A stretch of 64,000 nt of DNA from Dermatophilaceae bacterium Sec6.4 (lineage in GTDB: Bacteria > Actinomycetota > Actinomycetes > Actinomycetales > Dermatophilaceae), in the NCBI GenBank assembly GCA_039636865.1, contig CP144172.1, positions 744,001-808,000 on the forward strand, in the 5' to 3' direction. Each line of letters starts with the position of its first letter. Position 1 is the first letter of the stretch. The notes under the pieces were generated by a model that saw only the letters and a list, made by a program, of their open reading frames with translations, ran no database searches and was not told the origin of the DNA. The position numbers were made by a program, and so were the translations under genes. Of this stretch, positions 1 through 64,000 are shown piece after piece.

Positions 1-463
1 GGGCGGGGAGCAGCGTGTAGTCCTGGGGGCGGTACCCAGGGTGGGGCACCGCCTTGATCAGCCAGGCTGGGACGGGCTGCGTGCTGCTCAGTCCGAGTTC
101 CTCGGCCAGTTCGTGACCGCGCAGGGTGCTACCCCCGGTTGGGTCGGTGATGTTTTCCAAAGGGTGCGCGTGACACAGGTCGAACTCGTGAGCGCCGCCG
201 AGATGGTCGAGGTGGGCGTGCGTGATCACCACGATGGGGTCGCGCGCGAACAGGTGCGGGAGTTGCTCGCGAAGGCTGGCGATGCCCAGCCCGGTATCAA
301 TGATGATGTCTCGATCCCGTCCGCGCAGATGCCAGATGTTGGCGCGCAACAGGGAGCGCACACCCGGCTCGACGATGACGCTGAGATCATCACGGATCTG
401 CGTGGTGACGAACCAGTGATCGATAACGGGCATACCCGGGTCGGTTGGACTGACAGCAGACAT
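1..463 (-). CDS. MBL-fold metallo-hydrolase (3' end outside window)
   Basis: Open reading frame read leftward from the ATG at 461-463 and running off the left edge without a stop, so the protein is partial (154 residues visible). It carries the metallo-beta-lactamase signature HAHLDHLGG near residue 80, whose His and Asp residues bind the zinc pair in this superfamily, preceded by a typical strand segment IIIDTGLG. The substrate cannot be told from the family. The gene is divergent from nothing close by; the next gene to the right is read in the same direction. The fold assignment is firm and the specific function is unknown. Confidence 0.8.
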   Translation of the reverse strand, partial: MSAVSPTDPGMPVIDHWFVTTQIRDDLSVIVEPGVRSLLRANIWHLRGRDRDIIIDTGLGIASLREQLPHLFARDPIVVITHAHLDHLGGAHEFDLCHAHPLENITDPTGGSTLRGHELAEELGLSSTQPVPAWLIKAVPHPGYRPQDYTLLPA

Positions 464-577
464 CTCAGCCCGCGAACAACGGGAGCAGCGCGGAGGTTCC
501 GGCTATCGGGATGCAGCGATGCCTGACATGTCGGCTCGGTGACTCGAACACGGCGATGAGGACGGCAATGCCGCAGA

Positions 578-1201
578 TCATGTCGGACAACCCAGTCGGT
601 CGACGCCGGGACCGTGCAGTTCGGTAAGGGCATGCGAACGGCCCGAAATGACCATCAGCAGCGACAGTGCCGGTCCGGTCACCAGCGCTCCGTCACCGAT
701 CGTCACGTCTGCATCGTCAGCGTGCAGTCGAAGGGATGCAATGCGTTGTTTCGATCCGCCCAGGGCAGTCGACGTCCGCGCCTGATAGAGCAGGGACGTC
801 ACCGTGACGTCTATCGGGTAGGCCCGAGTGATGCCCAGAGGCACCCGGATGTCCTCTCCGTGCACGACTTCCTCGACCAGCCTGCTGTCCAGCGACGCGG
901 GCGGGGTCGAGGTTCGCTGCACGACATCCCGCAGCTTCGCGAGGGTTTCGGCGGGGGTGGCGCCACGCTCGCGTTCGACACCTGCGGCGGTCTGCCGGTC
1001 GAAGTCGAACCGAGCCCGGGCCATATCGCGTACGACGCCCCATCGGGTCGCCTTTGCATTGTTGACCAGGTGCGCTGCCACATCCCGCACGGCCCAACCT
1101 GCACAGAGTGAGGCCTGCTCCCACTGTGCATTCGTCAGGTCGGTGAGGTCCTGGATGAGGGCCCGGCGTTCGGCGTGGACCAGGGTCCAGACGTCATTCA
1201 T
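578..1201 (-). CDS. Maleylpyruvate isomerase / DinB-like (TIGR03083-type) protein
   Basis: A 207-residue protein that begins MNDVWTLVHAERRALIQDL and has the segment LCAGWAVRDVAAHLV near residues 34-48. This is the standard N-terminal pattern of the mycothiol-dependent maleylpyruvate isomerase family, with conserved His residues expected to bind a metal. Members are abundant in actinobacteria and most have no known substrate. A GTG two codons upstream (1205-1207) is an alternative start; the ATG is preferred. The gene faces away from the epimerase to its right, with about 75 bp between their starts, so a shared divergent promoter region is likely. Confidence 0.7.
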   Translation of the reverse strand: MNDVWTLVHAERRALIQDLTDLTNAQWEQASLCAGWAVRDVAAHLVNNAKATRWGVVRDMARARFDFDRQTAAGVERERGATPAETLAKLRDVVQRTSTPPASLDSRLVEEVVHGEDIRVPLGITRAYPIDVTVTSLLYQARTSTALGGSKQRIASLRLHADDADVTIGDGALVTGPALSLLMVISGRSHALTELHGPGVDRLGCPT

Positions 1202-1276
1202 CGGCACAGTCTTTCAAGAAACTCGCGGGATGGACCGACGCGAGCTGACAGGCGCCCTGCGTGTTGGATGGGCGGT

Positions 1277-2281
1277 ATGGATCTTCTTGTCTTGGGCGGA
1301 ACCGCGTGGCTGGGCCACCAGATCGCATCGGAAGCAGCGCAGCGCGGGCACACGGTGACCTGCCTTGCCCGTGGCCAGTCCGGACCGTGCCCACCCGAAA
1401 CGCGGTTCATTGCCGCCTATCGGGATCGCGACGACGCGTACGACGAGGTGACCGGTCAGCAGTGGGATGCCGTGATCGACGTCGCACGCCAGCCGGGTCA
1501 GGTGCGTAACGCCGTCCGGGCGCTCGAGCCGGTGAGTTCGCGTTACCTGTTCGTCTCCTCGGCCAACGTCTACGCCAGCCAGCGTGAGCGCGGTCAGGAC
1601 GAGGATGCCGCGGTGTTGCCCGCGCTCGTCGCGGACGTGATGGACTCGATGCAGGACTACGGCGCGGCGAAGGTGGCATGCGAGCAAGCAGTGGTGGCCG
1701 CCTTCGGCCCGAGCCGCTCGTTGATCGCCCGCGCCGGTTTGATCGGCGGTCCGGGGGATGAGTCCGGGCGCTCGGGGTACTGGCCGTGGCGTTTTGCGCA
1801 CCCCTGCAACCCTGTCGGCGCCGTACTGCTGCCGGACGATCCAGACGTACCGACCGCGCTCATCGACGTCCGAGACCTCGCGGGATGGTTGGTCAGCTGC
1901 GCCGAAACCGGCGTGGCGGGGATCTTCAACGCGGCGGGGGCGCCGTGCTCACTGACCGATCATCTGGCGGTCGCGCGAGAGGTCGCCGGTCACGACGGTC
2001 CGGTGACGAACGCCTGGCCTGATTGGCTGACCGAGCACGGGGTGCAGATGTGGATGGGCCCGTCGTCGTTGCCGCTGTGGATCGATGACCCGGACTGGTA
2101 CGGCCTGGCCGACCACGCGAGCGCGCGTGCCTTCGCCGTCGGACTGGTGACCCGGCCATTGCGCGAGACGCTGCTCGACGTCCTGGCCTGGGAGGACGCC
2201 CGCCCGGAACCGGGGTTGCACGGTGCGGGTCTGGCCGACGACGAGGAGCATGAGTTGTTGCGCCAGCTGGGCCTGCACTGA
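1277..2281 (+). CDS. NAD-dependent epimerase/dehydratase family protein
   Basis: A 334-residue extended short-chain dehydrogenase. The Rossmann glycine motif appears at the very N-terminus as LVLGGTAWLGHQIA, and the middle has YLFVSSANVYAS followed by YGAAKVACE, matching the strand and the YxxxK catalytic pair of the family. A second in-frame ATG at 1268 lies three codons upstream; 1277 places the Rossmann strand directly after the start. The substrate is not evident. It ends about 65 bp before the convergent MFS permease gene, and no clear terminator hairpin is visible in that gap. Confidence 0.75.
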   Translation: MDLLVLGGTAWLGHQIASEAAQRGHTVTCLARGQSGPCPPETRFIAAYRDRDDAYDEVTGQQWDAVIDVARQPGQVRNAVRALEPVSSRYLFVSSANVYASQRERGQDEDAAVLPALVADVMDSMQDYGAAKVACEQAVVAAFGPSRSLIARAGLIGGPGDESGRSGYWPWRFAHPCNPVGAVLLPDDPDVPTALIDVRDLAGWLVSCAETGVAGIFNAAGAPCSLTDHLAVAREVAGHDGPVTNAWPDWLTEHGVQMWMGPSSLPLWIDDPDWYGLADHASARAFAVGLVTRPLRETLLDVLAWEDARPEPGLHGAGLADDEEHELLRQLGLH

Positions 2282-2347
2282 GGAACACCGCGCGATGGTT
2301 CTTGCAGCGGTGACCGCAGGGATCAGCGCTCGTCGAGGTCGGTCCCA

Positions 2348-3691
2348 CTACCCCTGTGTTGCCGTCTTCTGTGTGGCTTCGGTGGCGGGCTTCGGCGCTG
2401 CCTTCAGGGCGATCGCCATGACACCGGCCACCACCATGACGAATCCAACAGCCCACAGCCCTGCCTTTTCGTTGCCGGTGAGATCGGTGAGCCAACCGGT
2501 GATATAGGGGCCCAGGAAGCCGGCCGTGTTGCCGATGGAGTTGATCAGCGCAATGCCGCTGGCGGCTGCTGCGCCGGCGAGGAAGTTGGTCGGCAACGCC
2601 CAGAAGGTCGGCAGGGCGCACATGATGCCGACGGTGCAGATCGTTACCGCGATCATCGCCGCCACGGGTGAGCCGAGGTAGAGCGTCACCGGGATCGCCA
2701 TGCCACCGATGATCGTGGGTGCCGCGACGTGCCAGACGCGTTCGCCCGTCCGGTCGCCGTGGTAACCCCACGGCACCATGGCCAGCGCGCCGACCACGAA
2801 CGGGATGGCGGTGATCAGACCGAGCTGCAGGATCGAGTAGGTCACATGGAACTGCGACTCGAACCCTTTGATGATCGTGGGCAGGAAGAAGCCCACGGCG
2901 TACAGGCCGTAGACGATGCCGAAGTAGACACCGGCCAGCGCCCATACCCGGCCGCTGGCGAGAGACTCCCGGATACCGATCTGATAGGTCCCGCTGCGTT
3001 GCGCGTCCTCGGTGGCGATGGCCTGAGTCAAGGCGTCGCGTTCTTCCTGCGGTAGCCACTTCGCGGTGGCGGGTCGGTCATCGAGGAAGAACCAGCAGAT
3101 GACACCCAGCAGCACTGCCGGGATCGCCTCGACCAGGAACATCACCCGCCAGCCGTCCAGCCCGAACCAACCGTGACCGTGCTCGATCAGCAGGGCGGAC
3201 ATCGGAGCGCCGATGGCCGAGGACAGCGGAACGGCGGCCATGAACCACGCGGTCGCCTTCGCCCGTTGCTCCTGGGGAAACCAGAACGTCAGATACAGGA
3301 TGATGCCGGGGAAGAAGCCGGCTTCTGCGATGCCGAGCAGGAAGCGCAGGAAGTAGAGCAGCCCCGCGCTGTTGACGAACGCGATGGCGCCGGCCACGAT
3401 TCCCCAGGTCACCAGGATGCGCGCGATCCACCGGCGCGCGCCGACCTTGTGCAGGATCATGTTGCTCGGCACCTCGAGCAAGAGATAACCCAGGAAGAAG
3501 ATCCCGGCGGCGAAGCCGAAGCCGGTCGAGCTCAGATGCAGCGCATCGTTCATCCCGTTGGGTCCCGCGAAGCTCATGTTCGAGCGGTCCAGGTAGTTGA
3601 TCAGGTAGAGCAGGCCGAGGAACGGGATGAGCCGACGGGTTGCCTTCCGGGTGGCGCGGGCCAGCTGCGGTGACGATACGGGCGCGGTCAT
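2348..3691 (-). CDS. MFS transporter, anion:cation symporter (ACS) type
   Basis: A 447-residue membrane protein with 12 predicted transmembrane segments. Family motifs include YLDRSNMSFAGP after TM1, EVPSNMIL in TM2, GIAEAGFFPG in TM4 and PQEQRAKATAWF in the following loop. These are hallmarks of the ACS family, whose members take up organic acids such as tartrate, phthalate or hydroxyphenylacetate. The start overlaps the stop of the upstream universal-stress-protein gene by 4 bp (ATGA), so it is translationally coupled and probably the last gene of the operon that begins with hycD. The substrate is unknown. Confidence 0.8.
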   Translation of the reverse strand: MTAPVSSPQLARATRKATRRLIPFLGLLYLINYLDRSNMSFAGPNGMNDALHLSSTGFGFAAGIFFLGYLLLEVPSNMILHKVGARRWIARILVTWGIVAGAIAFVNSAGLLYFLRFLLGIAEAGFFPGIILYLTFWFPQEQRAKATAWFMAAVPLSSAIGAPMSALLIEHGHGWFGLDGWRVMFLVEAIPAVLLGVICWFFLDDRPATAKWLPQEERDALTQAIATEDAQRSGTYQIGIRESLASGRVWALAGVYFGIVYGLYAVGFFLPTIIKGFESQFHVTYSILQLGLITAIPFVVGALAMVPWGYHGDRTGERVWHVAAPTIIGGMAIPVTLYLGSPVAAMIAVTICTVGIMCALPTFWALPTNFLAGAAAASGIALINSIGNTAGFLGPYITGWLTDLTGNEKAGLWAVGFVMVVAGVMAIALKAAPKPATEATQKTATQG

Positions 3692-4188
3692 GAAGAAATT
3701 TCATCAGCGGTCGTGACAATCAGGATAGATCGACCGCCGTGATGCAGCAGGTGGTCACTGACCGAGTTTTTACCGCTGGAGCTGAAGAATTCTTTCCTGC
3801 GGGAGCCGAGGAGATGTCCTAGTGCCGACGCGACGGCATGAGCGTGCAGGTGTTGCCCGACGACGATCATTCCGGCATCGACTTGTTCAGAAAGCAGCAG
3901 CATCTGTCGCCAGGCATCGCCGTCGACCGCGTGGTAGGTCCAGGCATCGGCCGGCAATGTGATCAGCTGTCGCGCGTGTTGTTGAAGCTTCTTCAGGTGT
4001 TCGTCGAATTCTTCCTCCCAGTCCATCGAGTCCGGGTCGATCGGGGTATCCCGCATACCGATGACATGTACGACGTGTAGGTGCACCTGCAACGCCGCAC
4101 TGAGTTCAACTGCCTGCAGGAGCGCTTTACGACTTGCCTCGTGGTCATCGAAGCCCACCACGATCGGCTTGTTTCGTAGATCATTCAT
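3688..4188 (-). CDS. Universal stress protein (UspA family), atypical
   Basis: A 166-residue single Usp domain. The N-terminal strand KPIVVGFDDHEASRKALLQA and the central MIVVGQHLH are typical. The usual ATP-binding glycine loop is present in altered form: the segment LLGSRRKEFFSSSGKNSV carries an insertion relative to the usual GSxGxxxxxxxxGS arrangement, and the C-terminal strand is SILIVTT. It lies 29 bp downstream of the hydrogenase-like subunit gene and overlaps the MFS gene. Linkage of Usp genes with hyc-like genes is known from the hypoxia-responsive set of M. tuberculosis; a comparable stress role here is inference. Confidence 0.75.
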   Translation of the reverse strand: MNDLRNKPIVVGFDDHEASRKALLQAVELSAALQVHLHVVHVIGMRDTPIDPDSMDWEEEFDEHLKKLQQHARQLITLPADAWTYHAVDGDAWRQMLLLSEQVDAGMIVVGQHLHAHAVASALGHLLGSRRKEFFSSSGKNSVSDHLLHHGGRSILIVTTADEISS

Positions 4189-4217
4189 TGCGATTCGCTC
4201 TCCTTCGACTCAAACAT

Positions 4218-6221
4218 TCAGTTCCAGAACGTGATGACACTGATCACGGCGAGAACTGTGATCAGCATGTACGCGAGGTACGCGTCCAGGCGTCCCGATT
4301 GCAACCGCTGAGCAGTGCGCGCAATGCTCCGGACCAGCGCCCAGACAGGCTGGTACGTATAGCGTTCGACGACGTCATCAACGTTCGCCTGACGGTGCAG
4401 TGAGCCGTCGACGGTTTCGGCGATATCGATGGCGCTGCTGTGGCGTGCAGTGGGTGTGGTGATGTCCGAACTCATCAGCATGGTCGACAGGATCCGGCGC
4501 ATCGGGTTGGCGAACGCGAAAGCGGTGTAGCCGGATCGACGGTCGACCCCGGGGGAGCCCGATCCCCAGGTCGCTGTCCGGCGTACCAGGAACAGCCGTC
4601 GTCCCGATACTGCACAGGTGAACATGATGAGGACGCCGCACAGCATGGGCACCACAATCCACAGCTTGCCGGGGGACAGCGCCGAGAACCCGGAGTAGAC
4701 AGGTTGGATGACCCAGCCGGGTGCGTTGGCGGCGTCCACGTGTGTGCCCACGAGTTGGTGCAGACCAACGGAGATCAGTTGAATCTGCCAGTGTGCCGCT
4801 GCGGCTACGCCCAGGCAGGCGACGCACAGCGCGCCCACGCCGATGCGGAACATGTTCGACCGGTCGGTGTGTGGCGTATCGACCACAGGGGGGTGATTGC
4901 CGTACGCGATGAATCCCACGACGCGCACGAAGGTCAGTCCCGCGACGCCGACACTGAGGGCAACGAGTGACCCGGCCACCACGGCACCCAACTGGTATTC
5001 CAGCTGCGTCGCCCGAAATTGCTGCATCAGCGACTGCAACGTCAACCACTCGGAGGCGAAGCCGATCGTGAACGGCATCCCGGCGAGGGTCAGGGAGCCG
5101 ATGACCAGTCCGATGCCCGCTGCGGGTAGCCGGCGCCCCACTCCCCGTAGATTCTCGATCTCCAGGGTCCCGGTGTCGTCCTCGATCGCAAGCGTTGCGC
5201 TGTAGAGCAGTGATTTGCCCAGCGTATGCGCCATCACCTGGGCCGTAGCGGCCAGGAGGCCGGCCGCCATCAGCTTCGGTTGGTGGATGTCCGCTCCAAC
5301 CAGGGCCATCGAGAATCCAGTGGCGATGACCCCGGCGTTCTCCACACTCGACCAGGCGACAAGGGTCGCCAGATTCGTTGATACAGCTGCCTGTGCGATA
5401 CCGAAGATCGCGGTGATGCCACCGAGCACCAGCATCGTGGTCGTCAACCAGGCCGGTGGAGCCCCGAGGATCTGCAGGGTGCGCCACCAGCCGTAAAAGC
5501 CGATGTTGACCGCCACTCCGGCCATCAGCGCCCGCGCCGGTGCACTGGCGGCGGAATAGCTGCGCGGTAGCCAGATCTGCCAGGGGGCCAGTCCGGTTTT
5601 GATCGCAAACCCGATCAGCAGCAGCACGTATCCGGCGTCTCTCGATGCGCCCTGCGGCACCTGTGACCATGAGGACAGATCAAGTGAGTGGGAAGACGCA
5701 GTCAGCAGCAGACCACCGATCAGCAGCGCGGCCCCGCTTGCCTTACCGAAACTCGCGGCATACAGCGAGGACGGACCGCTGCGCGGGTGCTGTCGATCAA
5801 AGTTCGTCAGCAGATAAAAGGCGAAAGTAACGCCTTCCCACCCGAAAAGAAGCGTAAACAGGTTGCGCGCACTTACGACGATCAGGGCGGCGACCAGCAG
5901 TGCGGCGACCAGGGCGGGAAGCGGTCTACGCTGCGCCCGTTTGCTCCCGAAACCGCTCAGGCACAGAGGTATTGCCGGTACGAAGCAGATGACCAGGAAC
6001 AGCCCCGATAGTCGATCGACGCTCAAGGAAAACGCTGCCGGTGCCCCGAGGAGAACCCGCAAATCGCTGTTGCGATCGGTGAGGCCGGCAACACCGGCGC
6101 CCAGTCCGAACAGCGCGCTGATCGTCAGCAGTGACCACGCGAGCCGCCAGGCGATCAGTCGGTTCGGTACCAGGCAGGAGAGGGCCGCGAGTCCGGCGAC
6201 GAGGATTGCTGCCGCGATCAT
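4218..6221 (-). CDS. HyfB/NuoL-like proton-translocating subunit (Rv0083-like)
   Basis: A 667-residue polytopic protein of the NuoL/MrpA antiporter-like family. The segment FGWEGVTFAFYLLTNFDRQHPRS around residue 130 holds the conserved Glu in TM5. The segments IKTGLAPWQIWLPRSYSAAS and AYSAT/TLGKSLL further on correspond to the TM7 Lys and later channel residues. The C-terminus has a long amphipathic part ending in a final hydrophobic helix. Its ATG overlaps the TGA of the upstream ferredoxin/NuoB-like gene (ATGA), which sets the start. Together with hycD, hycP, hycQ, hycE and the NuoB-like gene it makes a complete membrane complex of the group 4 hydrogenase type. Confidence 0.85.
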   Translation of the reverse strand: MIAAAILVAGLAALSCLVPNRLIAWRLAWSLLTISALFGLGAGVAGLTDRNSDLRVLLGAPAAFSLSVDRLSGLFLVICFVPAIPLCLSGFGSKRAQRRPLPALVAALLVAALIVVSARNLFTLLFGWEGVTFAFYLLTNFDRQHPRSGPSSLYAASFGKASGAALLIGGLLLTASSHSLDLSSWSQVPQGASRDAGYVLLLIGFAIKTGLAPWQIWLPRSYSAASAPARALMAGVAVNIGFYGWWRTLQILGAPPAWLTTTMLVLGGITAIFGIAQAAVSTNLATLVAWSSVENAGVIATGFSMALVGADIHQPKLMAAGLLAATAQVMAHTLGKSLLYSATLAIEDDTGTLEIENLRGVGRRLPAAGIGLVIGSLTLAGMPFTIGFASEWLTLQSLMQQFRATQLEYQLGAVVAGSLVALSVGVAGLTFVRVVGFIAYGNHPPVVDTPHTDRSNMFRIGVGALCVACLGVAAAAHWQIQLISVGLHQLVGTHVDAANAPGWVIQPVYSGFSALSPGKLWIVVPMLCGVLIMFTCAVSGRRLFLVRRTATWGSGSPGVDRRSGYTAFAFANPMRRILSTMLMSSDITTPTARHSSAIDIAETVDGSLHRQANVDDVVERYTYQPVWALVRSIARTAQRLQSGRLDAYLAYMLITVLAVISVITFWN

Positions 6222-7006
6222 GACGGGCGCTCCACCGCAGGCAGCTGATCCGGCGTGGGCAGCCGATCCAGCGCCAGTAGAATCCCGTGCAGCAGGGCGA
6301 AGGGCGAGGCAGGCGCTCCGGGCACGAAGACATCGACGTCCAGTAATCGTGCTGCTCCGAGCCCGGGTCCGGTCAGCCCGCCGCTGATCGCCTCGGCGCC
6401 TGTTGCGATGACGACCACAGGGTCGGGCATGGCCGCTCGGGTGCGGCGCAGCGGTGGGATCATCTCGCGCGATCCGATGCCGGTCACGAGCAGGATGTCG
6501 GCGTGCCGAGGGCTGGCCGTGAAGAAGATTCCGAGTCGCTGGACGTCGTAGATGGGGTTGAGTAGCGCCCGCACTTCCCACTCGTCGCTGCCATCGGATC
6601 CTGCATCGACGTGCCGGATGTGGACCGATCGGCGCAACGCCCGCACGCGCTCGGCGAGGTCCGCGCGAACGGTGCCGGGGTCGGGGTCGTCCCCTTGGTC
6701 AGCTACCAGGAGTCGACGGTCGCGGCGCGCGGTATCGCTGCCGGGGCGCCAGGCGAACAGGTCGGGGCGCTGTCGCACACATCGGCCGCACATGATGCAG
6801 GCACCGTGATCAACGGCGAGTCCGGCCGTGACATCGATCGCCGCCACGGGGCAGATCCGGGCCACGTCGTCGGTTTCGTGCGCCGCGACGCCGCCTACGG
6901 GCAGCACACTGCCGGCAAAACTGCTGAAGTACCCATCCGGGCGTTTGGGCCACCTGCTCGTTACCGTTCCTTGTCGTAGCCCACGGGTCAGCCAGATTCC
7001 CGACAT
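6218..7006 (-). CDS. Ferredoxin-NuoB-like (HycG-like) fusion subunit lacking N2-cluster ligands
   Basis: A 262-residue protein. Residues 50-80 form a ferredoxin half: Cys52-Pro plus Cys70, Cys73 and Cys76, the complete ligand set for one [4Fe-4S] cluster. Residues 125-245 match the NuoB/HycG fold, with NPIYDVQRLGI and SPRHADILLVTG strongly conserved. Where the family has Cys-x2-Cys after VDAGS, this protein has Asp138 and Asp141; the third ligand is Glu205 (GAEAISGG) and the fourth is Ala231 (VPGAPA). All four N2 ligands are therefore absent. The start is set by an AGGAGG ribosome site about 7 bases upstream of the ATG. In M. tuberculosis the positional counterpart is Rv0082. Confidence 0.85.
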   Translation of the reverse strand: MSGIWLTRGLRQGTVTSRWPKRPDGYFSSFAGSVLPVGGVAAHETDDVARICPVAAIDVTAGLAVDHGACIMCGRCVRQRPDLFAWRPGSDTARRDRRLLVADQGDDPDPGTVRADLAERVRALRRSVHIRHVDAGSDGSDEWEVRALLNPIYDVQRLGIFFTASPRHADILLVTGIGSREMIPPLRRTRAAMPDPVVVIATGAEAISGGLTGPGLGAARLLDVDVFVPGAPASPFALLHGILLALDRLPTPDQLPAVERPS

Positions 7007-7055
7007 CAGCGTTGCCTCCTCATGGTCGGGCACAGGGTCATGACACTGCAGTGCT

Positions 7056-8558
7056 TCACATCGCCACCCCCGCGTAACACAGCCCGAAACTGGCCTCGAT
7101 GAACGGCAGGTCGGTAAAGACGTCCCCGTCGAATACATGCCGCAGCAGCACCATGTTGTGAAAGGACGCGCTGCGCGCGAAACAACGCGTGATCCGACCG
7201 TCATCGAATCGCACGCTGTAAAGCACCTCTCCAGCAGCAGATTCCGCGACGCCGATGAAATCGCCGTCGTGCACCACGACCGGTGCCGCGAGGTCGTCGT
7301 CGTCGGCGCGGGTGGCCAGGCGACTTGCTGCCTCGTTGACCAGCGCGGTTGAGGAGGCCATCTCCTCCTCGCGGACCCGCATCCGGCCCAGCGCGTCGGT
7401 GAGGTGGCTGGTCGCTACGACGAACGGATCCAGGAGCGGGTAGGCGTCGTAAGGGCGCAGCGTGCGCGCGTCCAGTGACATGTCGCTGGCCCGACCGATC
7501 GGGCCGAGGGCGCCGTAACGCTGTGCCAGGTCGGCTGCCAACCGGCCAGTGCCGCGCAGCCGGTCCAAGAAGGATGCAGACCTGTTGAGACTGATGAGAT
7601 CTCGCGCGATCGCCCGGTGTAATTGGGTCAACTCTGCGGAAAGCTCCTGCGGATGATCTCGCAGTGCCATCGTCACGCCACCGGGCACGACGACGCCGCG
7701 ACCGAAACGACTTCCGGTCGCGTGCGACATCAGCCGCATGACCCGTTCCTTGTGCGTTCCGAAGCGCGCGACGGCGACGGACAGGCCGGCGCATTCGCAC
7801 AGTTGGGTGACCACGTCCAGGTGATTGGCGACGCGTTCCAGCTCGGCGAGGATGACCCGGATCAACTGCGCCCGGGCCGGCACCACAATGCCGAGGCCTT
7901 CTTCGAGGGCGTGGGAGAAGGCAAGCGCATGGGCCACGGAGTGCACGCCCTCCACCCGTTCGGCGAGCAGGACGGCGTCCTCAGCCGTGTGGTGTTCGAA
8001 CCGTTTGGCGATCTGCCGGTGCTTGTAGTGCGGACGGATGTCCAGGCGGAGGATGTCTTCGCCGCCGGTTTCCAGCAGCAACTCCAACGATTCGACGATC
8101 CCGGAGCGCACCGGCCCGAAGGGCAGAGTGAACACACCCTGACCGCTGACGCTGACAGGGGCCAGGTAGTCGCGACTGGTCAACTCCACGTCGGACGCAC
8201 TCTCACTGCTGCCAGGACGAGGCGCAGGCACGCCGTCCACCTTCGGTAGCAGCAGCAGATCCAACTGGGGATGGCCGACCGGTTCGATCCCGGACAGATT
8301 GTGCAGCGCGCGTTCGTACCAGACTGCGGCCGGTACCTCGGGGGTCAGCGCCGGGTAACTGCGCTCTTCGCCGAGCGCTGTGCGCGCGAGCTCCAAGGTG
8401 GGGCCGTTGCTGAGAACGGCGACCAGTTCGGGGATGTCGCCCACCTCGGTCGCATACAGACCGGCGAGTCGGCCACCGTCGGCACACGACCGCAGCACCC
8501 GGTCCCGCCATTGCGATACCTCGGTGAACCTGGGCACGCTGGTTGGTTCAACCGACAT
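7056..8558 (-). CDS. hycE: HycE-like large subunit (NuoC-NuoD fusion) without [NiFe] ligands
   Basis: A 500-residue protein with an N-terminal NuoC-like part (about 1-130) and a NuoD/hydrogenase large-subunit part. The first Cys-x2-Cys of group 4 hydrogenases (R-[IV]-C-G-[IV]-C) is replaced by RVEGVHS at 201-207 (Glu203, His206). The C-terminal DPCxxC is replaced by FGLCYAG, keeping one Cys (494) and ending six residues later. A [NiFe] centre cannot be ligated in the usual way. Other NuoD-like landmarks remain, such as IRPHYKHRQIAKRFE and the RLMSHATGSRFGRGVVVPGG stretch. The ATG lies inside the end of hycQ (11 bp overlap); a GTG at 8570 is an alternative start. Confidence 0.85.
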   Translation of the reverse strand: MSVEPTSVPRFTEVSQWRDRVLRSCADGGRLAGLYATEVGDIPELVAVLSNGPTLELARTALGEERSYPALTPEVPAAVWYERALHNLSGIEPVGHPQLDLLLLPKVDGVPAPRPGSSESASDVELTSRDYLAPVSVSGQGVFTLPFGPVRSGIVESLELLLETGGEDILRLDIRPHYKHRQIAKRFEHHTAEDAVLLAERVEGVHSVAHALAFSHALEEGLGIVVPARAQLIRVILAELERVANHLDVVTQLCECAGLSVAVARFGTHKERVMRLMSHATGSRFGRGVVVPGGVTMALRDHPQELSAELTQLHRAIARDLISLNRSASFLDRLRGTGRLAADLAQRYGALGPIGRASDMSLDARTLRPYDAYPLLDPFVVATSHLTDALGRMRVREEEMASSTALVNEAASRLATRADDDDLAAPVVVHDGDFIGVAESAAGEVLYSVRFDDGRITRCFARSASFHNMVLLRHVFDGDVFTDLPFIEASFGLCYAGVAM

Positions 8559-10047
8559 AGGACACCCCACTGAGCTGGCCCGCGCCGGTATGCAGCAACG
8601 TCGCCAGCGGCCCGGGCAGCCACAACCCCAGCAGCAGCAGAGCCAAGATCGCGATCACCATCGGCACGACCATCCATGCCGCTGCCTCATGCACTGCGGC
8701 CTGTTCGCCGGCCTGCGGTCTGCTGACGTCCGGTTCACCGGATGCGGCCGACCGGATGGTGGCGCCGGCAAGCCCGATGAAAGCGAGCACCACCAGCACG
8801 ACCAGCACGGCCCCGGTGGTCGTGTGTCGAGCCTCGAACCCGCCCTGCACGATGATGAATTCGCTGCGGAAGACACCAAAGGGCGGCATCCCGCACAGCG
8901 CAAAGACCGCGATAATGAAGATCGACGCGGTCCAGGGCATTCGGCTGAGCGCTCCACGCACCCGCGAGAGTGCTTTGGTGCCGAAACCTTGCACCAAGCT
9001 ACCCGCTGACATGAACGCCGCGCCCTTTGCTGCAGCGTGCACCAAAACGTGCAACAGCACGCCGAACATCGCGGTCGTGACCCCGAAGCTGACCCCGATG
9101 ACCATGATCCCCATGTGTTCTACGCTCGAATACGCCAACAGTCGCTTCACGTTGCGTTGCTCCAGCAGATACAGAGCTGCCAGCAGCAGGGTCAGCACTC
9201 CGAAGCACAGCAGGACTCGCTGCGGGAAGGTGGCCCCGACGGTCGCCACGGTGACCTGGTAGAAGCGCAGGATGGCGTAGAGGCTGACGGCCAGCAGCGA
9301 GCCGGACAGCAGCACCGACAGCGGAGTAGGGGCCTCGGAATGCGCGTCGGGTAACCATGTGTGCATCGGCACGATGCCGACCTTGGTGCCGAAACCGACC
9401 ACGGCCAGGACGAACGCCAACCGCACCGGTGTCCCCGGCAGTTCAGAGGCGTGGTGCAGCAGGTCCGCGAATGCCAGGTCGTAGGAGTTGCCCAACACCT
9501 GGGCGCCGGCGTAGTACATGAAGATGGTGCCCAGGAGCGCGATTCCAAGCCCGCAGGACGCAATCATCACGTACTTCCACGCGGCCTCCGAGGCAGCTTC
9601 GGTGTCGTCGATCGCCACCAGCACTGCGGAAACGACTGTCGTGACCTCGACGCCGACCCAGATCAGGGCCAGCCCGTTGACCGAAGGCGCGGCGAGCATG
9701 GCCCATGCGAACAGGTTCATCCCGGCCAGGAACTGACGTTGATACCTGCGGTAGTCACGAGGAGTCTTCTCGCGCTCCTCGGCCTTGAGGTACCCAGTCG
9801 TGTAGATAGCGACGACGGCGTACAGGAAGGAGGTCGCCAGCAGGAATACCAGCGATAGTGCGTCCACCCGAAGGAAACCGGCGGTGACCGGATGGTCACC
9901 GACAGTCGGTATCAGCGAGATGGCCAATGCGAAGCTCACGACGCCCGCGACGATGGTGACCAGATTGGCGGCCAGCCCGCTCAGCACTGCACTCAATGCG
10001 GTGGCCACCAAAGGCACCACCATCAACACGATCAGAATCCAGCCCAT
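8548..10047 (-). CDS. hycQ: HycQ/HyfF-like antiporter-type membrane subunit
   Basis: A 499-residue polytopic protein of the NuoN/NuoM/MrpD-like family. Conserved channel features are visible: WVGVEVTTV with the TM5 Glu, VGFGTKVGIVPMHTWLPDAH with the TM7 Lys, and LAYSSVEHMG plus HAAAKGAAFM with the later charged residues. These support proton or sodium translocation. The gene is separated from hycP by one base and overlaps hycE. Retention of all the channel charges contrasts with the loss of metal ligands in the soluble subunits, so the membrane arm looks functional. Confidence 0.85.
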   Translation of the reverse strand: MGWILIVLMVVPLVATALSAVLSGLAANLVTIVAGVVSFALAISLIPTVGDHPVTAGFLRVDALSLVFLLATSFLYAVVAIYTTGYLKAEEREKTPRDYRRYQRQFLAGMNLFAWAMLAAPSVNGLALIWVGVEVTTVVSAVLVAIDDTEAASEAAWKYVMIASCGLGIALLGTIFMYYAGAQVLGNSYDLAFADLLHHASELPGTPVRLAFVLAVVGFGTKVGIVPMHTWLPDAHSEAPTPLSVLLSGSLLAVSLYAILRFYQVTVATVGATFPQRVLLCFGVLTLLLAALYLLEQRNVKRLLAYSSVEHMGIMVIGVSFGVTTAMFGVLLHVLVHAAAKGAAFMSAGSLVQGFGTKALSRVRGALSRMPWTASIFIIAVFALCGMPPFGVFRSEFIIVQGGFEARHTTTGAVLVVLVVLAFIGLAGATIRSAASGEPDVSRPQAGEQAAVHEAAAWMVVPMVIAILALLLLGLWLPGPLATLLHTGAGQLSGVSYVG

Positions 10048-10048
10048 G

Positions 10049-10726
10049 TCAGCCCCTCAGCGAAGTGAGGTCGGCAGTGGACAATGACGAAACATGTCGG
10101 TGGTGAGTGCGCATCAGGATGCCGAACACCACCACGGCGATGAGCAGGTCGAAAAGGAACGCGACCTCCAAGACCAGCGGGAGTCCGGCGGCGACCACGA
10201 GGCTCGCCACGGAGACCCCGTTGTCCAACGAGAAGAAACCGATCGACTGACTGACCACGTCGCGCCGCACGATCATCAGTACAAACGCCACGAGCACCAC
10301 GGCTACCGCGAAACTCAGGGCACTGGTGGGCAGCACTGTCGAATGTATATGTAGTGCTCCAACGGCGAAGAAACCGAAGACCGCGATGATAATGGAAAGA
10401 ATGACTTCGCTGGCTACCCCCAACGCGCCGCTACCGGCAATCTCAGTTTCGGAATCGGTCATCATTCGGGTGATGACCCACGGCACGATGAGTGCCTTGA
10501 GCGCGAAAGAGATCACCGCAAGTATATAAAGTTCCGGCAGTGACTTTTCGTAGGCGATGACGATCGCCAGCAGACTAACGACCCCCGACTGCGCGGCATA
10601 CAGCCGCACCTGGGCGCGCAACAGGGCTGCCCTGAGCATCACAAACTCCAGCAGGAGCACGATCAGGCTGATCGTGCTGGTTACCCCGTCAAAAACGCTC
10701 GGCGCGTTAGCCACGGCGTCGTGCAT
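10049..10726 (-). CDS. hycP: HycP/HyfE-like membrane subunit (NuoK-related)
   Basis: A 225-residue hydrophobic protein with about seven transmembrane helices, matching the HyfE/HycP type found in hydrogenase-4 and hyc-like operons. It is preceded by hycD with a TGATG overlap, where the stop TGA and start ATG share one base, so the two are translationally coupled. Acidic residues occur within helices, for instance in LIVLLLEFVMLRA and VIAYEKSLPELY, as expected of NuoK-like subunits. No soluble domain is present. Confidence 0.8.
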   Translation of the reverse strand: MHDAVANAPSVFDGVTSTISLIVLLLEFVMLRAALLRAQVRLYAAQSGVVSLLAIVIAYEKSLPELYILAVISFALKALIVPWVITRMMTDSETEIAGSGALGVASEVILSIIIAVFGFFAVGALHIHSTVLPTSALSFAVAVVLVAFVLMIVRRDVVSQSIGFFSLDNGVSVASLVVAAGLPLVLEVAFLFDLLIAVVVFGILMRTHHRHVSSLSTADLTSLRG

Positions 10727-11685
10727 CAGCTACCTCCAAGGAATAGCGTGCAGACCGCGAATACTGATAGCAGGAATGCCGCGGCGACGAACTCGGTGAT
10801 TTTGAAGAGCCGCAACTTGGCAAAAGAGTTGTCAATGCACATGATCAACACGCCTAAAACTGCGGCCTTCGTCAGTAGGGCGCAGGCGGCGCCGATGACC
10901 GGAAGAGGTGCCGTGCCCGCACTCAAACCCCATGGTGCGGCGAAAATGTTCAACAGGATCGTGAAGAGCACCAGTTGTTTGATCATCGATCCCCAGTGCA
11001 GCAACGCCAGGTAGGGGCCTGAGTGCTCGAAGGACCGCGCCGTCTCGATCATGCCCAACTCGATGGTCCCGGTATGGGTCTCGATCGGTATGCGCGCTGT
11101 CTCGAACAGAATTGCCATGAAGAGCGCGAAGGTAGCCAACAGGTGGGCGGGCCGGACGATCTGTTCAGGTCCACTACGCACCGTCGCCGCGAGAGCGAAG
11201 GGCGAATCCGTGGCGGTGATCGCAGCCACGGTGAAGAACACCATGAGCAGCACCGGTTCGGTGATCGCACCAAAAGACTTGGCCCGGCTCGCACCCAGTT
11301 GCGCATACGGGTCCCCGGTTTCGGCGGCTGCAGCAGACGCCAGGAAACTCCCGAACGCCAACAGGAATCCACCGCCCAAGATATCGCCCATATCAGCCAA
11401 CGGCAGCGGGTATGTAGTCAGTACTGGAATGAGCATCGGCACGGTGAGATAACAGGCGAGGGAAAGTATCGGCGCTATCAGGAAAATTGGTCCTGCTCCC
11501 GATGGCGCCAGAGACTCTTTGCGGAACATTTTGGACAAATCAAAATACGGCTGCAAGATCCTCGGGCCGCGACGTCCTTGGAGCTTGGCTTCGATAGTGG
11601 CGATGAATCCACTGATCGCCGGTGCTCCGATAGCTATCGTGAGCACCTGGGCACATTGGATGATCGACGTCGTCGGGAAGTTCAC
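10726..11685 (-). CDS. hycD: HycD-like membrane subunit (NuoH-related)
   Basis: A 319-residue membrane protein of the NuoH/HycD family and first gene of the six-gene complex. The N-terminal loop KLQGRRGPRILQPYFDLSKM is the family signature (conserved RRGP..LQPY.DL.K). A later stretch, ETARIPIETHTGTIELGMIE, contains the conserved acidic residues of the quinone/ferredoxin-facing cavity. The start is GTG at 11685, with a stop codon immediately upstream in frame, so it cannot begin earlier. No good ribosome site precedes it. Confidence 0.85.
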   Translation of the reverse strand: MNFPTTSIIQCAQVLTIAIGAPAISGFIATIEAKLQGRRGPRILQPYFDLSKMFRKESLAPSGAGPIFLIAPILSLACYLTVPMLIPVLTTYPLPLADMGDILGGGFLLAFGSFLASAAAAETGDPYAQLGASRAKSFGAITEPVLLMVFFTVAAITATDSPFALAATVRSGPEQIVRPAHLLATFALFMAILFETARIPIETHTGTIELGMIETARSFEHSGPYLALLHWGSMIKQLVLFTILLNIFAAPWGLSAGTAPLPVIGAACALLTKAAVLGVLIMCIDNSFAKLRLFKITEFVAAAFLLSVFAVCTLFLGGS

Positions 11686-11715
11686 CTACGATCGTCGCCC
11701 GGTCGATTCACAGCA

Positions 11716-11747
11716 AGCCCTTCCGATAGCGGAAGGGGCTATTAGCC
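11716..11747. promoter_or_regulatory. Inverted repeats upstream of the hycD operon
   Basis: About 30 bp upstream of the hycD start, CCCTTCCG and CGGAAGGG form perfect 8-bp arms around ATAG, with AGC/GCT extending the repeat past one unpaired C. A second near-palindrome GGCTATTAGCC (11737-11747) overlaps its right end. This could be an operator or a hairpin in the leader of the hydrogenase-like operon. A canonical DosR box (GGGACT..AGTCCC) is not present. Confidence 0.5.
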
Positions 11748-11894
11748 GATAGGCGGTTCGGGCTTGGTGGCCCCGGCGAGCTCCATCGCCGTTGTACTAC
11801 GTGCATGTAAGCAGGGCGGACCGTTCGCCGTCAAGGGGCTTTGGCGCGAAGGGAACCGTGCCGTAGGGTCGAAATTCAGCGAAGGGTTGATGAG

Positions 11895-12473
11895 ATGACC
11901 GACGACTCCACCCAGGTCTTGCTCGTGCGTCACGGCGAGACCGTGCTGAACGCCGGGGGCCGGTTACGAGGTCGTCTCGATCCAGATTTGAACGACGTGG
12001 GTCGACGTGAGGTCGCTGCACTGGCACGCGCGCTGGTTGCCTATGACGTGCGTACCGTCTACACCAGTCCACTGTTGCGGGCTCGGCGAACCGCACGCGC
12101 GATCGCCGACGCCTGCGCGGGAAATGTCGAGATCGACGAACGGCTCAACGACCGCGACTACGGGCAGTGGGCCGGTCAACTGAGGGAGGACGTGTTGTCC
12201 CGCTGGGGATCGATCGACGCGGCACCCGGTGTCGAGCCCGCCGCCGACGTCGTGGCGCGGGCCATGGCCGCGTTCGCGGATCTTGCGGGCCGACCCGGCA
12301 CGGTGCTGGTCGCGCATGACGCCATCAATCAGCTGCTGCTCCAGCAGGTTGACCCGAGCCTGGCTGGTCCTCCGCAGCAGCACACCGCGTGTTGGAATGT
12401 CCTGGAACGCAACGGGGGTCAGCCCTGGCGCATCATCGCACTCAATCAGATCGCCGTCGAAACCCTGCGCTAG
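11895..12473 (+). CDS. Histidine phosphatase family protein
   Basis: A 192-residue protein with the catalytic LLVRHGETVLNAGG motif at the N-terminus (phospho-accepting His in RHGE), the family pattern GRLDPDLNDVGRREVAALA, and the second catalytic His in VLVAHDAINQLLL. It is therefore a phosphoglycerate-mutase-like (PGAM) acid phosphatase. The ATG at 11895 follows a GAAGGG ribosome site. The substrate is undetermined. It is convergent with the MutS-like gene and overlaps its 3' end by 4 bp. Confidence 0.8.
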   Translation: MTDDSTQVLLVRHGETVLNAGGRLRGRLDPDLNDVGRREVAALARALVAYDVRTVYTSPLLRARRTARAIADACAGNVEIDERLNDRDYGQWAGQLREDVLSRWGSIDAAPGVEPAADVVARAMAAFADLAGRPGTVLVAHDAINQLLLQQVDPSLAGPPQQHTACWNVLERNGGQPWRIIALNQIAVETLR

Positions 12474-13987
12474 TCAGTCGTGGTCGGCGGCGAACCGAAC
12501 GTGCGCTGGTAGAGGTCGACGCCATAGCTGGTGCGCTGTGCCGCCCCTTCTGCTAGTCGAAAGGTGCGCTCGCCGCTCTCGTCACGGTCGGCACGTAGGA
12601 ACAGCGTGGTCTGGTCGTGGTGCTGTTGGAATCGGTGTGCGAGCTCATAGAGATGGGTGACGAACACGACGGTGATGCCGACCTGTTCCAGGGCCCGGAG
12701 AATGTCTGTGGCAATCTCCGCAGCTTCGCGTTCGTTGGTCGCGGCGAATGATTCGTTGAACAGCAGCAGCGCATGTGGTCGGATCCGGGTAGCGATGCGG
12801 CTCATTCGGCCCAGCTCTTCTTCGAACTTCCCGGTGGTCATGGTGGCGTCTTCTTCGCGGGCGTAGTGGGTGAACACGCCTGCGACGGTGGCGGCAGTGA
12901 ACGACTGCGCTGCTACCGGCATGCCGGCCTGCATCATCAGGTATGCGAGGCCGACGCTGCGCAGGAAGGTCGACTTACCCCCTTGGTTGGCGCCGGTGAT
13001 GAAGATGAGCGGCTTGCCGTCCGCTCGCAGGTCGTTGCCCTTGATTCGCGCGGGGGAACGCAGCCCCAGGCATGGATCGTAGAGGCCGCTCGCTGTCAGG
13101 GACCGGCTGCCCGTAGCGCACGGCTGGGGTCGACAGATGGGGAGTTGCCGCGCCGCTAGTCGCTCCCGCAGGTTCAGGCAACCCACGTAGAAGGCCAGCT
13201 CTAGGCGAAGCGCGGTGAAGAAACTCAGAATGTGCTTGGCGGCCGCAGCCAGGGCGTCGGCAGCGAGAGTGAGGGCCCGGTCGCGCAGGCCCGCGAGGTC
13301 CTGCGCAGCGCCGTCGTCGTCGCGCGGCATGGTGCGGCTGAAGTAGGGGCGTTTGACCGGCGGGTGCCTGGAAAGCAGGTGGCTCTCGTTTTCGCTGCGA
13401 GGTGCGCGTAGCACGTAGTCGACGCCTTGGCTGTGTGAGCCCAGGTGTGCGCTGGCCACCACGCCGTGCGGGAAAGTGAGCGTACGTAGATGCGCGGCGA
13501 TCTCGGCGAAGTAGCGGTCATCGAGTTCGGCGTCGATCTCGGCGAAGAAGCGACTGAACGCAGGCGAGGTGAAAGTGCCGGCGTGCTGCCCGGCCAGGGC
13601 GCGCAGCTGCTTCAGCACTTCGACGAACATCGTCAGAGCGTTCATCGAGCGGCCAAGCAGGGCTGCACTGCTACTGCTGAAGAAGCTGGCCCGGTAGATC
13701 GCGCGTTCCTGATCAATGGCCGCAGCAGCGAGGTCGTACAGTTCGCGGACTACGCCGGGCCGGGCCACGCAATCGGCCAGCGTCTGGCTGCGGTAGTCGA
13801 TCTGGGCGGGATCGAGGAGTACGGCGAGGGTGGCGGTGCGGATCGAAGCGTGCACGACCTGGTCGTCGCCGGCGGCCGCAGCCCACAGCGTGGCGAGGTC
13901 GAGGTCTGCGATGAGGTCGGCATCGCCCGGGCGGTCGTCATGGGTGGGATCGAAGTCGCGGTCCGCGAACATCAGCATCGCTCTCAT
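12470..13987 (-). CDS. MutS-like ATPase, subunit A of pair 1
   Basis: A 505-residue protein that keeps only the lever/core and ATPase parts of MutS; the mismatch-binding and connector domains are missing. Walker A is GANQGGKST at 332-340, the Walker B region ALLLFNESFAATNER lies near 406-420, and between them is FTHYAREEDATMTTGKFEEE, the MutS signature region. It starts MRAMLMFADRDF. Its ATG overlaps the TGA of the B subunit gene (ATGA), so the two are co-translated. It is paralogous to 18712-20298, which starts MRSLLLFPDRDL and shares Walker A. Heterodimer formation with the B subunit is inference from pairing and duplication. Confidence 0.8.
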   Translation of the reverse strand: MRAMLMFADRDFDPTHDDRPGDADLIADLDLATLWAAAAGDDQVVHASIRTATLAVLLDPAQIDYRSQTLADCVARPGVVRELYDLAAAAIDQERAIYRASFFSSSSAALLGRSMNALTMFVEVLKQLRALAGQHAGTFTSPAFSRFFAEIDAELDDRYFAEIAAHLRTLTFPHGVVASAHLGSHSQGVDYVLRAPRSENESHLLSRHPPVKRPYFSRTMPRDDDGAAQDLAGLRDRALTLAADALAAAAKHILSFFTALRLELAFYVGCLNLRERLAARQLPICRPQPCATGSRSLTASGLYDPCLGLRSPARIKGNDLRADGKPLIFITGANQGGKSTFLRSVGLAYLMMQAGMPVAAQSFTAATVAGVFTHYAREEDATMTTGKFEEELGRMSRIATRIRPHALLLFNESFAATNEREAAEIATDILRALEQVGITVVFVTHLYELAHRFQQHHDQTTLFLRADRDESGERTFRLAEGAAQRTSYGVDLYQRTFGSPPTTTD

Positions 13988-15627
13988 CGGTTCAGCTCCT
14001 GCACGAGTCGCTGGAACCCGAGACCGTATTTGTCGGCGATAGCTCGGGCATACGCACGGCCGTCGGCCGGCTTACGAATCACTTTGTGGGTGCGGGTCGC
14101 CGGGTCGTTCGGGTCGATGGTGCTGACCATGCTGACAGTCTTGTCGTTGAGGACCGCCAGTTCGTCCAGAAACGTGACGCACACGCAGAGCGCATCCAAG
14201 TCGGATACCCGCTGAAGAATGTGCCGGCTCAACAGCAGTGCATCGTCGGTGGTGGTCGAGTTGAAGATCTCGTTGAGGATGACCAGGCTGGCCGGAGTCG
14301 CGAGGGCGAAATCATCGCGTAACTGGTCCAGTTCGGTCTGCAACCTGCCGGTCATGGTGGTGCTGTCCTCGGCGCGTTCGAAGTGGGTGAAGATCTGATC
14401 GCACACGAAAAGTTGGGTATCGAGGCCGGGGACGGGACAGCCGAGACGGGCGAGGTAGTGCAGCTGGCCGACGGTGCGGGCCATCGTGGTTTTGCCGCCG
14501 TTGTTCGGCCCGGAGATGACCAGGATGCGTTCCTCGCCGGTGAGGGTGATGTCGTTGACCACCACCTCATGGTCAGTCCCGGCCGGAGCGGATGCGACCT
14601 CAGGGGACCTGCCGCCACGTTGCGGATGACGCCGGTGACGCGACTGCTCGAGCTTGTGGGCCAGCGCCATGTCGAAGGTGTGCAGTGCCTGCTCCGTCTT
14701 GTCAGTATCTGACAGTCGGGGATAGCTGAATGGGAGGTTGGCCGTGCGCAATGGGGCCAGGTGGTCCAGGTAGGCGAGGTAGAACTGAATGTCGCGTTCG
14801 AACTGGGCGATCGCGGGATCCAGGTAGTCCAGGTGCTGGGCGCAGAACGCGTCCACCTCCGCGAACAGGACGGGATACAACTGGGCGACCAGATCCAGGA
14901 CGCCGGTGCCTGCGTAGGCATCATGCTCCTGACTGCGGATGTTCGGTTTCTCGACGTCTGATTTTTCATCCTCCGTCGTGTCATCTGGTTGCTGGAAGCG
15001 GGCGAATGTTGTGGCGACGCGGTCGCCGTAGTCACCTTCGCCGTCGTACCCGGCCACTGTGATCCGATCGCCGCGGACGACCACGACGTACTGCACGTCG
15101 GCGAGTTCAGCTTCGAGGCGGGCGACCTCATTGTTGAGCTGAAGGAACTGCTCAGAGTTCACATAGTCATGCAGGTAACTGGTCAGGGTGCCCAGACCGC
15201 GAGAGGTGGGCGCAGCTGCCCGTAGACCTTCGGTGAGTGTGAGCACCGACTGGCAGTACTCCTGGACCGCGTTCAGGAAGAACCGGGTCCGGTAATGATG
15301 TTGCAGGCCATGGTCATCCTTGCGTATCTCCTTGGTGCGGTAGCCGAAGGCGAAGACAAGTCGCCGTTTTGTGAAGTCCCTGATCAGTGATCCGACCTGG
15401 TCTCGTTCGACGTCTTTGAAGACCTCGTGGCGGTAGTTGAGGTCGTCGAGATCGCGCAACGGCGACCAGTACAGCGGGCTCAGGTGGTAGTCAGCCTGAC
15501 CCTCGTTGATGGCGGTAACGACCTGGTCAAGATTGAGATCGCGAAAGTACCCGGGCTCCTGCACTTCGCGATCTTCCTGCTCGGACGGGCGCCTGCCAGC
15601 CGGATAGAGCACGTCTGGGCGACGCAT
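13984..15627 (-). CDS. MutS-like ATPase, subunit B of pair 1
   Basis: A 547-residue MutS-related protein of a different type from subunit A. Walker A is GPNNGGKTT at about 373-381, followed by ARTVGQLHYLARLGCPVPG and later FTHFERAEDSTTMTGRLQ and VILNEIFNSTTTDDA (Walker B and signature). The N-terminal half begins with EPGYFRDLNLDQVV and is a helical core without the MutS mismatch-recognition domain. A charged linker (about 210-245) interrupts the core. The ATG at 15625 is chosen because the paralogue begins similarly close to the ..LYGDHPAP/..LYPAGRRP segment. It is 112 bp downstream of the enolase gene in the same direction. Confidence 0.8.
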   Translation of the reverse strand: MRRPDVLYPAGRRPSEQEDREVQEPGYFRDLNLDQVVTAINEGQADYHLSPLYWSPLRDLDDLNYRHEVFKDVERDQVGSLIRDFTKRRLVFAFGYRTKEIRKDDHGLQHHYRTRFFLNAVQEYCQSVLTLTEGLRAAAPTSRGLGTLTSYLHDYVNSEQFLQLNNEVARLEAELADVQYVVVVRGDRITVAGYDGEGDYGDRVATTFARFQQPDDTTEDEKSDVEKPNIRSQEHDAYAGTGVLDLVAQLYPVLFAEVDAFCAQHLDYLDPAIAQFERDIQFYLAYLDHLAPLRTANLPFSYPRLSDTDKTEQALHTFDMALAHKLEQSRHRRHPQRGGRSPEVASAPAGTDHEVVVNDITLTGEERILVISGPNNGGKTTMARTVGQLHYLARLGCPVPGLDTQLFVCDQIFTHFERAEDSTTMTGRLQTELDQLRDDFALATPASLVILNEIFNSTTTDDALLLSRHILQRVSDLDALCVCVTFLDELAVLNDKTVSMVSTIDPNDPATRTHKVIRKPADGRAYARAIADKYGLGFQRLVQELNR

Positions 15628-15739
15628 CACCGAACCCAGTACTGCTGTGGTCGATGAAGTGCAGCAGGGCGCGTCCCGATCCACGACGCGTGCGCTGGGT
15701 CAACTGTCGTGTCGGATGGCATCAGAGACGGATGACACA

Positions 15740-16996
15740 TCAGAGACCGAAGAGCAGGTTCTCGTCGGCTTCGATTCTGATCAACCGGTTGTATTTCGCG
15801 ATGCGCTCGCCCCGCGCGGGAGCGCCGCTCTTGAGTTGACCGCACCCGCCGCTGACGGTGAGGTCGGCGATGAAGGTGTCGTCGGTCTCGCCAGAGCGGT
15901 GGGAGACGAACTGCGCCCACCCGGCTTCGCGGCATACCCGCATGGCCTCGAGTGTTTCGGTGACCGTGCCGACCTGGTTGACCTTGATGAGCGCCGCGTT
16001 GCCGGCTTTGCGCGTGATCGCCTCGCGGATGGTCACCGGGTTCGTGCACAGCAGATCATCGCCCACGAGTTGCACTTTGTCGCCCAGGCGTGCGGTCAGC
16101 CGCTCCCAGCCCTCCCAGTCCGATTCGGCCAGGCCGTCCTCCAGTAGGCGGATCGGATACCGGTCGATGAGTTCTTCGTAGCGGGTGATCATGTCGTCGG
16201 TCGAGAGGGCTTCACCGGCGACGTGGTAGCGGCCGTCGCGGTAGAACTCGCTGGAGGCCGGGTCCATCGCGATCGCGACACCGTCCCGGCCCGGCTGGTA
16301 GCCAGCTGCTTCGATTGCTTGCACGAGATAGTCCAGGACGTCCTCTGGTTGAGTGATCTGCGGGGCGAACCCACCCTCGTCCCCCAGGCCGGTCGCGAAA
16401 CCTCTATCTGCGAACAGGCGTCGCAGCGCGCCGTAGATCTCCGAGCCCGCGCGCACTGCCTCCGCGATGGACGGCGCACCCACCGGGGCGATCATGAACT
16501 CCTGGAAGTCCAACTCGTTAGCTGCGTGTGCGCCGCCGTTGACGACGTTGAAATGAGGCACTGGGAGTCGTGGTGTCACGCCCTCGGGGCACAGCGCCCG
16601 CCACAGCGGTTGACCTGATGCATACGCACCTGCTCGTGCTGCGGCAATCGACACACCGACGATCGCGTTGGCACCCAGCCGTGACTTGTTAGCGGTCCCG
16701 TCCAGCGCGATGAGGGCCGCGTCGAGCTCGGCGAGGTCGTCGAATGGGCGGCCGATCAGGGCATCGGCGATCTCGCCCGTCACGTTGGCTACTGCGGTGC
16801 GCACGCCGAGCCCGCCGAAACGGTCTGGATCGCCGTCGCGCAGCTCCACTGCCTCACCTGACCCGGTCGAGGCCCCAGAGGGCACGCCCGCTTCGACCAT
16901 CGGGCCATCGGTCAAGCTCAGTGTCACGGCGAGCGTCGGCCGGGACCGGGAGTCCAGGATTTCGAGCGCATCGAGTGTTGCGAGCGTCAGTGCCAT
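15740..16996 (-). CDS. eno: Enolase paralogue
   Basis: A 418-residue enolase (2-phosphoglycerate to phosphoenolpyruvate). Recognisable active-site and Mg2+ segments are VPSGASTGSGEAVELRDGD, GDEGGFAP, LLEDGLAESDWEGWERL, LVGDDLLCTNP, LIKVNQVGT and SHRSGETDDTFIADL. The sequence is divergent at the ends: the N-terminus reads LDSRSRPTLAV instead of the usual LDSRGNPT, and the C-terminus is short (ENLLFGL). It may be a second enolase rather than the housekeeping copy, which usually lies near ftsB/divIC-type genes. The ATG is preceded by AAGGAG. It is read toward the MutS-like pair. Confidence 0.85.
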   Translation of the reverse strand: MALTLATLDALEILDSRSRPTLAVTLSLTDGPMVEAGVPSGASTGSGEAVELRDGDPDRFGGLGVRTAVANVTGEIADALIGRPFDDLAELDAALIALDGTANKSRLGANAIVGVSIAAARAGAYASGQPLWRALCPEGVTPRLPVPHFNVVNGGAHAANELDFQEFMIAPVGAPSIAEAVRAGSEIYGALRRLFADRGFATGLGDEGGFAPQITQPEDVLDYLVQAIEAAGYQPGRDGVAIAMDPASSEFYRDGRYHVAGEALSTDDMITRYEELIDRYPIRLLEDGLAESDWEGWERLTARLGDKVQLVGDDLLCTNPVTIREAITRKAGNAALIKVNQVGTVTETLEAMRVCREAGWAQFVSHRSGETDDTFIADLTVSGGCGQLKSGAPARGERIAKYNRLIRIEADENLLFGL

Positions 16997-17298
16997 GTTG
17001 GTCTCCTTGAGGTAGCAGGTGCGATTCTCCGCCCCTGCGGGCCCAGCTCGCGGCGACACAACAGCACGACCGTCCCGCTGCGAGTAGTCCCGAGATTTCA
17101 GAATCTAGTCCTCCACGGCGGGGTCGTGTCTCCCGCCGTCGAACGAAGGGGCCGGACTGACTGCGGCAAAGGTCGCTCCAATGGCGGTATCGATCGACTA
17201 GCCATAGTTGCGGGCCTACATTGATTATTTGGAGACCGGCCCGGTCTAGGCACGCGGTAGCCGTCGGCGGCTCTTCCCGTAGCTCAGGAGGTAGGGCA
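16997..17298. other. Divergent intergenic region enolase / MFS
   Basis: About 300 bp without a gene between the enolase and MFS starts. It holds a perfect palindrome, AGACCGG-C-CCGGTCT, at 17233-17247, preceded by the AT-rich patch TTGATTATTT. This looks like an operator near the MFS promoter. Nothing else clear was seen. Confidence 0.4.
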
Positions 17299-18582
17299 TT
17301 GCCCGATAACGTCGATCAGGAATCGACAGCGCCCGAGCCTGACTCGGCTCACGGGGCGGGGCTGAAGTCGGGCGGCCCTGGTACCTCTTGGGCGTCGCGC
17401 GGGGTTTTCGGGGTCGGTGCTGCGTCACTGTTCTCCGACTCCGGGCACGAGATGGTCACGGCGGTGCTGCCGACCTTCATCACCTCGACCTTGCACGCCG
17501 GCCCCGCAGCCTTGGGCGCGATCGACGGGGTCGCGGATGCGCTGACCGGGCTGAGCAAGCTCGCGGGCGGGCCCCTGGCGAACGACCGGACTCGCCGCAT
17601 CAAACTCGCTTCCAGCGGCTACCTCGGAACAGCCATTGCGACGGCCGCGATCGGGTTGGCCATGACTGTCTGGCAGGTTGCCATCCTGCGCGCGCTGGCA
17701 TGGGTCTCTCGCGGTATCCGCAGCCCAGCCCGGGACATGATGCTGACCGACCTGGCCAGGGAGGAGGGCTATGGGCGCGCCTTCGGCCTCGAACGAGCCG
17801 GCGACAATGCCGGCGCCATCGTCGGACCGTTGTTGGCGGCGGGCCTGGTCACGGTGCTCGGCCTGCGGCACACCATCTTGTTGGCGTTCATTCCCGGCGC
17901 CCTGGCAGCCGTCGCGATCACCATCGCCGGGCGGGAAGCGCGCCGCACGGTCGCCGATCCAACCGCGCGGGAGACGCTGTCCTTCAACCTGCGCGAGCTG
18001 CGCCGTGCCGGTTTGGGTCAAGTGTTGACCCCGGTGGCATTGTTCGAGTTCGGCAATCTGGCCACGACACTGCTCATCTTGCGAGCGACCGACCTGCTGC
18101 ACACCGACGCCCGAAGTCTGACCGCCGCGACCAGCCTGGCCATACTCCTGTACGCCGCGCACAACGCTGCGGCAACCGTCGCCTCGCTCGGCGGTGGGCA
18201 ACTCGCTGACCGCATCAATCCGCGGGTCGTGTTCGCAGCCGGCGCCGCCACGTACGTCCTCAGCTACCTGCTGTTCGCCGTCGACGAACACGCCTGGCCG
18301 CTGGTGCTTCTGGCGTTCTTGCTGTCCGGGGTCGGGATCGGCCTGGCCGAGACTGCGGAGTCGACGGTCGTGGCGCGGGGGCTGCCGGCCCGATTGCGGG
18401 CGAACGGATTCGGGGTGCTCGGGTTGACCCAGTCCCTCGGTGACCTGGTGGCCACTGTCGTCGTCGGTGTGCTGTGGTCGCTGGTTTCGCCGACTGTCGC
18501 GTTCTGCTACGCCGCAGCCTGGATGCTCGCTTCCCTCGCGGCAAGCGGTCTGCTGCACCCACGGGCGCCCGCCACAAAGTGA
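17299..18582 (+). CDS. MFS transporter
   Basis: A 427-residue major facilitator protein with about 12 transmembrane segments, related to the actinobacterial and proteobacterial MFS group with the conserved SDSGHEM..AVLP.F and GIRSPARDMMLTD segments. The start is taken as TTG at 17299 because an AGGAGGT ribosome site lies at 17286-17292; an upstream ATG frame would be preceded by no such site. The C-terminal domain contains the typical GVGIGLAETAESTVVARGLPARLRANGFG. The substrate is unknown. It runs toward the second MutS-like pair. Confidence 0.7.
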   Translation: MPDNVDQESTAPEPDSAHGAGLKSGGPGTSWASRGVFGVGAASLFSDSGHEMVTAVLPTFITSTLHAGPAALGAIDGVADALTGLSKLAGGPLANDRTRRIKLASSGYLGTAIATAAIGLAMTVWQVAILRALAWVSRGIRSPARDMMLTDLAREEGYGRAFGLERAGDNAGAIVGPLLAAGLVTVLGLRHTILLAFIPGALAAVAITIAGREARRTVADPTARETLSFNLRELRRAGLGQVLTPVALFEFGNLATTLLILRATDLLHTDARSLTAATSLAILLYAAHNAAATVASLGGGQLADRINPRVVFAAGAATYVLSYLLFAVDEHAWPLVLLAFLLSGVGIGLAETAESTVVARGLPARLRANGFGVLGLTQSLGDLVATVVVGVLWSLVSPTVAFCYAAAWMLASLAASGLLHPRAPATK

Positions 18583-18711
18583 AACCCGCTCGGTGCGTGC
18601 GGGGCACCAGCCGGTATTGATAAGCGACCCGAGCCGAGCTGCTTCGCCGATCTGCGGCTGGATCGGATCGCCGGTACCGTCACACGAGTGGCTGCCTTCG
18701 CGGCACCTGGG

Positions 18712-20298
18712 TCAAAGAGATGATCCGACCGCTGCCTGTTCGGCGGCTTCATCCGACGTTGTCGGGGACGGGCGGGTGGCGCCATCGGTATCGAAGGTTC
18801 GTCGGTAGAGGTCAGCCCCGAAAGCGGTCGGAGTAGGGGGCGCGACTTCGAGGCGGAAACTGCGGTTTCCGTCATCGCTACGGTCGGCCCTCAAGCACAG
18901 GGCGGTGTCATCATCCACATACCGGCCCGCCAGATCGAACATGTGGGTCACAAAGACGACCCTGACATCCTGCTCGCGTAAAGCTGCGACCAGTTCTGCG
19001 GCGATCTGTGAGCCTTCGCGTTCGTTGGTTGCGGCAAACGATTCGTTGCACAGAAGCAGAGCGCCGGGCCGGATGTCATCGACGATGGTGCTCATCCGGG
19101 CGAGCTCCTCATCGAATTTGCCGGCGACCATGGTGCGGTCTTCTTCGCGCATGAAGTGCGTGAACAACCCGGTCGTGAGGCTGCAGGAGAACTGTGAGGC
19201 CGCCACGAACAACCCGGACTGGGCCATGGTGAACGCCAGGCCCACGCTGCGCAGAAAGGTGGATTTGCCCCCCTGGTTGGCACCTGTGACCACAATCAGG
19301 TCGATGTCATCAGATCGCAGATCGTTACCGATCACCTCGCAGCCGCGACGCAAAGCCAGGCAGGGCTCGTACAGACCGGCAGCCTCCAGTGTGCGACCAG
19401 GAGCCTGGACAGTCGGCCGGCACACTTCGTGTCCAATCGCGGTCAGCTTGGCCTGCAGGTTCACAGCACCCAGATAGAAGGCGGTCTCCGCGCGCAATGC
19501 GACGAAGAAGTCGAGCACGTGGTCCACCGCCTCGCTGAGCGCGCGAGCTACCAGGCTGACCCCCCGGTCCCGCATTCTTGCCAGAGCCTCGAAACCGGCC
19601 TGGTCTCGGTCGGCAATGGTGAACCCATAGGTGGGTTGCTTCAACTGACCGTGATGCCACCAGCTGCCACGATTGCGATCCAGAGGCGCGCGCAGGACAT
19701 AGTCGGTGCCTGCGTTTCCCGGGCCGAGACTGGCGCTCAGCACCAGACCGTGGGTGAAGCCGAGCGTTTTGACGTGGTGTTCGATTTCTTCGAGGTAGTC
19801 CTCGCCCAGTTCGGTCCGGGCCTGTTCGTAAAAGCGGATCAGGCCGGGGGAGGTGGCCTGGCTGCCCTTCCGCTGCGCCAGTTCCCGCAGCGACCGCAGA
19901 GTGCTCACGAACAATGCGAGGACCTTGACCGATCGACGCAACGTCTGTTCACCGGAATCGCGAAATGGGCTGCGGTAGACGTCATTCTCCGCATCGACGG
20001 CATCCACTGCAAGCTTGTGCAGCGCGCGTATCGCGTCCACATCGCGGAGGGCGTCGATCAGTATTTCCTGCCGATAGACGATTTCGTCGGGGTCAGTCAG
20101 CGGCTGGTGCATCACGGCAGCTGCGACCGCGCGCACGAATTCATCTCCACCTCCCATGGCGTCCCACAGCACGTCCAGCTCCAGGTCGGCAACGTCCGCA
20201 CCACCGGGGCTGGGGTACTTCGTATTCTTCGTGACCCGTGACCGCCGACTGGTCAGCATGGTCAGGTCGCGGTCAGGGAACAGCAACAAAGACCTCAT
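18712..20298 (-). CDS. MutS-like ATPase, subunit A of pair 2
   Basis: A 528-residue paralogue of the A subunit at 12470-13987, sharing the start MRSLLLFPDRDL, Walker A GANQGGKSTFLRSVGLA, the segment FTHFMREEDRTMVAGKFDEE, and Walker B ALLLCNESFAATNERE. As in pair 1, the MutS mismatch-recognition and connector domains are absent. The ATG overlaps the stop of its B partner by 4 bp. The C-terminus has a longer tail after LYRRTF. The presence of an intact Walker A and B suggests an active ATPase; the substrate (DNA branch, collided ribosome or other) is unknown. Confidence 0.8.
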   Translation of the reverse strand: MRSLLLFPDRDLTMLTSRRSRVTKNTKYPSPGGADVADLELDVLWDAMGGGDEFVRAVAAAVMHQPLTDPDEIVYRQEILIDALRDVDAIRALHKLAVDAVDAENDVYRSPFRDSGEQTLRRSVKVLALFVSTLRSLRELAQRKGSQATSPGLIRFYEQARTELGEDYLEEIEHHVKTLGFTHGLVLSASLGPGNAGTDYVLRAPLDRNRGSWWHHGQLKQPTYGFTIADRDQAGFEALARMRDRGVSLVARALSEAVDHVLDFFVALRAETAFYLGAVNLQAKLTAIGHEVCRPTVQAPGRTLEAAGLYEPCLALRRGCEVIGNDLRSDDIDLIVVTGANQGGKSTFLRSVGLAFTMAQSGLFVAASQFSCSLTTGLFTHFMREEDRTMVAGKFDEELARMSTIVDDIRPGALLLCNESFAATNEREGSQIAAELVAALREQDVRVVFVTHMFDLAGRYVDDDTALCLRADRSDDGNRSFRLEVAPPTPTAFGADLYRRTFDTDGATRPSPTTSDEAAEQAAVGSSL

Positions 20299-21890
20299 GA
20301 GCCCACCCGCTCGCTCACCTGGTCATGCGTCAGGCCGTACTTAGCGGCCAGCGCGCGGGCGTAGGCGCGGCCATCGGCGCGCTGGCGTACTACCTGGAAA
20401 GTACGGTGCCCCGCATCGTTCGGATCTACCAGACTGACCATGCTGACGGTGGATTCATTCAAGGTCGAAAGCTCCTCCAAGAAGGTCACACACACTGCGA
20501 CCGCGCCCAGGTCCGTGACCCTCGTCAAGATCGCGCGCGAGAGGTACTGCGCGTCGTCGACCGTGGTCGAGCTGAACATCTCATTCATGATGATCACGCT
20601 GCGATCGGTTGCGACGGCGAGCGTGCTGTGCATGCTGTCCAACTCGTTCTGCAGGCGACCGGCGAGGGTAGTGAGATCTTCCTGCCGCTCGAAGTGGGTG
20701 TGGATCGCGTCGCACAGCATGATCTGTACCTCTCTGCCAGGCACGGGGCACCCTAGGCGCGCCAAGTGGTGCAGTTGCCCCACGGTGCGAGCCAGCGTCG
20801 TCTTGCCACCGTTGTTGGGCCCGGACACCACCAGGATGCGCTCTGGGTCCTGCAATGTGACGTCGTTGAGGACCACGGGCTGGTCAGTGCCGCAACGGAC
20901 TGCCAACGGCAGGTCGTACACATCCAGCAGTTTGACCGCAGTGTGGTCGCTGGTGAGGACGGGCATGGTCAGCGGTAGCCCCCGGTCGCGCAACTGGGCC
21001 AGGTAGTCCTCGAACATGAGGTAGAAGCGGATCTCTGCATCGAAGCTGACCACGGTCGGGTCCAGGAAGTCGCCATGATCAGCGCAAAACCGATCGAGGA
21101 CGGCGAAGTGGTCGGGAAAGATGTGAGCCGCCTGAGTGAGGACACCGGCCTCGACGCGATCCAACGATCCGCCGTGCCGGGGCACCGACACCTCGGCCTC
21201 TCGTTCACCATCGTTGTTGCGAAAACGCGCGAACGTGTCGGTGACTTGAACGCTGTAGTCGGGCTCGTCGTCATACGCGGCGACGGTGATCCGGGCGCCC
21301 TCGAGCAGTACTGCATACTGCACCGTTGCCAGGGCGCCGATGGCTGCACTGCGAGCGTGAGTCAGTGCGCGGAAGGTCTCAGAGTCGAGGTATCCCCGCA
21401 GGTAAGTAGATATTCCCTGCAGCCCTGTCGATAGCGGATCTGCGTCGGCCAGGTCGGACTGCAGGGCGCAGAGAGCCTCGCAATATGTGGTGCTGGCATC
21501 CAGTTGCCAGCGTCGACTCTCGTAATACTCCGAGCGTTTCTGCGCGTCGCCCAGCTGTTGCCGCACGGTTCGCATTGCGTCACCGAAGTCATCGATGACC
21601 GCGCGTACCCGGTCCGTTTCAACGTCGGTGAAGACCGCCTGTCGGAAACTGATCAGCTCCGGATCGTCCAGCGCATGACGCAGGTATCCGGTCAGCTTGT
21701 ACTCGTCCGCCTTGCCGGTGACACCTGTGACGAACTTGTCCAGGTTGAGATCCTGGAAATACGCCGGCTCCGCCAGGTCGCTCACACCTTCAGGTGCCGG
21801 GTGGTCGCCGTACAGCACGCTCCATCCCCGCCCCGCGCGCTGCTGCAGATCGGCGGCACAAATCGCGCCGCCATCCAGCGTCCTCGCCAT
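20295..21890 (-). CDS. MutS-like ATPase, subunit B of pair 2
   Basis: A 531-residue paralogue of the B subunit at 13984-15627. Shared landmarks are EPAYFQDLNLDKFV near the N-terminus, SGPNNGGKTTLARTVGQLH (Walker A), CPVPGREVQ, THFERQEDLTTLAGRLQ and VIIMNEMFSSTTVDDA (Walker B). The ATG at 21888-21890 overlaps by one base the stop of the small repeat-protein gene upstream (TGATG), so the three genes form one coupled unit. Confidence 0.8.
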   Translation of the reverse strand: MARTLDGGAICAADLQQRAGRGWSVLYGDHPAPEGVSDLAEPAYFQDLNLDKFVTGVTGKADEYKLTGYLRHALDDPELISFRQAVFTDVETDRVRAVIDDFGDAMRTVRQQLGDAQKRSEYYESRRWQLDASTTYCEALCALQSDLADADPLSTGLQGISTYLRGYLDSETFRALTHARSAAIGALATVQYAVLLEGARITVAAYDDEPDYSVQVTDTFARFRNNDGEREAEVSVPRHGGSLDRVEAGVLTQAAHIFPDHFAVLDRFCADHGDFLDPTVVSFDAEIRFYLMFEDYLAQLRDRGLPLTMPVLTSDHTAVKLLDVYDLPLAVRCGTDQPVVLNDVTLQDPERILVVSGPNNGGKTTLARTVGQLHHLARLGCPVPGREVQIMLCDAIHTHFERQEDLTTLAGRLQNELDSMHSTLAVATDRSVIIMNEMFSSTTVDDAQYLSRAILTRVTDLGAVAVCVTFLEELSTLNESTVSMVSLVDPNDAGHRTFQVVRQRADGRAYARALAAKYGLTHDQVSERVGS

Positions 21891-22339
21891 CAACGGCCTG
21901 CGAACTCGGCGGCATCCGACGGCGGCACGTCGTCAAGGTGGGAGCCACTGATTTCGATCACCGGCCGCCGGTCGTTCAACCTCGCATCCGCCGGGCCCCA
22001 CCCGCTATGGCCCGATCGGTTGCTGCGAAGAGCCCCGCCCTGGCTGTGATAAAAAACTCCACCCGCCATACCGCCGGGGCCCCCGACGGGTGACCTCTCG
22101 GCGCGCGGACCGCTGATGTCAGTGGGTGCGTACCCGCTGTGCTGGGCGTTCTTCGCCGCGTTGCAGGTCATTCCCAAGTCTGTCGGCGCGTACCCGGTGT
22201 GGCGTGGCACTGCGTGCGCGGCCGCCGACGTCGTCACAACATCACTGGTGGTTGCCGCACCGCCCGGTGTGTCGTCACGGTGCTGGGCGGCACTACCTGC
22301 CGTCCCGGATAACTCTCGTGAATGCTTGAAGAACGACAT
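21890..22339 (-). CDS. Small protein with HxGYAPTD repeats, coupled to MutS-like pair 2
   Basis: A 149-residue hypothetical protein. It contains three copies of an eight-residue motif, HTGYAPTD at 47-54, HSGYAPTD at 67-74 and HSGWGPAD at 111-118, in an otherwise low-complexity, Gly/Ala/Ser/Thr-rich chain without predicted membrane segments. This looks like a disordered protein with short linear motifs. The ATG is preceded by GAGGTAGG, a good ribosome site, and the stop overlaps the start of the MutS-like B gene (TGATG). No family is recognised. A binding partner or adaptor role for the ATPase pair is inference from coupling. Confidence 0.65.
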   Translation of the reverse strand: MSFFKHSRELSGTAGSAAQHRDDTPGGAATTSDVVTTSAAAHAVPRHTGYAPTDLGMTCNAAKNAQHSGYAPTDISGPRAERSPVGGPGGMAGGVFYHSQGGALRSNRSGHSGWGPADARLNDRRPVIEISGSHLDDVPPSDAAEFAGR

Positions 22340-22742
22340 GGCCTACCTCGCATCAAATGATCGAAGTAGGGCCCATCAGCCAACAGTGGCGGTTCGACCG
22401 CGAGGTCCGGTGAGGTCCATCACCAAGATTGATAGTGTCACTTTGTTTACCGGGAAGCAACGACAGGTCGGGCCGGTCCTATTCGACCAGGCAACCGAGT
22501 CCTCTCAATTCGGATCTGGAGCCTATCTCGACGCACGATATGACCCCGCACAGACCGTGTCCCATGATCGTGCGAGCGGGTTGCAATTCTGGTGGGAGCG
22601 ATGTCCAGCCCGGCTCCACCAAAAGAAATGGCTGTTGGTGCATCCGTTCGAGGTACCTGGGCGGAAGTAGGGGTAAGGCCGCTTCCTGGTGGCCGGTGCA
22701 ACGAGCCTCCAGTGCTCGACCAATCCGTCGATGGGATCCCTG
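22340..22742. other. Divergent intergenic region, repeat protein / DUF4397
   Basis: About 400 bp with no convincing gene; the apparent frames on both strands lack family features. It should contain the divergent promoters of the MutS-like pair 2 unit and of the DUF4397-sortase operon. A local AT-richer stretch around 22425-22450 (TTGATAGTGTCACTTTG) is the best promoter candidate, but no clean -35/-10 pair is seen. Confidence 0.35.
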
Positions 22743-23567
22743 ATGAAGACTCGTAACCTCGCCGTTCCCGGCGTGCTCGTTCTCGCCATGACTGGCCCGG
22801 CCGCGCTGCTGATGGCCGCCCCGGCCCAGGCTGCTGACACCGCGATGGTGTCGGTCTTCCACGGCGTGCCCGGCGTCACCGTGGACGTCTACGCCAATGG
22901 CAAGCCGCTGTTGACCAATTTCAAACCGGGCACGCTGACCGACCCTGTGGCATTGCCTGCCGCCACCTACGACCTCAAGGTGACCGCAGCAGGTGCGGGC
23001 GCCAAGGGCAAGGCCATTGTTGAGGTCAGCGATGTGAAGGTCCCGGCGAAGGCAAATATCACAGTCGTAGCCCATCTGACCGCTGACTCGAAGCCGGCGT
23101 TGACGCCCTACGTGAACGACACCACGAAGATCGCGCCTGGTAAGGCCCGTCTGACGGTGCGCCATGATGCAGCGGCGCCTCCGGTCGATGTGCGCGCCAA
23201 TGGCAAGGTCGCCTTCGCCAAGCTCACCAACCCCGGCGAGGCAAAGGCAGATCTGGCGGCTGGCACCATCAAGGCCGACGTGACGTTGGCCGGCACTGAC
23301 ACGGTGGCCATCGGTCCAGCCGATCTGCCGTTGGCTGAGGGCAAGAACACCATCGTCTACGCATGGGGTAGCGCCGCAGACAAGAACCTCAAGCTCGCCG
23401 TGCAGACCGTGGCGGGTATGTCGTCATCGCCCACCGGTGTTCCTTCTGGGACCGGTGGTTCGGCCGCTTCGCAGACTGACCGCTGGCTGTTGGCCGGTGG
23501 TGTAGCTGTCGGTGCCGGTGGCCTCGTTCTTCTCGCGGGTCGACGTCGTAAGAGCTCAAACGTCTGA
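22743..23567 (+). CDS. DUF4397 surface protein with C-terminal anchor
   Basis: A 274-residue exported protein. It has an N-terminal signal peptide ending MAAPAQA|AD, then two DUF4397-type repeats (VSVFHGVPGVTVDVYANGKP and LTVRHDAAAPPVDVRANGKV), then a Ser/Gly/Thr linker, a hydrophobic helix and the basic tail GRRRKSSNV. The end is laid out like a sortase substrate, but no LPxTG or LAxTG box is visible before the helix. A second in-frame ATG at 22731 is an alternative start. It is the first gene of an operon with a class F sortase, a sigma factor and an anti-sigma factor. Confidence 0.8.
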   Translation: MKTRNLAVPGVLVLAMTGPAALLMAAPAQAADTAMVSVFHGVPGVTVDVYANGKPLLTNFKPGTLTDPVALPAATYDLKVTAAGAGAKGKAIVEVSDVKVPAKANITVVAHLTADSKPALTPYVNDTTKIAPGKARLTVRHDAAAPPVDVRANGKVAFAKLTNPGEAKADLAAGTIKADVTLAGTDTVAIGPADLPLAEGKNTIVYAWGSAADKNLKLAVQTVAGMSSSPTGVPSGTGGSAASQTDRWLLAGGVAVGAGGLVLLAGRRRKSSNV

Positions 23568-23568
23568 G

Positions 23569-24258
23569 ATGTCAGTAACTGGCGTACGCAGGAGGGTGGT
23601 CGCCGCTGTGGTGACTGCCCTCCTGGCCGGTTCGATTACGACATGGGCCACGTCCAGGTCGCAACTGCCGCAAACCGACGGGCGGGCAGCGTTGTCGCAA
23701 GAAGCCACCGCTACTTCGGCCCCCCAACCGCCGGTGGGCGTCTCCCCGGATCGGGTGATCCCGGCCCGTGCCGCTGACCTTGCAGCTCTGAAGGCAACCG
23801 CGGTAACTGCGGGGGTACCCACCAGACTCACCATCAACCGGCTGGGCATCTCGATGAGGATCATCCCCGTGGGCGTCGACGGGACCAATGCCATGTCGAT
23901 TCCGCAGGATCCGAAAGTGGCCGGGTGGTACCGATTCGGCGCGCGGCCCTCTGATGCCTCGGGTGCAACGGTGATCGCAGGTCACATCGACACAGCAGCA
24001 GCTGGAACGGGCCCGCTGTCGCGCATCACCTCGGCGCGTCAGGGTGACCAGATCATCCTCGGGTCTGGGGCAGCATCGACGCAGTACACCGTGGAATCGG
24101 TCTCACGTATCCCCAAGTCGCAATTGGACCTGGCGAAAGTGTTCAACCGGGATTCTTCGCCGCGGTTGCATCTGCTGACGTGTGGGGGTCGATTCGACAA
24201 GGCCACGGGCCATTACGAAGACAACATCCTGGTGGTCGCTCGTATTGCGAATCGGTGA
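23569..24258 (+). CDS. Class F sortase
   Basis: A 229-residue membrane-anchored sortase. An N-terminal hydrophobic helix (about 8-25) is followed by a Pro/Ala-rich linker and the catalytic domain. The catalytic His lies in ATVIAGHIDTA, the Cys in LHLLTCGGRFD, and the conserved Arg in NILVVARI. The compact domain and TC-GG pattern fit class F, which is common in actinobacteria. The start lies one base after the DUF4397 stop. It probably acts on the upstream protein, although that protein lacks a standard sorting box. Confidence 0.8.
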   Translation: MSVTGVRRRVVAAVVTALLAGSITTWATSRSQLPQTDGRAALSQEATATSAPQPPVGVSPDRVIPARAADLAALKATAVTAGVPTRLTINRLGISMRIIPVGVDGTNAMSIPQDPKVAGWYRFGARPSDASGATVIAGHIDTAAAGTGPLSRITSARQGDQIILGSGAASTQYTVESVSRIPKSQLDLAKVFNRDSSPRLHLLTCGGRFDKATGHYEDNILVVARIANR

Positions 24259-24261
24259 GCG

Positions 24262-24840
24262 ATGACTACAGTGACGCCGATGGGTGGCCACAACAGCGAC
24301 ACCGGCGAGGTCGACGACATCTCCATCAGCTTCGCAGCGGGCGCGCCTGATGCTCTGAGGCAGGCCTACGAACGGTTCTCGCCACTGGTGCACACTCTGG
24401 CGTTGCGTGCCCTGAACGATCACCACGCTGCCGAGGAAGTGACCCAGGCGGTATTCGTCTCTGCGTGGCGGGGGCGACACACCCTACGCCCGGGCCCGCA
24501 GGCGTTGGCGCGATGGATCGTGGGGATTACCCGGCACCGGATCGCTGACCAACAGCAGCAGCGGTACCGGCTGCGCCGCGATGAGATGGCTGCGGCGAAA
24601 GTGGCTGCGGAACCGGAGCATGAGCGCATCGATCAGGTGGTGGAGGACCGGATCATCGTCCAGGACGCGGTGGCGGAGTTGGGGGATCCTCGAGGCATGG
24701 TCATCCGGATGGCATTGATGGAAGGGCGTTCCCATCGCGAGATCGCGGACCTGCTCGATATACCCATCGGAACGGTCAAAAGTCATATCCGGCGAGGTCT
24801 GATTCAGCTACGCGACCGTTTGAAGGAGGTGCACTCATGA
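24262..24840 (+). CDS. ECF-type RNA polymerase sigma factor
   Basis: A 192-residue sigma factor with region 2 (YERFSPLVHTLALRAL .. AEEVTQAVFVSAWRG) and region 4 (RMALMEGRSHREIADLLDIPIGTVKSHIRRGLIQLRDRL). It is close to the SigK-like group, consistent with the RskA-like gene that overlaps its stop. An alternative ATG at 24280 would shorten it by six residues. It is the third gene of the DUF4397-sortase operon, so it may control that operon's own expression. Confidence 0.85.
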   Translation: MTTVTPMGGHNSDTGEVDDISISFAAGAPDALRQAYERFSPLVHTLALRALNDHHAAEEVTQAVFVSAWRGRHTLRPGPQALARWIVGITRHRIADQQQQRYRLRRDEMAAAKVAAEPEHERIDQVVEDRIIVQDAVAELGDPRGMVIRMALMEGRSHREIADLLDIPIGTVKSHIRRGLIQLRDRLKEVHS

Positions 24841-25505
24841 TGCATTACGACGACGAAACCCTGGCCGGGGTAGCTCTCGGCGAAGAAGACGACCCGGCGT
24901 TGTGGGCCCACCTTCAGGTCTGCCAGCAATGCTCGGGAAGTCTCGCTACATTACAACGCACCTTGTCCGTGGCGACCGCGAGCGGTGTTGAACAGTTGCG
25001 GCCACCCCCGCCGGACCTCTGGGGCCGGATCGAGACACAGGTGGCGACCGACCCTGTGCGGCGACGAAGGACTGCGCCCTGGATCGTTCTCGCCCTGGCG
25101 GCCGGGGTGGCCATCGGAGCCGTGGGTACCACCGCGGTGAGCAGGTCGGACTCGGTCGACCCTGTGCCGGTGGTTATTGCACGCACCCAGCTGGACGCCC
25201 CATCAACGAACCGGCCCGTGGGCACCGCGGAAGTGTTCCGCAACGGGACGGGCATCGACTTGAGGCTGGACGCGGGCCCGGTCGGTGGAAGTACGGGATA
25301 TCTGGAGGTCTGGTTGATCAACCGAGACCTGGCGAGGACCGTATCGATCGGGATTCTCTCCCCGCGCAGCACCAGCCAGACTTTTGTGATCAGCCAGCGA
25401 CTGCTCGACCAGGGATACGTCATCGTTGACGTGTCGCGAGAATCGTTCGATGCGAAATCTGCGCACTCGGGAAACACTTTGTTCCGCGGGACCCTGCACA
25501 GCTGA
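24837..25505 (+). CDS. Anti-sigma factor (RskA-like)
   Basis: A 222-residue single-pass membrane protein. The N-terminal cytosolic zinc-finger-like anti-sigma domain has HLQVCQQCSG (His-x3-Cys-x2-Cys), followed by a transmembrane helix at about 82-100 and an extracytoplasmic anti-sigma-K type domain ending with LFRGTLHS. It overlaps the sigma factor gene by 4 bp. It should sequester the sigma factor until a signal, usually proteolysis, releases it. Confidence 0.8.
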   Translation: MMHYDDETLAGVALGEEDDPALWAHLQVCQQCSGSLATLQRTLSVATASGVEQLRPPPPDLWGRIETQVATDPVRRRRTAPWIVLALAAGVAIGAVGTTAVSRSDSVDPVPVVIARTQLDAPSTNRPVGTAEVFRNGTGIDLRLDAGPVGGSTGYLEVWLINRDLARTVSIGILSPRSTSQTFVISQRLLDQGYVIVDVSRESFDAKSAHSGNTLFRGTLHS

Positions 25506-25644
25506 ACCTGCCGCCGAGCCGCAGCTTTTGCGCCGGCGCGATGCCCCGGTCATTTACGCACTGGTTGCGCAGTCCACCTCGATACTTCGACACCGGAGCC
25601 GAACGGTTGACCCGACACCCGGATCCCGCGGCGTACCTACCTGG

Positions 25645-26274
25645 TCAAGGGTCGATCTGAGGCTGCGGTGCGGGTAGAGCCACGCTGAACTTCCGTGGGG
25701 CGGATTCGAGCGTTGGTTGATCACCCTGTGTGAGGTATGCGTGCATGGTGACCGCAAGCTCGGCGATGGGCCCAGGTGGCAGGTACGCGGAGGCGCCGGC
25801 ATCCAGCAGCCGGCTCACGGGACCTGAGTAATGGATGTCGAGCTCTTCGTCATCGATCTCGGTGACCACGACGCGCGCATCCGGGAACTGGTGGCGAAGG
25901 CGTCCGAGCAGTTGGGGGCTGATCGGGTGGGTCAGCAGGACGTCCGTGCCAGGGGGTGCTTCGGTGAAGTCGAGGACGATGTAGTTCGCGCCGAGTTCAT
26001 CGGACAACCGGCAGCGGGCAGCATCCGACAGTGACATGGTCGTGGCGACGACGGTGACCCCCTCCGGAACCGGTGCTGCCGGCGCGGTCTGAGCGCGAGC
26101 CCTGACAACGGTCCCTTCCAGCGCGATCGATCGAAACTGCAGTAACCCGATCGGTTGGCCGGCGCGGGTGAGTGTAATGGCGTCACCGGCCGTTGCTGCC
26201 TCGAGCACAGCACGCGCGCCGGGGGTCAGTTCCTCTAACGCCAGCTCCGGAACATCCCGACGCCGACCCCTCAC
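25645..26274 (-). CDS. Hypothetical protein with Phd-like N-terminus
   Basis: A 209-residue protein of no recognised family. Residues 15-50 (GARAVLEAATAGDAITLTRAGQPIGLLQF) resemble the fold of prevent-host-death antitoxins, which have the pattern G..v.iTr.GrPva.l. The remainder looks like an alpha/beta domain with VTVVATTMSLSDAARCRL and LGANYIVLDFTEAP. No partner toxin is adjacent. The GTG start is preceded by GCGGAG. It is convergent with the anti-sigma gene. Confidence 0.5.
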   Translation of the reverse strand: MRGRRRDVPELALEELTPGARAVLEAATAGDAITLTRAGQPIGLLQFRSIALEGTVVRARAQTAPAAPVPEGVTVVATTMSLSDAARCRLSDELGANYIVLDFTEAPPGTDVLLTHPISPQLLGRLRHQFPDARVVVTEIDDEELDIHYSGPVSRLLDAGASAYLPPGPIAELAVTMHAYLTQGDQPTLESAPRKFSVALPAPQPQIDP

Positions 26275-26583
26275 ACTGATACTCCGCGAACGTGGGTCAC
26301 GTGCTCTTCTCCAGCTCTCTCAGGTGGGCCAGTGCAGCGAGCCCCCAGTCTCGCAAACGCGCCCCGAGCAGGACCGCTGATCGGGCCAGCTCATCGATTC
26401 GATGTCGAGTCCTCCCGCTCCCTCCATCTGGAGCTGCCCGTTCAGCGCGGCAACCGGGGTGGAAACCCGCAGCCCCTGGGAACGCGGGCGAGGACCTGCC
26501 TTGGCAGGACAACTTCAAGTGGCCTGCACGGTCCGCGACCATGCAGCGAAGCGCGCTCCATTGGTTCCTCTGCCGGTTCTACG
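26275..26583. other. Intergenic region without a convincing gene
   Basis: About 310 bp between the Phd-like protein start and the short acetyltransferase. A leftward frame ending at 26297 codes for the amphipathic tail DELARSAVLLGARLRDWG, but no good start lies near it, so it was not called. No promoter or terminator was recognised. Confidence 0.3.
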
Positions 26584-26916
26584 ATGACCGTCGTGCCACG
26601 AGATGTCCTGCATATGAAGCTCCTGGCGGGCGCATGGGGCCCGATGATCACCGCGGCCAGCCTCGCGGTGATGGTTGAGGGCAGGCTCATCGCCGCAGTG
26701 GTCGTGGTGCGTGACGACAAACACGACAGGGTGCCGCTGCTGGCGTTCGCGCTCACCGAACCGACCTGGCAACGTCGCGGTATCGGCGCGTGGCTGATTC
26801 ACGAAAACATCACCCGTCTCGCCTCGCTGGGCGTGTCGGAGGTGCACCTCGCAGTGACCCGCGGCAACCCAGCGCAGGACTTGTACGAGCGCTTCGGATT
26901 CCGAGTAGTCGCCTGA
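26584..26916 (+). CDS. Short GNAT-family acetyltransferase
   Basis: A 110-residue GNAT domain. The acetyl-CoA-binding motif A is PTWQRRGIGAWLIHENITR, followed by HLAVTRGNPAQDLYERFGFRVV, the usual strand 5 to helix 4 end. It is shorter than most GNATs (usually about 150) because the N-terminal strand and helix are missing. No ribosome site is seen before the ATG, so a different upstream start or a truncated gene is possible. Confidence 0.5.
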   Translation: MTVVPRDVLHMKLLAGAWGPMITAASLAVMVEGRLIAAVVVVRDDKHDRVPLLAFALTEPTWQRRGIGAWLIHENITRLASLGVSEVHLAVTRGNPAQDLYERFGFRVVA

Positions 26917-27083
26917 CAGTCATACCGTCGGGTTCGGCGATGCTGCGCGGCTCGACTGCGGGGTGGTGACCGTCCTACCGGTTACCGGCAACACCTATCG
27001 GGTCTCCCGTTTCAAACCCTGCGAGCAGTTGCGACTGGATCACCGGCCCACACCTGCAACTGTCAAAGTGACAAGCTGGCGGA

Positions 27084-27578
27084 ATGAGCGACGTTGTGCG
27101 AGTGCGGTATGCGGAGGTCGATGACTGGCAGTCGGTTCGTGAAACCCGCTTGGCGGCGCTCGCGGACGCGCCGCACGCTTTCGGGTCGACGCTGGCGCGC
27201 GAGGTGGCTTTCGATGATCAGGAATGGCAACGCCGAATCCACGACAACGACTGGTTCCTGGCGTGGTCCGGTCAGCGGCCGGTGGGTGTCGTCGCCGGTG
27301 TCCATGAGTCGGGTCATCGCGACAGGCGCCACCTCACCGCAATGTGGGTGCACCCTGACCACCGGGGGACGGTCGCCGCGACTGACCTGGTTGAAGCTGT
27401 CTGCGACCTGGCAATGCTGCAGGGCGCCACGCTGGTCATCCTGCGGGTGGCCGACACCAGCCCGCGCGCGCGGGCTTTCTACGAGCGGCGCGGATTCCGG
27501 ACAACGGGTCAGCGGGGGTCGCTGCCCAGTGCGCCCGAAATCGGCGAGGAACTCCTGCAGCGGTACCTCGAGGCTTGA
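27084..27578 (+). CDS. GNAT-family N-acetyltransferase
   Basis: A 164-residue GNAT protein. The N-terminus VVRVRYAEVDDWQSVRETRLAAL is typical of the RimI-like group. The acetyl-CoA-binding loop is degenerate (VHPDHRGTVAATDLVEAV instead of Q/RxxGxG/A), and the end ARAFYERRGFRTTGQRG matches the family. The substrate is unknown. Confidence 0.7.
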   Translation: MSDVVRVRYAEVDDWQSVRETRLAALADAPHAFGSTLAREVAFDDQEWQRRIHDNDWFLAWSGQRPVGVVAGVHESGHRDRRHLTAMWVHPDHRGTVAATDLVEAVCDLAMLQGATLVILRVADTSPRARAFYERRGFRTTGQRGSLPSAPEIGEELLQRYLEA

Positions 27579-27644
27579 GCGCGCCGCGACCAGGTGGTAA
27601 CGCTGCCAGCCGGACAGCGACACGCTGACGCGAGAAGGCAGAGG

Positions 27645-27911
27645 TCACGCACGGATGGCAGCGACGACCTGACCTGGGGTCGGGTTGACCAGGGCCTCGC
27701 CGTTGACCACCACCGTCGGCACCGTCTCGTTGCCGTCGGCGACCGACCGCACGAAGGCCGCCGCATCCTTGTCCTTCCAGATGTTCACCTGGTTGAGGTG
27801 CACGCGTCGCAGTAGCAGGGCGAGGCGCAGCCGCATGCAGAACGGGCACCCCGGCCGCCAGTAGAGCGTGGCTGCGGGATTGTCACCGGCGGGGCCCTGC
27901 GATGTGTTCAT
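27645..27911 (-). CDS. Glutaredoxin/mycoredoxin-like protein
   Basis: An 88-residue thioredoxin-fold protein with the redox motif Cys22-Pro-Phe-Cys25 in LYWRPGCPFCMRLR and the cis-Pro loop TVPTVVVNGEAL. In actinobacteria, proteins like this reduce mixed disulfides with mycothiol. It begins 4 bp after the peroxiredoxin stop and is co-transcribed, so it may recycle that enzyme. Confidence 0.75.
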   Translation of the reverse strand: MNTSQGPAGDNPAATLYWRPGCPFCMRLRLALLLRRVHLNQVNIWKDKDAAAFVRSVADGNETVPTVVVNGEALVNPTPGQVVAAIRA

Positions 27912-27915
27912 CGGT

Positions 27916-28521
27916 TCAGACAAGCACATCAGGATGGGTGCGCAACCAGTCGACGACCTGCGCGGCGTGCGCATCCGGCGGGAACACGGGGTAGAAGACG
28001 TGCTCGATACGCGTGCCTCGCACCACCATCGTCAGCCTCTTGTAGAGCTGCTGCGCGCCTGCATTCCTACGTGGGACGGCCTGGGCGGTGAAGGTCGGCA
28101 GGACCAGCGCCTCGGCCAGTTGCAGCCTCGGATCGGAGAGCAGCGGGTAGGGAAGGTGCAGCCGGTTTGCGAGCTCACGTTGGTATTCGCTCGTGTCCGA
28201 GGACAATGCAAGCACCTGCTCGATTCCGACCTCGGCAAGTGTGGCGAGCTGATCGCGGAATGAGCACACCTCCTGGGTGCACCCCCTTGCGCCTGGGATC
28301 TGATCCCACGCCTGCGGGATGTCGACGCCCGGTTCCCCGGTCAGCGGATAGATGAACAGGACCCACCTCCCGGCCGATACCTCATCCAGCGTCACAAGGG
28401 ATTCGTCGGTCGATGGCAACGCGAGATGCGGCATCCGTTGGTCGGGCAGGTGGTCGGCGGCCCCGTCGTCGACCGGTCCGGGTAGGTCGGTGGGTAGCGG
28501 TCCGGGCGCAGGTAGCGACAT
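27916..28521 (-). CDS. PrxQ/BCP-type peroxiredoxin
   Basis: A 201-residue AhpC/TSA-family protein. The peroxidatic Cys81 and resolving Cys86 lie in the C-x4-C of RGCTQEVCSFRDQ, the PrxQ arrangement with both cysteines in one helix. The strand WVLFIYPLTG and the later SSDTSEYQRELANRL fit the fold. It reduces hydroperoxides using thiol partners. The mycoredoxin-like gene downstream in the same operon is a plausible reductant. Confidence 0.8.
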   Translation of the reverse strand: MSLPAPGPLPTDLPGPVDDGAADHLPDQRMPHLALPSTDESLVTLDEVSAGRWVLFIYPLTGEPGVDIPQAWDQIPGARGCTQEVCSFRDQLATLAEVGIEQVLALSSDTSEYQRELANRLHLPYPLLSDPRLQLAEALVLPTFTAQAVPRRNAGAQQLYKRLTMVVRGTRIEHVFYPVFPPDAHAAQVVDWLRTHPDVLV

Positions 28522-28713
28522 GCTTCACCTTCTGTCAGTCACAACGGGTGGGTTGGTGACGAATACAAATTATGACGCTCGACGACAGTTCTCCGCAGTG
28601 CGCAACAACATCCTGCTCGGGCAGAACCCGCGGGGCGGCAACGTCCACGGCGAGATGACCGCCCCCTGGGTGGATGTGCGGTTCTCTAAGCTCGCGGCGA
28701 GGGTGAGTCTGAG

Positions 28714-28863
28714 TTGTCGGTGTGGCGGCGGATGTGGCTGAGTCTGGGCCCGACCCGACTGATCCTCATCGTGTTGCTGCTGGTCGCACTGGCCGTGGTG
28801 TACCTCTCGATCGCGGCTCTGCTTCGCGGTGACTGGCTGCTCGCTTCGGCTGCCTGCGGCTAG
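28714..28863 (+). CDS. Putative single-helix membrane microprotein (49 aa)
   Basis: A short frame just upstream of the SRPBCC gene, starting TTG at 28714 (or GTG at 28720). It codes for a basic N-terminus, WRRMWLSLGPTRL, and one strong hydrophobic helix, ILIVLLLVALAVVYLSIAAL, ending ...LLASAACG. A GAGGGTGAG ribosome-like site lies about 7 bases before the TTG. It ends 10 bp before the next gene in the same direction, so it is likely the first gene of that unit. It is too short for a family call. Confidence 0.45.
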   Translation: MSVWRRMWLSLGPTRLILIVLLLVALAVVYLSIAALLRGDWLLASAACG

Positions 28864-28872
28864 GGTTCGTCG

Positions 28873-29529
28873 ATGTCGCCCACCACCACGCGTCGCCCCT
28901 CGATCTACGTCGAGATCGAGATCGCGTGCCCGATCGATCGCGTCTGGGAGTTGACGCAGGACACCGACGCGCGTCCGCGCTGGGATCTGCGATTCAGTCG
29001 GATCACGTCTGTCGAGCAGCTCGACGGTGGCGGCTACCGGTTCCGCTATGAGCGCTCGCTCCTCGTGCACACGTTGCGCGGCACCGGTGTGTCGATCGGC
29101 GAAACGCGCCGCCCGGACGGCTCGCGCACCTCGGCGCTGCGCTTCGACACCACCGACCCGCTGTCACCGATGGGCGATGGACGCGGTTACTGGCGCTATC
29201 TGCCGACCGAGCGCGGCATGACCTTCATCACCGGCTACGACTACGAACCAGGATTTGGTCGACCCGGCGCATTGCTGGACCGGCTGGTGACCCGCCGGGC
29301 GATCGGCTGGATGACGGCGCTCAGCTTCGACCGGTTACGCATCTGGGCGGAGACGGGTCAGGCACCGCAGAAGTGGTCGATGCTGAGCACTTTCCTCTGG
29401 TGGCGTCCCGATCGACCACGAGCGTCCCGCTGTGCGCGTCACCCTCAGGACAGGGCAGCGTCTGTCATGGCGCAGGCCCCCACCATGCTCGCTGAGCTGG
29501 CAGACCCCCTGATAGTGCAGACCCCGTGA
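28873..29529 (+). CDS. SRPBCC (polyketide cyclase/START-like) protein
   Basis: A 218-residue protein with a START-like N-terminus (IYVEIEIACPIDRVWELTQ ... RPRWDLRFSRITSVEQL), the pattern of SRPBCC ligand-binding proteins. The last 30 residues are Arg-rich and less conserved. It overlaps by 4 bp (GTGA) the DUF4166 gene, so the two products are probably made together. Confidence 0.65.
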   Translation: MSPTTTRRPSIYVEIEIACPIDRVWELTQDTDARPRWDLRFSRITSVEQLDGGGYRFRYERSLLVHTLRGTGVSIGETRRPDGSRTSALRFDTTDPLSPMGDGRGYWRYLPTERGMTFITGYDYEPGFGRPGALLDRLVTRRAIGWMTALSFDRLRIWAETGQAPQKWSMLSTFLWWRPDRPRASRCARHPQDRAASVMAQAPTMLAELADPLIVQTP

Positions 29530-30215
29530 CCTCGATATTCGAGCGAGCCCTGGGCGCCGATTTCGCACGACTGCACCCGATGATGCGCAGGCGTTTCGGC
29601 GTCGGACTGGACAGCGGCTACGCCTGCGTCGGGCGCGGCACGATGCAGCGCATCCGGCGCGGTCCGTGGTGGACGGTGCCGTTCCTGCACCTGGGCAGGG
29701 TGCGTAACATTCTGGTGCCGAATGTCGGCTCCGACGTGGCCTTCACGGTGGAGAACTACCCCTACCGAGACCCGTTCGGACGCGAAACGGTCACCTTCGT
29801 GCGGGAGTTCGCGATCACGCCCGGCAGGTCGGATCGGCCCTGCAGGTTCGACGCCACGATGATCTGGGCGGCTGATCGCGGTCGGGTCATCGACTACCTC
29901 GGCACCCACCAGCACCTGGCGGTCGACCTCGACCTCGCGGTCGATCCCGACGGGGGCCTGGCGCTGACCACCCACGCGCAACGCTTCTACGAGGGCCGGT
30001 GCATCGCATTCCGATTCCCGATGATCTTCAGCGGAGTCGCCGAGCTGCACGAGTCCTACGACGACGTGGCGCAGCTGTATCGGATCGACCTACAGGTACG
30101 GAATCCGGTGTTCGGCTTTCTCTTCGGGTACTCCGGCACGTTCACCTGCGACTTCCCGCCCGCGACCGACGCACCCGAGCGACTCAAGCCGGTCCGCCAC
30201 GAGCTTCGGACCTGA
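29526..30215 (+). CDS. DUF4166 domain protein
   Basis: A 229-residue protein starting GTG at 29526 inside the upstream stop. It matches DUF4166, with FERALGADFARLHPMMRRRFG at the N-terminus, RNILVPNVGSDVAFTVENYPYRD in the middle and DLQVRNPVFGFLFGYSGTF near the C-terminus. The domain is often fused to NAD-dependent saccharopine-reductase-like or SRPBCC domains; here it stands alone beside a SRPBCC gene. Its 3' end overlaps the convergent membrane protein gene by 32 bp. Function unknown. Confidence 0.65.
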   Translation: MTSIFERALGADFARLHPMMRRRFGVGLDSGYACVGRGTMQRIRRGPWWTVPFLHLGRVRNILVPNVGSDVAFTVENYPYRDPFGRETVTFVREFAITPGRSDRPCRFDATMIWAADRGRVIDYLGTHQHLAVDLDLAVDPDGGLALTTHAQRFYEGRCIAFRFPMIFSGVAELHESYDDVAQLYRIDLQVRNPVFGFLFGYSGTFTCDFPPATDAPERLKPVRHELRT

Positions 30216-31122
30216 GCGGCTGCACGCGGTCGGCAGGCGTGCTCGGGTCGGTGACTTCGGCCGCCCCGAAAACGGCCACGGCCACTGAACCGCCGACAGC
30301 GAGCACGAAGCCGAGCACCGCCAACCACGCCATCCCCGGGCGGGACGTATCGCCCAGCAGCAACACCCCGACGAGGCCGGGGACCACCGTCTCGCCGACC
30401 ACCAGTGCAGCGGTTGCGCCGTTGACCGAGCCGAGCTGCAAGGCCACGGTGTGCAGATAGAAGCCGCCGGCCCCGGCGAGCACAATCGCCCACGCCGCGG
30501 GGTCTTCGGCCAGCACCGACCAGTCCAGCGGGCTCAGCCCGCCCACGATGCGTACCGCGATCGCGAGAACGCCGAACAGCAGGCCGGAGACGAGACCGGC
30601 GGCCACGGCGCCGCGTGAACCGAGCCGGTGCACAACAACGTAACCGACCGCGAAGATGAGCACCGACGCGAACAGAACGCCCCAGTGCACTGCGGAATTA
30701 CGCGAGCCACCGCCCTCGGTGCCCGCGGCCAGTCCCAGCGCAGCCAGGGCCGCGATGACGGTGGCAATGGCCGCCCAGTCTCGGCCGCGCAGCCTGATGC
30801 CCAGGATCACGGTGCCGAGCAGCGCGGTGACCACCAGGTTCGCGCTGATGATGGTCTGGCACAGGAAGAGCGGAACCAGCCGCGCAGAAATCGCACCGCC
30901 GGCGAAACCAACCACGTCCAGCACCGTCCCGACGATGAACGCAACCGTGAGGCCGGCGGCGACCGTGGCCGCCATCGTCGGCCCCCCGGTTGCGGTGCGT
31001 CGGTTCGTAGCGCCCTGGGCGTCAGCTGCAGCAGCCGACCGGCGGGCACCGTAGGCCTGCATCACCGAGGAGATGCCGTAGCTGAAGCACGCAACGACAG
31101 CGGCGACCAGCCCGATCAGCAT
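30184..31122 (-). CDS. DMT-superfamily-like integral membrane protein
   Basis: A 312-residue protein with about nine hydrophobic helices. It begins MLIGLVAAVVACFSYGISSVMQA, with paired helices resembling EamA/NIPA-like drug/metabolite transporters. The C-terminus TDPSTPADRVQPLRSEARGG is soluble. The ATG at 31120-31122 is preferred over an upstream frame that extends into low-complexity sequence. It follows the exopolysaccharide operon by about 105 bp in the same direction. The substrate is unknown. Confidence 0.6.
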   Translation of the reverse strand: MLIGLVAAVVACFSYGISSVMQAYGARRSAAAADAQGATNRRTATGGPTMAATVAAGLTVAFIVGTVLDVVGFAGGAISARLVPLFLCQTIISANLVVTALLGTVILGIRLRGRDWAAIATVIAALAALGLAAGTEGGGSRNSAVHWGVLFASVLIFAVGYVVVHRLGSRGAVAAGLVSGLLFGVLAIAVRIVGGLSPLDWSVLAEDPAAWAIVLAGAGGFYLHTVALQLGSVNGATAALVVGETVVPGLVGVLLLGDTSRPGMAWLAVLGFVLAVGGSVAVAVFGAAEVTDPSTPADRVQPLRSEARGGPA

Positions 31123-31227
31123 GCGCGGCAGTCTGCCAGGTGTCGGCGTAGCCGCTCTCAGGTGAGCCGGCGGCGAGTCCGACCTGGCATGCACCGCATC
31201 AGTCGGGACGGTCAGCGCCGATGTTGC

Positions 31228-32367
31228 TCAGCGCAGTCGTCGGATCAGCCCGGCCAGTGCCGGCGACCTGTCTCGAGCGGTACGGATCACCCGGCGGGTG
31301 TGGTGGTCCGCAGTGGTCAGTGCCGTCTCGGCGCCGGCCAGTCCAGGGGTGGACCAGGCGCGTAGCCGTTGCGTGCCGACTTCACCGGCGCTCAACCGCT
31401 TTTTGAACTCGTTGCTGCCCCGCATGAAGTCGACACGCTCGATGCTGGGATCGCCGTGCCAGGTCTGTAGGACGTGCGCCATCAGGATGGTGCCGGGCGA
31501 GACGTGCGCCAGACCGGGCGTCATCCGCCCGTCCCACATCCGCCGGGTACTGCCGACCTGGAGGGTGATGTAGTAGGCGATCAGCTCGGTACCCACCCGC
31601 AGCTCCCAGGCCTGCAGCAGGTGCTGGTCGCCCAGCCGGCGAAGCACCGCCTCCTTCGTGGCGGCGATCGCCGGGTCGCGGATCGCGCTGGGCCGTCCGA
31701 GTTCCCGCTCTCGCGCGTCGAACACCTCGTGGTACCCGCCGAGGTGGTCGAGTACCTCATCGGTGGTGTCGAGCGTCAGAATGCTGGGTTCGCCGCACTC
31801 CTGCGTGAGGCGGCGCTGCGCCTGTCGCGACTGCTGGCGGAACTTTTTCGGGGCCCAGTTGGTCGCGGTCCGGGTCGCAGCCCAGGTGAGATAGGGCAGC
31901 GGGTCGCCGGACTCCAGCCGGTCACTGGGACAGAGCGCGCCCAGCGCGTCGACGAAGGGATCGCTGTCGGGGAGCTGCTCCAGATCCAGCCGCCACCGGC
32001 CCAGCCCACCGAGCCAGATCACGACTGCGGCGGCGAGTTGGGTGGCCGCATGGTGGGTACGGGTGCACACCACCTGCTGGTCGGCCCACCCGTGCCCCGC
32101 GAGGCGGACGGTACTGATGCCGGCGACACGGCGGTGCGTGAGCAGCACCGCTGCGTCGAAGACCCGCGCCCCCGGTGACGGAGCCGCCGTCGAGCTCTCG
32201 ATGGCGATGGTGACCAGTGGTGCGTCCTTGGCCCGGGCCCAGTCCAGCAGCCCGGGCAGGTCCGCGGGGGCGGCCCCGCCGTGTGCCTCGTACAGGTTGG
32301 TCAACGCGTCCTCGTCGGCCCGGATCCAGCCCTCGGTGCCGTGCAGGATTCGGGTCGTGGTCATCAT
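31228..32367 (-). CDS. CelD/BcsL-like acetyltransferase (GNAT-6 type), last gene of EPS operon
   Basis: A 379-residue protein. The region from about 210 to 340 fits the Acetyltransf_6 (CelD/BcsL) fold: EVLDHLGGYHEVFDARERELG, then WELRVGTELIAYYITLQVG, and ERVDFMRGSNEFKKRLSAGE. Such enzymes are found in cellulose and exopolysaccharide loci and acylate sugars or peptidoglycan-like substrates. It starts within the stop of the upstream JmjC/cupin-like gene (TGATGATGA, one base overlap); a second ATG one codon later is possible. Confidence 0.65.
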   Translation of the reverse strand: MMTTTRILHGTEGWIRADEDALTNLYEAHGGAAPADLPGLLDWARAKDAPLVTIAIESSTAAPSPGARVFDAAVLLTHRRVAGISTVRLAGHGWADQQVVCTRTHHAATQLAAAVVIWLGGLGRWRLDLEQLPDSDPFVDALGALCPSDRLESGDPLPYLTWAATRTATNWAPKKFRQQSRQAQRRLTQECGEPSILTLDTTDEVLDHLGGYHEVFDARERELGRPSAIRDPAIAATKEAVLRRLGDQHLLQAWELRVGTELIAYYITLQVGSTRRMWDGRMTPGLAHVSPGTILMAHVLQTWHGDPSIERVDFMRGSNEFKKRLSAGEVGTQRLRAWSTPGLAGAETALTTADHHTRRVIRTARDRSPALAGLIRRLR

Positions 32368-33308
32368 CAGATCAGCGACCGGACGCCCTGCGGGTCGGAC
32401 GGGTCGATCTCGAACGTCGCTGCCGGGCCGGCACCTGCCGAGCGGCGTCCGATCAGCTTGCGGCTGCTACGCATGAGACTCACCTTCGCGGCGGGTGCCA
32501 AGCCGCTCTCGGTGGTCGACCAGGACTGGCGTCGGGTCAGCGAACGGCCGTAGTGGTTGGCGGTCCACACGTGCTCCCTGCGGGTGGACTCCACGGTGCG
32601 GTACTCCGTCGACAGCGAGACATTGAGACCGGAGACGTTCTCGACACGGTGCGGACGGTTCTGGGGCCACCATCCGACCTGCCCGGCGCCCAGCTCCAGC
32701 ACCGTCGCGGCGTCGTCGAAGTCCTTGCGGTAGGGAAGCTGCTCGTCACTGTTGCCGCTGACGATCTGCTCCAGATGCTGGGTGGACAGGAACGGCTCGC
32801 CACCGGGGTAGACGTAGACGCGCTTGCTCCCCCGCACGTGCCACAGCGCGTTCGGCTGGTTGTCGGCGTGGTAGTAGACCTGGGCGGTCGGTGAGGAGAT
32901 GAGCAGGGTCGCCGAGACATCGGTGATGTCGAATCCCGGGGCGCGCTGGGCGATCTGCTCGTACAACGAGGTGAGCAGGTCGTGCATCTTCGGGTCGTTC
33001 TCGTGCACGCGCACGACGTTCAACCACAGCTGACCGCGGCGTACTGTCTCGAGCAGTTCGGCACCGGGCAGCGTGGAGATCTTGCCGCGCTGCCACTGCG
33101 AGGTCGCGACCGGGTCGCTGCCCATCGTGTAGGGGTGCACGCTCTCTCGGGGGATGGTGTCCAGCAGGGCGATGAGGGCTTCGTCTTCGAAGAGGCCGGT
33201 CTCTGCCAGCCGGTGGTTGGCGCGGTGCGCCGAACCGCTCTGGGTGGGTGACCATGCCGCGATGTCCTCGTCGGTCCAGTCGAGCAGATCCTTGGTTGTC
33301 GTGTTCAT
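32367..33308 (-). CDS. JmjC/cupin-like Fe(II)/2-oxoglutarate-type oxygenase candidate
   Basis: A 313-residue protein with a cupin-like core. YYHADNQPNALWHVRGSKRV carries a His-x-Asp pair near residue 147, and GWWPQNRPHRVENVSG holds a second His near residue 215. Together they give the His-x-Asp...His facial triad expected for a JmjC-like Fe(II) oxygenase. The substrate cannot be predicted. The ATG is preceded by AAGGAG and overlaps the stop of the GT4 gene by 4 bp. An oxygenase in the middle of a polysaccharide operon is unusual. Confidence 0.55.
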   Translation of the reverse strand: MNTTTKDLLDWTDEDIAAWSPTQSGSAHRANHRLAETGLFEDEALIALLDTIPRESVHPYTMGSDPVATSQWQRGKISTLPGAELLETVRRGQLWLNVVRVHENDPKMHDLLTSLYEQIAQRAPGFDITDVSATLLISSPTAQVYYHADNQPNALWHVRGSKRVYVYPGGEPFLSTQHLEQIVSGNSDEQLPYRKDFDDAATVLELGAGQVGWWPQNRPHRVENVSGLNVSLSTEYRTVESTRREHVWTANHYGRSLTRRQSWSTTESGLAPAAKVSLMRSSRKLIGRRSAGAGPAATFEIDPSDPQGVRSLI

Positions 33309-34489
33309 CGTGTACTCCTTGTTGTCGATGTTGCTGTGGGGACTGATTCAGTAGAAAGGGTGCTGCCGGGCTCGGGGCGGTGTCGGTGACCGCTGCGCGT
33401 CTGCGCATTCCGGTAGACGGTTCGTAGGAGGTCCAGCTGCAGATGGGGCGACCAGGTGCGCACCGCGAAATCGCGGCCCCGCAAGCCCCGGTCGTGAGTG
33501 CCAGGTAGGTCCAGAAGCGCACTGCGAACGGCGGCCATCATCGCGTCGCGGTCACCCGACGGCACCAGGATGTTCTCCGGCCCGAGGCTCTCCGCCATCC
33601 CGGCGACGTCGTATCCGACGACCATGCGTCCGGCGGCCTGCGCCTCCAGCGGAACCATCGCCATCGCCTCCCAGCGGGAGGGGACGATGACCAGATCGGC
33701 TGCGGCGTACCAGTCAGCTGCGTCCTGCGGTCCGACCAGGATGACGCCCGGCGGGCAGGAGAGGCTCAGCTCCTGCGCCAGCGGCCCCCCGCCGACGAGC
33801 ACGAGCTGCGCGCCGGGCACCTCCTCGCGGATCGCCGGCCAGAGCGCGACCAGGGCGTCCTGGCCCTTCTGCTCGCACAGTCGACCGACGCACACGGCGT
33901 AGGGCTGGTGCAGATTCAGGCCGAGCCCGGCCCGTGCGGCAGCCCGGTCACCGACACTGCACCCAGCAGGATCGACCGCGTTGGGGATGACCGCGGCATG
34001 TCTCCGGATGCCTGCTGCGGGGGCCGCAGCGAGCTCCGCTTCGCTCACGCAGACGGTGACATGGGTCCAACGCTCCGCGCGGCGCTCCCACGCACGGCTG
34101 AGCAGCCCCGGTAGTCCGTTGACGGCTTCGAACGACCACGCGTGCGGTTGGAACACCGTGGCGATCCGCCCGCGGATGGCGAGTCGCCCTGCTAAACCCG
34201 CCTTGGAGCTGTGCAGATGTACCAGGTCCGGACCCCATGCGCGGATCAATGCTGACAGTGCCCGCACTTCGGTCAGCACTGCAGCGCCCGGTCCGCGGGT
34301 TGCCTCCCAGGGGAGCAGCTCGACACCCAAGGCGCGAACGTGTGCTGCGAGACGGCTGTCCGGCGGGCAGGCCACGGCGAGAGCGATATCGCTGTCGTCC
34401 GCGGCGAGTTGGCGGGTCAGGTAGTCCAGTAGCACCCGTGCGACGCCGGCCTCGCCGGGTTGACTGACATGCAGAATCCGAGTGGTCAT
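33305..34489 (-). CDS. GT4-family glycosyltransferase
   Basis: A 394-residue glycosyltransferase with GT-B fold. N-terminal features are ILHVSQPGEAGVARVLLDYL and DLVHLHSSKAGLAGRLA. The C-terminal nucleotide-sugar-binding segment has AVCVGRLCEQKGQDAL and ADLVIVPSRWEAMAMVPLEA, the usual E-x7-E motif. It acts in assembly of the exopolysaccharide repeat. The ATG shares a base with the stop of the deacetylase gene, and the last 25 residues are a disordered Ser/Thr/Arg tail. Confidence 0.85.
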   Translation of the reverse strand: MTTRILHVSQPGEAGVARVLLDYLTRQLAADDSDIALAVACPPDSRLAAHVRALGVELLPWEATRGPGAAVLTEVRALSALIRAWGPDLVHLHSSKAGLAGRLAIRGRIATVFQPHAWSFEAVNGLPGLLSRAWERRAERWTHVTVCVSEAELAAAPAAGIRRHAAVIPNAVDPAGCSVGDRAAARAGLGLNLHQPYAVCVGRLCEQKGQDALVALWPAIREEVPGAQLVLVGGGPLAQELSLSCPPGVILVGPQDAADWYAAADLVIVPSRWEAMAMVPLEAQAAGRMVVGYDVAGMAESLGPENILVPSGDRDAMMAAVRSALLDLPGTHDRGLRGRDFAVRTWSPHLQLDLLRTVYRNAQTRSGHRHRPEPGSTLSTESVPTATSTTRSTR

Positions 34490-35283
34490 CAGAGCGACGC
34501 CTCGGCGCGCGCAGAACGATCGGCCGAGCCGATGACGCGGTGTGCGGTACGCCGTACCGGGGCCATTGTTCCGAGTGCCCGGCGCGCGGTGGGATACCAG
34601 GGTTTCAGTTTGAGTGCGAAGGACCGGGGGGTGTCGATGGCGTTGACGTCCACCCGCGGCACCGCCATCGGTCCGCAACCCTCGTGCGTCGCGAAGCCCA
34701 CTGCGAAGTCGGCGTTCCGCACGGCGGTGCGCGCTGCGTCGTCGTGATCTCCGTAGGGATAGGCGAATGCTACGGGTGGTGATCCGAGGAGGCCGGCCAG
34801 TCGGACCCGTGCGTCGCAGGTATGTGCCCGCAGCGTATGCGCCGGGACTGCCGTCATCGAGTGGTGCTCCCAACCGTGTACACCGACGTCGATGCCGTGG
34901 GTGGGTAGTTCGCGGACCTGATCCGAATCCATCAGATCGAAGGCCTGGTGCGCGTGCCCGGGTGACCGGTCGCCGAGCAGCCCCGCCGAGATGAAGCACA
35001 GCGCCGGGAATCCGTGCTGCTCCAGCAGCGGGGCAGCCGCCTGCAGCGTCGAGACGTATCCGTCGTCGAAGGTGAGGAGCACCTGACGGGCAGATCGGCG
35101 TGCCGGGTTGGCGCGCGCGGCCAGGTAACCGCTCAGGTCGAGAGGTTCGAAACCAGATCGGCGCAACGCGAGCAGTTGGGCCTCGAACGCCACCGGAGGA
35201 ACGAACAGGTTGTGCGGATCGGTGATCGCAGGCACGTCGGCTATCCCGTGGTACATCAGGACCAGCGGGCCCCGCCGGGTCAT
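34489..35283 (-). CDS. Polysaccharide deacetylase (NodB-like)
   Basis: A 264-residue carbohydrate esterase 4 protein. The catalytic/metal motifs are VLLTFDDGY (motif 1, Asp-Asp), GVHGWEHHSM (motif 2, His-x3-His) and AFAYPYGDHDD (motif 3). It has no signal peptide, which points to action on the cytoplasmic side or on lipid-linked intermediates. It overlaps the Wzz-like gene by 4 bp. It probably removes acetyl groups from N-acetylated sugars of the exopolysaccharide. Confidence 0.85.
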   Translation of the reverse strand: MTRRGPLVLMYHGIADVPAITDPHNLFVPPVAFEAQLLALRRSGFEPLDLSGYLAARANPARRSARQVLLTFDDGYVSTLQAAAPLLEQHGFPALCFISAGLLGDRSPGHAHQAFDLMDSDQVRELPTHGIDVGVHGWEHHSMTAVPAHTLRAHTCDARVRLAGLLGSPPVAFAYPYGDHDDAARTAVRNADFAVGFATHEGCGPMAVPRVDVNAIDTPRSFALKLKPWYPTARRALGTMAPVRRTAHRVIGSADRSARAEASL

Positions 35284-35957
35284 GCGGGCCGACGTTTCAG
35301 GTAGATGACGCTCCCCGCGAGTACCGCGATGACGATGAGTCCGGCACCCATGTAGAGGACGCGCTTGGGGCCGGCGACCGTCGTTGCGGCGGTGGCTTCG
35401 GCCAGGGTGAGTACCTGTGCCCGCTTGTCGTTCTGCCCGCGGTCGACCGCGAGTGCTGCGACACCGTTGGCAACGGCGACGGAGGTCGACTTGTCCCTGG
35501 TGGTGGCCATGATGCGCAGCGTCGTGGTGTCCGGATCGACGGTGACGGCTACCTTCCCGGTGCGCATCTGGCTTCGGTAGGCGCCGGTCACCGAGTCGAC
35601 GTTGGATTCGGCGGACAGGTAGACCCCGTACTCGCCGGCCAGCAGCTTCTGTTCGTCGGCCGGCACGTCGACGGTGCCACTGGACCGCAGCGCCACGATG
35701 CTGGTGGCCTCGTACGTGGTGGGCATCTGCTGTACGAAGACCGCGAGAACGGTGGCGAGTAGTAGGACGCCGACCCCGAAGGCGATCCAGAACTTCTGTT
35801 TGAGCAACGCGCCAAGGCCTGGCCGATTGCGCCGGGCCGGCGGCTGACCTGCAGTGGACTCCGCTGCTGCGGCTCGTGCTGCGTTCCGACTACCGGGGGA
35901 GTCAGGCTCTATGTCTTGTCGGTGGTCGATCCAGGAAAGGCTCACTTGGTCGGTCAT
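35280..35957 (-). CDS. Wzz-like chain-length / polysaccharide co-polymerase protein
   Basis: A 225-residue membrane protein. A cytoplasmic tail of about 50 residues is followed by TM1 (FWIAFGVGVLLLATVLAVFV), an extracytoplasmic region beginning PTTYEATSIVALR, and TM2 (VLYMGAGLIVIAVLAGSVIYL). This is the Wzz/PCP topology, but the external domain is short, and no BY-kinase domain is attached. It overlaps the O-antigen-ligase-like gene by 4 bp (ATGA). Confidence 0.7.
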   Translation of the reverse strand: MTDQVSLSWIDHRQDIEPDSPGSRNAARAAAAESTAGQPPARRNRPGLGALLKQKFWIAFGVGVLLLATVLAVFVQQMPTTYEATSIVALRSSGTVDVPADEQKLLAGEYGVYLSAESNVDSVTGAYRSQMRTGKVAVTVDPDTTTLRIMATTRDKSTSVAVANGVAALAVDRGQNDKRAQVLTLAEATAATTVAGPKRVLYMGAGLIVIAVLAGSVIYLKRRPA

Positions 35958-37249
35958 GATTGAACTTCCTTTCGTGCGGGTTCGCGTTCTGGTTCAGTGG
36001 CGGTGGGTGTTGTTGTCGACTTCATTCGTCGGGCCAGTGGTCCGGCGGCTGCGCAGCCGAAGACGATCCACACCGCGACGTTGAGAATGGGGTTGCGCAA
36101 GGGCATATCGATCAGTCCGTGTGCGGCGGTTGCGGCCAGCGCCGCAAGGGGCGCAGCAGTGGTCCACCGGATGGTCGTGGCGGTTGGTCCGGACAGGTTT
36201 CGGGATCTGGTCATCAGGCGGGCGGCAATGAGCACGAGTGCCGCGCCCATGGCCACCAACGCGACGACACCGATGAAGCCTTGTTCGGCCAGCACCGTCA
36301 GCACGAGGTTGTGCGCGTGTTCGACCGGGTTGGCGTACAACCTGGATCCGGGAGTGAGGGTCTTGTTCTGGTATTCGCCCGGTCCGATCCCGAACAACGG
36401 GTGCCGGTCGGCCAGCCGCAGGGCTTCGGCCCAGATCTGCGGACGCTCGTCGTACGGTGCGGCGGCCCCGCTGGTGATGCTCTGCAGCCGGGTGGTCAAA
36501 ATTCCCAGCACCGCATCGGACTGCGGGAGCAGCGCTGCTGCGGCCACCGCGGCTACCACCACGGCCAGCACGATCCGGGTCATCGCTTTGCGGGCATCTG
36601 GCAGCAGCACCACGATCATCACAAGCCCCACGAATGCCCCGAGGAAGGCACCCCGGGAGAGGCTGAGCGCGAGCGCACCGGTGATGGTGAGTGCGGAGAC
36701 CGTCAGTGCCAGCCGGCGCAAGGTGCTGTGTGCGTACCGGGCGGCGATGATGGCGATCGGCAGGGTCAGTGCGCAGAAACCACCTAGTTCGTTCGGCTGG
36801 GAGAACAGGCCCTGCAGTCGACCCGACACCACGGAACCGCCGAGCTGACTGGTCAGCGACCCGATGTCGGACAGGCTCAGTGCGGCGATCACACCGGCCA
36901 CCAGGGAGAGGACCTCGAGGATGACCGCGATCTGTGCCGAGCCGCAGACCGCGACGATCGCCGCCACGATGCCGAACCCCGCAACAGTGGCCACGGTGAG
37001 GTCGGTCGCGTGTGAGTCGGACGCGATGGGCAGGGACACGATCGTGGACAGAGTGAGCAGGCCCGCGGCGACCAGAGCCGGGGACGCGAAATCCCACAAC
37101 CGCTCGCGGATCACGTAGAGAGCTGCCATCGCTGCTGGTACGAGCATCGCGACCAGGCCGATGCGTAGGCCGACTCCGGGCACCCGGGATCCGGCCAGGG
37201 GAAGTGAGACGACGACGGCGATCAATGTCGCGAACAAGGCGCGCCTCAT
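35954..37249 (-). CDS. O-antigen ligase / Wzy-type polymerase
   Basis: A 431-residue protein with about 12 membrane segments. The long loop after TM9 carries RPQIWAEALRLADRHPLFGIGPGEY and NPVEHAHNLVLTVLAEQGFIG, the pattern (RxxxW...PLxGxG...HNxxL) of the O-antigen ligase (Wzy_C) superfamily. It probably polymerises repeat units or transfers the chain. It overlaps the flippase gene by 4 bp. Confidence 0.8.
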   Translation of the reverse strand: MRRALFATLIAVVVSLPLAGSRVPGVGLRIGLVAMLVPAAMAALYVIRERLWDFASPALVAAGLLTLSTIVSLPIASDSHATDLTVATVAGFGIVAAIVAVCGSAQIAVILEVLSLVAGVIAALSLSDIGSLTSQLGGSVVSGRLQGLFSQPNELGGFCALTLPIAIIAARYAHSTLRRLALTVSALTITGALALSLSRGAFLGAFVGLVMIVVLLPDARKAMTRIVLAVVVAAVAAAALLPQSDAVLGILTTRLQSITSGAAAPYDERPQIWAEALRLADRHPLFGIGPGEYQNKTLTPGSRLYANPVEHAHNLVLTVLAEQGFIGVVALVAMGAALVLIAARLMTRSRNLSGPTATTIRWTTAAPLAALAATAAHGLIDMPLRNPILNVAVWIVFGCAAAGPLARRMKSTTTPTATEPEREPARKEVQS

Positions 37250-38694
37250 GCTGTTGCACCCCGCCGGTTCAGGAAGTCCAGCAGCATCGTGCGGCGGGTG
37301 GGGTCGAATCGCAGGCTGATCCGGTCCCAGGCGAGCAGATAGACGACCGCGCCGACCGGCACTGCGATGAATACCGGGGAGGGCGCCAGCATGGCCAGAC
37401 CCATCAATGCGGCACACCCGGCAGCCACCAGGACGCTGCGGTCCATGGTCGAGCCCGGCACGCGTCGGCGTAGACCGGTGTAGTTGATGCCCATCTGCAC
37501 CAGGTATGAGGCGCTGGTCGCTGCTGCCGCACCGGTCGCGCCCCACGTCGGGATCAGCAGCAGGTTGAGCGCGATATTGGTCACGAGGGCTGCGAGGCTG
37601 GCAATCAGCACGATCGGGTCGGGTCGGCGCGCCAGCAGCGCGCTGCCACTCAGGTGGGCCATCCCGAATACGAGTGGTGTCACTGCGAGCCACGCGACGA
37701 CGTGCGTCTTGGCGAAGTCCGGTCCGAACAGCAGGCCGACCAGCTGATCGCCGCGCACCAGCAGCACTGCGCAGTACGGCAGGTAGAGAGCCGAGATCAA
37801 TGCGTATCCGGTGCGGATCGTGCGGGCGAAGTCCGCGCGGTCGATGTCGGGTTTGGCAAAGGACGGTGTCAGCACCCGGGACAGCGACCAGCTGACGAAC
37901 AGCACGGTCTCCAGCAGCCGGTAGGCCGCGTTGTAGTGACCGACGGCCACCACTCCGGCGATGGCCGCCAGCAGCAGGGTGTCGATCCTGAACAGCGCCA
38001 TCGAGACCAGCTCGTTGAGTCCGTTGACCGGGACGGCCCGCAGGTGATCCAGCAGGTCATGCCGCGTGACAGCCGTCCAACTGGGGCGGATGCCTGCTCG
38101 GCGCGTAGCGATCGACATGGCGGCGGCACCGGCGCAACTCGCGCTCAGATATGCCACGGATACCGCCAACACCCCCTGTCCTGTCAACAGCGCGGCGCCG
38201 ACGAGTGCAACGGCGATGAACCGCTGCATCACCAGCACGATCGCCGGGCCCTCTTGGGAATGCCGGGAGGCAGAGGCTGCCCGGAACGCGTCGGTGATCG
38301 TGTCGACGAGGCCGGTGGCAACGAGGCAGAACACCGTCCAGGAGACAGGGCCGGAGCGAAGCAGCATGACCAGCAGAACAGCGCCCAGCACAGCCGTGCC
38401 GAGCCCGAACCGCAGCATCAGCAGCGCTGCCAGCAGCTGCCGCAACCGCTCGGGCGCAGGACCGCTGAGCTGTACGAGGCGGTCGTCCAGGCCGAGGGAG
38501 GAGATCGAGGCGAGCAGCAGACCCAGGCCCAACCCGAAGGAGAAGAGCCCGAAACCGGCCACCCCGAGGCCCCGCGCGACCACCGTGAAGGTCACCAGGG
38601 AGGCAACCTTGCCCAGCACTTCGGCAACGCTGAGCGCCACCACAGCGCGGGCCATCCCTCGAGCGGGGGGTGCCGCGACAGCCAGATCCGTCAC
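37246..38694 (-). CDS. Wzx-type polysaccharide flippase
   Basis: A 482-residue protein with about 14 membrane segments of the MOP/PST superfamily. It has the N-terminal SVAEVLGKVASLVTFTVVARGLGVAGFG pattern and the later FRIDTLLLAAIAGVVAVGHYNAAYRLLE. It should move lipid-linked repeat units across the membrane. It starts GTG at 38694 inside the stop of the upstream GT fusion gene (GTGA). Confidence 0.8.
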   Translation of the reverse strand: MTDLAVAAPPARGMARAVVALSVAEVLGKVASLVTFTVVARGLGVAGFGLFSFGLGLGLLLASISSLGLDDRLVQLSGPAPERLRQLLAALLMLRFGLGTAVLGAVLLVMLLRSGPVSWTVFCLVATGLVDTITDAFRAASASRHSQEGPAIVLVMQRFIAVALVGAALLTGQGVLAVSVAYLSASCAGAAAMSIATRRAGIRPSWTAVTRHDLLDHLRAVPVNGLNELVSMALFRIDTLLLAAIAGVVAVGHYNAAYRLLETVLFVSWSLSRVLTPSFAKPDIDRADFARTIRTGYALISALYLPYCAVLLVRGDQLVGLLFGPDFAKTHVVAWLAVTPLVFGMAHLSGSALLARRPDPIVLIASLAALVTNIALNLLLIPTWGATGAAAATSASYLVQMGINYTGLRRRVPGSTMDRSVLVAAGCAALMGLAMLAPSPVFIAVPVGAVVYLLAWDRISLRFDPTRRTMLLDFLNRRGATA

Positions 38695-40778
38695 TGCGGT
38701 CCTCGCAGGTATCCCGTGACGGCGCCGGCTGCCTTGACCACGTCGCGTAGTCCGGCCATCACGGGTACGAGGGCCATGACGCGCGCTGCCTGCGGCATCC
38801 GACTGGCTCGCTGCAGGGGCAGCGAAAGGTAGGCAGCGGCGCCTGCCAGCGCTGCGCCTCGGGCGAGGGGTCGACCGCCGGCGATGGTGGCTGCGGCGAA
38901 CAGATAGGCGGCGACGCGAGCAGCGTCCCGACCCAGCAGTCGCGCGTCTCGGGAGTGCCCCGAGCCCTCGCCGTAGCGGTAGTACATCCGCAACGTGGCG
39001 CGTAGGGTCGCGCGCTGCTCCCAGGTGACGCAGGCGTCCCGGACCAGTAGCGCGGGGAAGTGACGCGCGATGGCGCGTCCGAAGGTGACGTCCTCGCCCG
39101 TTGCGAGATGCTCCGGAAAGCCGCCCGCGATGCGCCAGGCGTCCTTCGTGAACGCCATCGAACGACCGGTGGGCATCGTCGCGTCGAACGCCCGGCCGAG
39201 CAGTCGACCGTAACCACGGGACAGCACACCGGGGTGTGCGAGCTCGGAGACCTGGGGGTACCCGCAGGCGCTCACCGCGCGTTCGACAGGACTGTCGGCG
39301 AGGACCTCGTACGTGCCGGTCAGTAGGCCCGCGTCGGGTCGCGCGTCGGCGGCGGAGCGGAACGCGTCCAGCCACCCGGGGTGGGGTTCGCACCCCGCGT
39401 CGGTGCAGGCGATGAGTGCGTGTGCAGCGGCTTGGATGCCGATGTTGCGGCCTTGGGAGATACCTGCACCGGCGCGGACGATCAACATGATGCGCGGGTC
39501 GGCTGCGGCTGCGGCTTCGACCAGATCGGTTGTGCCGTCGGTCGAGCCGCCGTCCACGACGATCACCTGATCGGTCGATCGGAGTTGAGCACGCAGCGCA
39601 GGCAACAGCTCGCGGACGCCGTGCTCGTCGTTGAGCACCGTGACCACGACGCTGATCGGCGTTGTGCCGGCAGTACCCGCGCCGGGGCGGTGAACAGTGT
39701 CGGCGAGGAACTGAGCGAAAGCGGACGCCGCCGCGAGCGGGGTGGTGCCTGCCTCGGCGGCCGCGCGGCCGGACCGGGCCATGTCGCCTGAGAGTTCGCA
39801 ATCTTGCAGGCGGGCCAGCGCGTCGGCCACCTGCTGCGGCGACGACGGTTCGACCGGGATGCCTGCGATGCCGATCCGCTCCGAAACCGGGGACACGCTG
39901 ATCACCGGTACGCCTGCGGTCATCGCCTCCAGGGCGATCATGCTGAACGATTCGGTGCGAACGTGCTCACCCGGAAGGGCTTTGGTCAGGATGGCGGCGG
40001 CGTCGAAGGCGGCTGCCAGCTGACCGATGTCGTCGCGGGCCTGGTGCAGATGGAACCGACCTGTCACCTGGTGCGTCTCGGCGAGAAGTGTGAGGCGGTT
40101 GCGCTCGTCGGGGTAGGCCGCGTCGCTCACGCCGTAGACGTGCAGCGACCACTGGGCGGCGCGCTCGTCGGCGAGGGCGAGCACCGCGTCATCGACACCC
40201 TTGTACGGCACGAGTCGGGTGGCCATCAGAAGCCGGAAAGCTGATTCACCGGTGCGGTTGTCGTCGTCGAGGCCGAGTGCTGCGTGAGCTGCCGGCCGTG
40301 TCAGGGCGGGACCCGAGACGACAGGGGTGATGAGAAGGGGTCGATGTGGGGTTCGTCCCTGCGAGAGGTGGTCGCTGGTGCTGATCTGGCCATCGGTCAA
40401 GCGGTCCACGACGCGGGCCAGCCCGGGGAAGGAGTCGTCGTGACGTACCCACACGGTGCGTGTGCGGGCGATCAGGCCGGCGAGTCCGGTCACCAGGGCG
40501 GCTTTGACGCCGTGCGCGACCATGACGTCCGGGCGATCTCTGCGGCTCTGGGATGCGAGGGTGTACGCAGCGCGTACGAGCTGCACCGGTCCACGCCCTG
40601 ATGGGATGACGGTGACATCGGTGTGCTGCCCGCGCCACCAGGCAGCGGTTGCGCCGTCGGCCAGGGCTGACACCTGGATGTCCAGACGGTCGGTGTGTGC
40701 GGCGAGCCGCTCCTGCCACAGCTCTGCGCCGCCACGGGTTGCGGCCGGGAAAACCAGCGTGACGTTCAGAGGTTCCAT
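38691..40778 (-). CDS. Bifunctional glycosyltransferase (GT4-GT2 fusion)
   Basis: A 695-residue protein with two glycosyltransferase modules. Residues 1 to about 360 are GT-B, GT4-like (LVFPAATRGGAELW at the start, LLMATRLVPYKGVDDAVLAL, and the E-x7-E motif in TESFSMIALEA). Residues about 370-695 are GT-A, GT2-like (ISVVVTVLNDEHGVRELL, VIVVDGGSTDGTTDLV, TDAGCEPHPGWLDAF, and ATGEDVTFGR). Membrane-associated segments follow near the C-terminus. Fusion of the two folds in one chain is uncommon. The ATG at 40778 lies one base past the stop of the upstream gene; a GTG at 40787 is possible. Confidence 0.8.
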   Translation of the reverse strand: MEPLNVTLVFPAATRGGAELWQERLAAHTDRLDIQVSALADGATAAWWRGQHTDVTVIPSGRGPVQLVRAAYTLASQSRRDRPDVMVAHGVKAALVTGLAGLIARTRTVWVRHDDSFPGLARVVDRLTDGQISTSDHLSQGRTPHRPLLITPVVSGPALTRPAAHAALGLDDDNRTGESAFRLLMATRLVPYKGVDDAVLALADERAAQWSLHVYGVSDAAYPDERNRLTLLAETHQVTGRFHLHQARDDIGQLAAAFDAAAILTKALPGEHVRTESFSMIALEAMTAGVPVISVSPVSERIGIAGIPVEPSSPQQVADALARLQDCELSGDMARSGRAAAEAGTTPLAAASAFAQFLADTVHRPGAGTAGTTPISVVVTVLNDEHGVRELLPALRAQLRSTDQVIVVDGGSTDGTTDLVEAAAAADPRIMLIVRAGAGISQGRNIGIQAAAHALIACTDAGCEPHPGWLDAFRSAADARPDAGLLTGTYEVLADSPVERAVSACGYPQVSELAHPGVLSRGYGRLLGRAFDATMPTGRSMAFTKDAWRIAGGFPEHLATGEDVTFGRAIARHFPALLVRDACVTWEQRATLRATLRMYYRYGEGSGHSRDARLLGRDAARVAAYLFAAATIAGGRPLARGAALAGAAAYLSLPLQRASRMPQAARVMALVPVMAGLRDVVKAAGAVTGYLRGPQ

Positions 40779-40779
40779 G

Positions 40780-42222
40780 TCAGCCACCGCGTTTCTTGAC
40801 GACCTCGAGCACGGTGCGGCACAGGATCATCGCGTCCAGACCGAGCGACCAGTTCTCGATGTAGAGGTTGTCGAAGTAGGCGCGCTCGGAGATCGAGGTG
40901 TCCCCGCGCAGGCCCTGCACCGCGGCGTACCCGGTCATCCCGACCTGCATACGGTGGCGGTAGCGGTAGTTGCGGACCGTGGGCTCGTAGAGGCTGACGA
41001 AGTGCGGTCGCTCGGGCCGGGGTCCGACCAGGCTCATGTCGCCACGGAAGACATTGAGCAGCTGTGGTAGTTCATCCAGTGAGCTGGCACGTAGGAAGCG
41101 GCCCACTGGACCGATCCGGGCGTCGCCGACGATCGACCATGTCGTGTCGGACTCTGCAGCCGCTACGGGGCGCATCGACCGGAACTTCAGGATCATGATC
41201 AGCTTCCCGTTCCGCCCGACGCGCTCCTGGCGGAAGATGACCCCCGGTCCACCCTCGAGGCGCACGACCAGGGCAATGGCCAGGAGCACCGGGCTGAGCA
41301 GCAGCAACGCGGTCCCGGACACCAGGATGTCGAAGGTTCGTTTGATCCACGGGGCGACACCTACCCGCCGTGCCGGAGTCACCCGGCTGACCGGGATACC
41401 CCAGAGCTGGTCCGCGGTCGGTCCGTGACCGCCCTTGAGGCTGAACCACGCGGAGACGCTGTAGAGCTCGGACGTCGCGAAGTCGCACCGACGGATGACG
41501 TCGAACACCTCGTCTTCGGGCACGTCCGGAAGAGCCATCAGGACGACGTCGATGCGATGGGAATGCATGATCGAGGGCAGGTCGTGGATGGTGCCCAGGA
41601 CGGGCCAGTCGTTCAAGGTCGGGCCACCTGCCTCCAGGACTCCGCCCGCGGAAAGACCCAGCTCGGGGTGCTCGCTGATCCGTCGGACCAGTTCACCCGC
41701 TGCCGTCCCACCACCCACGACGAGGGTGCGGCCCAGCAGTCGATCTCCTCTGCGGCGAGCCGTCGTGTCCAAGTGGTAGACCACGGCGCGCCCTACCAGC
41801 ACCGCAGCCAGCGTCAGGAGGCCCAACGTGGTGAGGTTCGGGGTGCTGTTCTCACCGACGATTCGCACTCCCACCGCAGCCAGCGCGCCGCCGGAGGCCA
41901 CCATGAAGACCAGCCGCAACAGCTCGTCCAGTACTGACTGCGTAAATCGTGCGCGGTACAGGCCGAACCAGTAACCGGTCAGCAGGATCCCCGCCGCGAA
42001 GATCAGCGCGCCCTTCAGCAGTTCGGGCCGGTAGATGGCGAACGCCATAGGTGCAGAAAGGTCGGTGAGTACGCGCACCATCGCAGACTCGCGGCGAACT
42101 TTCCGCTGCCGGATGGTGTTCGCGCTGAGCGGGGCCGAGTAGTGGCCGACCGCCGCACGACGATCGTCAACTGAGCTCGTTCCGGTGTTCGTCAACTCGA
42201 TCGGGTCACCGGACAAGCTCAC
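40780..42222 (-). CDS. Initiating sugar transferase (WbaP-like, polyprenyl-phosphate hexose-1-P transferase)
   Basis: A 480-residue protein. The N-terminal part has several membrane helices and a CoA-binding-like domain (TLVVGGGTAAGELVRRI). The C-terminal catalytic domain has KRTFDILVSGTALLLLSP, RQERVGRNGKLIMILKFRSM and LDELPQLLNVFRGDMSLVGP, hallmarks of the bacterial sugar transferase family that starts exopolysaccharide repeat units. It is the first gene of the operon. The GTG start at 42222 is set by the ribosome site AAGGAGG five bases upstream. Confidence 0.85.
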   Translation of the reverse strand: MSLSGDPIELTNTGTSSVDDRRAAVGHYSAPLSANTIRQRKVRRESAMVRVLTDLSAPMAFAIYRPELLKGALIFAAGILLTGYWFGLYRARFTQSVLDELLRLVFMVASGGALAAVGVRIVGENSTPNLTTLGLLTLAAVLVGRAVVYHLDTTARRRGDRLLGRTLVVGGGTAAGELVRRISEHPELGLSAGGVLEAGGPTLNDWPVLGTIHDLPSIMHSHRIDVVLMALPDVPEDEVFDVIRRCDFATSELYSVSAWFSLKGGHGPTADQLWGIPVSRVTPARRVGVAPWIKRTFDILVSGTALLLLSPVLLAIALVVRLEGGPGVIFRQERVGRNGKLIMILKFRSMRPVAAAESDTTWSIVGDARIGPVGRFLRASSLDELPQLLNVFRGDMSLVGPRPERPHFVSLYEPTVRNYRYRHRMQVGMTGYAAVQGLRGDTSISERAYFDNLYIENWSLGLDAMILCRTVLEVVKKRGG

Positions 42223-42273
42223 GTCAACCTCCTTGAATTGTGGGCATCAACTGCCCGGGACTGGGAACCAACC

Positions 42274-42294
42274 GTTCAACTGAACGAGTGTTCA
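42274..42294. promoter_or_regulatory. Possible operator in EPS leader: GAAC-N4-GTTC palindrome
   Basis: Two overlapping palindromes, GTTCA-AC-TGAAC (42274-42285) and CTGAAC-GAGT-GTTCAG (42280-42295). The core GAACGAGTGTTC agrees with the GAAC-N4-GTTC core of actinobacterial/Gram-positive LexA (SOS) boxes, although the usual flanking TCG..CGA is absent. It lies between the -10 and the first gene, where binding would block transcription. A different regulator is equally possible. Confidence 0.4.
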
Positions 42295-42310
42295 GCTGCC
42301 TTACTTACCG

Positions 42311-42339
42311 ATAATAAAGTTAACTTGGTGAAGAGTCAA
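42311..42339 (-). promoter_or_regulatory. Sigma-70-type promoter of the EPS operon
   Basis: On the leftward strand, TTGACT (42339-42334) and TATTAT (42316-42311) are separated by 17 bases, an almost consensus housekeeping promoter. It sits in an AT-rich patch, with a predicted transcript start near 42304 and a leader of about 80 nt up to the GTG of the sugar transferase gene. Confidence 0.7.
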
Positions 42340-42722
42340 GTAGTTTCAAAAACGACCGGATGAAGCGATCGTTTGTGATCATCAGCAGTTCGAGGCGGCT
42401 GTCTTTTCGGATTGGTGACGAATCAACAAATTTTCTGGACGCCCGGTCTGGGATGAGGCGATGTGTGAAAATTTGTTTGATTCGGGGTCGATTCGCGCCT
42501 ACCGGAGTGGCAGTTGGTAGTGATATTCGGTGGCGACGCCCACGATTGGCCGGTCGTTGACTGGCGCCGCGCGCGAGCTCCAAGTCGGCGACCTTGAGGC
42601 CTCGTTTAACATAAATATGAGATATATAACATCTAGAAGAGTAACGGAGGTGATGTTAAAGTCATCAGGCCAGGCCGAATTCAGCAGAAATGCACGAGGC
42701 ATCTGTCCGGGAAGGAGCTGCG

Positions 42723-43892
42723 TTGATTACCGAGATATCTGCTCAGCTGCTCTCCGATGTCGCGGCCGCCGGCGCCGCTGACGCGGGTGGTCTGTCCGCC
42801 GAGCTGCTCGGCGACTTTCTTCCCGTCCTGGTGGCGGCGGTTGCCACCGGGCGCCCGCTCACGCTGCGGCAGCTGCAGCCGTACGAGTCCTACGGCGATG
42901 CTGCCGCGCGCCAGGGCGTTGCGTTGCGGGCGTTACTGGACCTCTACTCCTCGTCCTCGTGGCGACTGTGGCGTCACCTTCCCCCCGTTGTGAACGCCCG
43001 CGAAGATCCGGACGCGGTCGTTGCGGCCGGCGAGGTGATGCTGCGGGCGGTCGACGATGTCGTGGCGGCACTGGCAGAGGGTTTTCAGAAGGCTCAGCGA
43101 GCGCTGGTCCGCACCCAGGAATCAGCTCGGCGCGAATTCGTGGACGATCTGCTCACCGGGGCGGGCGCTGTCGCCGATGTGCTGCAACGCGCCAATGGAT
43201 TCGGCCTACAGCTGTCCGGACCGCACGCCGTAGCTGTGGTGCGCGCCGACCGTCCTTTCGTTGACGGGACGCCGCTGGTCGCGCAGCTGGAGCGGGCGGT
43301 GTCGGGGGGGACGGGTAATGCCGATGCCCTGGTGGCGAGCAAGGAGGGCCGGTTGATCGCGGTGTTTCCGGCCCCTGACCGGTCTGCCGTCAACGCGGTC
43401 GCAGATCGGTTGGGTGTTTCGCTCGGTCCGCGTTCTGCTGCTGGTTGGCAGATCGGGGTCAGCAGGCCTGCCACGGGTGCCGACGGAGTGGCGGCCGGTT
43501 ACCGGGAGGCTCGCCAGACCTTGGTGCTGGCCGACCGGCTCGGGCTCACCGACCCGGTTATCGACGCTCGTGAGTTGTTGGTCTATCAGGTGATGCTGCG
43601 TGATCGGGTCGCGATCACCGATCTGGTCACCACGCTGCTCACGCCATTACTCGCTGCTCGCGGCGGCGCCGGCCCGCTGCTGGACACCCTCGGCGCCTAC
43701 TTCAGCTGCGGGGGCAACACCGCCCAGACGGCGCGCGTTCTGCACCTCTCCGTGCGTGCGGTGAGCTACCGCCTCGATCGGATCCGCGACCTGACGGGGC
43801 ACGACCCAGCGCAACCGACCGAGCGTTTCGCCCTTCAGGTCGCGGTGCTCGGAGCGAAGATGCTGGATTGGCCGTCAACTCCGCTCTCCTGA
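42723..43892 (+). CDS. PucR-family transcriptional regulator (CdaR-like)
   Basis: A 389-residue protein. The N-terminal part resembles RsbRD/CdaR-type sensor regions. A GGDEF-like middle domain includes SGPHAVAVVRADR and KEGRLIAVFPAPDR. The C-terminal PucR helix-turn-helix is TLGAYFSCGGNTAQTARVLH followed by LSVRAVSYRLDRIRDLTG. The TTG at 42723 is taken as start because AAGGAG lies five bases upstream; an ATG at 42690 would add 11 residues. It is divergent from the EPS operon, so it may control that locus. Confidence 0.7.
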   Translation: MITEISAQLLSDVAAAGAADAGGLSAELLGDFLPVLVAAVATGRPLTLRQLQPYESYGDAAARQGVALRALLDLYSSSSWRLWRHLPPVVNAREDPDAVVAAGEVMLRAVDDVVAALAEGFQKAQRALVRTQESARREFVDDLLTGAGAVADVLQRANGFGLQLSGPHAVAVVRADRPFVDGTPLVAQLERAVSGGTGNADALVASKEGRLIAVFPAPDRSAVNAVADRLGVSLGPRSAAGWQIGVSRPATGADGVAAGYREARQTLVLADRLGLTDPVIDARELLVYQVMLRDRVAITDLVTTLLTPLLAARGGAGPLLDTLGAYFSCGGNTAQTARVLHLSVRAVSYRLDRIRDLTGHDPAQPTERFALQVAVLGAKMLDWPSTPLS

Positions 43893-43922
43893 GGCAGCGT
43901 GTCCGGGGTGCTGGTCGTGGGC

Positions 43923-44618
43923 TCATCCAGCGGTGTCGGCCCGGTTTGGTTCTGGGATTGTGCCGTGGAGTTGGGCCAGGAAGTCGGTGTAGGCGGCGTG
44001 GCCGGTTTCGGCCCACATGGCAGCAACTGGAGGTGGGGTGTGAGCGTCCATCTCGGCCCGCTGCGCCGGCGTCATCTCATCGCTGATCAGACCGCGGATC
44101 AGCCACAGTTTGTCACCGGTGAAGGTCCGCATCCCGTGCTCGGGTAGCTGACCCCATTCCGCGACGTTGATGCACCGCGCGGCGATGGGCAGCACGGTGG
44201 CTTCCTCCTGATCCAGGTGCACTGTCAGTGCCTGGTTCAACGCCGCCAGGACGACCTGCAGCTCGTTTGTATTCGACGCGCTCGGGTCCGCGCGCCACGC
44301 CGCGAGACTGGTGTTGGCCTGGTCGATCGCGCCGTGCACGGCACCGTGTTGAGCGAAGATCGCGGCGATGATCGATGCATCTTCGGGGCAACGCTGCAGC
44401 AGCTTCGGAGTCAGCAACTCATCCTCACCGGTGTGGTGGGAGTCCAGCAGCCGCAGCACGTTGTCGTAGTACGTGCCCACGACCTCCGCACGATCCAGGT
44501 CCCCAGGTCTGACGCCACCGACGAGGTGTGGAGCGGCGTCCAAGGCCTGCCGGAACACCCGGTGGATACCGATCATGTCGCTGGTATCAGCAAGAGGTAG
44601 ATCGCTGGTCATTGTCAT
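43923..44618 (-). CDS. Hemerythrin HHE domain protein
   Basis: A 231-residue protein with hemerythrin-like His/Glu residues in the expected helices: IHRVFRQAL, HHTGEDELLTPKL, QHGAVHGAIDQA and HLDQEEATVLPIA. These bind a di-iron centre that senses or stores oxygen or NO. The C-terminal 60 residues (PPPVAAMWAETGHAAYTDFL) are shared by actinobacterial members. It lies 19 bp downstream of a TetR regulator and is probably under its control. Confidence 0.75.
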   Translation of the reverse strand: MTMTSDLPLADTSDMIGIHRVFRQALDAAPHLVGGVRPGDLDRAEVVGTYYDNVLRLLDSHHTGEDELLTPKLLQRCPEDASIIAAIFAQHGAVHGAIDQANTSLAAWRADPSASNTNELQVVLAALNQALTVHLDQEEATVLPIAARCINVAEWGQLPEHGMRTFTGDKLWLIRGLISDEMTPAQRAEMDAHTPPPVAAMWAETGHAAYTDFLAQLHGTIPEPNRADTAG

Positions 44619-44637
44619 GATTTCTCCATGGGTGGGG

Positions 44638-45342
44638 TTATTCGGGCGGGTCGTTCAGGGGTGTCAGAAGCAGGGTGAGCAGGCTGCGGCGCAGCCAGTT
44701 CTGGTACGTGTGGTGGCTCCAGCCGCGCACGGTGCGCAGCATCAGGTACGTGTCGGGGCTGGAGAGCGCCCACAGGGTGTCGGCGCTCTCATCAGGGCTG
44801 AGGCGCAGCCGCTCGGGGGGCAGCAAGCCGATCGCGGCCTCGAACGCGGCCGCTCGGCGCTCGAGCATTGCCCGCATCGTTTCGGCGGCTCCGGCGTCCA
44901 CGCTCGCGGCATCGCGCAGCACGGTCCACAACGGACCCACCCGGTCCAGGGCGTCGCAGATCAGGTCCACCATCATGCACACCTGCTGGCGCGGGTCGGG
45001 TTCGGCGGCGATCAGCGGGTACGCCGGGGGCTGCAGCGCGGCAAAGGTCAGCGGCCGGTCCGCGTCCTGACCAGGATCGCCCCCGGTGGTGGCCCGCTCC
45101 ATGATCATCTCGATCAACGCGGCCTTACTGCTGCCCGCGCGGTACACCGACGCGATCGCCAAACCGGCATCCGCGGCGATATCGAGCATCTTTGTGTCGG
45201 TGTACCCATCGGTCAGGAACCGCGCCCGGGCTGCTACCAACACCCGCTGCCGGGTATCAGCACGTTCGAGTTGGGCGCGTTGGCGACGGCTGCGCGCATC
45301 GTAACCGCGCTTTTCTGCCGGCCGATCGGCATCAGTTAACAC
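44638..45342 (-). CDS. TetR-family transcriptional regulator
   Basis: A 234-residue regulator. The N-terminal HTH DTRQRVLVAARARFLTDGYT / TKMLDIAADAGLAIASVYR is typical. The C-terminal helical ligand domain is unassigned. The start is GTG at 45342, with GGAG six to nine bases upstream. It is the first gene of a two-gene unit with the hemerythrin protein. Confidence 0.8.
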   Translation of the reverse strand: MLTDADRPAEKRGYDARSRRQRAQLERADTRQRVLVAARARFLTDGYTDTKMLDIAADAGLAIASVYRAGSSKAALIEMIMERATTGGDPGQDADRPLTFAALQPPAYPLIAAEPDPRQQVCMMVDLICDALDRVGPLWTVLRDAASVDAGAAETMRAMLERRAAAFEAAIGLLPPERLRLSPDESADTLWALSSPDTYLMLRTVRGWSHHTYQNWLRRSLLTLLLTPLNDPPE

Positions 45343-45502
45343 TAGATCTCCAATGTGATGAGAATCTGACTATCGTAACATTCATCGACGTGGTTCGGGC
45401 CCTCTTGGACAGCTACCCATCCTGACCTCGCCGCCGCATGAGGCATGCCGCGCGACGCCCGTAGCGAGCATCAGAAGGCTGCTGCTGACCAGGGGGAAGA
45501 TC

Positions 45503-45808
45503 GTGAACGCAGCATCAGAAACACCCCAGACAGTGCCGCGGCTTTCGCGACGTAGTCTCGCCCGAGGCACGGTCTGGCGTCTGCCCGTCATCGCGGTGGG
45601 GTCGATGGTCCCTGCCGCGCGCCGTTGGGTGTGCTCACCGGGCTACTCGACTTCTGGATGCCGAGCTGATGTCCGACGCGAAAGCCGCTGTTTCGCTGCA
45701 TCCTCACCGGTGGGTGCAGTAGTACTGCGCGGCATCACTGGACCTCGATTTGAGCGAGTGCTTAAATCGAGGGGTTCAGGTTCACGCAGTTGTTTCACCT
45801 CGGTGTGA
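45503..45808 (+). pseudogene. Remnant of an exported protein (RR-type signal only)
   Basis: A GTG-started frame behind a good ribosome site (GGGGGAAG). The first 40 residues, including RLSRRSLARGTVWRLPVIAV followed by GSMVPAA, match the twin-Arg-like signal peptides of actinobacterial exported proteins (RRxLxRGxxWxxPVxxV). The rest of the frame is Arg/Ser/Cys-rich and unrelated. It looks like the 5' end of a surface protein that has lost its body, or a short secreted peptide. Confidence 0.35.
45743..45772. repeat. Inverted repeat CCTCGATTT..AAATCGAGG
   Basis: Perfect 9-bp arms separated by 12 bp, in the region between the TetR and membrane-protein genes. It could be a hairpin at the end of the remnant transcript or an operator for the downstream gene. 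No T-run follows, so a standard terminator is unlikely. Confidence 0.4.
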
Positions 45809-45857
45809 TCTGCGTCGGAAGCGTCGCACTGCAGAGTGCAGAAGAGTGGTGGCACAG

Positions 45858-46376
45858 ATGGCCGGTTACCAACCGTGGCCCTCGAACGCGCGCGCCGAAT
45901 TTTTGCCCGATCAGGTCACGTCGTGGTGGGGCGACGCGTGGTTCTTCGCCGCGTGGATCGTCGTTGCCGGGTACGCCGCTGCCGTCGGTTACCTGATATT
46001 TCCCACCGCGGGATTGGCCGTCGTCGGTGTCCTGCCCGTCGGTGCGGCGATCGTGGGTGGGGTCCTCGCATCACGACGTCGTCTGCATACGGTGTGGGGC
46101 GTGGCGTTGATCCCGGTCGCAGCCGTCACCGGCGTCGCGATCGGCGCGCATCATTTTGTGCAGGGTCAGGAGTGCAGCACGTCAGGCACTGCTGTGGCGC
46201 CCGCGGTCGGTCAGCCGATGCGCGAGACAACGAGCACGACCTGCACGGTCAATCATGCACCGCACATCTTCGCGAGCCTCGAGCCTTTTCTGCTCGGCTG
46301 CGTCGTGATGCTGCTGGTCGCAGCTGCACTCGCGGTCGCTTTCGGTCGTAGAGCGCGACGATCTGACCTGGCGTGA
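45858..46376 (+). CDS. Hypothetical membrane protein, 4 TM
   Basis: A 172-residue protein with about four hydrophobic helices: WFFAAWIVVAGYAAAVGYLI, GLAVVGVLPVGAAIVGGVLA, VWGVALIPVAAVTGVAIGAH and LLGCVVMLLVAAALAVAFG. Between helices 3 and 4 there is an extracellular loop with two Cys (QECSTSG .. TTCTVNH) that could form a disulfide. No family recognised. A GTG three codons upstream is an alternative start. Confidence 0.5.
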   Translation: MAGYQPWPSNARAEFLPDQVTSWWGDAWFFAAWIVVAGYAAAVGYLIFPTAGLAVVGVLPVGAAIVGGVLASRRRLHTVWGVALIPVAAVTGVAIGAHHFVQGQECSTSGTAVAPAVGQPMRETTSTTCTVNHAPHIFASLEPFLLGCVVMLLVAAALAVAFGRRARRSDLA

Positions 46377-46416
46377 GCACACCGGATCGGAGGCTGACGC
46401 CTCGGCCGCGGGATTA

Positions 46417-46893
46417 CTATCGCTCGCTTTGGGGGCGGTAGTAATCCGCCATCAGCTCGTTCGCCCAGCGGGGCTGATGCACGTCTGCGCGCGGCCCGAA
46501 CTGTGTCATCCACGGCTTGATGTCCAGCACAGGTGAGCCGTCGACAGCGTCGAGCCCCTCGACGATCAGCGCGCGGTCCTGCACCTGCAGAAGGCGGCAG
46601 CGGCTGACCGCCAACCTGTTCGGTCGGCGCTTGCCGCGTTGCCCGAAGATCCCGACAAGCGGCCAGTCTTCGCGGCCCCGTGGGTGGCGCGCGGTCGTCT
46701 CTACAGAGGTGGGGTCGACCCGATCCAACACATAGACCACCTCGAGGTGGGAGAAGTCGCTCAACCCCGCGAGACTGTCAGCGCTGTATGCGGGGTCCAG
46801 CTCGATCCGGCACGTCGTACCGCCCCAGAAGTCGTCCTGCACGACTGTTCGTCCCTCGCGCACCATCGCTACCGGCACCATCGTGAAATCCAT
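46417..46893 (-). CDS. TrmO/TsaA-like tRNA methyltransferase family protein
   Basis: A 158-residue protein of the TsaA/YaeB (TrmO) family, which N6-methylates t6A37 in tRNA using S-adenosylmethionine. Conserved segments are SDFSHLEVVYVLDRV, ARHPRGREDWPLVGIFGQRG, KRRPNRLAVSRCRLL, EGLDAVDGSPVLDIKPW and the C-terminal QPRWANELM. It lacks the C-terminal extension of the E. coli protein. The start is uncertain, because no ribosome site is seen before the ATG at 46893. Confidence 0.75.
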   Translation of the reverse strand: MDFTMVPVAMVREGRTVVQDDFWGGTTCRIELDPAYSADSLAGLSDFSHLEVVYVLDRVDPTSVETTARHPRGREDWPLVGIFGQRGKRRPNRLAVSRCRLLQVQDRALIVEGLDAVDGSPVLDIKPWMTQFGPRADVHQPRWANELMADYYRPQSER

Positions 46894-47048
46894 GCCGTCA
46901 TGTTGGCACGACCAGGTGGGTTCGGGGCGGGCTCCGAACCTGTCGGTCTGGGCCGCGTGTTCCACCCCATGGGTCGGGTCCACGAGGGTGGCACTATCTG
47001 CGACATGAACGTTCAGCTCGTCAAGGCGCGCGGCGCAGGGCGGAGCCG

Positions 47049-48059
47049 GTGGCGAGTGTGAGCAGGGGCCGGGGTCTGGTATTGGTATGCGCCGCTGGAG
47101 TTATCTGGGGGACCATCGGGCCGGTGGTCGACCTTGTCCACGAACGGTCGATGCTGTCGGTCCTGACGATGAGCCTGTGGCGCGCCATCGTGGCCGTCGT
47201 CGCGCTCGCCGTCCTCGTGATCGCTGGCCGACAGTTCGACGCCTGCACGGCCCTGATTCGCGCCCACCCGGCGCGCATCCTGTTGATGGGTGCACTGACC
47301 GCTCTCTTCCAGTTGCTCTTCTTCGTCGCAGTACTGGCTGTAGGGGTCAGCGTGGCGACCGTGGTCGCATTGGGCTCCGCGCCGGTGTTCCTCCTCGTGC
47401 TGCACGGCGCGCAGCGACGACGGATGCCAGGATCGGCGCAGCTGGTCACCGTGCTGATGGGTGTCGCCGGGTTGCTGTTGGTCAGCCTGATCGGTGGTCA
47501 CGCCAATGGATCGTCCCCGGCGTTGGGGGTTCTCGCGGCGCTTGCTTCCGGCGCGGCCTACGCTCTCAGCGCGGATGTGGGCAGCTCAGTTTCCCAGCGG
47601 CACAACGCAGTTCCCATGGCCGCAACCACGATGGTCGTGGTCGCGATGGTCGTAGTGCCTGCCGGCTTGGCGGTCGGACTTCTTCGGGGGGACCCGCTGG
47701 TGCCCACGGACGCCGCTACGTGGGCAGGTCTGGCGTATCTCGGCGCCGTCACCATGGCAATCGCCTACGTACTGCTGTTCGCCGGTCTGCGCACCCTGCC
47801 CAGCGCGTCGGCCACGGTGGCCACCCTGCTGGAGCCCGTCACCGCGGTGGTCATCGCGGTCCTCTTGTTGGGCGAGAGGCTCACCCTCGCAGGCCTGCTC
47901 GGCTCGGTCCTGATCGTCGCTGCGATTGCTTCGCTCGGGTTGGGACCGCAGGTCTCGCAGGTCGGTCACGCCATTCGCTCCGACCGGCCATCCGGCCACG
48001 AATCGGACTCACCCGAACCGGACGGGCACGGATCGTATCCGCACCCGCCCTACTTCTGA
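47049..48059 (+). CDS. EamA-family (DMT) transporter
   Basis: A 336-residue protein with ten transmembrane helices in two EamA repeats, for example GLVLVCAAGVIWGTIGPVVD at the start and LPSASATVATLLEPVTAVVI in the second repeat, ending with a charged His/Pro-rich tail. It starts GTG at 47049; a second GTG at 47058 is possible. The substrate is unknown, probably a metabolite exporter. Confidence 0.75.
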   Translation: MASVSRGRGLVLVCAAGVIWGTIGPVVDLVHERSMLSVLTMSLWRAIVAVVALAVLVIAGRQFDACTALIRAHPARILLMGALTALFQLLFFVAVLAVGVSVATVVALGSAPVFLLVLHGAQRRRMPGSAQLVTVLMGVAGLLLVSLIGGHANGSSPALGVLAALASGAAYALSADVGSSVSQRHNAVPMAATTMVVVAMVVVPAGLAVGLLRGDPLVPTDAATWAGLAYLGAVTMAIAYVLLFAGLRTLPSASATVATLLEPVTAVVIAVLLLGERLTLAGLLGSVLIVAAIASLGLGPQVSQVGHAIRSDRPSGHESDSPEPDGHGSYPHPPYF

Positions 48060-48068
48060 CTCACTGCA

Positions 48069-48749
48069 TCAGCGGATGGAGGTGTCCGCCTGCTCGAGCA
48101 AGGCTTGCAGCTCGACACTGTCGGCGCGCTTGGGCTTCTCGAAGTCGCCGTCCTCCACGTAGGCGCTGGCGTAGGCGGGCTGGTCACGCTGGAAGCGCCA
48201 ACTGTCACTGAGGCTGCCGGTGTCGAAGACGTCGTAGCCGATCGCATCGATGAACTCGGTGACCGTCTTCTTGGCCGCTTCGTCGTCACCGGCAATCATC
48301 AGCGTGTTGCGGTCAGACGCGCCGCTCGGGCGTTGCATCGAGCCGAGGTGTTTGAAGAAGATGTTGTTGAATGCCTTGACCACGTGCGCCTGCGCCAGGT
48401 GCTGCTGAACGAGACCACTCGTGGTGATCTGCTTCTCGTCCAGCGCGGCGATTGCGCCATCGCGCTCGGGGTAGTAATTGCAGGTGTCAATGACGACCTT
48501 GCCGACCAGGGGCTCCACCGGCGCCGCGTCGATCTTGCCCAGGGGGATGGTGACGACGACGATGTCGCCTGCTGCTGCGGCCTGGCTCGAGGTTGCCGCG
48601 CGTGCCTTCGGCCCAAGACTATCGACGAGGTCAGTGAGCGTCTCCGGTCCCCTCGAGTTGGACACGACGACGTCGTAACCCGCGTCGACTGCAAGTTTGG
48701 CGAGGGTGCCGCCGATGTTTCCGCTTCCGATGAATCCGATGGTGGTCAT
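48069..48749 (-). CDS. NAD(P)/F420-dependent reductase-like protein (NpdG-like)
   Basis: A 226-residue protein with N-terminal Rossmann fold TTIGFIGSGNIGGTLAKLAV, the NADP-type turn VSNSRGPETL, and the later CNYYPERDG and VVKAFNNIFFKHL. It resembles F420:NADP oxidoreductase (F420_oxidored family). It lies 9 bp from the end of the convergent EamA gene. Confidence 0.75.
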   Translation of the reverse strand: MTTIGFIGSGNIGGTLAKLAVDAGYDVVVSNSRGPETLTDLVDSLGPKARAATSSQAAAAGDIVVVTIPLGKIDAAPVEPLVGKVVIDTCNYYPERDGAIAALDEKQITTSGLVQQHLAQAHVVKAFNNIFFKHLGSMQRPSGASDRNTLMIAGDDEAAKKTVTEFIDAIGYDVFDTGSLSDSWRFQRDQPAYASAYVEDGDFEKPKRADSVELQALLEQADTSIR

Positions 48750-48924
48750 GGAATGGGCAAGACTGGATAGGAACGAAATATTCCTCAGGGAAATCCAGTC
48801 CTGATATCGCCGACGCGCAGTTCCTAGGGGAGCGTGAATCGTCAGCGATCATTGCGTCTGCAGTGGGACCACCTGAACTCCCAATCGCTGTTCTTTATCC
48901 GTGTTGTCCGACCGAGGAGCCTCC

Positions 48925-49107
48925 ATGGCCCACGCTGCACCCGCTACCGCGGTCTCGCCACGCAATACTCATGTCTTTCGGCGGGTCGGCCTCGCCCTTG
49001 ACGCTGCCGGCCTCCTCCTCGTGCTCGCCTCGCTGAGCACCGCCGCGATGCAGGCATGGGCCCTGACAAGGCTGTCCGGGGGTGAGGATCCGGGGCCGCA
49101 GGCCTGA
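48925..49107 (+). CDS. Hypothetical single-TM small membrane protein
   Basis: A 60-residue protein with one hydrophobic helix (VGLALDAAGLLLVLASLSTAA). The ATG follows GAGGAG by five bases. Its TGA overlaps the ATG of the next gene by one base (TGATG), so the two are coupled. No family recognised. Confidence 0.6.
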   Translation: MAHAAPATAVSPRNTHVFRRVGLALDAAGLLLVLASLSTAAMQAWALTRLSGGEDPGPQA

Positions 49108-49769
49108 TGAACTGGATGGTGAACGCTGATTCGACGCCTTTCGTATGTCTGCTCTTCGCCATCTGTGCCTTGATTCCAGGCGAGATCTTACGTCGGGGCG
49201 CATTCGGACCCTCCGACTCCACGGGCTCGCGATCCGGGGCTGAGCAGCGATCGTTCGCGGCGCGTTTCAGACCGATCGGGCTCCGACCACATGCTGTGTG
49301 GGGCGTGGTTCTCGGGGCGGTGGCGATAGCCCTTACCGTCGGTCTGGCGCGGTCGGCCACCGAGCAGGCCTGGCCGGCCACCGTCCGCTCCTATCGCGGG
49401 TCCTCGCTCTCGTCCCTGTTCGGCATTTGGGCCGCTCTCTTTGCGGCTCTGGCCTGCGCAACGGCCGGATCGTTCGTCAAAAAGGCCGTCTATCTTCGGG
49501 TCACCCGCCGACATGGTGAGAATGTTGCCGACGGGCTTCGTGGGCAGGCGTTCTGGGGTTGGTTCACGATGGTGTGGCGCTTCGACCTCTGGTTGTGCGG
49601 CACGGCAGGCATCGCGCTCGCGTACTCCGGCATCCAGCTCGCGGACGACCCGCACACTGCAATCGGGCTCGGTGCCTCGGGTGTCGTCCTGCTGGCGGCG
49701 GGGATGGGCGCAGCTGCGAACTACTGGCGGGCAGGAGTACCGATCGGCGTGGGTGTGTCCGCCCGCTGA
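49107..49769 (+). CDS. Hypothetical membrane protein, coupled to the small TM protein
   Basis: A 220-residue protein with five or six helices: FVCLLFAICALIPGEIL, AVWGVVLGAVAIALTVGLA, LFGIWAALFAALACATAGSF, RFDLWLCGTAGIALAYSGIQ and ASGVVLLAAGMGAAANYW. No domain recognised. Translational coupling to the 60-residue TM protein suggests a two-subunit membrane complex; that is inference. Confidence 0.6.
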   Translation: MNWMVNADSTPFVCLLFAICALIPGEILRRGAFGPSDSTGSRSGAEQRSFAARFRPIGLRPHAVWGVVLGAVAIALTVGLARSATEQAWPATVRSYRGSSLSSLFGIWAALFAALACATAGSFVKKAVYLRVTRRHGENVADGLRGQAFWGWFTMVWRFDLWLCGTAGIALAYSGIQLADDPHTAIGLGASGVVLLAAGMGAAANYWRAGVPIGVGVSAR

Positions 49770-49789
49770 ACGGCAGCGGGCTACCCGCG

Positions 49790-50317
49790 TCAGGCTTCGG
49801 CCGCGATCCGGTGGGTCTCGTCGACATGCTGCTCGGTGTCCGCCACTTCCGCCGTGGGGTCGAAGAACAGTCCGTACAGCAGGATGAGCGCGAGTACCCC
49901 GGTTACGGCAGCAGCATCACCGGCCGGTTGTTTGAAGAAATAGACGACGTACCCCGCCTTCGGGATCGTCGTGGCCACGACGCCCTTCACCTGGTTGTGC
50001 CGGATGTTCCAGGTGTCCTTGACCTGGTTCGCGTCGCCCTTGGTCTGGATGGTGCCGTCGTTCAGGCTCACGATCCGGTGGGTGACGACATCGTTGGCCT
50101 GTCCAGAGTGCAGGAACGTGATTACCTCGCCGATGTGCAGCGTGCTGCTTGCCGGCCGATCGATGATCAGGTCACCGGTGTTGAGAGCCCCGGTCATCGA
50201 GCCGGTGTGAATGATGTACGCGCGGTAACCGGCCCGATGCAGTTGGACGCCGCCGATGATCGCGGCGCCGAGGAGCATTGCGAACAGTCCGATCATCAGG
50301 CGACGGGCAATGCTCAC
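49790..50317 (-). CDS. SipW-type signal peptidase I (S26B)
   Basis: A 175-residue signal peptidase. TM1 is LMIGLFAMLLGAAIIGGVQL; the catalytic Ser lies in IIHTGSMTGALNTGDLIID; and the second catalytic residue is His in NDVVTHRIVSL, giving the Ser/His type found in SipW and archaeal/ER signal peptidases rather than Ser/Lys. TM2 lies near the C-terminus. It starts GTG at 50317 behind an AGGA site. It is downstream of the TasA/CalY-like gene, its probable substrate. Confidence 0.85.
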   Translation of the reverse strand: MSIARRLMIGLFAMLLGAAIIGGVQLHRAGYRAYIIHTGSMTGALNTGDLIIDRPASSTLHIGEVITFLHSGQANDVVTHRIVSLNDGTIQTKGDANQVKDTWNIRHNQVKGVVATTIPKAGYVVYFFKQPAGDAAAVTGVLALILLYGLFFDPTAEVADTEQHVDETHRIAAEA

Positions 50318-50344
50318 GTGCGTCCTCGTTCCGAGAGTGGAGTA

Positions 50345-50381
50345 GTGGGTGATAGCTCGGGCTGACCGAGCTATCACCCAC
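50345..50381. terminator. Strong hairpin between the TasA-like and SipW-like genes
   Basis: A perfect 16-bp inverted repeat with 5-base loop: arms GTGGGTGATAGCTCGG and CCGAGCTATCACCCAC. It lies between the end of the TasA-like gene (50425) and the sipW-type start (50317). Read leftward it is not followed by a T-run, so it may be a partial terminator or a stabilising 3' hairpin that sets the ratio of the two products. Confidence 0.6.
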
Positions 50382-50424
50382 CGCAGTTTATTCAGTTATT
50401 CAATGCCTAACGAGTGCTGATGAT

Positions 50425-51180
50425 TCAGCGGCCGTTCGTGGTGTTCGCGTCGTACGGGCTCACGCCGGCCTGCTCCGCGACGATCCGGAATGGGATCTGG
50501 GCGGTGGTGCTGCCCTGCGAGGCCTGGCTGTCCAGGATCTTCGTGTAGCCGAAGGTGACGGCAGCGCTCTGGGCCGGATCAGAGGCGTTCAGACCCTTGC
50601 TCAGCAGGATGTACTGCGGGGCCGGGCACGAGTTCACGTAGCTGGGTGCGCCGGTTCCGGGCCCAGCTGCTCGGGTGGACTGATCGGTGCTTCCTCCGAG
50701 ACCGGTGGTCGGGTCGATGTTGCAGTCCGCCGTCCGGTCGCCCGAGACGGTCCCGCGCCCGCCGCCGTTGGTCTTCTGCGAAGCGTCGGTCGAGAGGTTG
50801 TACGACTGGAACGTACCTACCGGGCCGGTGACCTGGAGGTGACCGTAGCGGCCGAGGGTGGCTGGATCCGAGGAGTAGCCGTTGAGGGCGTAGTCGCCAC
50901 CGTTCGGGTCGTCGAACGCGATGTAGACGTCTTCGGGGCCATCGCCGTTGACCTTGTAGGTCACCTGCTGGGTCTTGAAGTCACCGGGTAGCGAGTTGGT
51001 GAAATCGAGAGTACTCGGGCTTGAGGTGACCGTGACGTGACCGGTGCTGGCAGCCATGTTCCCACTGGTCGCGGCGCTGAAGTAGGCGCCGGTGCCATGG
51101 GCGGTGAAGCCGACGAGCGATGCAGTAGCTGCGACGGCGACGGTGAAGCCCCCGACGCGAAGGGCCTTGCTCTTGTTCAT
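50425..51180 (-). CDS. TasA/CalY-like SipW-dependent secreted protein
   Basis: A 251-residue exported protein. The N-terminus has a hydrophobic signal helix (VGGFTVAVAATASLVGFTAH), then GTGAYFSAATSGN, the Ala-Tyr-Phe-Ser pattern of SipW-processed TasA/camelysin-type proteins. The mature part has a beta-rich region and two Cys (TADCNIDP and NSCPAPQ). It probably forms extracellular fibres or a cell-surface layer. The ATG has an AAGGAGA ribosome site, which lies at the foot of a leader hairpin. Confidence 0.75.
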   Translation of the reverse strand: MNKSKALRVGGFTVAVAATASLVGFTAHGTGAYFSAATSGNMAASTGHVTVTSSPSTLDFTNSLPGDFKTQQVTYKVNGDGPEDVYIAFDDPNGGDYALNGYSSDPATLGRYGHLQVTGPVGTFQSYNLSTDASQKTNGGGRGTVSGDRTADCNIDPTTGLGGSTDQSTRAAGPGTGAPSYVNSCPAPQYILLSKGLNASDPAQSAAVTFGYTKILDSQASQGSTTAQIPFRIVAEQAGVSPYDANTTNGR

Positions 51181-51297
51181 GGTTCTCCTTGAGATAACTT
51201 TCCAAGAGCGCGCCAGTTATCCCCATCTGGCCCCCGGGAGCGACCAACACAGCAGAGGATCTGTGCCTCGCTCAAACCGGGCTTTGCCCGGCCACGG
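51181..51297 (-). ncRNA. Structured 5' leader RNA of the TasA-like gene (possible riboswitch)
   Basis: From the predicted transcript start to the ATG there are, in transcript order: a 6-bp hairpin CCGGGC-AAA-GCCCGG (51291-51277); a two-part stem GAGCGA..UCGCUC enclosing CACAG..CUGUG (51273-51238); and a 9-bp stem (51223-51215 with 51199-51191, one G-U) whose foot meets the AAGGAG site (51190-51185). An alternative 5-bp stem GCCAG..CUGGC (51231-51227 with 51216-51212) excludes the last stem. The mutual exclusion near the ribosome site suggests translational control. It does not match a riboswitch class known to me. Confidence 0.5.
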
Positions 51298-51302
51298 GAC
51301 GA

Positions 51303-51332
51303 AAAATAGTGGAGCGATGAAGCTCGTGTCAA
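51303..51332 (-). promoter_or_regulatory. Promoter of the TasA-like operon
   Basis: On the leftward strand TTGACA (51332-51327) is followed after 18 bases by TATTTT (51308-51303), a good housekeeping promoter. The predicted start is near 51296, giving a leader of about 117 nt. Confidence 0.6.
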
Positions 51333-51681
51333 GAGCCCGCTGTAATCGCCTCAGGTGCGGGACTTTCATTGCGCATTTGAATGGCGAATTGGGCTTTTGA
51401 TGAGTCTGCTGGCATGCGCTGCAGACTGCCGAAGAGAACCGAGGGGTTGCCTATATGCTCTTTGATCTACGCCTCAAACAGCAGGACCTCCCCGTCGCGT
51501 CCGCTGTGACGCGAAACGTCCGAGATTTGCACCACCTCGTCGTCGAATGGTCGTGGTGGCGACGCGATTCAACGGGGTGAGCGCCGATGTCCATGTCGGC
51601 GTGAGGCGCCCGGTGGTCCCGAAATTGGGTCGAATTTTTGAGGTGGCCGGATCGAGCGAGCGGGCCCGGCATACTGCGCGG
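51333..51681. other. Intergenic region upstream of TasA leader / acetyltransferase
   Basis: About 350 bp between the TasA-like promoter and the divergent acetyltransferase gene. A frame that begins at 51547 would extend the acetyltransferase by 45 residues but has no family features. Nothing else was recognised. Confidence 0.3.
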
Positions 51682-52398
51682 GTGGAGATCAACGAGTTGG
51701 GCCAGCCGGTCGGGGATGTCGTGCAGGGGTGGGACGTGCCGGGTATGCCGTCAGTCCCCACGTTCACGGGACAGTACTGCCGGTTGGAGCGACTGGATAC
51801 CGATCGCCACGCCGATCAGTTGTTCGCGGCAGACGCCCTTGATGTCGAAGGTGCGAGCTGGACCTATCTGCCCTACGGACCGTTCGCAGACCGGTCCGGT
51901 TACCGGGAATGGATCACGGGGGTTGCCCCCTGCCTCGACCCGTTTTTCTATGCAGTCGTCGCGACCGACCCGTCGGGGCAGTCCGCGCCAGGCACAGCAG
52001 TCGGGGTGTTGAGCTACCTGAGGATCGCTCCCACGGCCGGTTCGATCGAGGTCGGGCATGTCCATTTCTCACCACTGTTACAGCAGCACCGCGCGGCGAC
52101 AGAGGCTCAGTTTCTACTGATGCACCACGTATTCGACGACCTGGGATACCGGCGGTATGAGTGGAAATGCGATTCGCTGAACGCTCCTTCGTGCGCTGCG
52201 GCGACGCGGTTGGGCTTCCATTATGAAGGCACATTCCGCCAGGACCGGGTGGTCAAGGGCCGCAATCGTGACACCGCGTGGTATTCCATCACCGACGCCG
52301 AATGGCCCCGGGTGCGCAGCGCATTCACGGCATGGCTGAGTGCTGAAAATTTCGACGATGACGGCCGCCAGAAGGCGCCGCTGCAGGCGCGCATCTGA
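51682..52398 (+). CDS. RimJ/RimL-type GNAT acetyltransferase
   Basis: A 238-residue protein. The family pattern is GQYCRLERLDTDRHADQLFAA, then SIEVGHVHFSPLLQQHRAATEAQFLLM and CDSLNAPSCAAATRLGFHYE, ending with WYSITDAEWPRV. It resembles the RimJ/RimL/SpeG type used for protein N-termini or polyamines. GTG 51682 is the preferred start. Confidence 0.75.
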   Translation: MEINELGQPVGDVVQGWDVPGMPSVPTFTGQYCRLERLDTDRHADQLFAADALDVEGASWTYLPYGPFADRSGYREWITGVAPCLDPFFYAVVATDPSGQSAPGTAVGVLSYLRIAPTAGSIEVGHVHFSPLLQQHRAATEAQFLLMHHVFDDLGYRRYEWKCDSLNAPSCAAATRLGFHYEGTFRQDRVVKGRNRDTAWYSITDAEWPRVRSAFTAWLSAENFDDDGRQKAPLQARI

Positions 52399-52579
52399 GC
52401 CTCGGCTGGGCCGGTACGCGCTCGCTCACTTCGCCCACTGTGCAGCCCAGGTCCGGCGGGTGGCACTCAGCGTCGGATTCTCGGGGCGGCCAGGTCTCGC
52501 GGGTCGGACTAGGGCCCGTGCGTTGGGGTGAACAGGGCCACCTCATGCACGTGCTGGTACCGACCTGCACACTGTCTGC

Positions 52580-53248
52580 ATGGCTGATCTCCCCGACAAG
52601 GTCTTCGTCGTCATCGGCGCCTCTGGCGCGCTCGGCTCCCGTATCGCTCAGCGGCTGGCCGATGCCGGAGCTTCCCTTACCGTCAGCGTTCATTCGGGCA
52701 GCTGCCCGGTCGAGGGCGCACACACCGTGACCGCGGACCTACGTGAACCTGCCGCGCCGCAGCAGATCATCGACGCCGCGATCCAGCAGCACGGTCATCT
52801 CGACGGTGTGGTCATCGCAGCCGGTATCGCCGCGTTCGGTCCGCTGACCGAGATCGGGGACGACACTGTGGACGACCTGGTGCTGGTGGACTTCCTCGGG
52901 CCTTTGCGCGTGCTGCGCGCCGCGTTACCCGTGCTGGAGCCCGGTGGGGTTGTCGCCGGGATCAGCGCCGTTCTCGCCGAGCAACCGGTTGCCGGGATGG
53001 CCACCTACTCAGCGGTCAAGGCTGCCGCGTCGGCGCTCTTCCTTGCGGCGGCGAAAGAAGCACGCAGGAGCAAGATCCGCGTACTCGACATCCGTCCCCC
53101 GCACACCGAAACGGGCCTGGCCGACCGTGCGATCGCAGGAGAGGCTCCGAAGATGCCGCAGGGCGCCGACCCGGACGCAGTTGCCCAGCGAATCGTGGAG
53201 GCCATCCTCGGCAACGAGCGCGAGCTACCCAGCTCGGCATTCGCCTGA
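52580..53248 (+). CDS. Short-chain dehydrogenase/reductase (SDR)
   Basis: A 222-residue SDR. The N-terminal cofactor loop is FVVIGASGALGSRIAQRLA, and the catalytic Tyr and Lys are in ATYSAVKAAASALF. It is shorter than the classic 250 residues, and the Ser in the active site occurs as GISAVLAEQ. The substrate is unknown. It is convergent with the soxR gene. Confidence 0.8.
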   Translation: MADLPDKVFVVIGASGALGSRIAQRLADAGASLTVSVHSGSCPVEGAHTVTADLREPAAPQQIIDAAIQQHGHLDGVVIAAGIAAFGPLTEIGDDTVDDLVLVDFLGPLRVLRAALPVLEPGGVVAGISAVLAEQPVAGMATYSAVKAAASALFLAAAKEARRSKIRVLDIRPPHTETGLADRAIAGEAPKMPQGADPDAVAQRIVEAILGNERELPSSAFA

Positions 53249-53271
53249 GGAACTGCGACAGCGGGTCCGCC

Positions 53272-53823
53272 TCAACTGTCCGGCCGGTACGGGGATGTCC
53301 CAGGCGGCGGTAGAAACTTTTTCGGGTGACGTTCGTCGGTGGCAGTTCGTAACCACCGTGAACCGGCGCCCTCAGCGGCGGCAGCATCGTCGGGGTTGAA
53401 CAATGCGCACCTGGTCAGCGACAGGCAACCGCAACCGATGCAACCGTCGAGGGTGTCCTGAAGGGCGCGCAACTCGCGAATACGGGCGTCAATCCGCGCT
53501 CGCCAGGGCCCGGACAAGCGAGTCCAGTCTTCTCGTGAGGGTGCGCGGTCCTTCGGGAGCTGGGTGAGCAGGTCGTGGATCTGCGCAAGCGTCAACCCCA
53601 CGCGTTGCCCGGCGGCGACGAATGCCAACCGGCGCAAGACCTGACGGGGATAACGTCGCTGGTTGCCTGCGGTGCGTGTCGCGCTGAGCAGACCCAACCG
53701 TTCGTAGTAGCGCAGGGTCGCCGGGCTCAGTCCCGCTCCACCTGCGACACCGAACTGCTGGACCAGACGTACACACGGCTGCGAGCCACCGGTCCGGAGT
53801 TTCAGGGGTGGCTGTCCAACCAT
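53272..53823 (-). CDS. soxR: SoxR-like MerR-family redox regulator, N-terminus disturbed
   Basis: The MerR DNA-binding segment ATLRYYERLGLLSATRTAGNQRRYPR is followed by a dimerisation helix and the SoxR iron-sulfur motif Cys-x2-Cys-x-Cys-x5-Cys in CIGCGCLSLTRC. This would hold a [2Fe-2S] centre sensing redox-active compounds. The expected start, shortly before GVAGGAGLSP, is missing: the only in-frame ATG (53823) lies in sequence antisense to the neighbouring questin-oxidase-like gene. The first part of the called frame is therefore probably not native. Confidence 0.65.
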   Translation of the reverse strand: MVGQPPLKLRTGGSQPCVRLVQQFGVAGGAGLSPATLRYYERLGLLSATRTAGNQRRYPRQVLRRLAFVAAGQRVGLTLAQIHDLLTQLPKDRAPSREDWTRLSGPWRARIDARIRELRALQDTLDGCIGCGCLSLTRCALFNPDDAAAAEGAGSRWLRTATDERHPKKFLPPPGTSPYRPDS

Positions 53824-54776
53824 GGCCCAATGGCAGCCGATGCGATGATCCGCCTCGGTCGCGGTGCCGAGGTCGAGCGATGGGTGGATGGCTACGTGCG
53901 CCGCTTGGAGGACCCGCCGGCATCGCGGTGGTGGATCACGCAGGACGAATGGCCGCAGGCGCTCGGTGATCCTTCTCGACTCGGCGACTGGATCGCGCTC
54001 TTCGACCGGGAGCTGAGCGAGCAGTCGTGGCAGGCGGTTCTGGTGCGGTGGTGGCCCCGGCTGATCGACGGTGCCGTTGCCTCGGCCACCCACGGTTTGA
54101 TCAGGACCGGGCACGCTGTCCGAGCACTCCTGGAAGCCCCGACCCAGGCTCGCGTAGCCGAACTTGCGCAGTCTCTCGGCTACTGGGCGGCGCGCCACCA
54201 GCGTCTGCCTGGGCATCCTCGCCCGAGTGGTGTTGCCAATCCGGACACCGCGCTGGAGGCCGTGCCACCCATGGATACCAGCGGCGGTATCGGTGCCCGG
54301 TTGAATGATCTCGCCCGCACGTCGTCCTGGCCGACCACTGTGGCGCGGTTGCACCTGCCTGGTGCGCCGGCGCAGGTTCCCGACGCGCTGGACGCCCTGG
54401 TCGACGCTCGGTAACTCACTATCAGCAGTGGGCTCACGCAAACCCGGTCATGCTGGTGCATTCTGCGACCGCACCGCGCGCCGCGAGTCTGGTGTTGCTT
54501 GCGCTGCCGCAGAGCCTGTGGATGCCTACCCTCGAGGTTGCCTGGGCGGTCACCGCAGCAGTCGGCTCGATCTACCGCCCCACGAACCCACGCCCGCCCC
54601 TGACCCGCAGTGAAGAGCGCAACGCGACGCCCGACCAGGTCACCGATCGCGCGGTCGGCAGCGGCGACGAGCATGCGATCAAGTTCGCCGAAGTGGCGCA
54701 GGAATCACATCGTCGCGGCAACCCTCATGCACTCCCAGCGGCGGCTCGCGCATGTCATCTCATCGCCGGCGACTGA
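53749..54776 (+). pseudogene. Questin oxidase-like (DUF4243) gene, 5'-truncated and frameshifted
   Basis: The frame with TYTRLRATGPEFQGWLSNHG, MIRLGRGAEVERWVDGYVRR and THGLIRTGHAVRALLEAP is the N-terminal two thirds of a DUF4243/questin-oxidase-like protein. It stops at 54414 after ALVDAR. The sequel continues in another frame as VTHYQQWAHANPVMLVHSAT and LEVAWAVTAAVGSIYRP, reaching 54776; one added G near 54410 restores a single frame. No usable start codon precedes the conserved N-terminus, because the sequence runs straight into the soxR gene. The gene is most likely inactive. Confidence 0.7.
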
Positions 54777-54816
54777 GGCGGCCGGTCGCTGGGCGCGCGT
54801 CAGTGGTGACGTGCCA

Positions 54817-55107
54817 TTACGTTTGCGCGCGCTGGATCTCGTCGACGGCCAGCTTGGCGGTCATCAGATCGACACCGGTGGCTTCTCGATAAATTTTCAC
54901 CGCACGGATCGGCTCGCCCTTGTTCAACGCCTCGTGCACGTCGGTGAGATCCACGCTGGGCTGCAGCCCAGCGTGTTCAAGGAGCAGATCTACCTTTGTG
55001 TCCAGCCGTCGCAATGCCGCTCGCTGCAGATCTTGCTGCTTCAAACCCCAGGAGAACGACAATGCTGCACAGATGACAATTGCGCCGACAAATAAAAACG
55101 TCTCCAT
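54817..55107 (-). CDS. Membrane-anchored ribosomal L7/L12 C-terminal-like protein
   Basis: A 96-residue protein with an N-terminal helix, FLFVGAIVICAALSFSWGL, a coiled region, and a C-terminal domain, DVHEALNKGEPIRAVKIYRE then ATGVDLMTAKLAVDEIQ. The latter resembles the bL12 C-terminal fold (xVKxxREaTGxxLxxAKxxVe). Stand-alone proteins of this type occur in actinobacteria; the function is unknown. Confidence 0.6.
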   Translation of the reverse strand: METFLFVGAIVICAALSFSWGLKQQDLQRAALRRLDTKVDLLLEHAGLQPSVDLTDVHEALNKGEPIRAVKIYREATGVDLMTAKLAVDEIQRAQT

Positions 55108-55385
55108 CTACGGACGATAGCCGCCAGCGCGGTGCGGCGCCTTTTACGGTGCGCAGATGGCGACAGCGCGAAAGGGACGGCACCGGGCGAATACGGACAC
55201 GGGCGCCGATGGTCCGTCGCTGTGCCGCCCGGTATCGGGCGGTCCCGGAGCGAGTTTCGGCGGTACGCTTATTGATGCTGAGATCTTCAGCCAGTTCGGG
55301 AAAGATCCGGCCGTCCGCTGCCGCGTCTCGAAGCAGCAGCTTCTGGCCCGATCGCCAAGGGTCCGTGTCCTCGATGCAGGTTTTC

Positions 55386-55955
55386 ATGGCTCTCCTCAGT
55401 ACCCCACCGACTCAGACGACTCCCGATCGTGAACTGCACGCCGGACCGCGTCTCTCATCCGATCAGTCCCCTGCCGGCAGTGATCATTCGCAGTTCCGCC
55501 CACACGCGATGACACCGATCGAACGTGCGTTGGATCGCTGGGATGACGAGGGTGGACACGCTCCTCCTGGGCCGCACACCCACGCAGCGCCCGAAGTGTC
55601 GGAAGCCGAGATGTCCTGCTCCTGTGTGGCACTCGGGTTGCCATGTTCCTGCATGGCAGTAGCGGCTGTCAGGGGCACCAGATCCGTGGCCGATGAGAAG
55701 GCGTTTGCCGAAGCCCTCGCTGCGCTCGCCGAACTTGCAGACGACGCGCTGGGGGGCGTGGAGGGGCTGGACCGGGCGTCCTGCTCACCGAACATCACGT
55801 ACCTCGCCCAGATCGGTATGGGTGCCGCGGCCCGCGGATGTTCGCAAGAGGGGTGGCGCGCAATGGTGGCGATCACTCAGGGGTCGGATGCGACGCGAGA
55901 GCTCGATCAGGCCGAAGAATGCATGCGGTACAGCGGTCTGTGGCCATGGGCCTGA
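55386..55955 (+). CDS. Hypothetical Cys-containing protein
   Basis: A 189-residue frame; the clearest part starts near ATG 55509 (MTPIERALDRWDDEGGHA) and contains EMSCSCVALGLPCSCMAVA, then ADEKAFAEALAALAELADDALGG and a C-terminal SGLWPWA. The four Cys in SCSC..CSC could bind a metal. No family recognised; the start is uncertain (55374, 55386 or 55509). Confidence 0.4.
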   Translation: MALLSTPPTQTTPDRELHAGPRLSSDQSPAGSDHSQFRPHAMTPIERALDRWDDEGGHAPPGPHTHAAPEVSEAEMSCSCVALGLPCSCMAVAAVRGTRSVADEKAFAEALAALAELADDALGGVEGLDRASCSPNITYLAQIGMGAAARGCSQEGWRAMVAITQGSDATRELDQAEECMRYSGLWPWA

Positions 55956-55987
55956 TCGTGGACGAATCGAAGCGAAAGGTCGAGCCA

Positions 55988-56440
55988 ATGACTAACAGCA
56001 CGCCAAAACCGCAGACGACGGAACGGATTGTGGTGGGGGTCGACGGATCGGCGGCCTCGATCGACGCTGTGCGGTGGGCGGCCCGCCAGGCCCAGCTCAC
56101 CGGTGCCGCCCTGGAGGCGGTGATCGCCTGGCAGTACCCGATGTCCTCCAGTGGCTACCTGTTGGGCGTGCAGGACGATTGGCAGGCGAACGCGCAGTCC
56201 GTGATCGAGCATGCAATGGAACTGGCGGACCTGCCCGCGGACCTGGTCACGGCCCAACGCGTCATCGAAGGACACCCGGCAGAGATGCTGATCCAGACGG
56301 CGATGGGCGCTGATCTGCTCGTCGTCGGTAGCCGAGGGCACGGCGGATTTGCCGGCATGCTGATCGGCTCGGTCAGCGAACACGTCTGCTCGCATGCGCC
56401 GTGTCCGGTCCTCGTGGTCCGGCACCTGGAGGCTCAGTAG
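55988..56440 (+). CDS. Universal stress protein (ATP-binding UspA type)
   Basis: A 150-residue Usp domain with ERIVVGVDGSAASIDAVRWA at the N-terminus and the full ATP-binding motif Gly-x2-Gly-x9-Gly-Ser in GSRGHGGFAGMLIGSVSEHV, then PCPVLVVR. It lies 32 bp downstream of the Cys-containing hypothetical gene. Confidence 0.85.
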   Translation: MTNSTPKPQTTERIVVGVDGSAASIDAVRWAARQAQLTGAALEAVIAWQYPMSSSGYLLGVQDDWQANAQSVIEHAMELADLPADLVTAQRVIEGHPAEMLIQTAMGADLLVVGSRGHGGFAGMLIGSVSEHVCSHAPCPVLVVRHLEAQ

Positions 56441-56467
56441 CGACCCCGCCCGTCGTGGCGAACACGC

Positions 56468-56830
56468 TCAGGGGCACAGCAACTGCACCAACACGGTGGC
56501 ATCGCTGATGTCCGACCGCTTGCTGGCGGTCAGCAAAGTGAGCGGTCGGCGCTGCGCCAGTTGGCGTAGATGCTCCAGCACCTCGGCACGCTCAGGTTCC
56601 TGCAGCTCGATCCGGTAGCGGCGAGCGAACTCCTCGAATCGATCCGGTTCGTGCCCGTACCACTGACGCAGCTGGGTGGACGGTGCTATTTGCTTGCACC
56701 ACTCGTCCAGGTCGGCTTTCTCCTTGCTCAGCCCGCGCGGCCAGATACGATCCACCAGCACACGGGCCCCGTCACCGTCGGCACGCGGATCGTACGGGCG
56801 TCCGACCCGGACGGTGTGGTTATCCGTCAC
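56468..56830 (-). CDS. DUF488 family protein
   Basis: A 120-residue protein of DUF488: GDGARVLVDRIWPRGLSKEK, DEWCKQIAPSTQLRQWYGH, then FARRYRIEL and LTLLTASKRSD. The family has no established biochemical role. It is a single gene between two inward-reading units. Confidence 0.75.
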   Translation of the reverse strand: MTDNHTVRVGRPYDPRADGDGARVLVDRIWPRGLSKEKADLDEWCKQIAPSTQLRQWYGHEPDRFEEFARRYRIELQEPERAEVLEHLRQLAQRRPLTLLTASKRSDISDATVLVQLLCP

Positions 56831-56872
56831 AAGGTGGCCTCCGCGTCATTCCCGGCAGTATTTCGCTGTGCT

Positions 56873-57301
56873 TCACGGGTGACCCATGCCGCCACCGCCG
56901 ATGGGGTATGGGGCGCCACTGCCCCGATAAGGGTTGCTGCCGTAATGCTTGTGGACGCTGACGTGATGTGGGTGGTCATCGACAAGATCCGGGTCATATT
57001 CCGGCGCCGATGCGACCTTCTCGCTCGACTGGTCGATGAGCACCTCGTCGGTGGTGATGCTGGTGATGGTTTCGACGGGTAAAAGCGTTCTCGTCTCGCC
57101 CATACCCAGGAAGCCAGAATGTTCAACCACCATGAAACGCACCTTGTGTTCCTGATCATCAACGAGTAGATCAGCCACCATGCCGATTTCGGCACCGTCT
57201 ATATCTCTGACCGTGCGACCACGGACGTCATTGAGCACGCCTTCAATCGTCTGACCTCGGTCGCCCAGCGTGTAAAGGGTCGCAATCTCGTCGTCCGGCA
57301 T
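56873..57301 (-). CDS. PRC-barrel domain protein
   Basis: A 142-residue protein. The PRC barrel is RGRTVRDIDGAEIGMVADLL through VRFMVVEHSGFLGMGETRTL with LPVETITSI. The C-terminal tail is His/Gly-rich (DDHPHHVSVHKHYG). The ATG is preceded by AGGAG. Single PRC barrels of this type are common in actinobacteria, often stress-linked; function unknown. Confidence 0.75.
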   Translation of the reverse strand: MPDDEIATLYTLGDRGQTIEGVLNDVRGRTVRDIDGAEIGMVADLLVDDQEHKVRFMVVEHSGFLGMGETRTLLPVETITSITTDEVLIDQSSEKVASAPEYDPDLVDDHPHHVSVHKHYGSNPYRGSGAPYPIGGGGMGHP

Positions 57302-57539
57302 GGCGTCATCTCCTGGAGTGGTCTGTACAGCTGTCGACGACTCGCCACCGCCGAGCAGTGGAGAAGTCCGCAGAGAATGCGACCGGGTGTGTCTGGTGTT
57401 GAGCGAGACTCCACGCGGCGGCGGTTGGCAGACTGCGAGATCCAGACCGGCTGCGAGGCAGCCAATTTCACAGTACGCGCGCCGGAGGGGCAAGTCCACA
57501 GCGCGCCTGCGGCTACCCATTATGCCCGCCGTCGCCGCG

Positions 57540-58139
57540 TTATCCGTTGATGGCGGTGGTGAGGCTGTAGATGCCGAGTCCGAGCATGACGACCGCAGCG
57601 ATTCGGGTGATCCACTGCAACGGCAGGACCGAGAGCAGGGTTTTGCCGCCGAGGATTGCCAGCAGGCCCACGGCCCACAGTCCCAGCGTGGCTCCGACTG
57701 CCACCGAGACCGGATCGTCGTATTTCGCGGCGAGGTTGGCCGTCAGGATCTGGGTCAGGTCACCCCACTCGGCCACGAAAATGACGCCGTATCCCAGCGA
57801 AGCGACCCGCCAGAACCCGGCTGTTTCGGTAACACCGGAGATTTCTTCCTCGTCCTCTTCTTCCTTGGTGTCGTGGCCCTCGCGCCAGACGAGGAAGGCG
57901 CCGAGCAGGAAGAGTGCGGCTACGACGAGTTCGACGGGACGGCGGGGTAGCAGAGTCAGTAGCGATCCTGCGGCAACAGCGATCAGCACGTGGGTCAGAA
58001 AGGCCGCGGCCATCCCGGCGTAGACCCACCAGATGGGAAAACGGGTACCCAGGACGAGACCGGCGACGGCGGTCTTGTCGGGTAGTTCGGCGATGAAGAT
58101 CAGTCCGAACACGATCGCGATGATCGAGATACTGAACAT
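57540..58139 (-). CDS. GDT1/TMEM165-family (UPF0016) Mn2+/cation transporter
   Basis: A 199-residue protein with six transmembrane helices and the two family motifs, FIAELPDKTAVAGL (E-x-P-D-K-T) and FVAEWGDLTQILTANLAAK (E-x-G-D-x-T/S). The acidic central loop is KEEEDEEEI. Family members export Mn2+ or exchange Ca2+/Mn2+ with H+. The ATG is behind GGAGGG. A yybP-ykoY-type RNA lies just upstream, which fits control by Mn2+. Confidence 0.85.
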   Translation of the reverse strand: MFSISIIAIVFGLIFIAELPDKTAVAGLVLGTRFPIWWVYAGMAAAFLTHVLIAVAAGSLLTLLPRRPVELVVAALFLLGAFLVWREGHDTKEEEDEEEISGVTETAGFWRVASLGYGVIFVAEWGDLTQILTANLAAKYDDPVSVAVGATLGLWAVGLLAILGGKTLLSVLPLQWITRIAAVVMLGLGIYSLTTAING

Positions 58140-58222
58140 GGGTCCCTCCGGCGTTGCGGCCGGGGCCCAACGCTTCGAGAGAGATTCGTGAGGCGTCGGA
58201 CCGCCAACCAATGGTTGATGAT

Positions 58223-58320
58223 CCGAACGTCTCGTCCAGCCGGTCAACGCCGGCCCTGGACACCGGGCCGCGCGAGCGGCCGGTATGTCGACATCCAGTC
58301 TGGGGACTACTCCCGTTCGG
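58223..58320 (-). promoter_or_regulatory. yybP-ykoY manganese riboswitch
   Basis: Read leftward, the P1 stem is CCGAACG (58320-58314) with CGTTCGG (58229-58223), perfect over 7 bp. Inside it are the conserved 5' segment GGAGTAG(TC) directly after P1, a GGCCGC..GCGGCC stem, a GCCGG..CCGGC hairpin containing the conserved TTGACCGG, and the ACGAGA segment directly before the 3' side of P1. This matches the yybP-ykoY class. A further hairpin, GCGTTG..CAACGC, at 58151-58173 lies just before the ribosome site and could be the switching element. Confidence 0.8.
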
Positions 58321-58439
58321 CGACGAAGGTAGCCGATCGGACCGGCCGCTTCCAATTCGTGCACGGCGACGTGGAGGATTCCCGCACTGGTAGTTCAGTA
58401 AAAGACCGTCGGGGAAAACAGCGTGCTGGGGTGCTGCGG

Positions 58440-58796
58440 TCAGATTGGTTCGGTGTCCGAGGCGCCGAGGCGTAGGTGCTCGACGTGGTAGACCGCTTCG
58501 TCGAGCAGTGCCGCGACGTGCTGGTCGAAGAGGGTGTAGGTGATGTTGCGGCCGTTACGGGTGGCGGTCACCAACCCCATGATGCGCAGCAGCCGCAGCT
58601 GATGAGAGATGGCCGACTGCTCCAGGTGCAATGCAGTGGTCAACTCGCCCACCGTCGCCGGGCCCTGTCGAAGCTGGGACAGAATCAGCAACCGGCTCGG
58701 TGCGACCAGCGCCTGCAGGGTCTCAGCAACCGCAGCGGCACTGTCGCTGTCCAGGCGCGCCGGTGGCGTGTCCCCGTCGCGCGCTCCGTGACTCAC
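58440..58796 (-). CDS. nmtR: ArsR/SmtB-family nickel/cobalt sensor (NmtR-like)
   Basis: A 118-residue winged-helix repressor. The N-terminus MSHGARDG matches NmtR (His3 ligand), the recognition helix is HLEQSAISHQLRLLRIMGLV, and the C-terminal helix FDQHVAALLDEAVYHVEHLRLG holds the Asp, His, His, His set that NmtR uses for Ni/Co. GTG 58796 is chosen over upstream ATGs because it gives the NmtR-like N-terminus and leaves the operator outside the gene. It is divergent from the P-type ATPase. Confidence 0.85.
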   Translation of the reverse strand: MSHGARDGDTPPARLDSDSAAAVAETLQALVAPSRLLILSQLRQGPATVGELTTALHLEQSAISHQLRLLRIMGLVTATRNGRNITYTLFDQHVAALLDEAVYHVEHLRLGASDTEPI

Positions 58797-58814
58797 CTGC
58801 TGATCGTACCGACT

Positions 58815-58844
58815 GACATACATGAACATCTATTCATGTATGTC
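58815..58844. promoter_or_regulatory. 30-bp palindromic operator for the NmtR-like repressor
   Basis: A perfect inverted repeat with 12-bp arms, GACATACATGAA and TTCATGTATGTC, around CATCTA. It contains the ATGAACA-N2-TATTCAT type core seen in SmtB/ArsR-family operators. It sits between the two divergent starts (58796 and 58857). A -10-like TAGGAT (58845-58850) next to it suggests a nearly leaderless transcript for the ATPase. Confidence 0.7.
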
Positions 58845-58856
58845 TAGGATGATCTG

Positions 58857-60824
58857 GTGGCAACTTCGACCCTGACCTCTCCCGACTCCCTCCTGAATTC
58901 CCGCGTGCCCGCGCCGTGGTGGGCCCGACTCATCCCCGAAGTGCGCTGGGCGGCGCTCGCGGTGGTCTTGTTTGCTGTCGGTGGGGTGCTGCAACTGGCG
59001 GGGGCGCCGGCGGCGACGTGGTGGACGGCGTACCTGTTGTGTTACGCGGCCGGCGGGTGGGAACCGGGGTTGGCCGGGCTTCAGGCGTTGCGGGAGAAGA
59101 CGCTGGATGTGGACCTGCTGATGATTGTGGCCGCTATCGTCGCGGCGGGTATCGGACAGATCCTGGACGGCGCGCTGTTGATCATCATCTTCGCTACCTC
59201 CGGGGCGTTGGAAGCAGTCGCCACCAAACGCACCCGCGATTCCGTGGGCGCCCTACTTGACCTGGCACCGGAACAAGCAACCCGCCTGGAGTCCACCGGG
59301 TTAGAGGTGGTCGTCCCCGCAGCCTCATTGATCGTCGGCGATGTGATCCGGGTCCGCCCTGGTGAGCGCATCGGTGCCGACGGCAGCGTGGCCGATGGAA
59401 GTTCCGACGTCGATCAGGCACCGATCACCGGAGAGTCGATGCCGGTGGTGAAACATGCGGGGTCCCCGGTGTACGCCGGGACGATGAACGGCACCGGTTC
59501 CCTGCTGGTCACGGTGACCAGCACAGCTGGTGAATCGGTCGTCGCGCGGATCGTGGCAATGGTCGATGAGGCATCACAGACCAAGGCCGCGACCCAGCTG
59601 TTCATCGAGAAAATCGAACAGCGGTACTCCGTGGGAATGGTCACCGCCACGTTGGCGCTATTTTTCATCCCATTGGCATTCGGTGCCGAGCTGGACGCCA
59701 CCCTGCTGCGGGCGATCACCTTCATGATCGTCGCGTCACCCTGCGCGGTCGTACTGGCCACGATGCCACCGCTGCTGTCGTCCATCGCCAACGCCGGACG
59801 ACACGGGGTGCTGGTCAAGTCCGCAGTCGTGATGGAACAACTGGGCCACACCGACACGGTCGCGTTCGACAAGACCGGCACCCTGACCCTGGGAACCCCA
59901 CGAGTCACCACAATCGACCACGCCAGTACCAGCACCCTGACAGAGCGCGAGGTGTTGCGGATAGCGGCCGCAGCAGAACGACCCAGCCAGCACCCCCTCG
60001 CCGCGGCCATCGTCGAGGCTGCGAGCCGCATCGGGATCGACTCCATTCCAGGCGCGAGCAACTTCACCTCGACACCAGGTCGCGGTGTCAGCGCCATCGT
60101 CGAAGGCCACACCATCGAAGTCAGCACACCCGGCAGTTTCACCCCGACCGATTTCCACCCCGACCTGGGCGAGAAGGTACGTCAGCGGGAAGAGGAGGGA
60201 CACACTGCGGTCATCTTCAGCATCGACGGGGTGGCGCATGCGGTGATCAGCCTGTCCGACGAATTACGCCCCGAAGCACCCGAAGCCGTCCGCGCCCTGG
60301 GCCGCCTGCTGACCCACCCGCCGGTCCTACTCACCGGTGACAACGCGTCCACCGCCGCGCAACTCGCGTCGCAAGTCGGCATCCACGACGTGCGCGCGGG
60401 GCTGCTACCGCAGGACAAAGTCACCGCTGTCGCGGACCTGCAGGCGACCGGACGAAAGGTGCTCCTTATCGGAGACGGCATCAACGATGCCCCCGCGATG
60501 GCTACCGCCCACCTCGGTATCGCGATGGGAGCCCACGGCTCAGACCTGGCCCTACAAACCGCTGATGCGGTCATTGTGCGCGATGACCTGAACACCATCG
60601 CCAACGTCATCGCACTGGCCCGCCGGGCCCGCCGCGTCGTGATCGCCAACCTCATCATCGCGGCCACCGTCATCACCGCACTCGTGGCCTGGGACCTGAT
60701 CGGCACCCTGCCACTACCACTGGGGGTCGCTGGCCACGAAGGATCCACCGTCATCGTCGGACTTAATGGCCTGCGCCTGCTACGCCGAGGCGCCTGGAAG
60801 GGAGCACCGCGACAGCTGGGATGA
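58857..60824 (+). CDS. P1B-type heavy-metal ATPase (P1B-4 like, CtpJ/CoaT type)
   Basis: A 655-residue transporter with no N-terminal metal-binding domain. The membrane metal-binding motif is Ser-Pro-Cys (294-296) rather than CPC, as in P1B-4 Co/Ni pumps. Phosphorylation is at Asp338 in FDKTGTLTLG. Other motifs are ITGESMP (actuator), QHPLAAAIVEA (HP of the nucleotide domain) and GDGINDAPA (hinge). The start is GTG at 58857, possibly leaderless. Pairing with an NmtR-like repressor supports Ni/Co efflux. Confidence 0.85.
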   Translation: MATSTLTSPDSLLNSRVPAPWWARLIPEVRWAALAVVLFAVGGVLQLAGAPAATWWTAYLLCYAAGGWEPGLAGLQALREKTLDVDLLMIVAAIVAAGIGQILDGALLIIIFATSGALEAVATKRTRDSVGALLDLAPEQATRLESTGLEVVVPAASLIVGDVIRVRPGERIGADGSVADGSSDVDQAPITGESMPVVKHAGSPVYAGTMNGTGSLLVTVTSTAGESVVARIVAMVDEASQTKAATQLFIEKIEQRYSVGMVTATLALFFIPLAFGAELDATLLRAITFMIVASPCAVVLATMPPLLSSIANAGRHGVLVKSAVVMEQLGHTDTVAFDKTGTLTLGTPRVTTIDHASTSTLTEREVLRIAAAAERPSQHPLAAAIVEAASRIGIDSIPGASNFTSTPGRGVSAIVEGHTIEVSTPGSFTPTDFHPDLGEKVRQREEEGHTAVIFSIDGVAHAVISLSDELRPEAPEAVRALGRLLTHPPVLLTGDNASTAAQLASQVGIHDVRAGLLPQDKVTAVADLQATGRKVLLIGDGINDAPAMATAHLGIAMGAHGSDLALQTADAVIVRDDLNTIANVIALARRARRVVIANLIIAATVITALVAWDLIGTLPLPLGVAGHEGSTVIVGLNGLRLLRRGAWKGAPRQLG

Positions 60825-60953
60825 ATGAGTCGCCGCTGCTTTTGCGACAACCGGGCCATACTCGTCCAATAATTGCCACGGAGCCTGGTGCGCCTTCGCC
60901 TCGGCCGCGCCACGACTGTTCCATCACCAGCTCACCACCTGGAAGGGCCACTG

Positions 60954-62177
60954 ATGAACTTCTCCGTCAACTCCGAGGTGGGGACCTTGCGCCAGGCGAT
61001 CGTGCATCGTCCCGGCATCGAGCTGGACCGGCTGACTCCCCACACCGTCGACGACCTGCTTTTCGACGACGTGATGTGGGCCGCGCGCGCACGTGAGGAG
61101 CACGACCTGTTCCGCGGGCAGCTGCAGGCGCATGGTGTGGTGGTCCACGAGTTCGCCCAGTTGCTGAGCGAGGCCCTTGACGTGCCGGGCGCGCGGGCGT
61201 TCCTATTGGAGCGGCTGACCACAGTGATCCGCTTCGGTCCGGCCCTGGACCAGGCACTGGATCTGCTGATCAGCGCTACCCCGGCTGTCGAGCTAGCCCA
61301 GAATCTGATCGGCGGGCTGCTCAAGCGCGAGATCCAGTCGCTGGTGCACACCCCGAGTCTGCTCATGGATCATCTCGGTGCCAACGACTTCGTCCTCGCG
61401 CCCCTGCCCAATCATCTTTTTCAGCGCGACAACTCGGCCTGGGTCTACGACGGGCTGTCGATCAACCCGATGATGAAGCAGGCTCGCAAGCGAGAGACGG
61501 TCAACTCCCAGGTCATCTACAACTTCCACCCGATGTTCACCGGCTCGGTCGCGACATTTCTGTACGGGAACGAGTGCGTCAACTACGAACCGGCCACCAT
61601 CGAGGGCGGCGACGTGACCGTCATCGGTAATGGGGCGGTGATGATCGGTATGGGGGAGCGCACCACAGCGGAGGGTGTCGAGTTCCTCACGCGACGACTT
61701 TTTCAGACCGGCACCGCATCCAGGGTCATCGTCGTGGAACTACCGAAGACCCGCTCGTGCATGCACCTGGACACGGTCATGACGATGCTGGACCAGGAGT
61801 CCTTCAGCGTCTACCCGCTGCTTCCCGATGAGATGCGTTCGTTCCTCCTTCGCCCCCTCGGAGACGGGGGTGACTACACCGTGCAGGAGAACGCGACACT
61901 CTTTCCTGTCGTCGCCGACGCGCTCGGAGTGGACAAGGTTCGGGTGTTGCGGACGCCGATCGACGAGATGGGCGCGCAGCGCGAGCAATGGGATGACGGC
62001 AACAATTTTCTTGCCATCTCCCCCGGTGTGGTCATGGGCTACGAACGCAACACCACCACCAACGAGTACCTCACCGATCAGGGCATCACCGTGATCCCGG
62101 TCGTCGGATCTGAGCTGGGCCGCGGCCGTGGTGGACCGCGGTGCATGACATGTCCGATCGACCGCGACGCGTCCTGA
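60954..62177 (+). CDS. arcA: Arginine deiminase
   Basis: A 407-residue enzyme that converts arginine to citrulline and ammonia. The N-terminus [19 protein letters not shown], the guanidino-group Asp/Glu/His residues in [19 protein letters not shown] and [10 protein letters not shown], and the catalytic Cys in [10 protein letters not shown] at the C-terminus are family hallmarks. The start is set by GGAAGGG six bases upstream of ATG 60954. No carbamate kinase or ornithine transcarbamylase gene is adjacent, so an isolated stress or pH role is likely. Confidence 0.9.
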
Positions 62178-62317
62178 CGGCACCGTCTGAACAGCTCGCC
62201 GTCTGCAACGTTGGCGGAACTGTCGGGGTGTACCTTGAGTCCGCTGAGTAGATCAGCCAGTTCGAGAATGGCCCACCCACAGCGCCTCCTCCGACACCAT
62301 GCTGGAAGATCGCGGGT

Positions 62318-64000
62318 ATGACCGATATCAAGCCTGATCCCACCGCAGCCGGGGAGCGTTTTCCCAGCTTCCGGACCGAGCTCGACGCGCGCCACCACCA
62401 TGCTGTCGGGCCCGACTGGGCCGGTGGTGTGCCGCCGCAGTACGGGGTGGCACCCCGCATCCGAATCGGCCGGTCCAAGTGGTTCAACCTGCTCTGGCTG
62501 GTACCGATCGGACTGCTGTTCTTGGTGATCGGTATCGCCGTCGCGAAGGGTTTGCGGCAGAACTCCGGGGTGGCCAGCTTTATCCGGCGATACCCCGGGT
62601 TGTCCGAGCAGCCCGCGGACACCCCGGTGGGTTTCCCAGCGTGGTTGGCGTGGCAGCACTTCCTGAACCTGTTCTTCATGCTGTTCATCATCCGAGCCGG
62701 TGTCACGATCCTGTGTGACCACCCGCGGCTGTACTGGACCCGCAACTCCACCCCCGGCAAAGAGTGGTTCCGCATCCAGAAACCGGTGCCGACCGATCCG
62801 CTCTACACCGCGAAGCAGGACTCGATCACGCTTCCCGACGGTGTCGGCCTGCCCGGCCAGCGGCACTCCATCGGGCTCGCGCGATGGTGGCACCTCGGCA
62901 CCGACGTCCTGTGGCTGATCAACGGGATCGTCTTCTACGTCCTGCTGTTCGTGACGGGGCAATGGCTGCGCGTCGTTCCTCTGCACTGGGACGTCTTCCC
63001 CAATGCCATCTCGGTCGCGATCCAGTACCTCTCACTCGACTGGCCCACCGAGTCAGGGTGGACGCAGTACAACGGGCTGCAGCTGCTCGCGTACTTCACC
63101 ACCGTCTTCATTGCCGCCCCGCTGGCGCTGATTGCCGGGCTCGGCATGTCGCCGGCGTTGTCGACGCGGTTCCGACGAGTCAGCTCGCTGCTCAGTATCC
63201 AGTTCGCCCGGTCGGTGCACTTCCTGGTCTTCTGCTGGTTCATCTTTTTCATCGTCGTCCACGTCACCCTTGTCATCACAACCGGCGCGCAACAGAACCT
63301 GAACCACATGTTCGCTACGCGTAACGACGGTTCGTGGTGGGGCGTGGGAATCTTCTCGCTGGCCCTCGTCGTCCTGATCGTCGCCTGGGTGGCGGCGACC
63401 CCGTTCACCTACCGGCACCCGCGCATCGTGCAACGCATCGGCTTTGCGTTGGTCGGCCCGGCTCAGCGGCTCTTCGAACACGTCGATGCCAAACCGGGTC
63501 AGTACACAGAGAAGGACATCTCGCCCTACTTCTGGCACAACGGTGCGTATCCGGAAGGTGCGGCCTACCTGGCGCTGCAGGAGGATGACTTCCGCGACTA
63601 CACCTTGCGCGTCAACGGTCTGGTCGCCAACCCGGTCGAGCTGGACCTGGCCGAGCTACGCGCTCTGGAGCATCATGAACAGATCACCCAGCATTTCTGT
63701 ATTCAAGGTTGGTCAGGAGTCGCGAAATGGGGCGGGGTGTCGATGCAGACCCTGATCGACCTGGTACAGCCCGCGCCGGAGGCCAAGTGGGTGATCTTCT
63801 ATTCGCACGCGCTCGGCCCGGACGGTGGTCTGTACTACGACGCGCAGCCGATCGAACAGATGAGCCATCACCTGACGATGCTGGCCTACGACATGAATGA
63901 TGCGCCGCTCGACTTCGGTCATGGAGCACCGTTGCGGTTGCGCAACGAGATCCAGCTCGGCTTCAAGATGGTCAAATGGCTCAAAGGAGTCGAATTCGTC
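62318..64000 (+). CDS. Membrane molybdenum oxidoreductase: cytochrome b-like plus sulfite-oxidase-family domain (partial)
   Basis: The 561 visible codons run off the right edge. The N-terminal half has about five membrane helices with conserved His residues (ARWWHLGTDVLWLINGIVFY, IQFARSVHFLVFCWFIFFIVVH), like a di-haem cytochrome b561 subunit. The C-terminal part, from about residue 430, is of the sulfite oxidase/YedY family: YTLRVNGLVANPVELDLAEL, then QHFCIQGWSGVAKWGGV, with Cys461 as the expected molybdopterin ligand. Haem and Mo domains are thus in one chain. The substrate is unknown. Confidence 0.8.
   Translation, partial: MTDIKPDPTAAGERFPSFRTELDARHHHAVGPDWAGGVPPQYGVAPRIRIGRSKWFNLLWLVPIGLLFLVIGIAVAKGLRQNSGVASFIRRYPGLSEQPADTPVGFPAWLAWQHFLNLFFMLFIIRAGVTILCDHPRLYWTRNSTPGKEWFRIQKPVPTDPLYTAKQDSITLPDGVGLPGQRHSIGLARWWHLGTDVLWLINGIVFYVLLFVTGQWLRVVPLHWDVFPNAISVAIQYLSLDWPTESGWTQYNGLQLLAYFTTVFIAAPLALIAGLGMSPALSTRFRRVSSLLSIQFARSVHFLVFCWFIFFIVVHVTLVITTGAQQNLNHMFATRNDGSWWGVGIFSLALVVLIVAWVAATPFTYRHPRIVQRIGFALVGPAQRLFEHVDAKPGQYTEKDISPYFWHNGAYPEGAAYLALQEDDFRDYTLRVNGLVANPVELDLAELRALEHHEQITQHFCIQGWSGVAKWGGVSMQTLIDLVQPAPEAKWVIFYSHALGPDGGLYYDAQPIEQMSHHLTMLAYDMNDAPLDFGHGAPLRLRNEIQLGFKMVKWLKGVEFV

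Follow-up and report, generated by a model that had tools for sequence, protein, structure and literature searches.

What can a membrane-bound complex of the hydrogenase type be doing once its catalytic subunits hold the ligands of neither metal site? The question is raised by an operon in the window, the whole 64,000-nucleotide stretch of the Dermatophilaceae bacterium Sec6.4 genome that was analysed here. Judged from sequence, the complex is Ehr-like (energy-converting-hydrogenase-related), led by a fluoride riboswitch and cut in its redox chain, and it is not a hydrogenase; its probable task is the movement of protons or other ions, which would aid survival of fluoride.

The operon and its metal sites

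The operon runs on the minus strand from window position 11685 to 4218, and its six genes encode a complex of the group-4-hydrogenase/complex-I type, with the gene set and the coordinates as first predicted. It opens with a HyfC/NuoH-like membrane subunit (11685-10726; PF00146; FHL subunit 7z0s_D, E 3.5e-32), followed by a HyfE-like membrane subunit (10726-10049), which found no match in the Pfam search and reached 73.3 bits with NCBIfam NF008556 (hydrogenase 4 membrane subunit; cutoff of 136 not reached), and by a HyfF/NuoN-like antiporter-like subunit (10047-8548; PF00361; no PDB match at E 1e-30). The HycE/NuoCD-like subunit (8570-7056; PF00346, PF00329 and PF00374; 7z0s_E, E 1.3e-44; residues numbered from start 8558) lacks the [NiFe] ligands, and the NuoB/HycG-like subunit of 262 amino acids (7006-6218; PF01058 and PF13459; numbered from start 7006) lacks the N2 ligands and carries an N-terminal one-cluster ferredoxin domain; its residues 118-256 have the fold of the complex I NuoB subunit in a PDB chain comparison restricted to that segment, with the ferredoxin domain outside it. 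A HyfB/NuoL-like antiporter-like subunit of 667 amino acids (6221-4218; PF00361; 7z0s_C, E 6.5e-31) closes the operon. Among the six genes, Pfam and NCBIfam gave no match to a flavin or dehydrogenase subunit, and there is neither a formate dehydrogenase or HycB-type subunit nor an NADH module. The predicted absence of hyp maturation genes from the window extends, for HypD, to the whole genome (99.28% complete), in which a profile search with PF01924 found no match at E <= 1e-3, while 4 of 14 control genomes matched; a hydrogenase with maturation genes elsewhere in the genome was ruled out by the absence of HypD.

Alignment with hydrogenase subunits places the acidic residues of the NuoB-like protein on the N2 Cys positions. 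Asp138 (codon 6593-6595), Asp141 (6584-6586), Glu205 (6392-6394) and Ala231 (6314-6316; all minus strand, counted from start 7006) align with the four proximal-cluster Cys of MbhJ (6cfw_J) and HycG (7z0s_G), and the replacement of all four ligands that the original prediction had claimed is both real and conserved: in the 120 best database matches, the window protein counted in, the four positions hold Asp (119), Asp/Glu (120), Asp/Glu (119) and Ser/Ala/Asn (120), and the same substitutions are found again in related loci across Actinomycetota (74-76 of 80, those with sequence over the sites). No alternative Cys lies near the N2 site, the only Cys of the NuoB-like protein being C52, C70, C73 and C76, all in the ferredoxin domain; a displaced Cys near the site occurs only in Rubrobacter-type relatives. 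The residue that aligns, in the PDB alignment, with Thermus His38, which we take to be the quinone His of complex I (beta1-beta2 loop), is Val155.

In the HycE-like subunit, Glu203/His206 and Cys494/Gly497 align with Cys241/244 and Cys531/534 of E. coli HycE, leaving one of the four [NiFe] Cys; the full set is absent from every riboswitch-linked HycE-like sequence read. The predicted changes in these CxxC motifs are right for the window protein, and E203 and G497 occur in 80 of 80 loci, but His206 is no family trait (Ala 59, Ser 52, His 6, Cys 2 and Asn 1 in the best 120) and the Cys of the last CxxC varies among members (Cys 63, Ser 48, Gly 9). E203/H206 as a family-wide pair resembling the complex I Asp-x-x-His at the same place was dropped, the His being unconserved.

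One Fe-S cluster site remains. It belongs to the N-terminal ferredoxin domain of the NuoB-like protein, a feature absent from the original prediction. Its Cys set, C52...C70xxC73xxC76 (6779..6853, minus strand), is kept in 119, 120, 119 and 119 of the best 120 and, gaps aside, in all 80 loci. The channel residues, which had been thought to look intact, are so wherever tested: E202, E209 and E220 of the HyfC-like subunit in 71/71 aligned loci, E134, K222, K341 and E396 of the HyfF-like subunit in 73/73, and E129, K208, K336 and E391 of the HyfB-like subunit in 66/66. At the key positions, presumed from E. coli NuoL/M/N, both antiporter-like subunits have the antiporter-type TM5 Glu, TM7 Lys, TM8-region Lys and TM12 Glu/Lys; the NuoM K265/NuoN K247 column holds Ala in the HyfF-like and Asn in the HyfB-like protein, a Lys standing instead in the column of NuoL K342, an arrangement shared with E. 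coli HyfF. The proton-path residues E193, H284, R395 and E437 of E. coli HycE are shared by the window HycE-like protein, and its E156, H246, R356 and E399 are present in 119 of 119 homologs. The HycE canopy Asp is gone, Gln takes the place of the canopy Arg in 112 of 119 homologs, and the E. coli C241 column is Glu in all 119. With NuoB-like D138, D/E141 and D/E205 and HycE-like E156 and E203 as its conserved acids, the former active-site/N2 pocket has, on these alignments, turned acidic in the window family (the AlphaFold model is moderate, with pLDDT 68.9 and pTM 0.64).

A fluoride riboswitch at the operon head

A riboswitch leader and a fluoride gene neighbourhood, neither of them in the original prediction, supply a physiological setting. 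A fluoride riboswitch aptamer (RF01734) lies in the operon leader at 11726-11799 on the minus strand (Rfam 39.4 bits, gathering 34, E 2.1e-7), the best match of the whole genome. The 3.79 Mb genome has only two RF01734 matches, both in this island; the second is a fluoride-riboswitch-like element outside the complex and before MutS-like genes (22360..22433, minus strand; 31.9 bits, below gathering 34, and 46.4 bits with model R1). No riboswitch match accompanies the CrcB pair of the genome. A model built from such riboswitches gives a match on the operon strand, upstream of HycE, in 64 of the 67 related loci that could be tested (Actinomycetota, going by record titles); all 64 matches lie ahead of the HyfC-like gene, 13-150 bases away in 59 loci and 497-875 in the other five. 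The three loci with no model match at the operon head are L015, which has a riboswitch match 4.7 kb from HycE, L086, which has a 28-bit Rfam match on the opposite strand, and L090; L096 also has no match at the operon head, and L128a no clear match on its own strand. A promoter and terminator scan of 11600-12000 detected neither, and RNA folding of 11680-11800 gave a strong hairpin over the 3' part of the aptamer; because its z is only -1.91, a terminator/antiterminator switch in the leader is offered as a suggestion.

The frequent neighbours in related loci are fluoride-regulon genes, namely mutS-like, enolase, DUF190, crcB and pyrophosphatase, and all five hallmarks are missing in 8 of the 36 loci of at least 21 kb. 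In the window, all on the minus strand, there are two MutS_V-domain proteins (PF00488) at 18712..21893 behind the second riboswitch-like element, two further ones (PF00488) at 12470..15684, and an enolase at 15740..17059, assigned through its clustering with L022:2495-3778 (PF00113/PF03952) and not by its own Pfam match. Directly downstream of the operon lies a universal stress protein (3688..4188; PF00582), whose cluster is found in 9 of the 80 related loci. Passages of two papers list “formate hydrogen lyase” (FHL) among the common crcB/fluoride-riboswitch genes and also name mutS, enolase and pyrophosphatase for fluoride riboswitches (Weinberg 2010, PMC2864571; Baker 2012 as cited in PMC11139923). 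The riboswitch leader and the FHL-like subunits are common to those FHL genes and the window operon, a likeness by gene names. Among the matches listed, the titles, abstracts and passages describe no N2 loss in Ehr and give no non-hydrogenase identity for fluoride-riboswitch FHL.

Relatives with and without N2 ligands

The window complex has in common with Ehr complexes, including a second, classical Ehr operon of the same genome (L003), the membrane module, the NuoB-like subunit and a HycE-like subunit without [NiFe] Cys. Classical Ehr loci keep the four N2 Cys that the window complex lacks (L003, with CCCC, and L101, L103, L104 and L131), and the gene order of L003, on which the original prediction was silent, differs from that of the window operon. 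No fluoride riboswitch was found at the Rfam threshold in L003, L101, L103, L104, L126 or L131. N2 has been lost in two loci of classical Ehr type, L126 (no riboswitch match) and L127 (weak match only), so that the loss cannot be linked to fluoride exclusively. In Burkholderiales the fluoride-linked relatives retain the N2 Cys together with a ferredoxin domain of eight Cys, and redox and a fluoride role can thus coexist. By its gene order (NuoB-like gene first, short NuoB), the hyc set of M. tuberculosis is presumably of the classical type, unlike the window operon.

The HycE tree contains a clade of 29 rows (support 99/98), mostly fluoride-linked, in which the N2 ligands vanish in nested steps and the proton-path residues stay; support for classical Ehr as a single clade is weak (82/59). 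The NuoB tree resolves its deep branches poorly; testing does not reject one origin for the Asp-type proteins (p 0.256) and does reject one for all N2-poor proteins (p 9.7e-20). A search of 396 genomes, at most three candidates being scored per genome, gave a count of at least 11. E. coli FHL-1 (Hyc)/Hyf has window homologs of its HycC, HycD, HycE and HycG, but the window complex lacks the [NiFe] site and the proximal cluster, and its genome lacks HypD. The Q-module of complex I shares the NuoB fold, NuoD homology, E-channel Glu and antiporter-like subunits, but the window complex has neither the tandem-Cys N2 nor a His at the aligned quinone-His position.

What the complex may do

We give about an even chance to the reading that the complex, lacking an electron path to the membrane, translocates protons or other cations under fluoride (HF) stress. 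HF that leaks in would acidify the cytoplasm, as a published passage describes for HF entry (PMC11139923), fluoride-bound RNA would switch the operon on, and the two antiporter-like subunits would move protons and/or other cations, restoring the pH and membrane potential on which fluoride exporters would depend. Since the membrane arm would have no electron path, the complex would act as a gated secondary translocator, with the acidic pocket, where the redox centre used to be, loading protons or cations, and the remaining Fe-S cluster being structural or regulatory. Na+/H+ antiporters, named in a passage of the same paper (PMC11139923) as the next commonest riboswitch-associated class after exporters, share with the complex a proposed job (pH and ion balance in HF stress) and the antiporter-like subunits, but the complex has in addition a peripheral arm that is conserved and a single Fe-S site. 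Against a translocator, the near-invariant ferredoxin Cys argue for some electron transfer or redox sensing, and the peripheral arm is conserved beyond the needs of a plain antiporter. The N2 loss in L126 and L127, the Burkholderiales relatives that retain N2 Cys and the members with no riboswitch match at the operon head (L015, L086, L090 and L096) also count against this reading. The reading first proposed, an Ehr-like complex with N2 loss and ion translocation not driven by H2, remains the best one, although it missed the riboswitch, the ferredoxin domain and L003.

Those same ferredoxin Cys, kept in 119-120 of 120 and throughout the 80 loci, would suit a pump that is still redox-driven, with electrons passing from the ferredoxin cluster to an acceptor (quinone, flavin or partner protein) in or near the vacated N2 space under fluoride stress, as would the cysteines held by the Burkholderiales relatives and the conservation of the peripheral arm, with 43 invariant columns in the NuoB-like and 93 in the HycE-like subunit among the best 120. 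We nevertheless think such a pump unlikely, with [NiFe], N2 and canopy Asp gone, the canopy Arg replaced, Val155 at the aligned quinone-His position and no flavin or dehydrogenase subunit in the operon. Fluoride inhibits enzymes through complexes with their metal cofactors, according to a passage of PMC11139923, and the acidic pocket might bind a divalent cation (e.g., Mg2+) and sense or carry fluoride as a metal-fluoride complex, the whole being fluoride-gated or -driven; the conserved acids on either side of the former N2/active-site interface, the loss of the neighbouring Arg and the fluoride-specific genetic setting agree with this, but the idea is improbable given the moderate model, the Ser/Ala/Asn at N2 position 4 and the Ser at position 3 of some distant N2-poor relatives (14 of 120 rows).

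Asp may replace one Cys in some Fe-S proteins, and the whole gene set equals that of Ehr, so that an ordinary Ehr of classical function could be imagined in which non-Cys residues still hold an Fe-S cluster at N2; it is very hard to credit, as none of the four ligand positions has Cys in the window family, the window protein has a Cys-free NuoB domain, and four non-Cys oxygen ligands are not known to us for any Fe-S cluster. Decay of a hydrogenase operon, or an error of sequencing, favoured by nothing except the missing ligands, may be dismissed: on the alignments the N2 loss is not decay, because the substitutions recur in the best 120 and across Actinomycetota loci while the ferredoxin Cys and near-invariant channel residues are kept, and 64 of 67 loci have kept the leader riboswitch.

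For this clade, the label “formate hydrogen lyase” is probably wrong. Riboswitch-linked FHL has been discussed beside a shift to fermentation in a passage of PMC11139923; by their ligands the proteins of this clade cannot make hydrogen, and therefore a role in pH and ion balance is more likely. In complex I, how chemistry at N2 and the quinone pocket is coupled to distant ion channels is debated, and relatives that lose N2 stepwise and keep their proton-path, E-channel and channel residues make it possible to tell redox chemistry and ion movement apart. Tentatively, and as something we lean slightly against, this may be the first machine of the complex-I superfamily to work with no electron path reaching the membrane arm, a fluoride-induced complex in which an acidic pocket that binds a cation or metal-fluoride has replaced the redox centre and gates or drives ion translocation; if true, coupling in the superfamily would need neither N2 nor redox chemistry at the pocket. 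With the window clade, both the role of riboswitch-linked FHL and the coupling of complex I become testable.

Gene content and replaced metal ligands

The six ORFs of the operon (window 11685-4218, minus strand) lie where the original prediction had placed them, with family matches to NADHdh, Proton_antipo_M (twice), Complex1_49kDa/30kDa and Oxidored_q6; the HyfE-like protein matches the hydrogenase 4 membrane subunit model below that model's cutoff. The absence of metal ligands from both catalytic subunits was likewise upheld by alignment with characterized proteins. In the HycE-like subunit, Glu203 and His206 align with C241 and C244 of E. coli HycE, and Cys494 and Gly497 with C531 and C534, such that the first CxxC motif is gone and the last retains one Cys. 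In the NuoB-like subunit, read from start 7006 as a protein of 262 aa, Asp138, Asp141, Glu205 and Ala231 align with the four proximal (N2) cluster Cys residues of the solved chains MbhJ and HycG. This protein contains only four Cys residues (52, 70, 73 and 76), all within an N-terminal ferredoxin-type domain, which by its Cys spacing we take to be of the one-cluster type and which would presumably adjoin N2, as in the complex I subunit NuoI. A genome search found no HypD.

These substitutions recur widely. Among the 120 best protein-database matches to the NuoB-like protein, the window protein included, position 138 is D in 119 and N in 1, position 141 is D in 110 and E in 10, position 205 is D in 107, E in 12 and A in 1, and position 231 is S in 65, A in 52 and N in 3, and the four ferredoxin Cys residues are present in 119, 120, 119 and 119 of them. 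A second set was gathered with HycE-like patterns to keep selection off the NuoB motif, and comprises the best 80 of 115 confirmed genomic stretches, all labelled Actinomycetota. As the original prediction had proposed to check across actinobacteria, the N2 substitutions are found here as well: position 138 is D in 75 loci and N in 1 (4 gaps), position 141 is E in 54, D in 21 and V in 1 (4 gaps), position 205 is D in 74 and E in 1 (5 gaps), and position 231 is S in 61, A in 12 and N in 1 (6 gaps). The scan patterns, FIEASFGL and ERxANHLDV, cover E488 and the neighbours of C494, so E488 was selected by the scan and provides no free evidence in these loci; E203 lies outside every pattern. Decay of the operon, in which the ligands would simply have been lost, is ruled out by the retention of the substitutions across both sets.

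The fluoride riboswitch and its gene neighbourhood

The Rfam fluoride riboswitch RF01734 (gathering score 34) is found at window 11726-11799 on the minus strand, 40 bases ahead of the first operon gene, and is one of two matches in the whole 3.79 Mb genome at E <= 1e-3. The other match, a riboswitch-like element (window 22360-22433, minus strand; 31.9 bits, under the gathering score), precedes a small ORF (21890-22339) and then two MutS_V genes. A CrcB (Fluc-type) gene pair elsewhere in the genome (G000:C2:1245793-1246526) has no fluoride riboswitch match.

For the 80 related loci we used our own riboswitch model, built from nine such matches; since it was trained on family members, Rfam serves as the independent check. 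With 13 loci left out for too short an upstream sequence, an operon-strand model match lies 3.1-4.1 kb before HycE in 64 of the 67 loci that have at least 4 kb upstream of that gene, and in all 64 it precedes the HyfC-like gene, by 13-150 bases in 59 and by 497-875 in 5. The three loci without a model match at the operon head are L015, L086 and L090; in L090, which has no fluoride riboswitch match, a TPP riboswitch (L090:5604-5715) lies ahead of the family member, in the reverse orientation. Rfam, run on six family loci, gave an over-threshold match at the operon head in four (L016, L019, L035 and L037), a match located elsewhere in L020, and none over threshold in L015.

Genes that recur near the operon in the 80 loci, as clustered after dropping ORFs of < 90 aa and running one representative per cluster against Pfam, encode MutS_V proteins, DUF190, CrcB, enolase and inorganic pyrophosphatase, together with Usp, histidine phosphatase, dynamin-like GTPase and MFS proteins. 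This set suggests a fluoride regulon. Among loci of 21 kb or more, 28 of 36 have a MutS_V, DUF190, enolase, CrcB or pyrophosphatase cluster, or several of these; MutS_V clusters occur in 36 of the 80, and the window itself carries four MutS_V-domain proteins in one island (12470-15684 and 18712-21893). Dynamin-like GTPase genes lie near the operon in 22 of the 80 (cluster 6; e.g., L081:15050-16891). On a plasmid stretch of Alicyclobacillus sp. ALC3 (L130), a HycE-like gene is accompanied by two DUF190 genes and one for CrcB; the stretch has five at-threshold matches to RF01734 and no NuoB-like match.

Formate hydrogen lyase (FHL) genes were already listed behind the crcB motif by Weinberg 2010 (PMC2864571), and a 2024 review repeats the link in the context of fermentation (PMC11139923), so the association of fluoride riboswitches with FHL-like genes is known. 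Ehr complexes without [NiFe] ligands are also described, as originally stated, with Ni- and Fe-coordinating residues reported absent (PMC6349859). In the titles, abstracts and passages covered by our literature searches, we found no published account of fluoride-riboswitch FHL-like complexes without the hydrogenase site, of N2 absence in the actinobacterial branch or of a stepwise series of N2 loss.

Stepwise N2 loss among relatives

The same genome encodes a second operon of the superfamily, of the classical Ehr type (L003:4306-11521; G000:C2 about 2078300-2085500), in the order NuoB-HyfB-HyfC-HyfE-HyfF-HycE. Its NuoB-like protein has all four N2 Cys residues (SCNGCE, GDCA, GCPP), its HycE-like protein is without the [NiFe] Cys residues (SFNLSYAGNDL), and the 18 kb around it contain no RF01734 match at threshold. 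RF01734 matches at threshold are likewise absent from the classical loci L101, L103, L104, L126 and L131, and L127 has a weak model match of 19.9 bits. L126 and L127, on the classical side of the tree, show a loss of N2 ligands too (TCDD), and neither has a clear fluoride riboswitch.

A search of 396 genomes from the phylum gave relatives at E <= 1e-60 in at least 11, a lower bound given that at most three candidates were scored per genome, and further searches added others. At the four N2 positions the relatives so collected range from CCCC in L129 and L133 (Burkholderiales plasmid loci, with an eight-Cys ferredoxin domain) and in L102 and L128a, through CCCN in L123 and L124 and CCPS in L097-L100, to DIDD in L128b and D, D/E, D/E, S/A in the window family. 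The CCPS proteins, called Rubrobacter-type from the 99% identical P0241, have Cys shifted two residues either side of position 3 (CGPAC), and these proteins (L097-L100, P0241-P0249) may still hold a cluster through the shifted ligand set. L128 (G500:C8:34000-52000) carries two Ehr-type copies, one with all N2 Cys residues and the other with D, I, D, D, and a fluoride riboswitch precedes the second; the two form a natural before/after pair.

In a HycE tree of 40 rows, all these relatives and the window family fall into one branch of 29 rows (support 99/98), from which eight classical Ehr rows stand apart. The order toward the window family is L129/L133, L097/L099, L128b and the window family, with supports of 90/84, 94/90, 93/81 and 100/100. 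Outside the window family, Rfam identifies fluoride riboswitches in L097-L099, L102, L128 (ahead of L128b), L129, L130 and L133, and L100, L123 and L124 have matches to our model; among the 29 rows, L090, L096 and L128a have no clear match on the operon strand, and L068 is too short to judge. The 120 best matches to the Rubrobacter-type NuoB comprise 94 CCCC, 9 CCPS and 17 Asp-Glu types, one of the last being named Chloroflexota (P0255, DESS; protein only). In the NuoB tree, the tests reject a single origin for the N2-poor proteins as a whole (p 9.7e-20) and do not reject one for the Asp-type proteins (p 0.256).

Retained transport residues and possible function

The channel residues of the antiporter-like subunits, originally described as looking intact, are invariant in the aligned window-family loci: E134, K222, K341 and E396 of HyfF in 73/73, E129, K208, K336 and E391 of HyfB in 66/66, and E202, E209 and E220 of HyfC in 71/71, after loci aligned over 70% or less were dropped from the 79, 78 and 72 with a match. 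The proton-transfer residues given in the FHL structure report (E193, H284, R395 and E437; PMC9474812) correspond to E156, H246, R356 and E399, present in 119/119 HycE-like homologs. The former active site is altered. The C241 position is Glu in all 119, versus Ser, Ala or Asp in the 12 other Ehr rows compared; the canopy Arg478 position, Arg in all 12 of those rows whether fluoride-linked or not, carries Gln in 112 homologs and Ala in 5 (Ala442 in the window), with another residue in 2; and the canopy Asp529 position is Gly in 118. Judged by sequence, a positive charge is thus gone from the pocket, and both subunits have gained negative charges there.

The leader thus holds a fluoride aptamer, and the complex has neither a hydrogenase site nor N2 ligands, in a genome without HypD, while it retains transport residues and, from the Cys pattern, a probable single cluster site. 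According to the 2024 review (PMC11139923), fluoride passes into the cell as HF and lowers the cytoplasmic pH, its exporters rely on the proton-motive force, and Na+/H+ antiporters are the riboswitch-associated class next most common after exporters. An inducible proton or cation translocator would fit a cell acidified by HF entry. Because N2 is missing, electrons would lack their usual route to the membrane interface, and we therefore favour secondary, gated translocation, for which the acidic pocket may be the loading site. The chief rival is a rerouted redox path; what secondary translocation above all fails to explain is the conservation of the ferredoxin cluster. Secondary, gated translocation remains the favoured reading, and the complex itself is genuine and conserved, an unusual form of Ehr complex whose physiological setting is clear.
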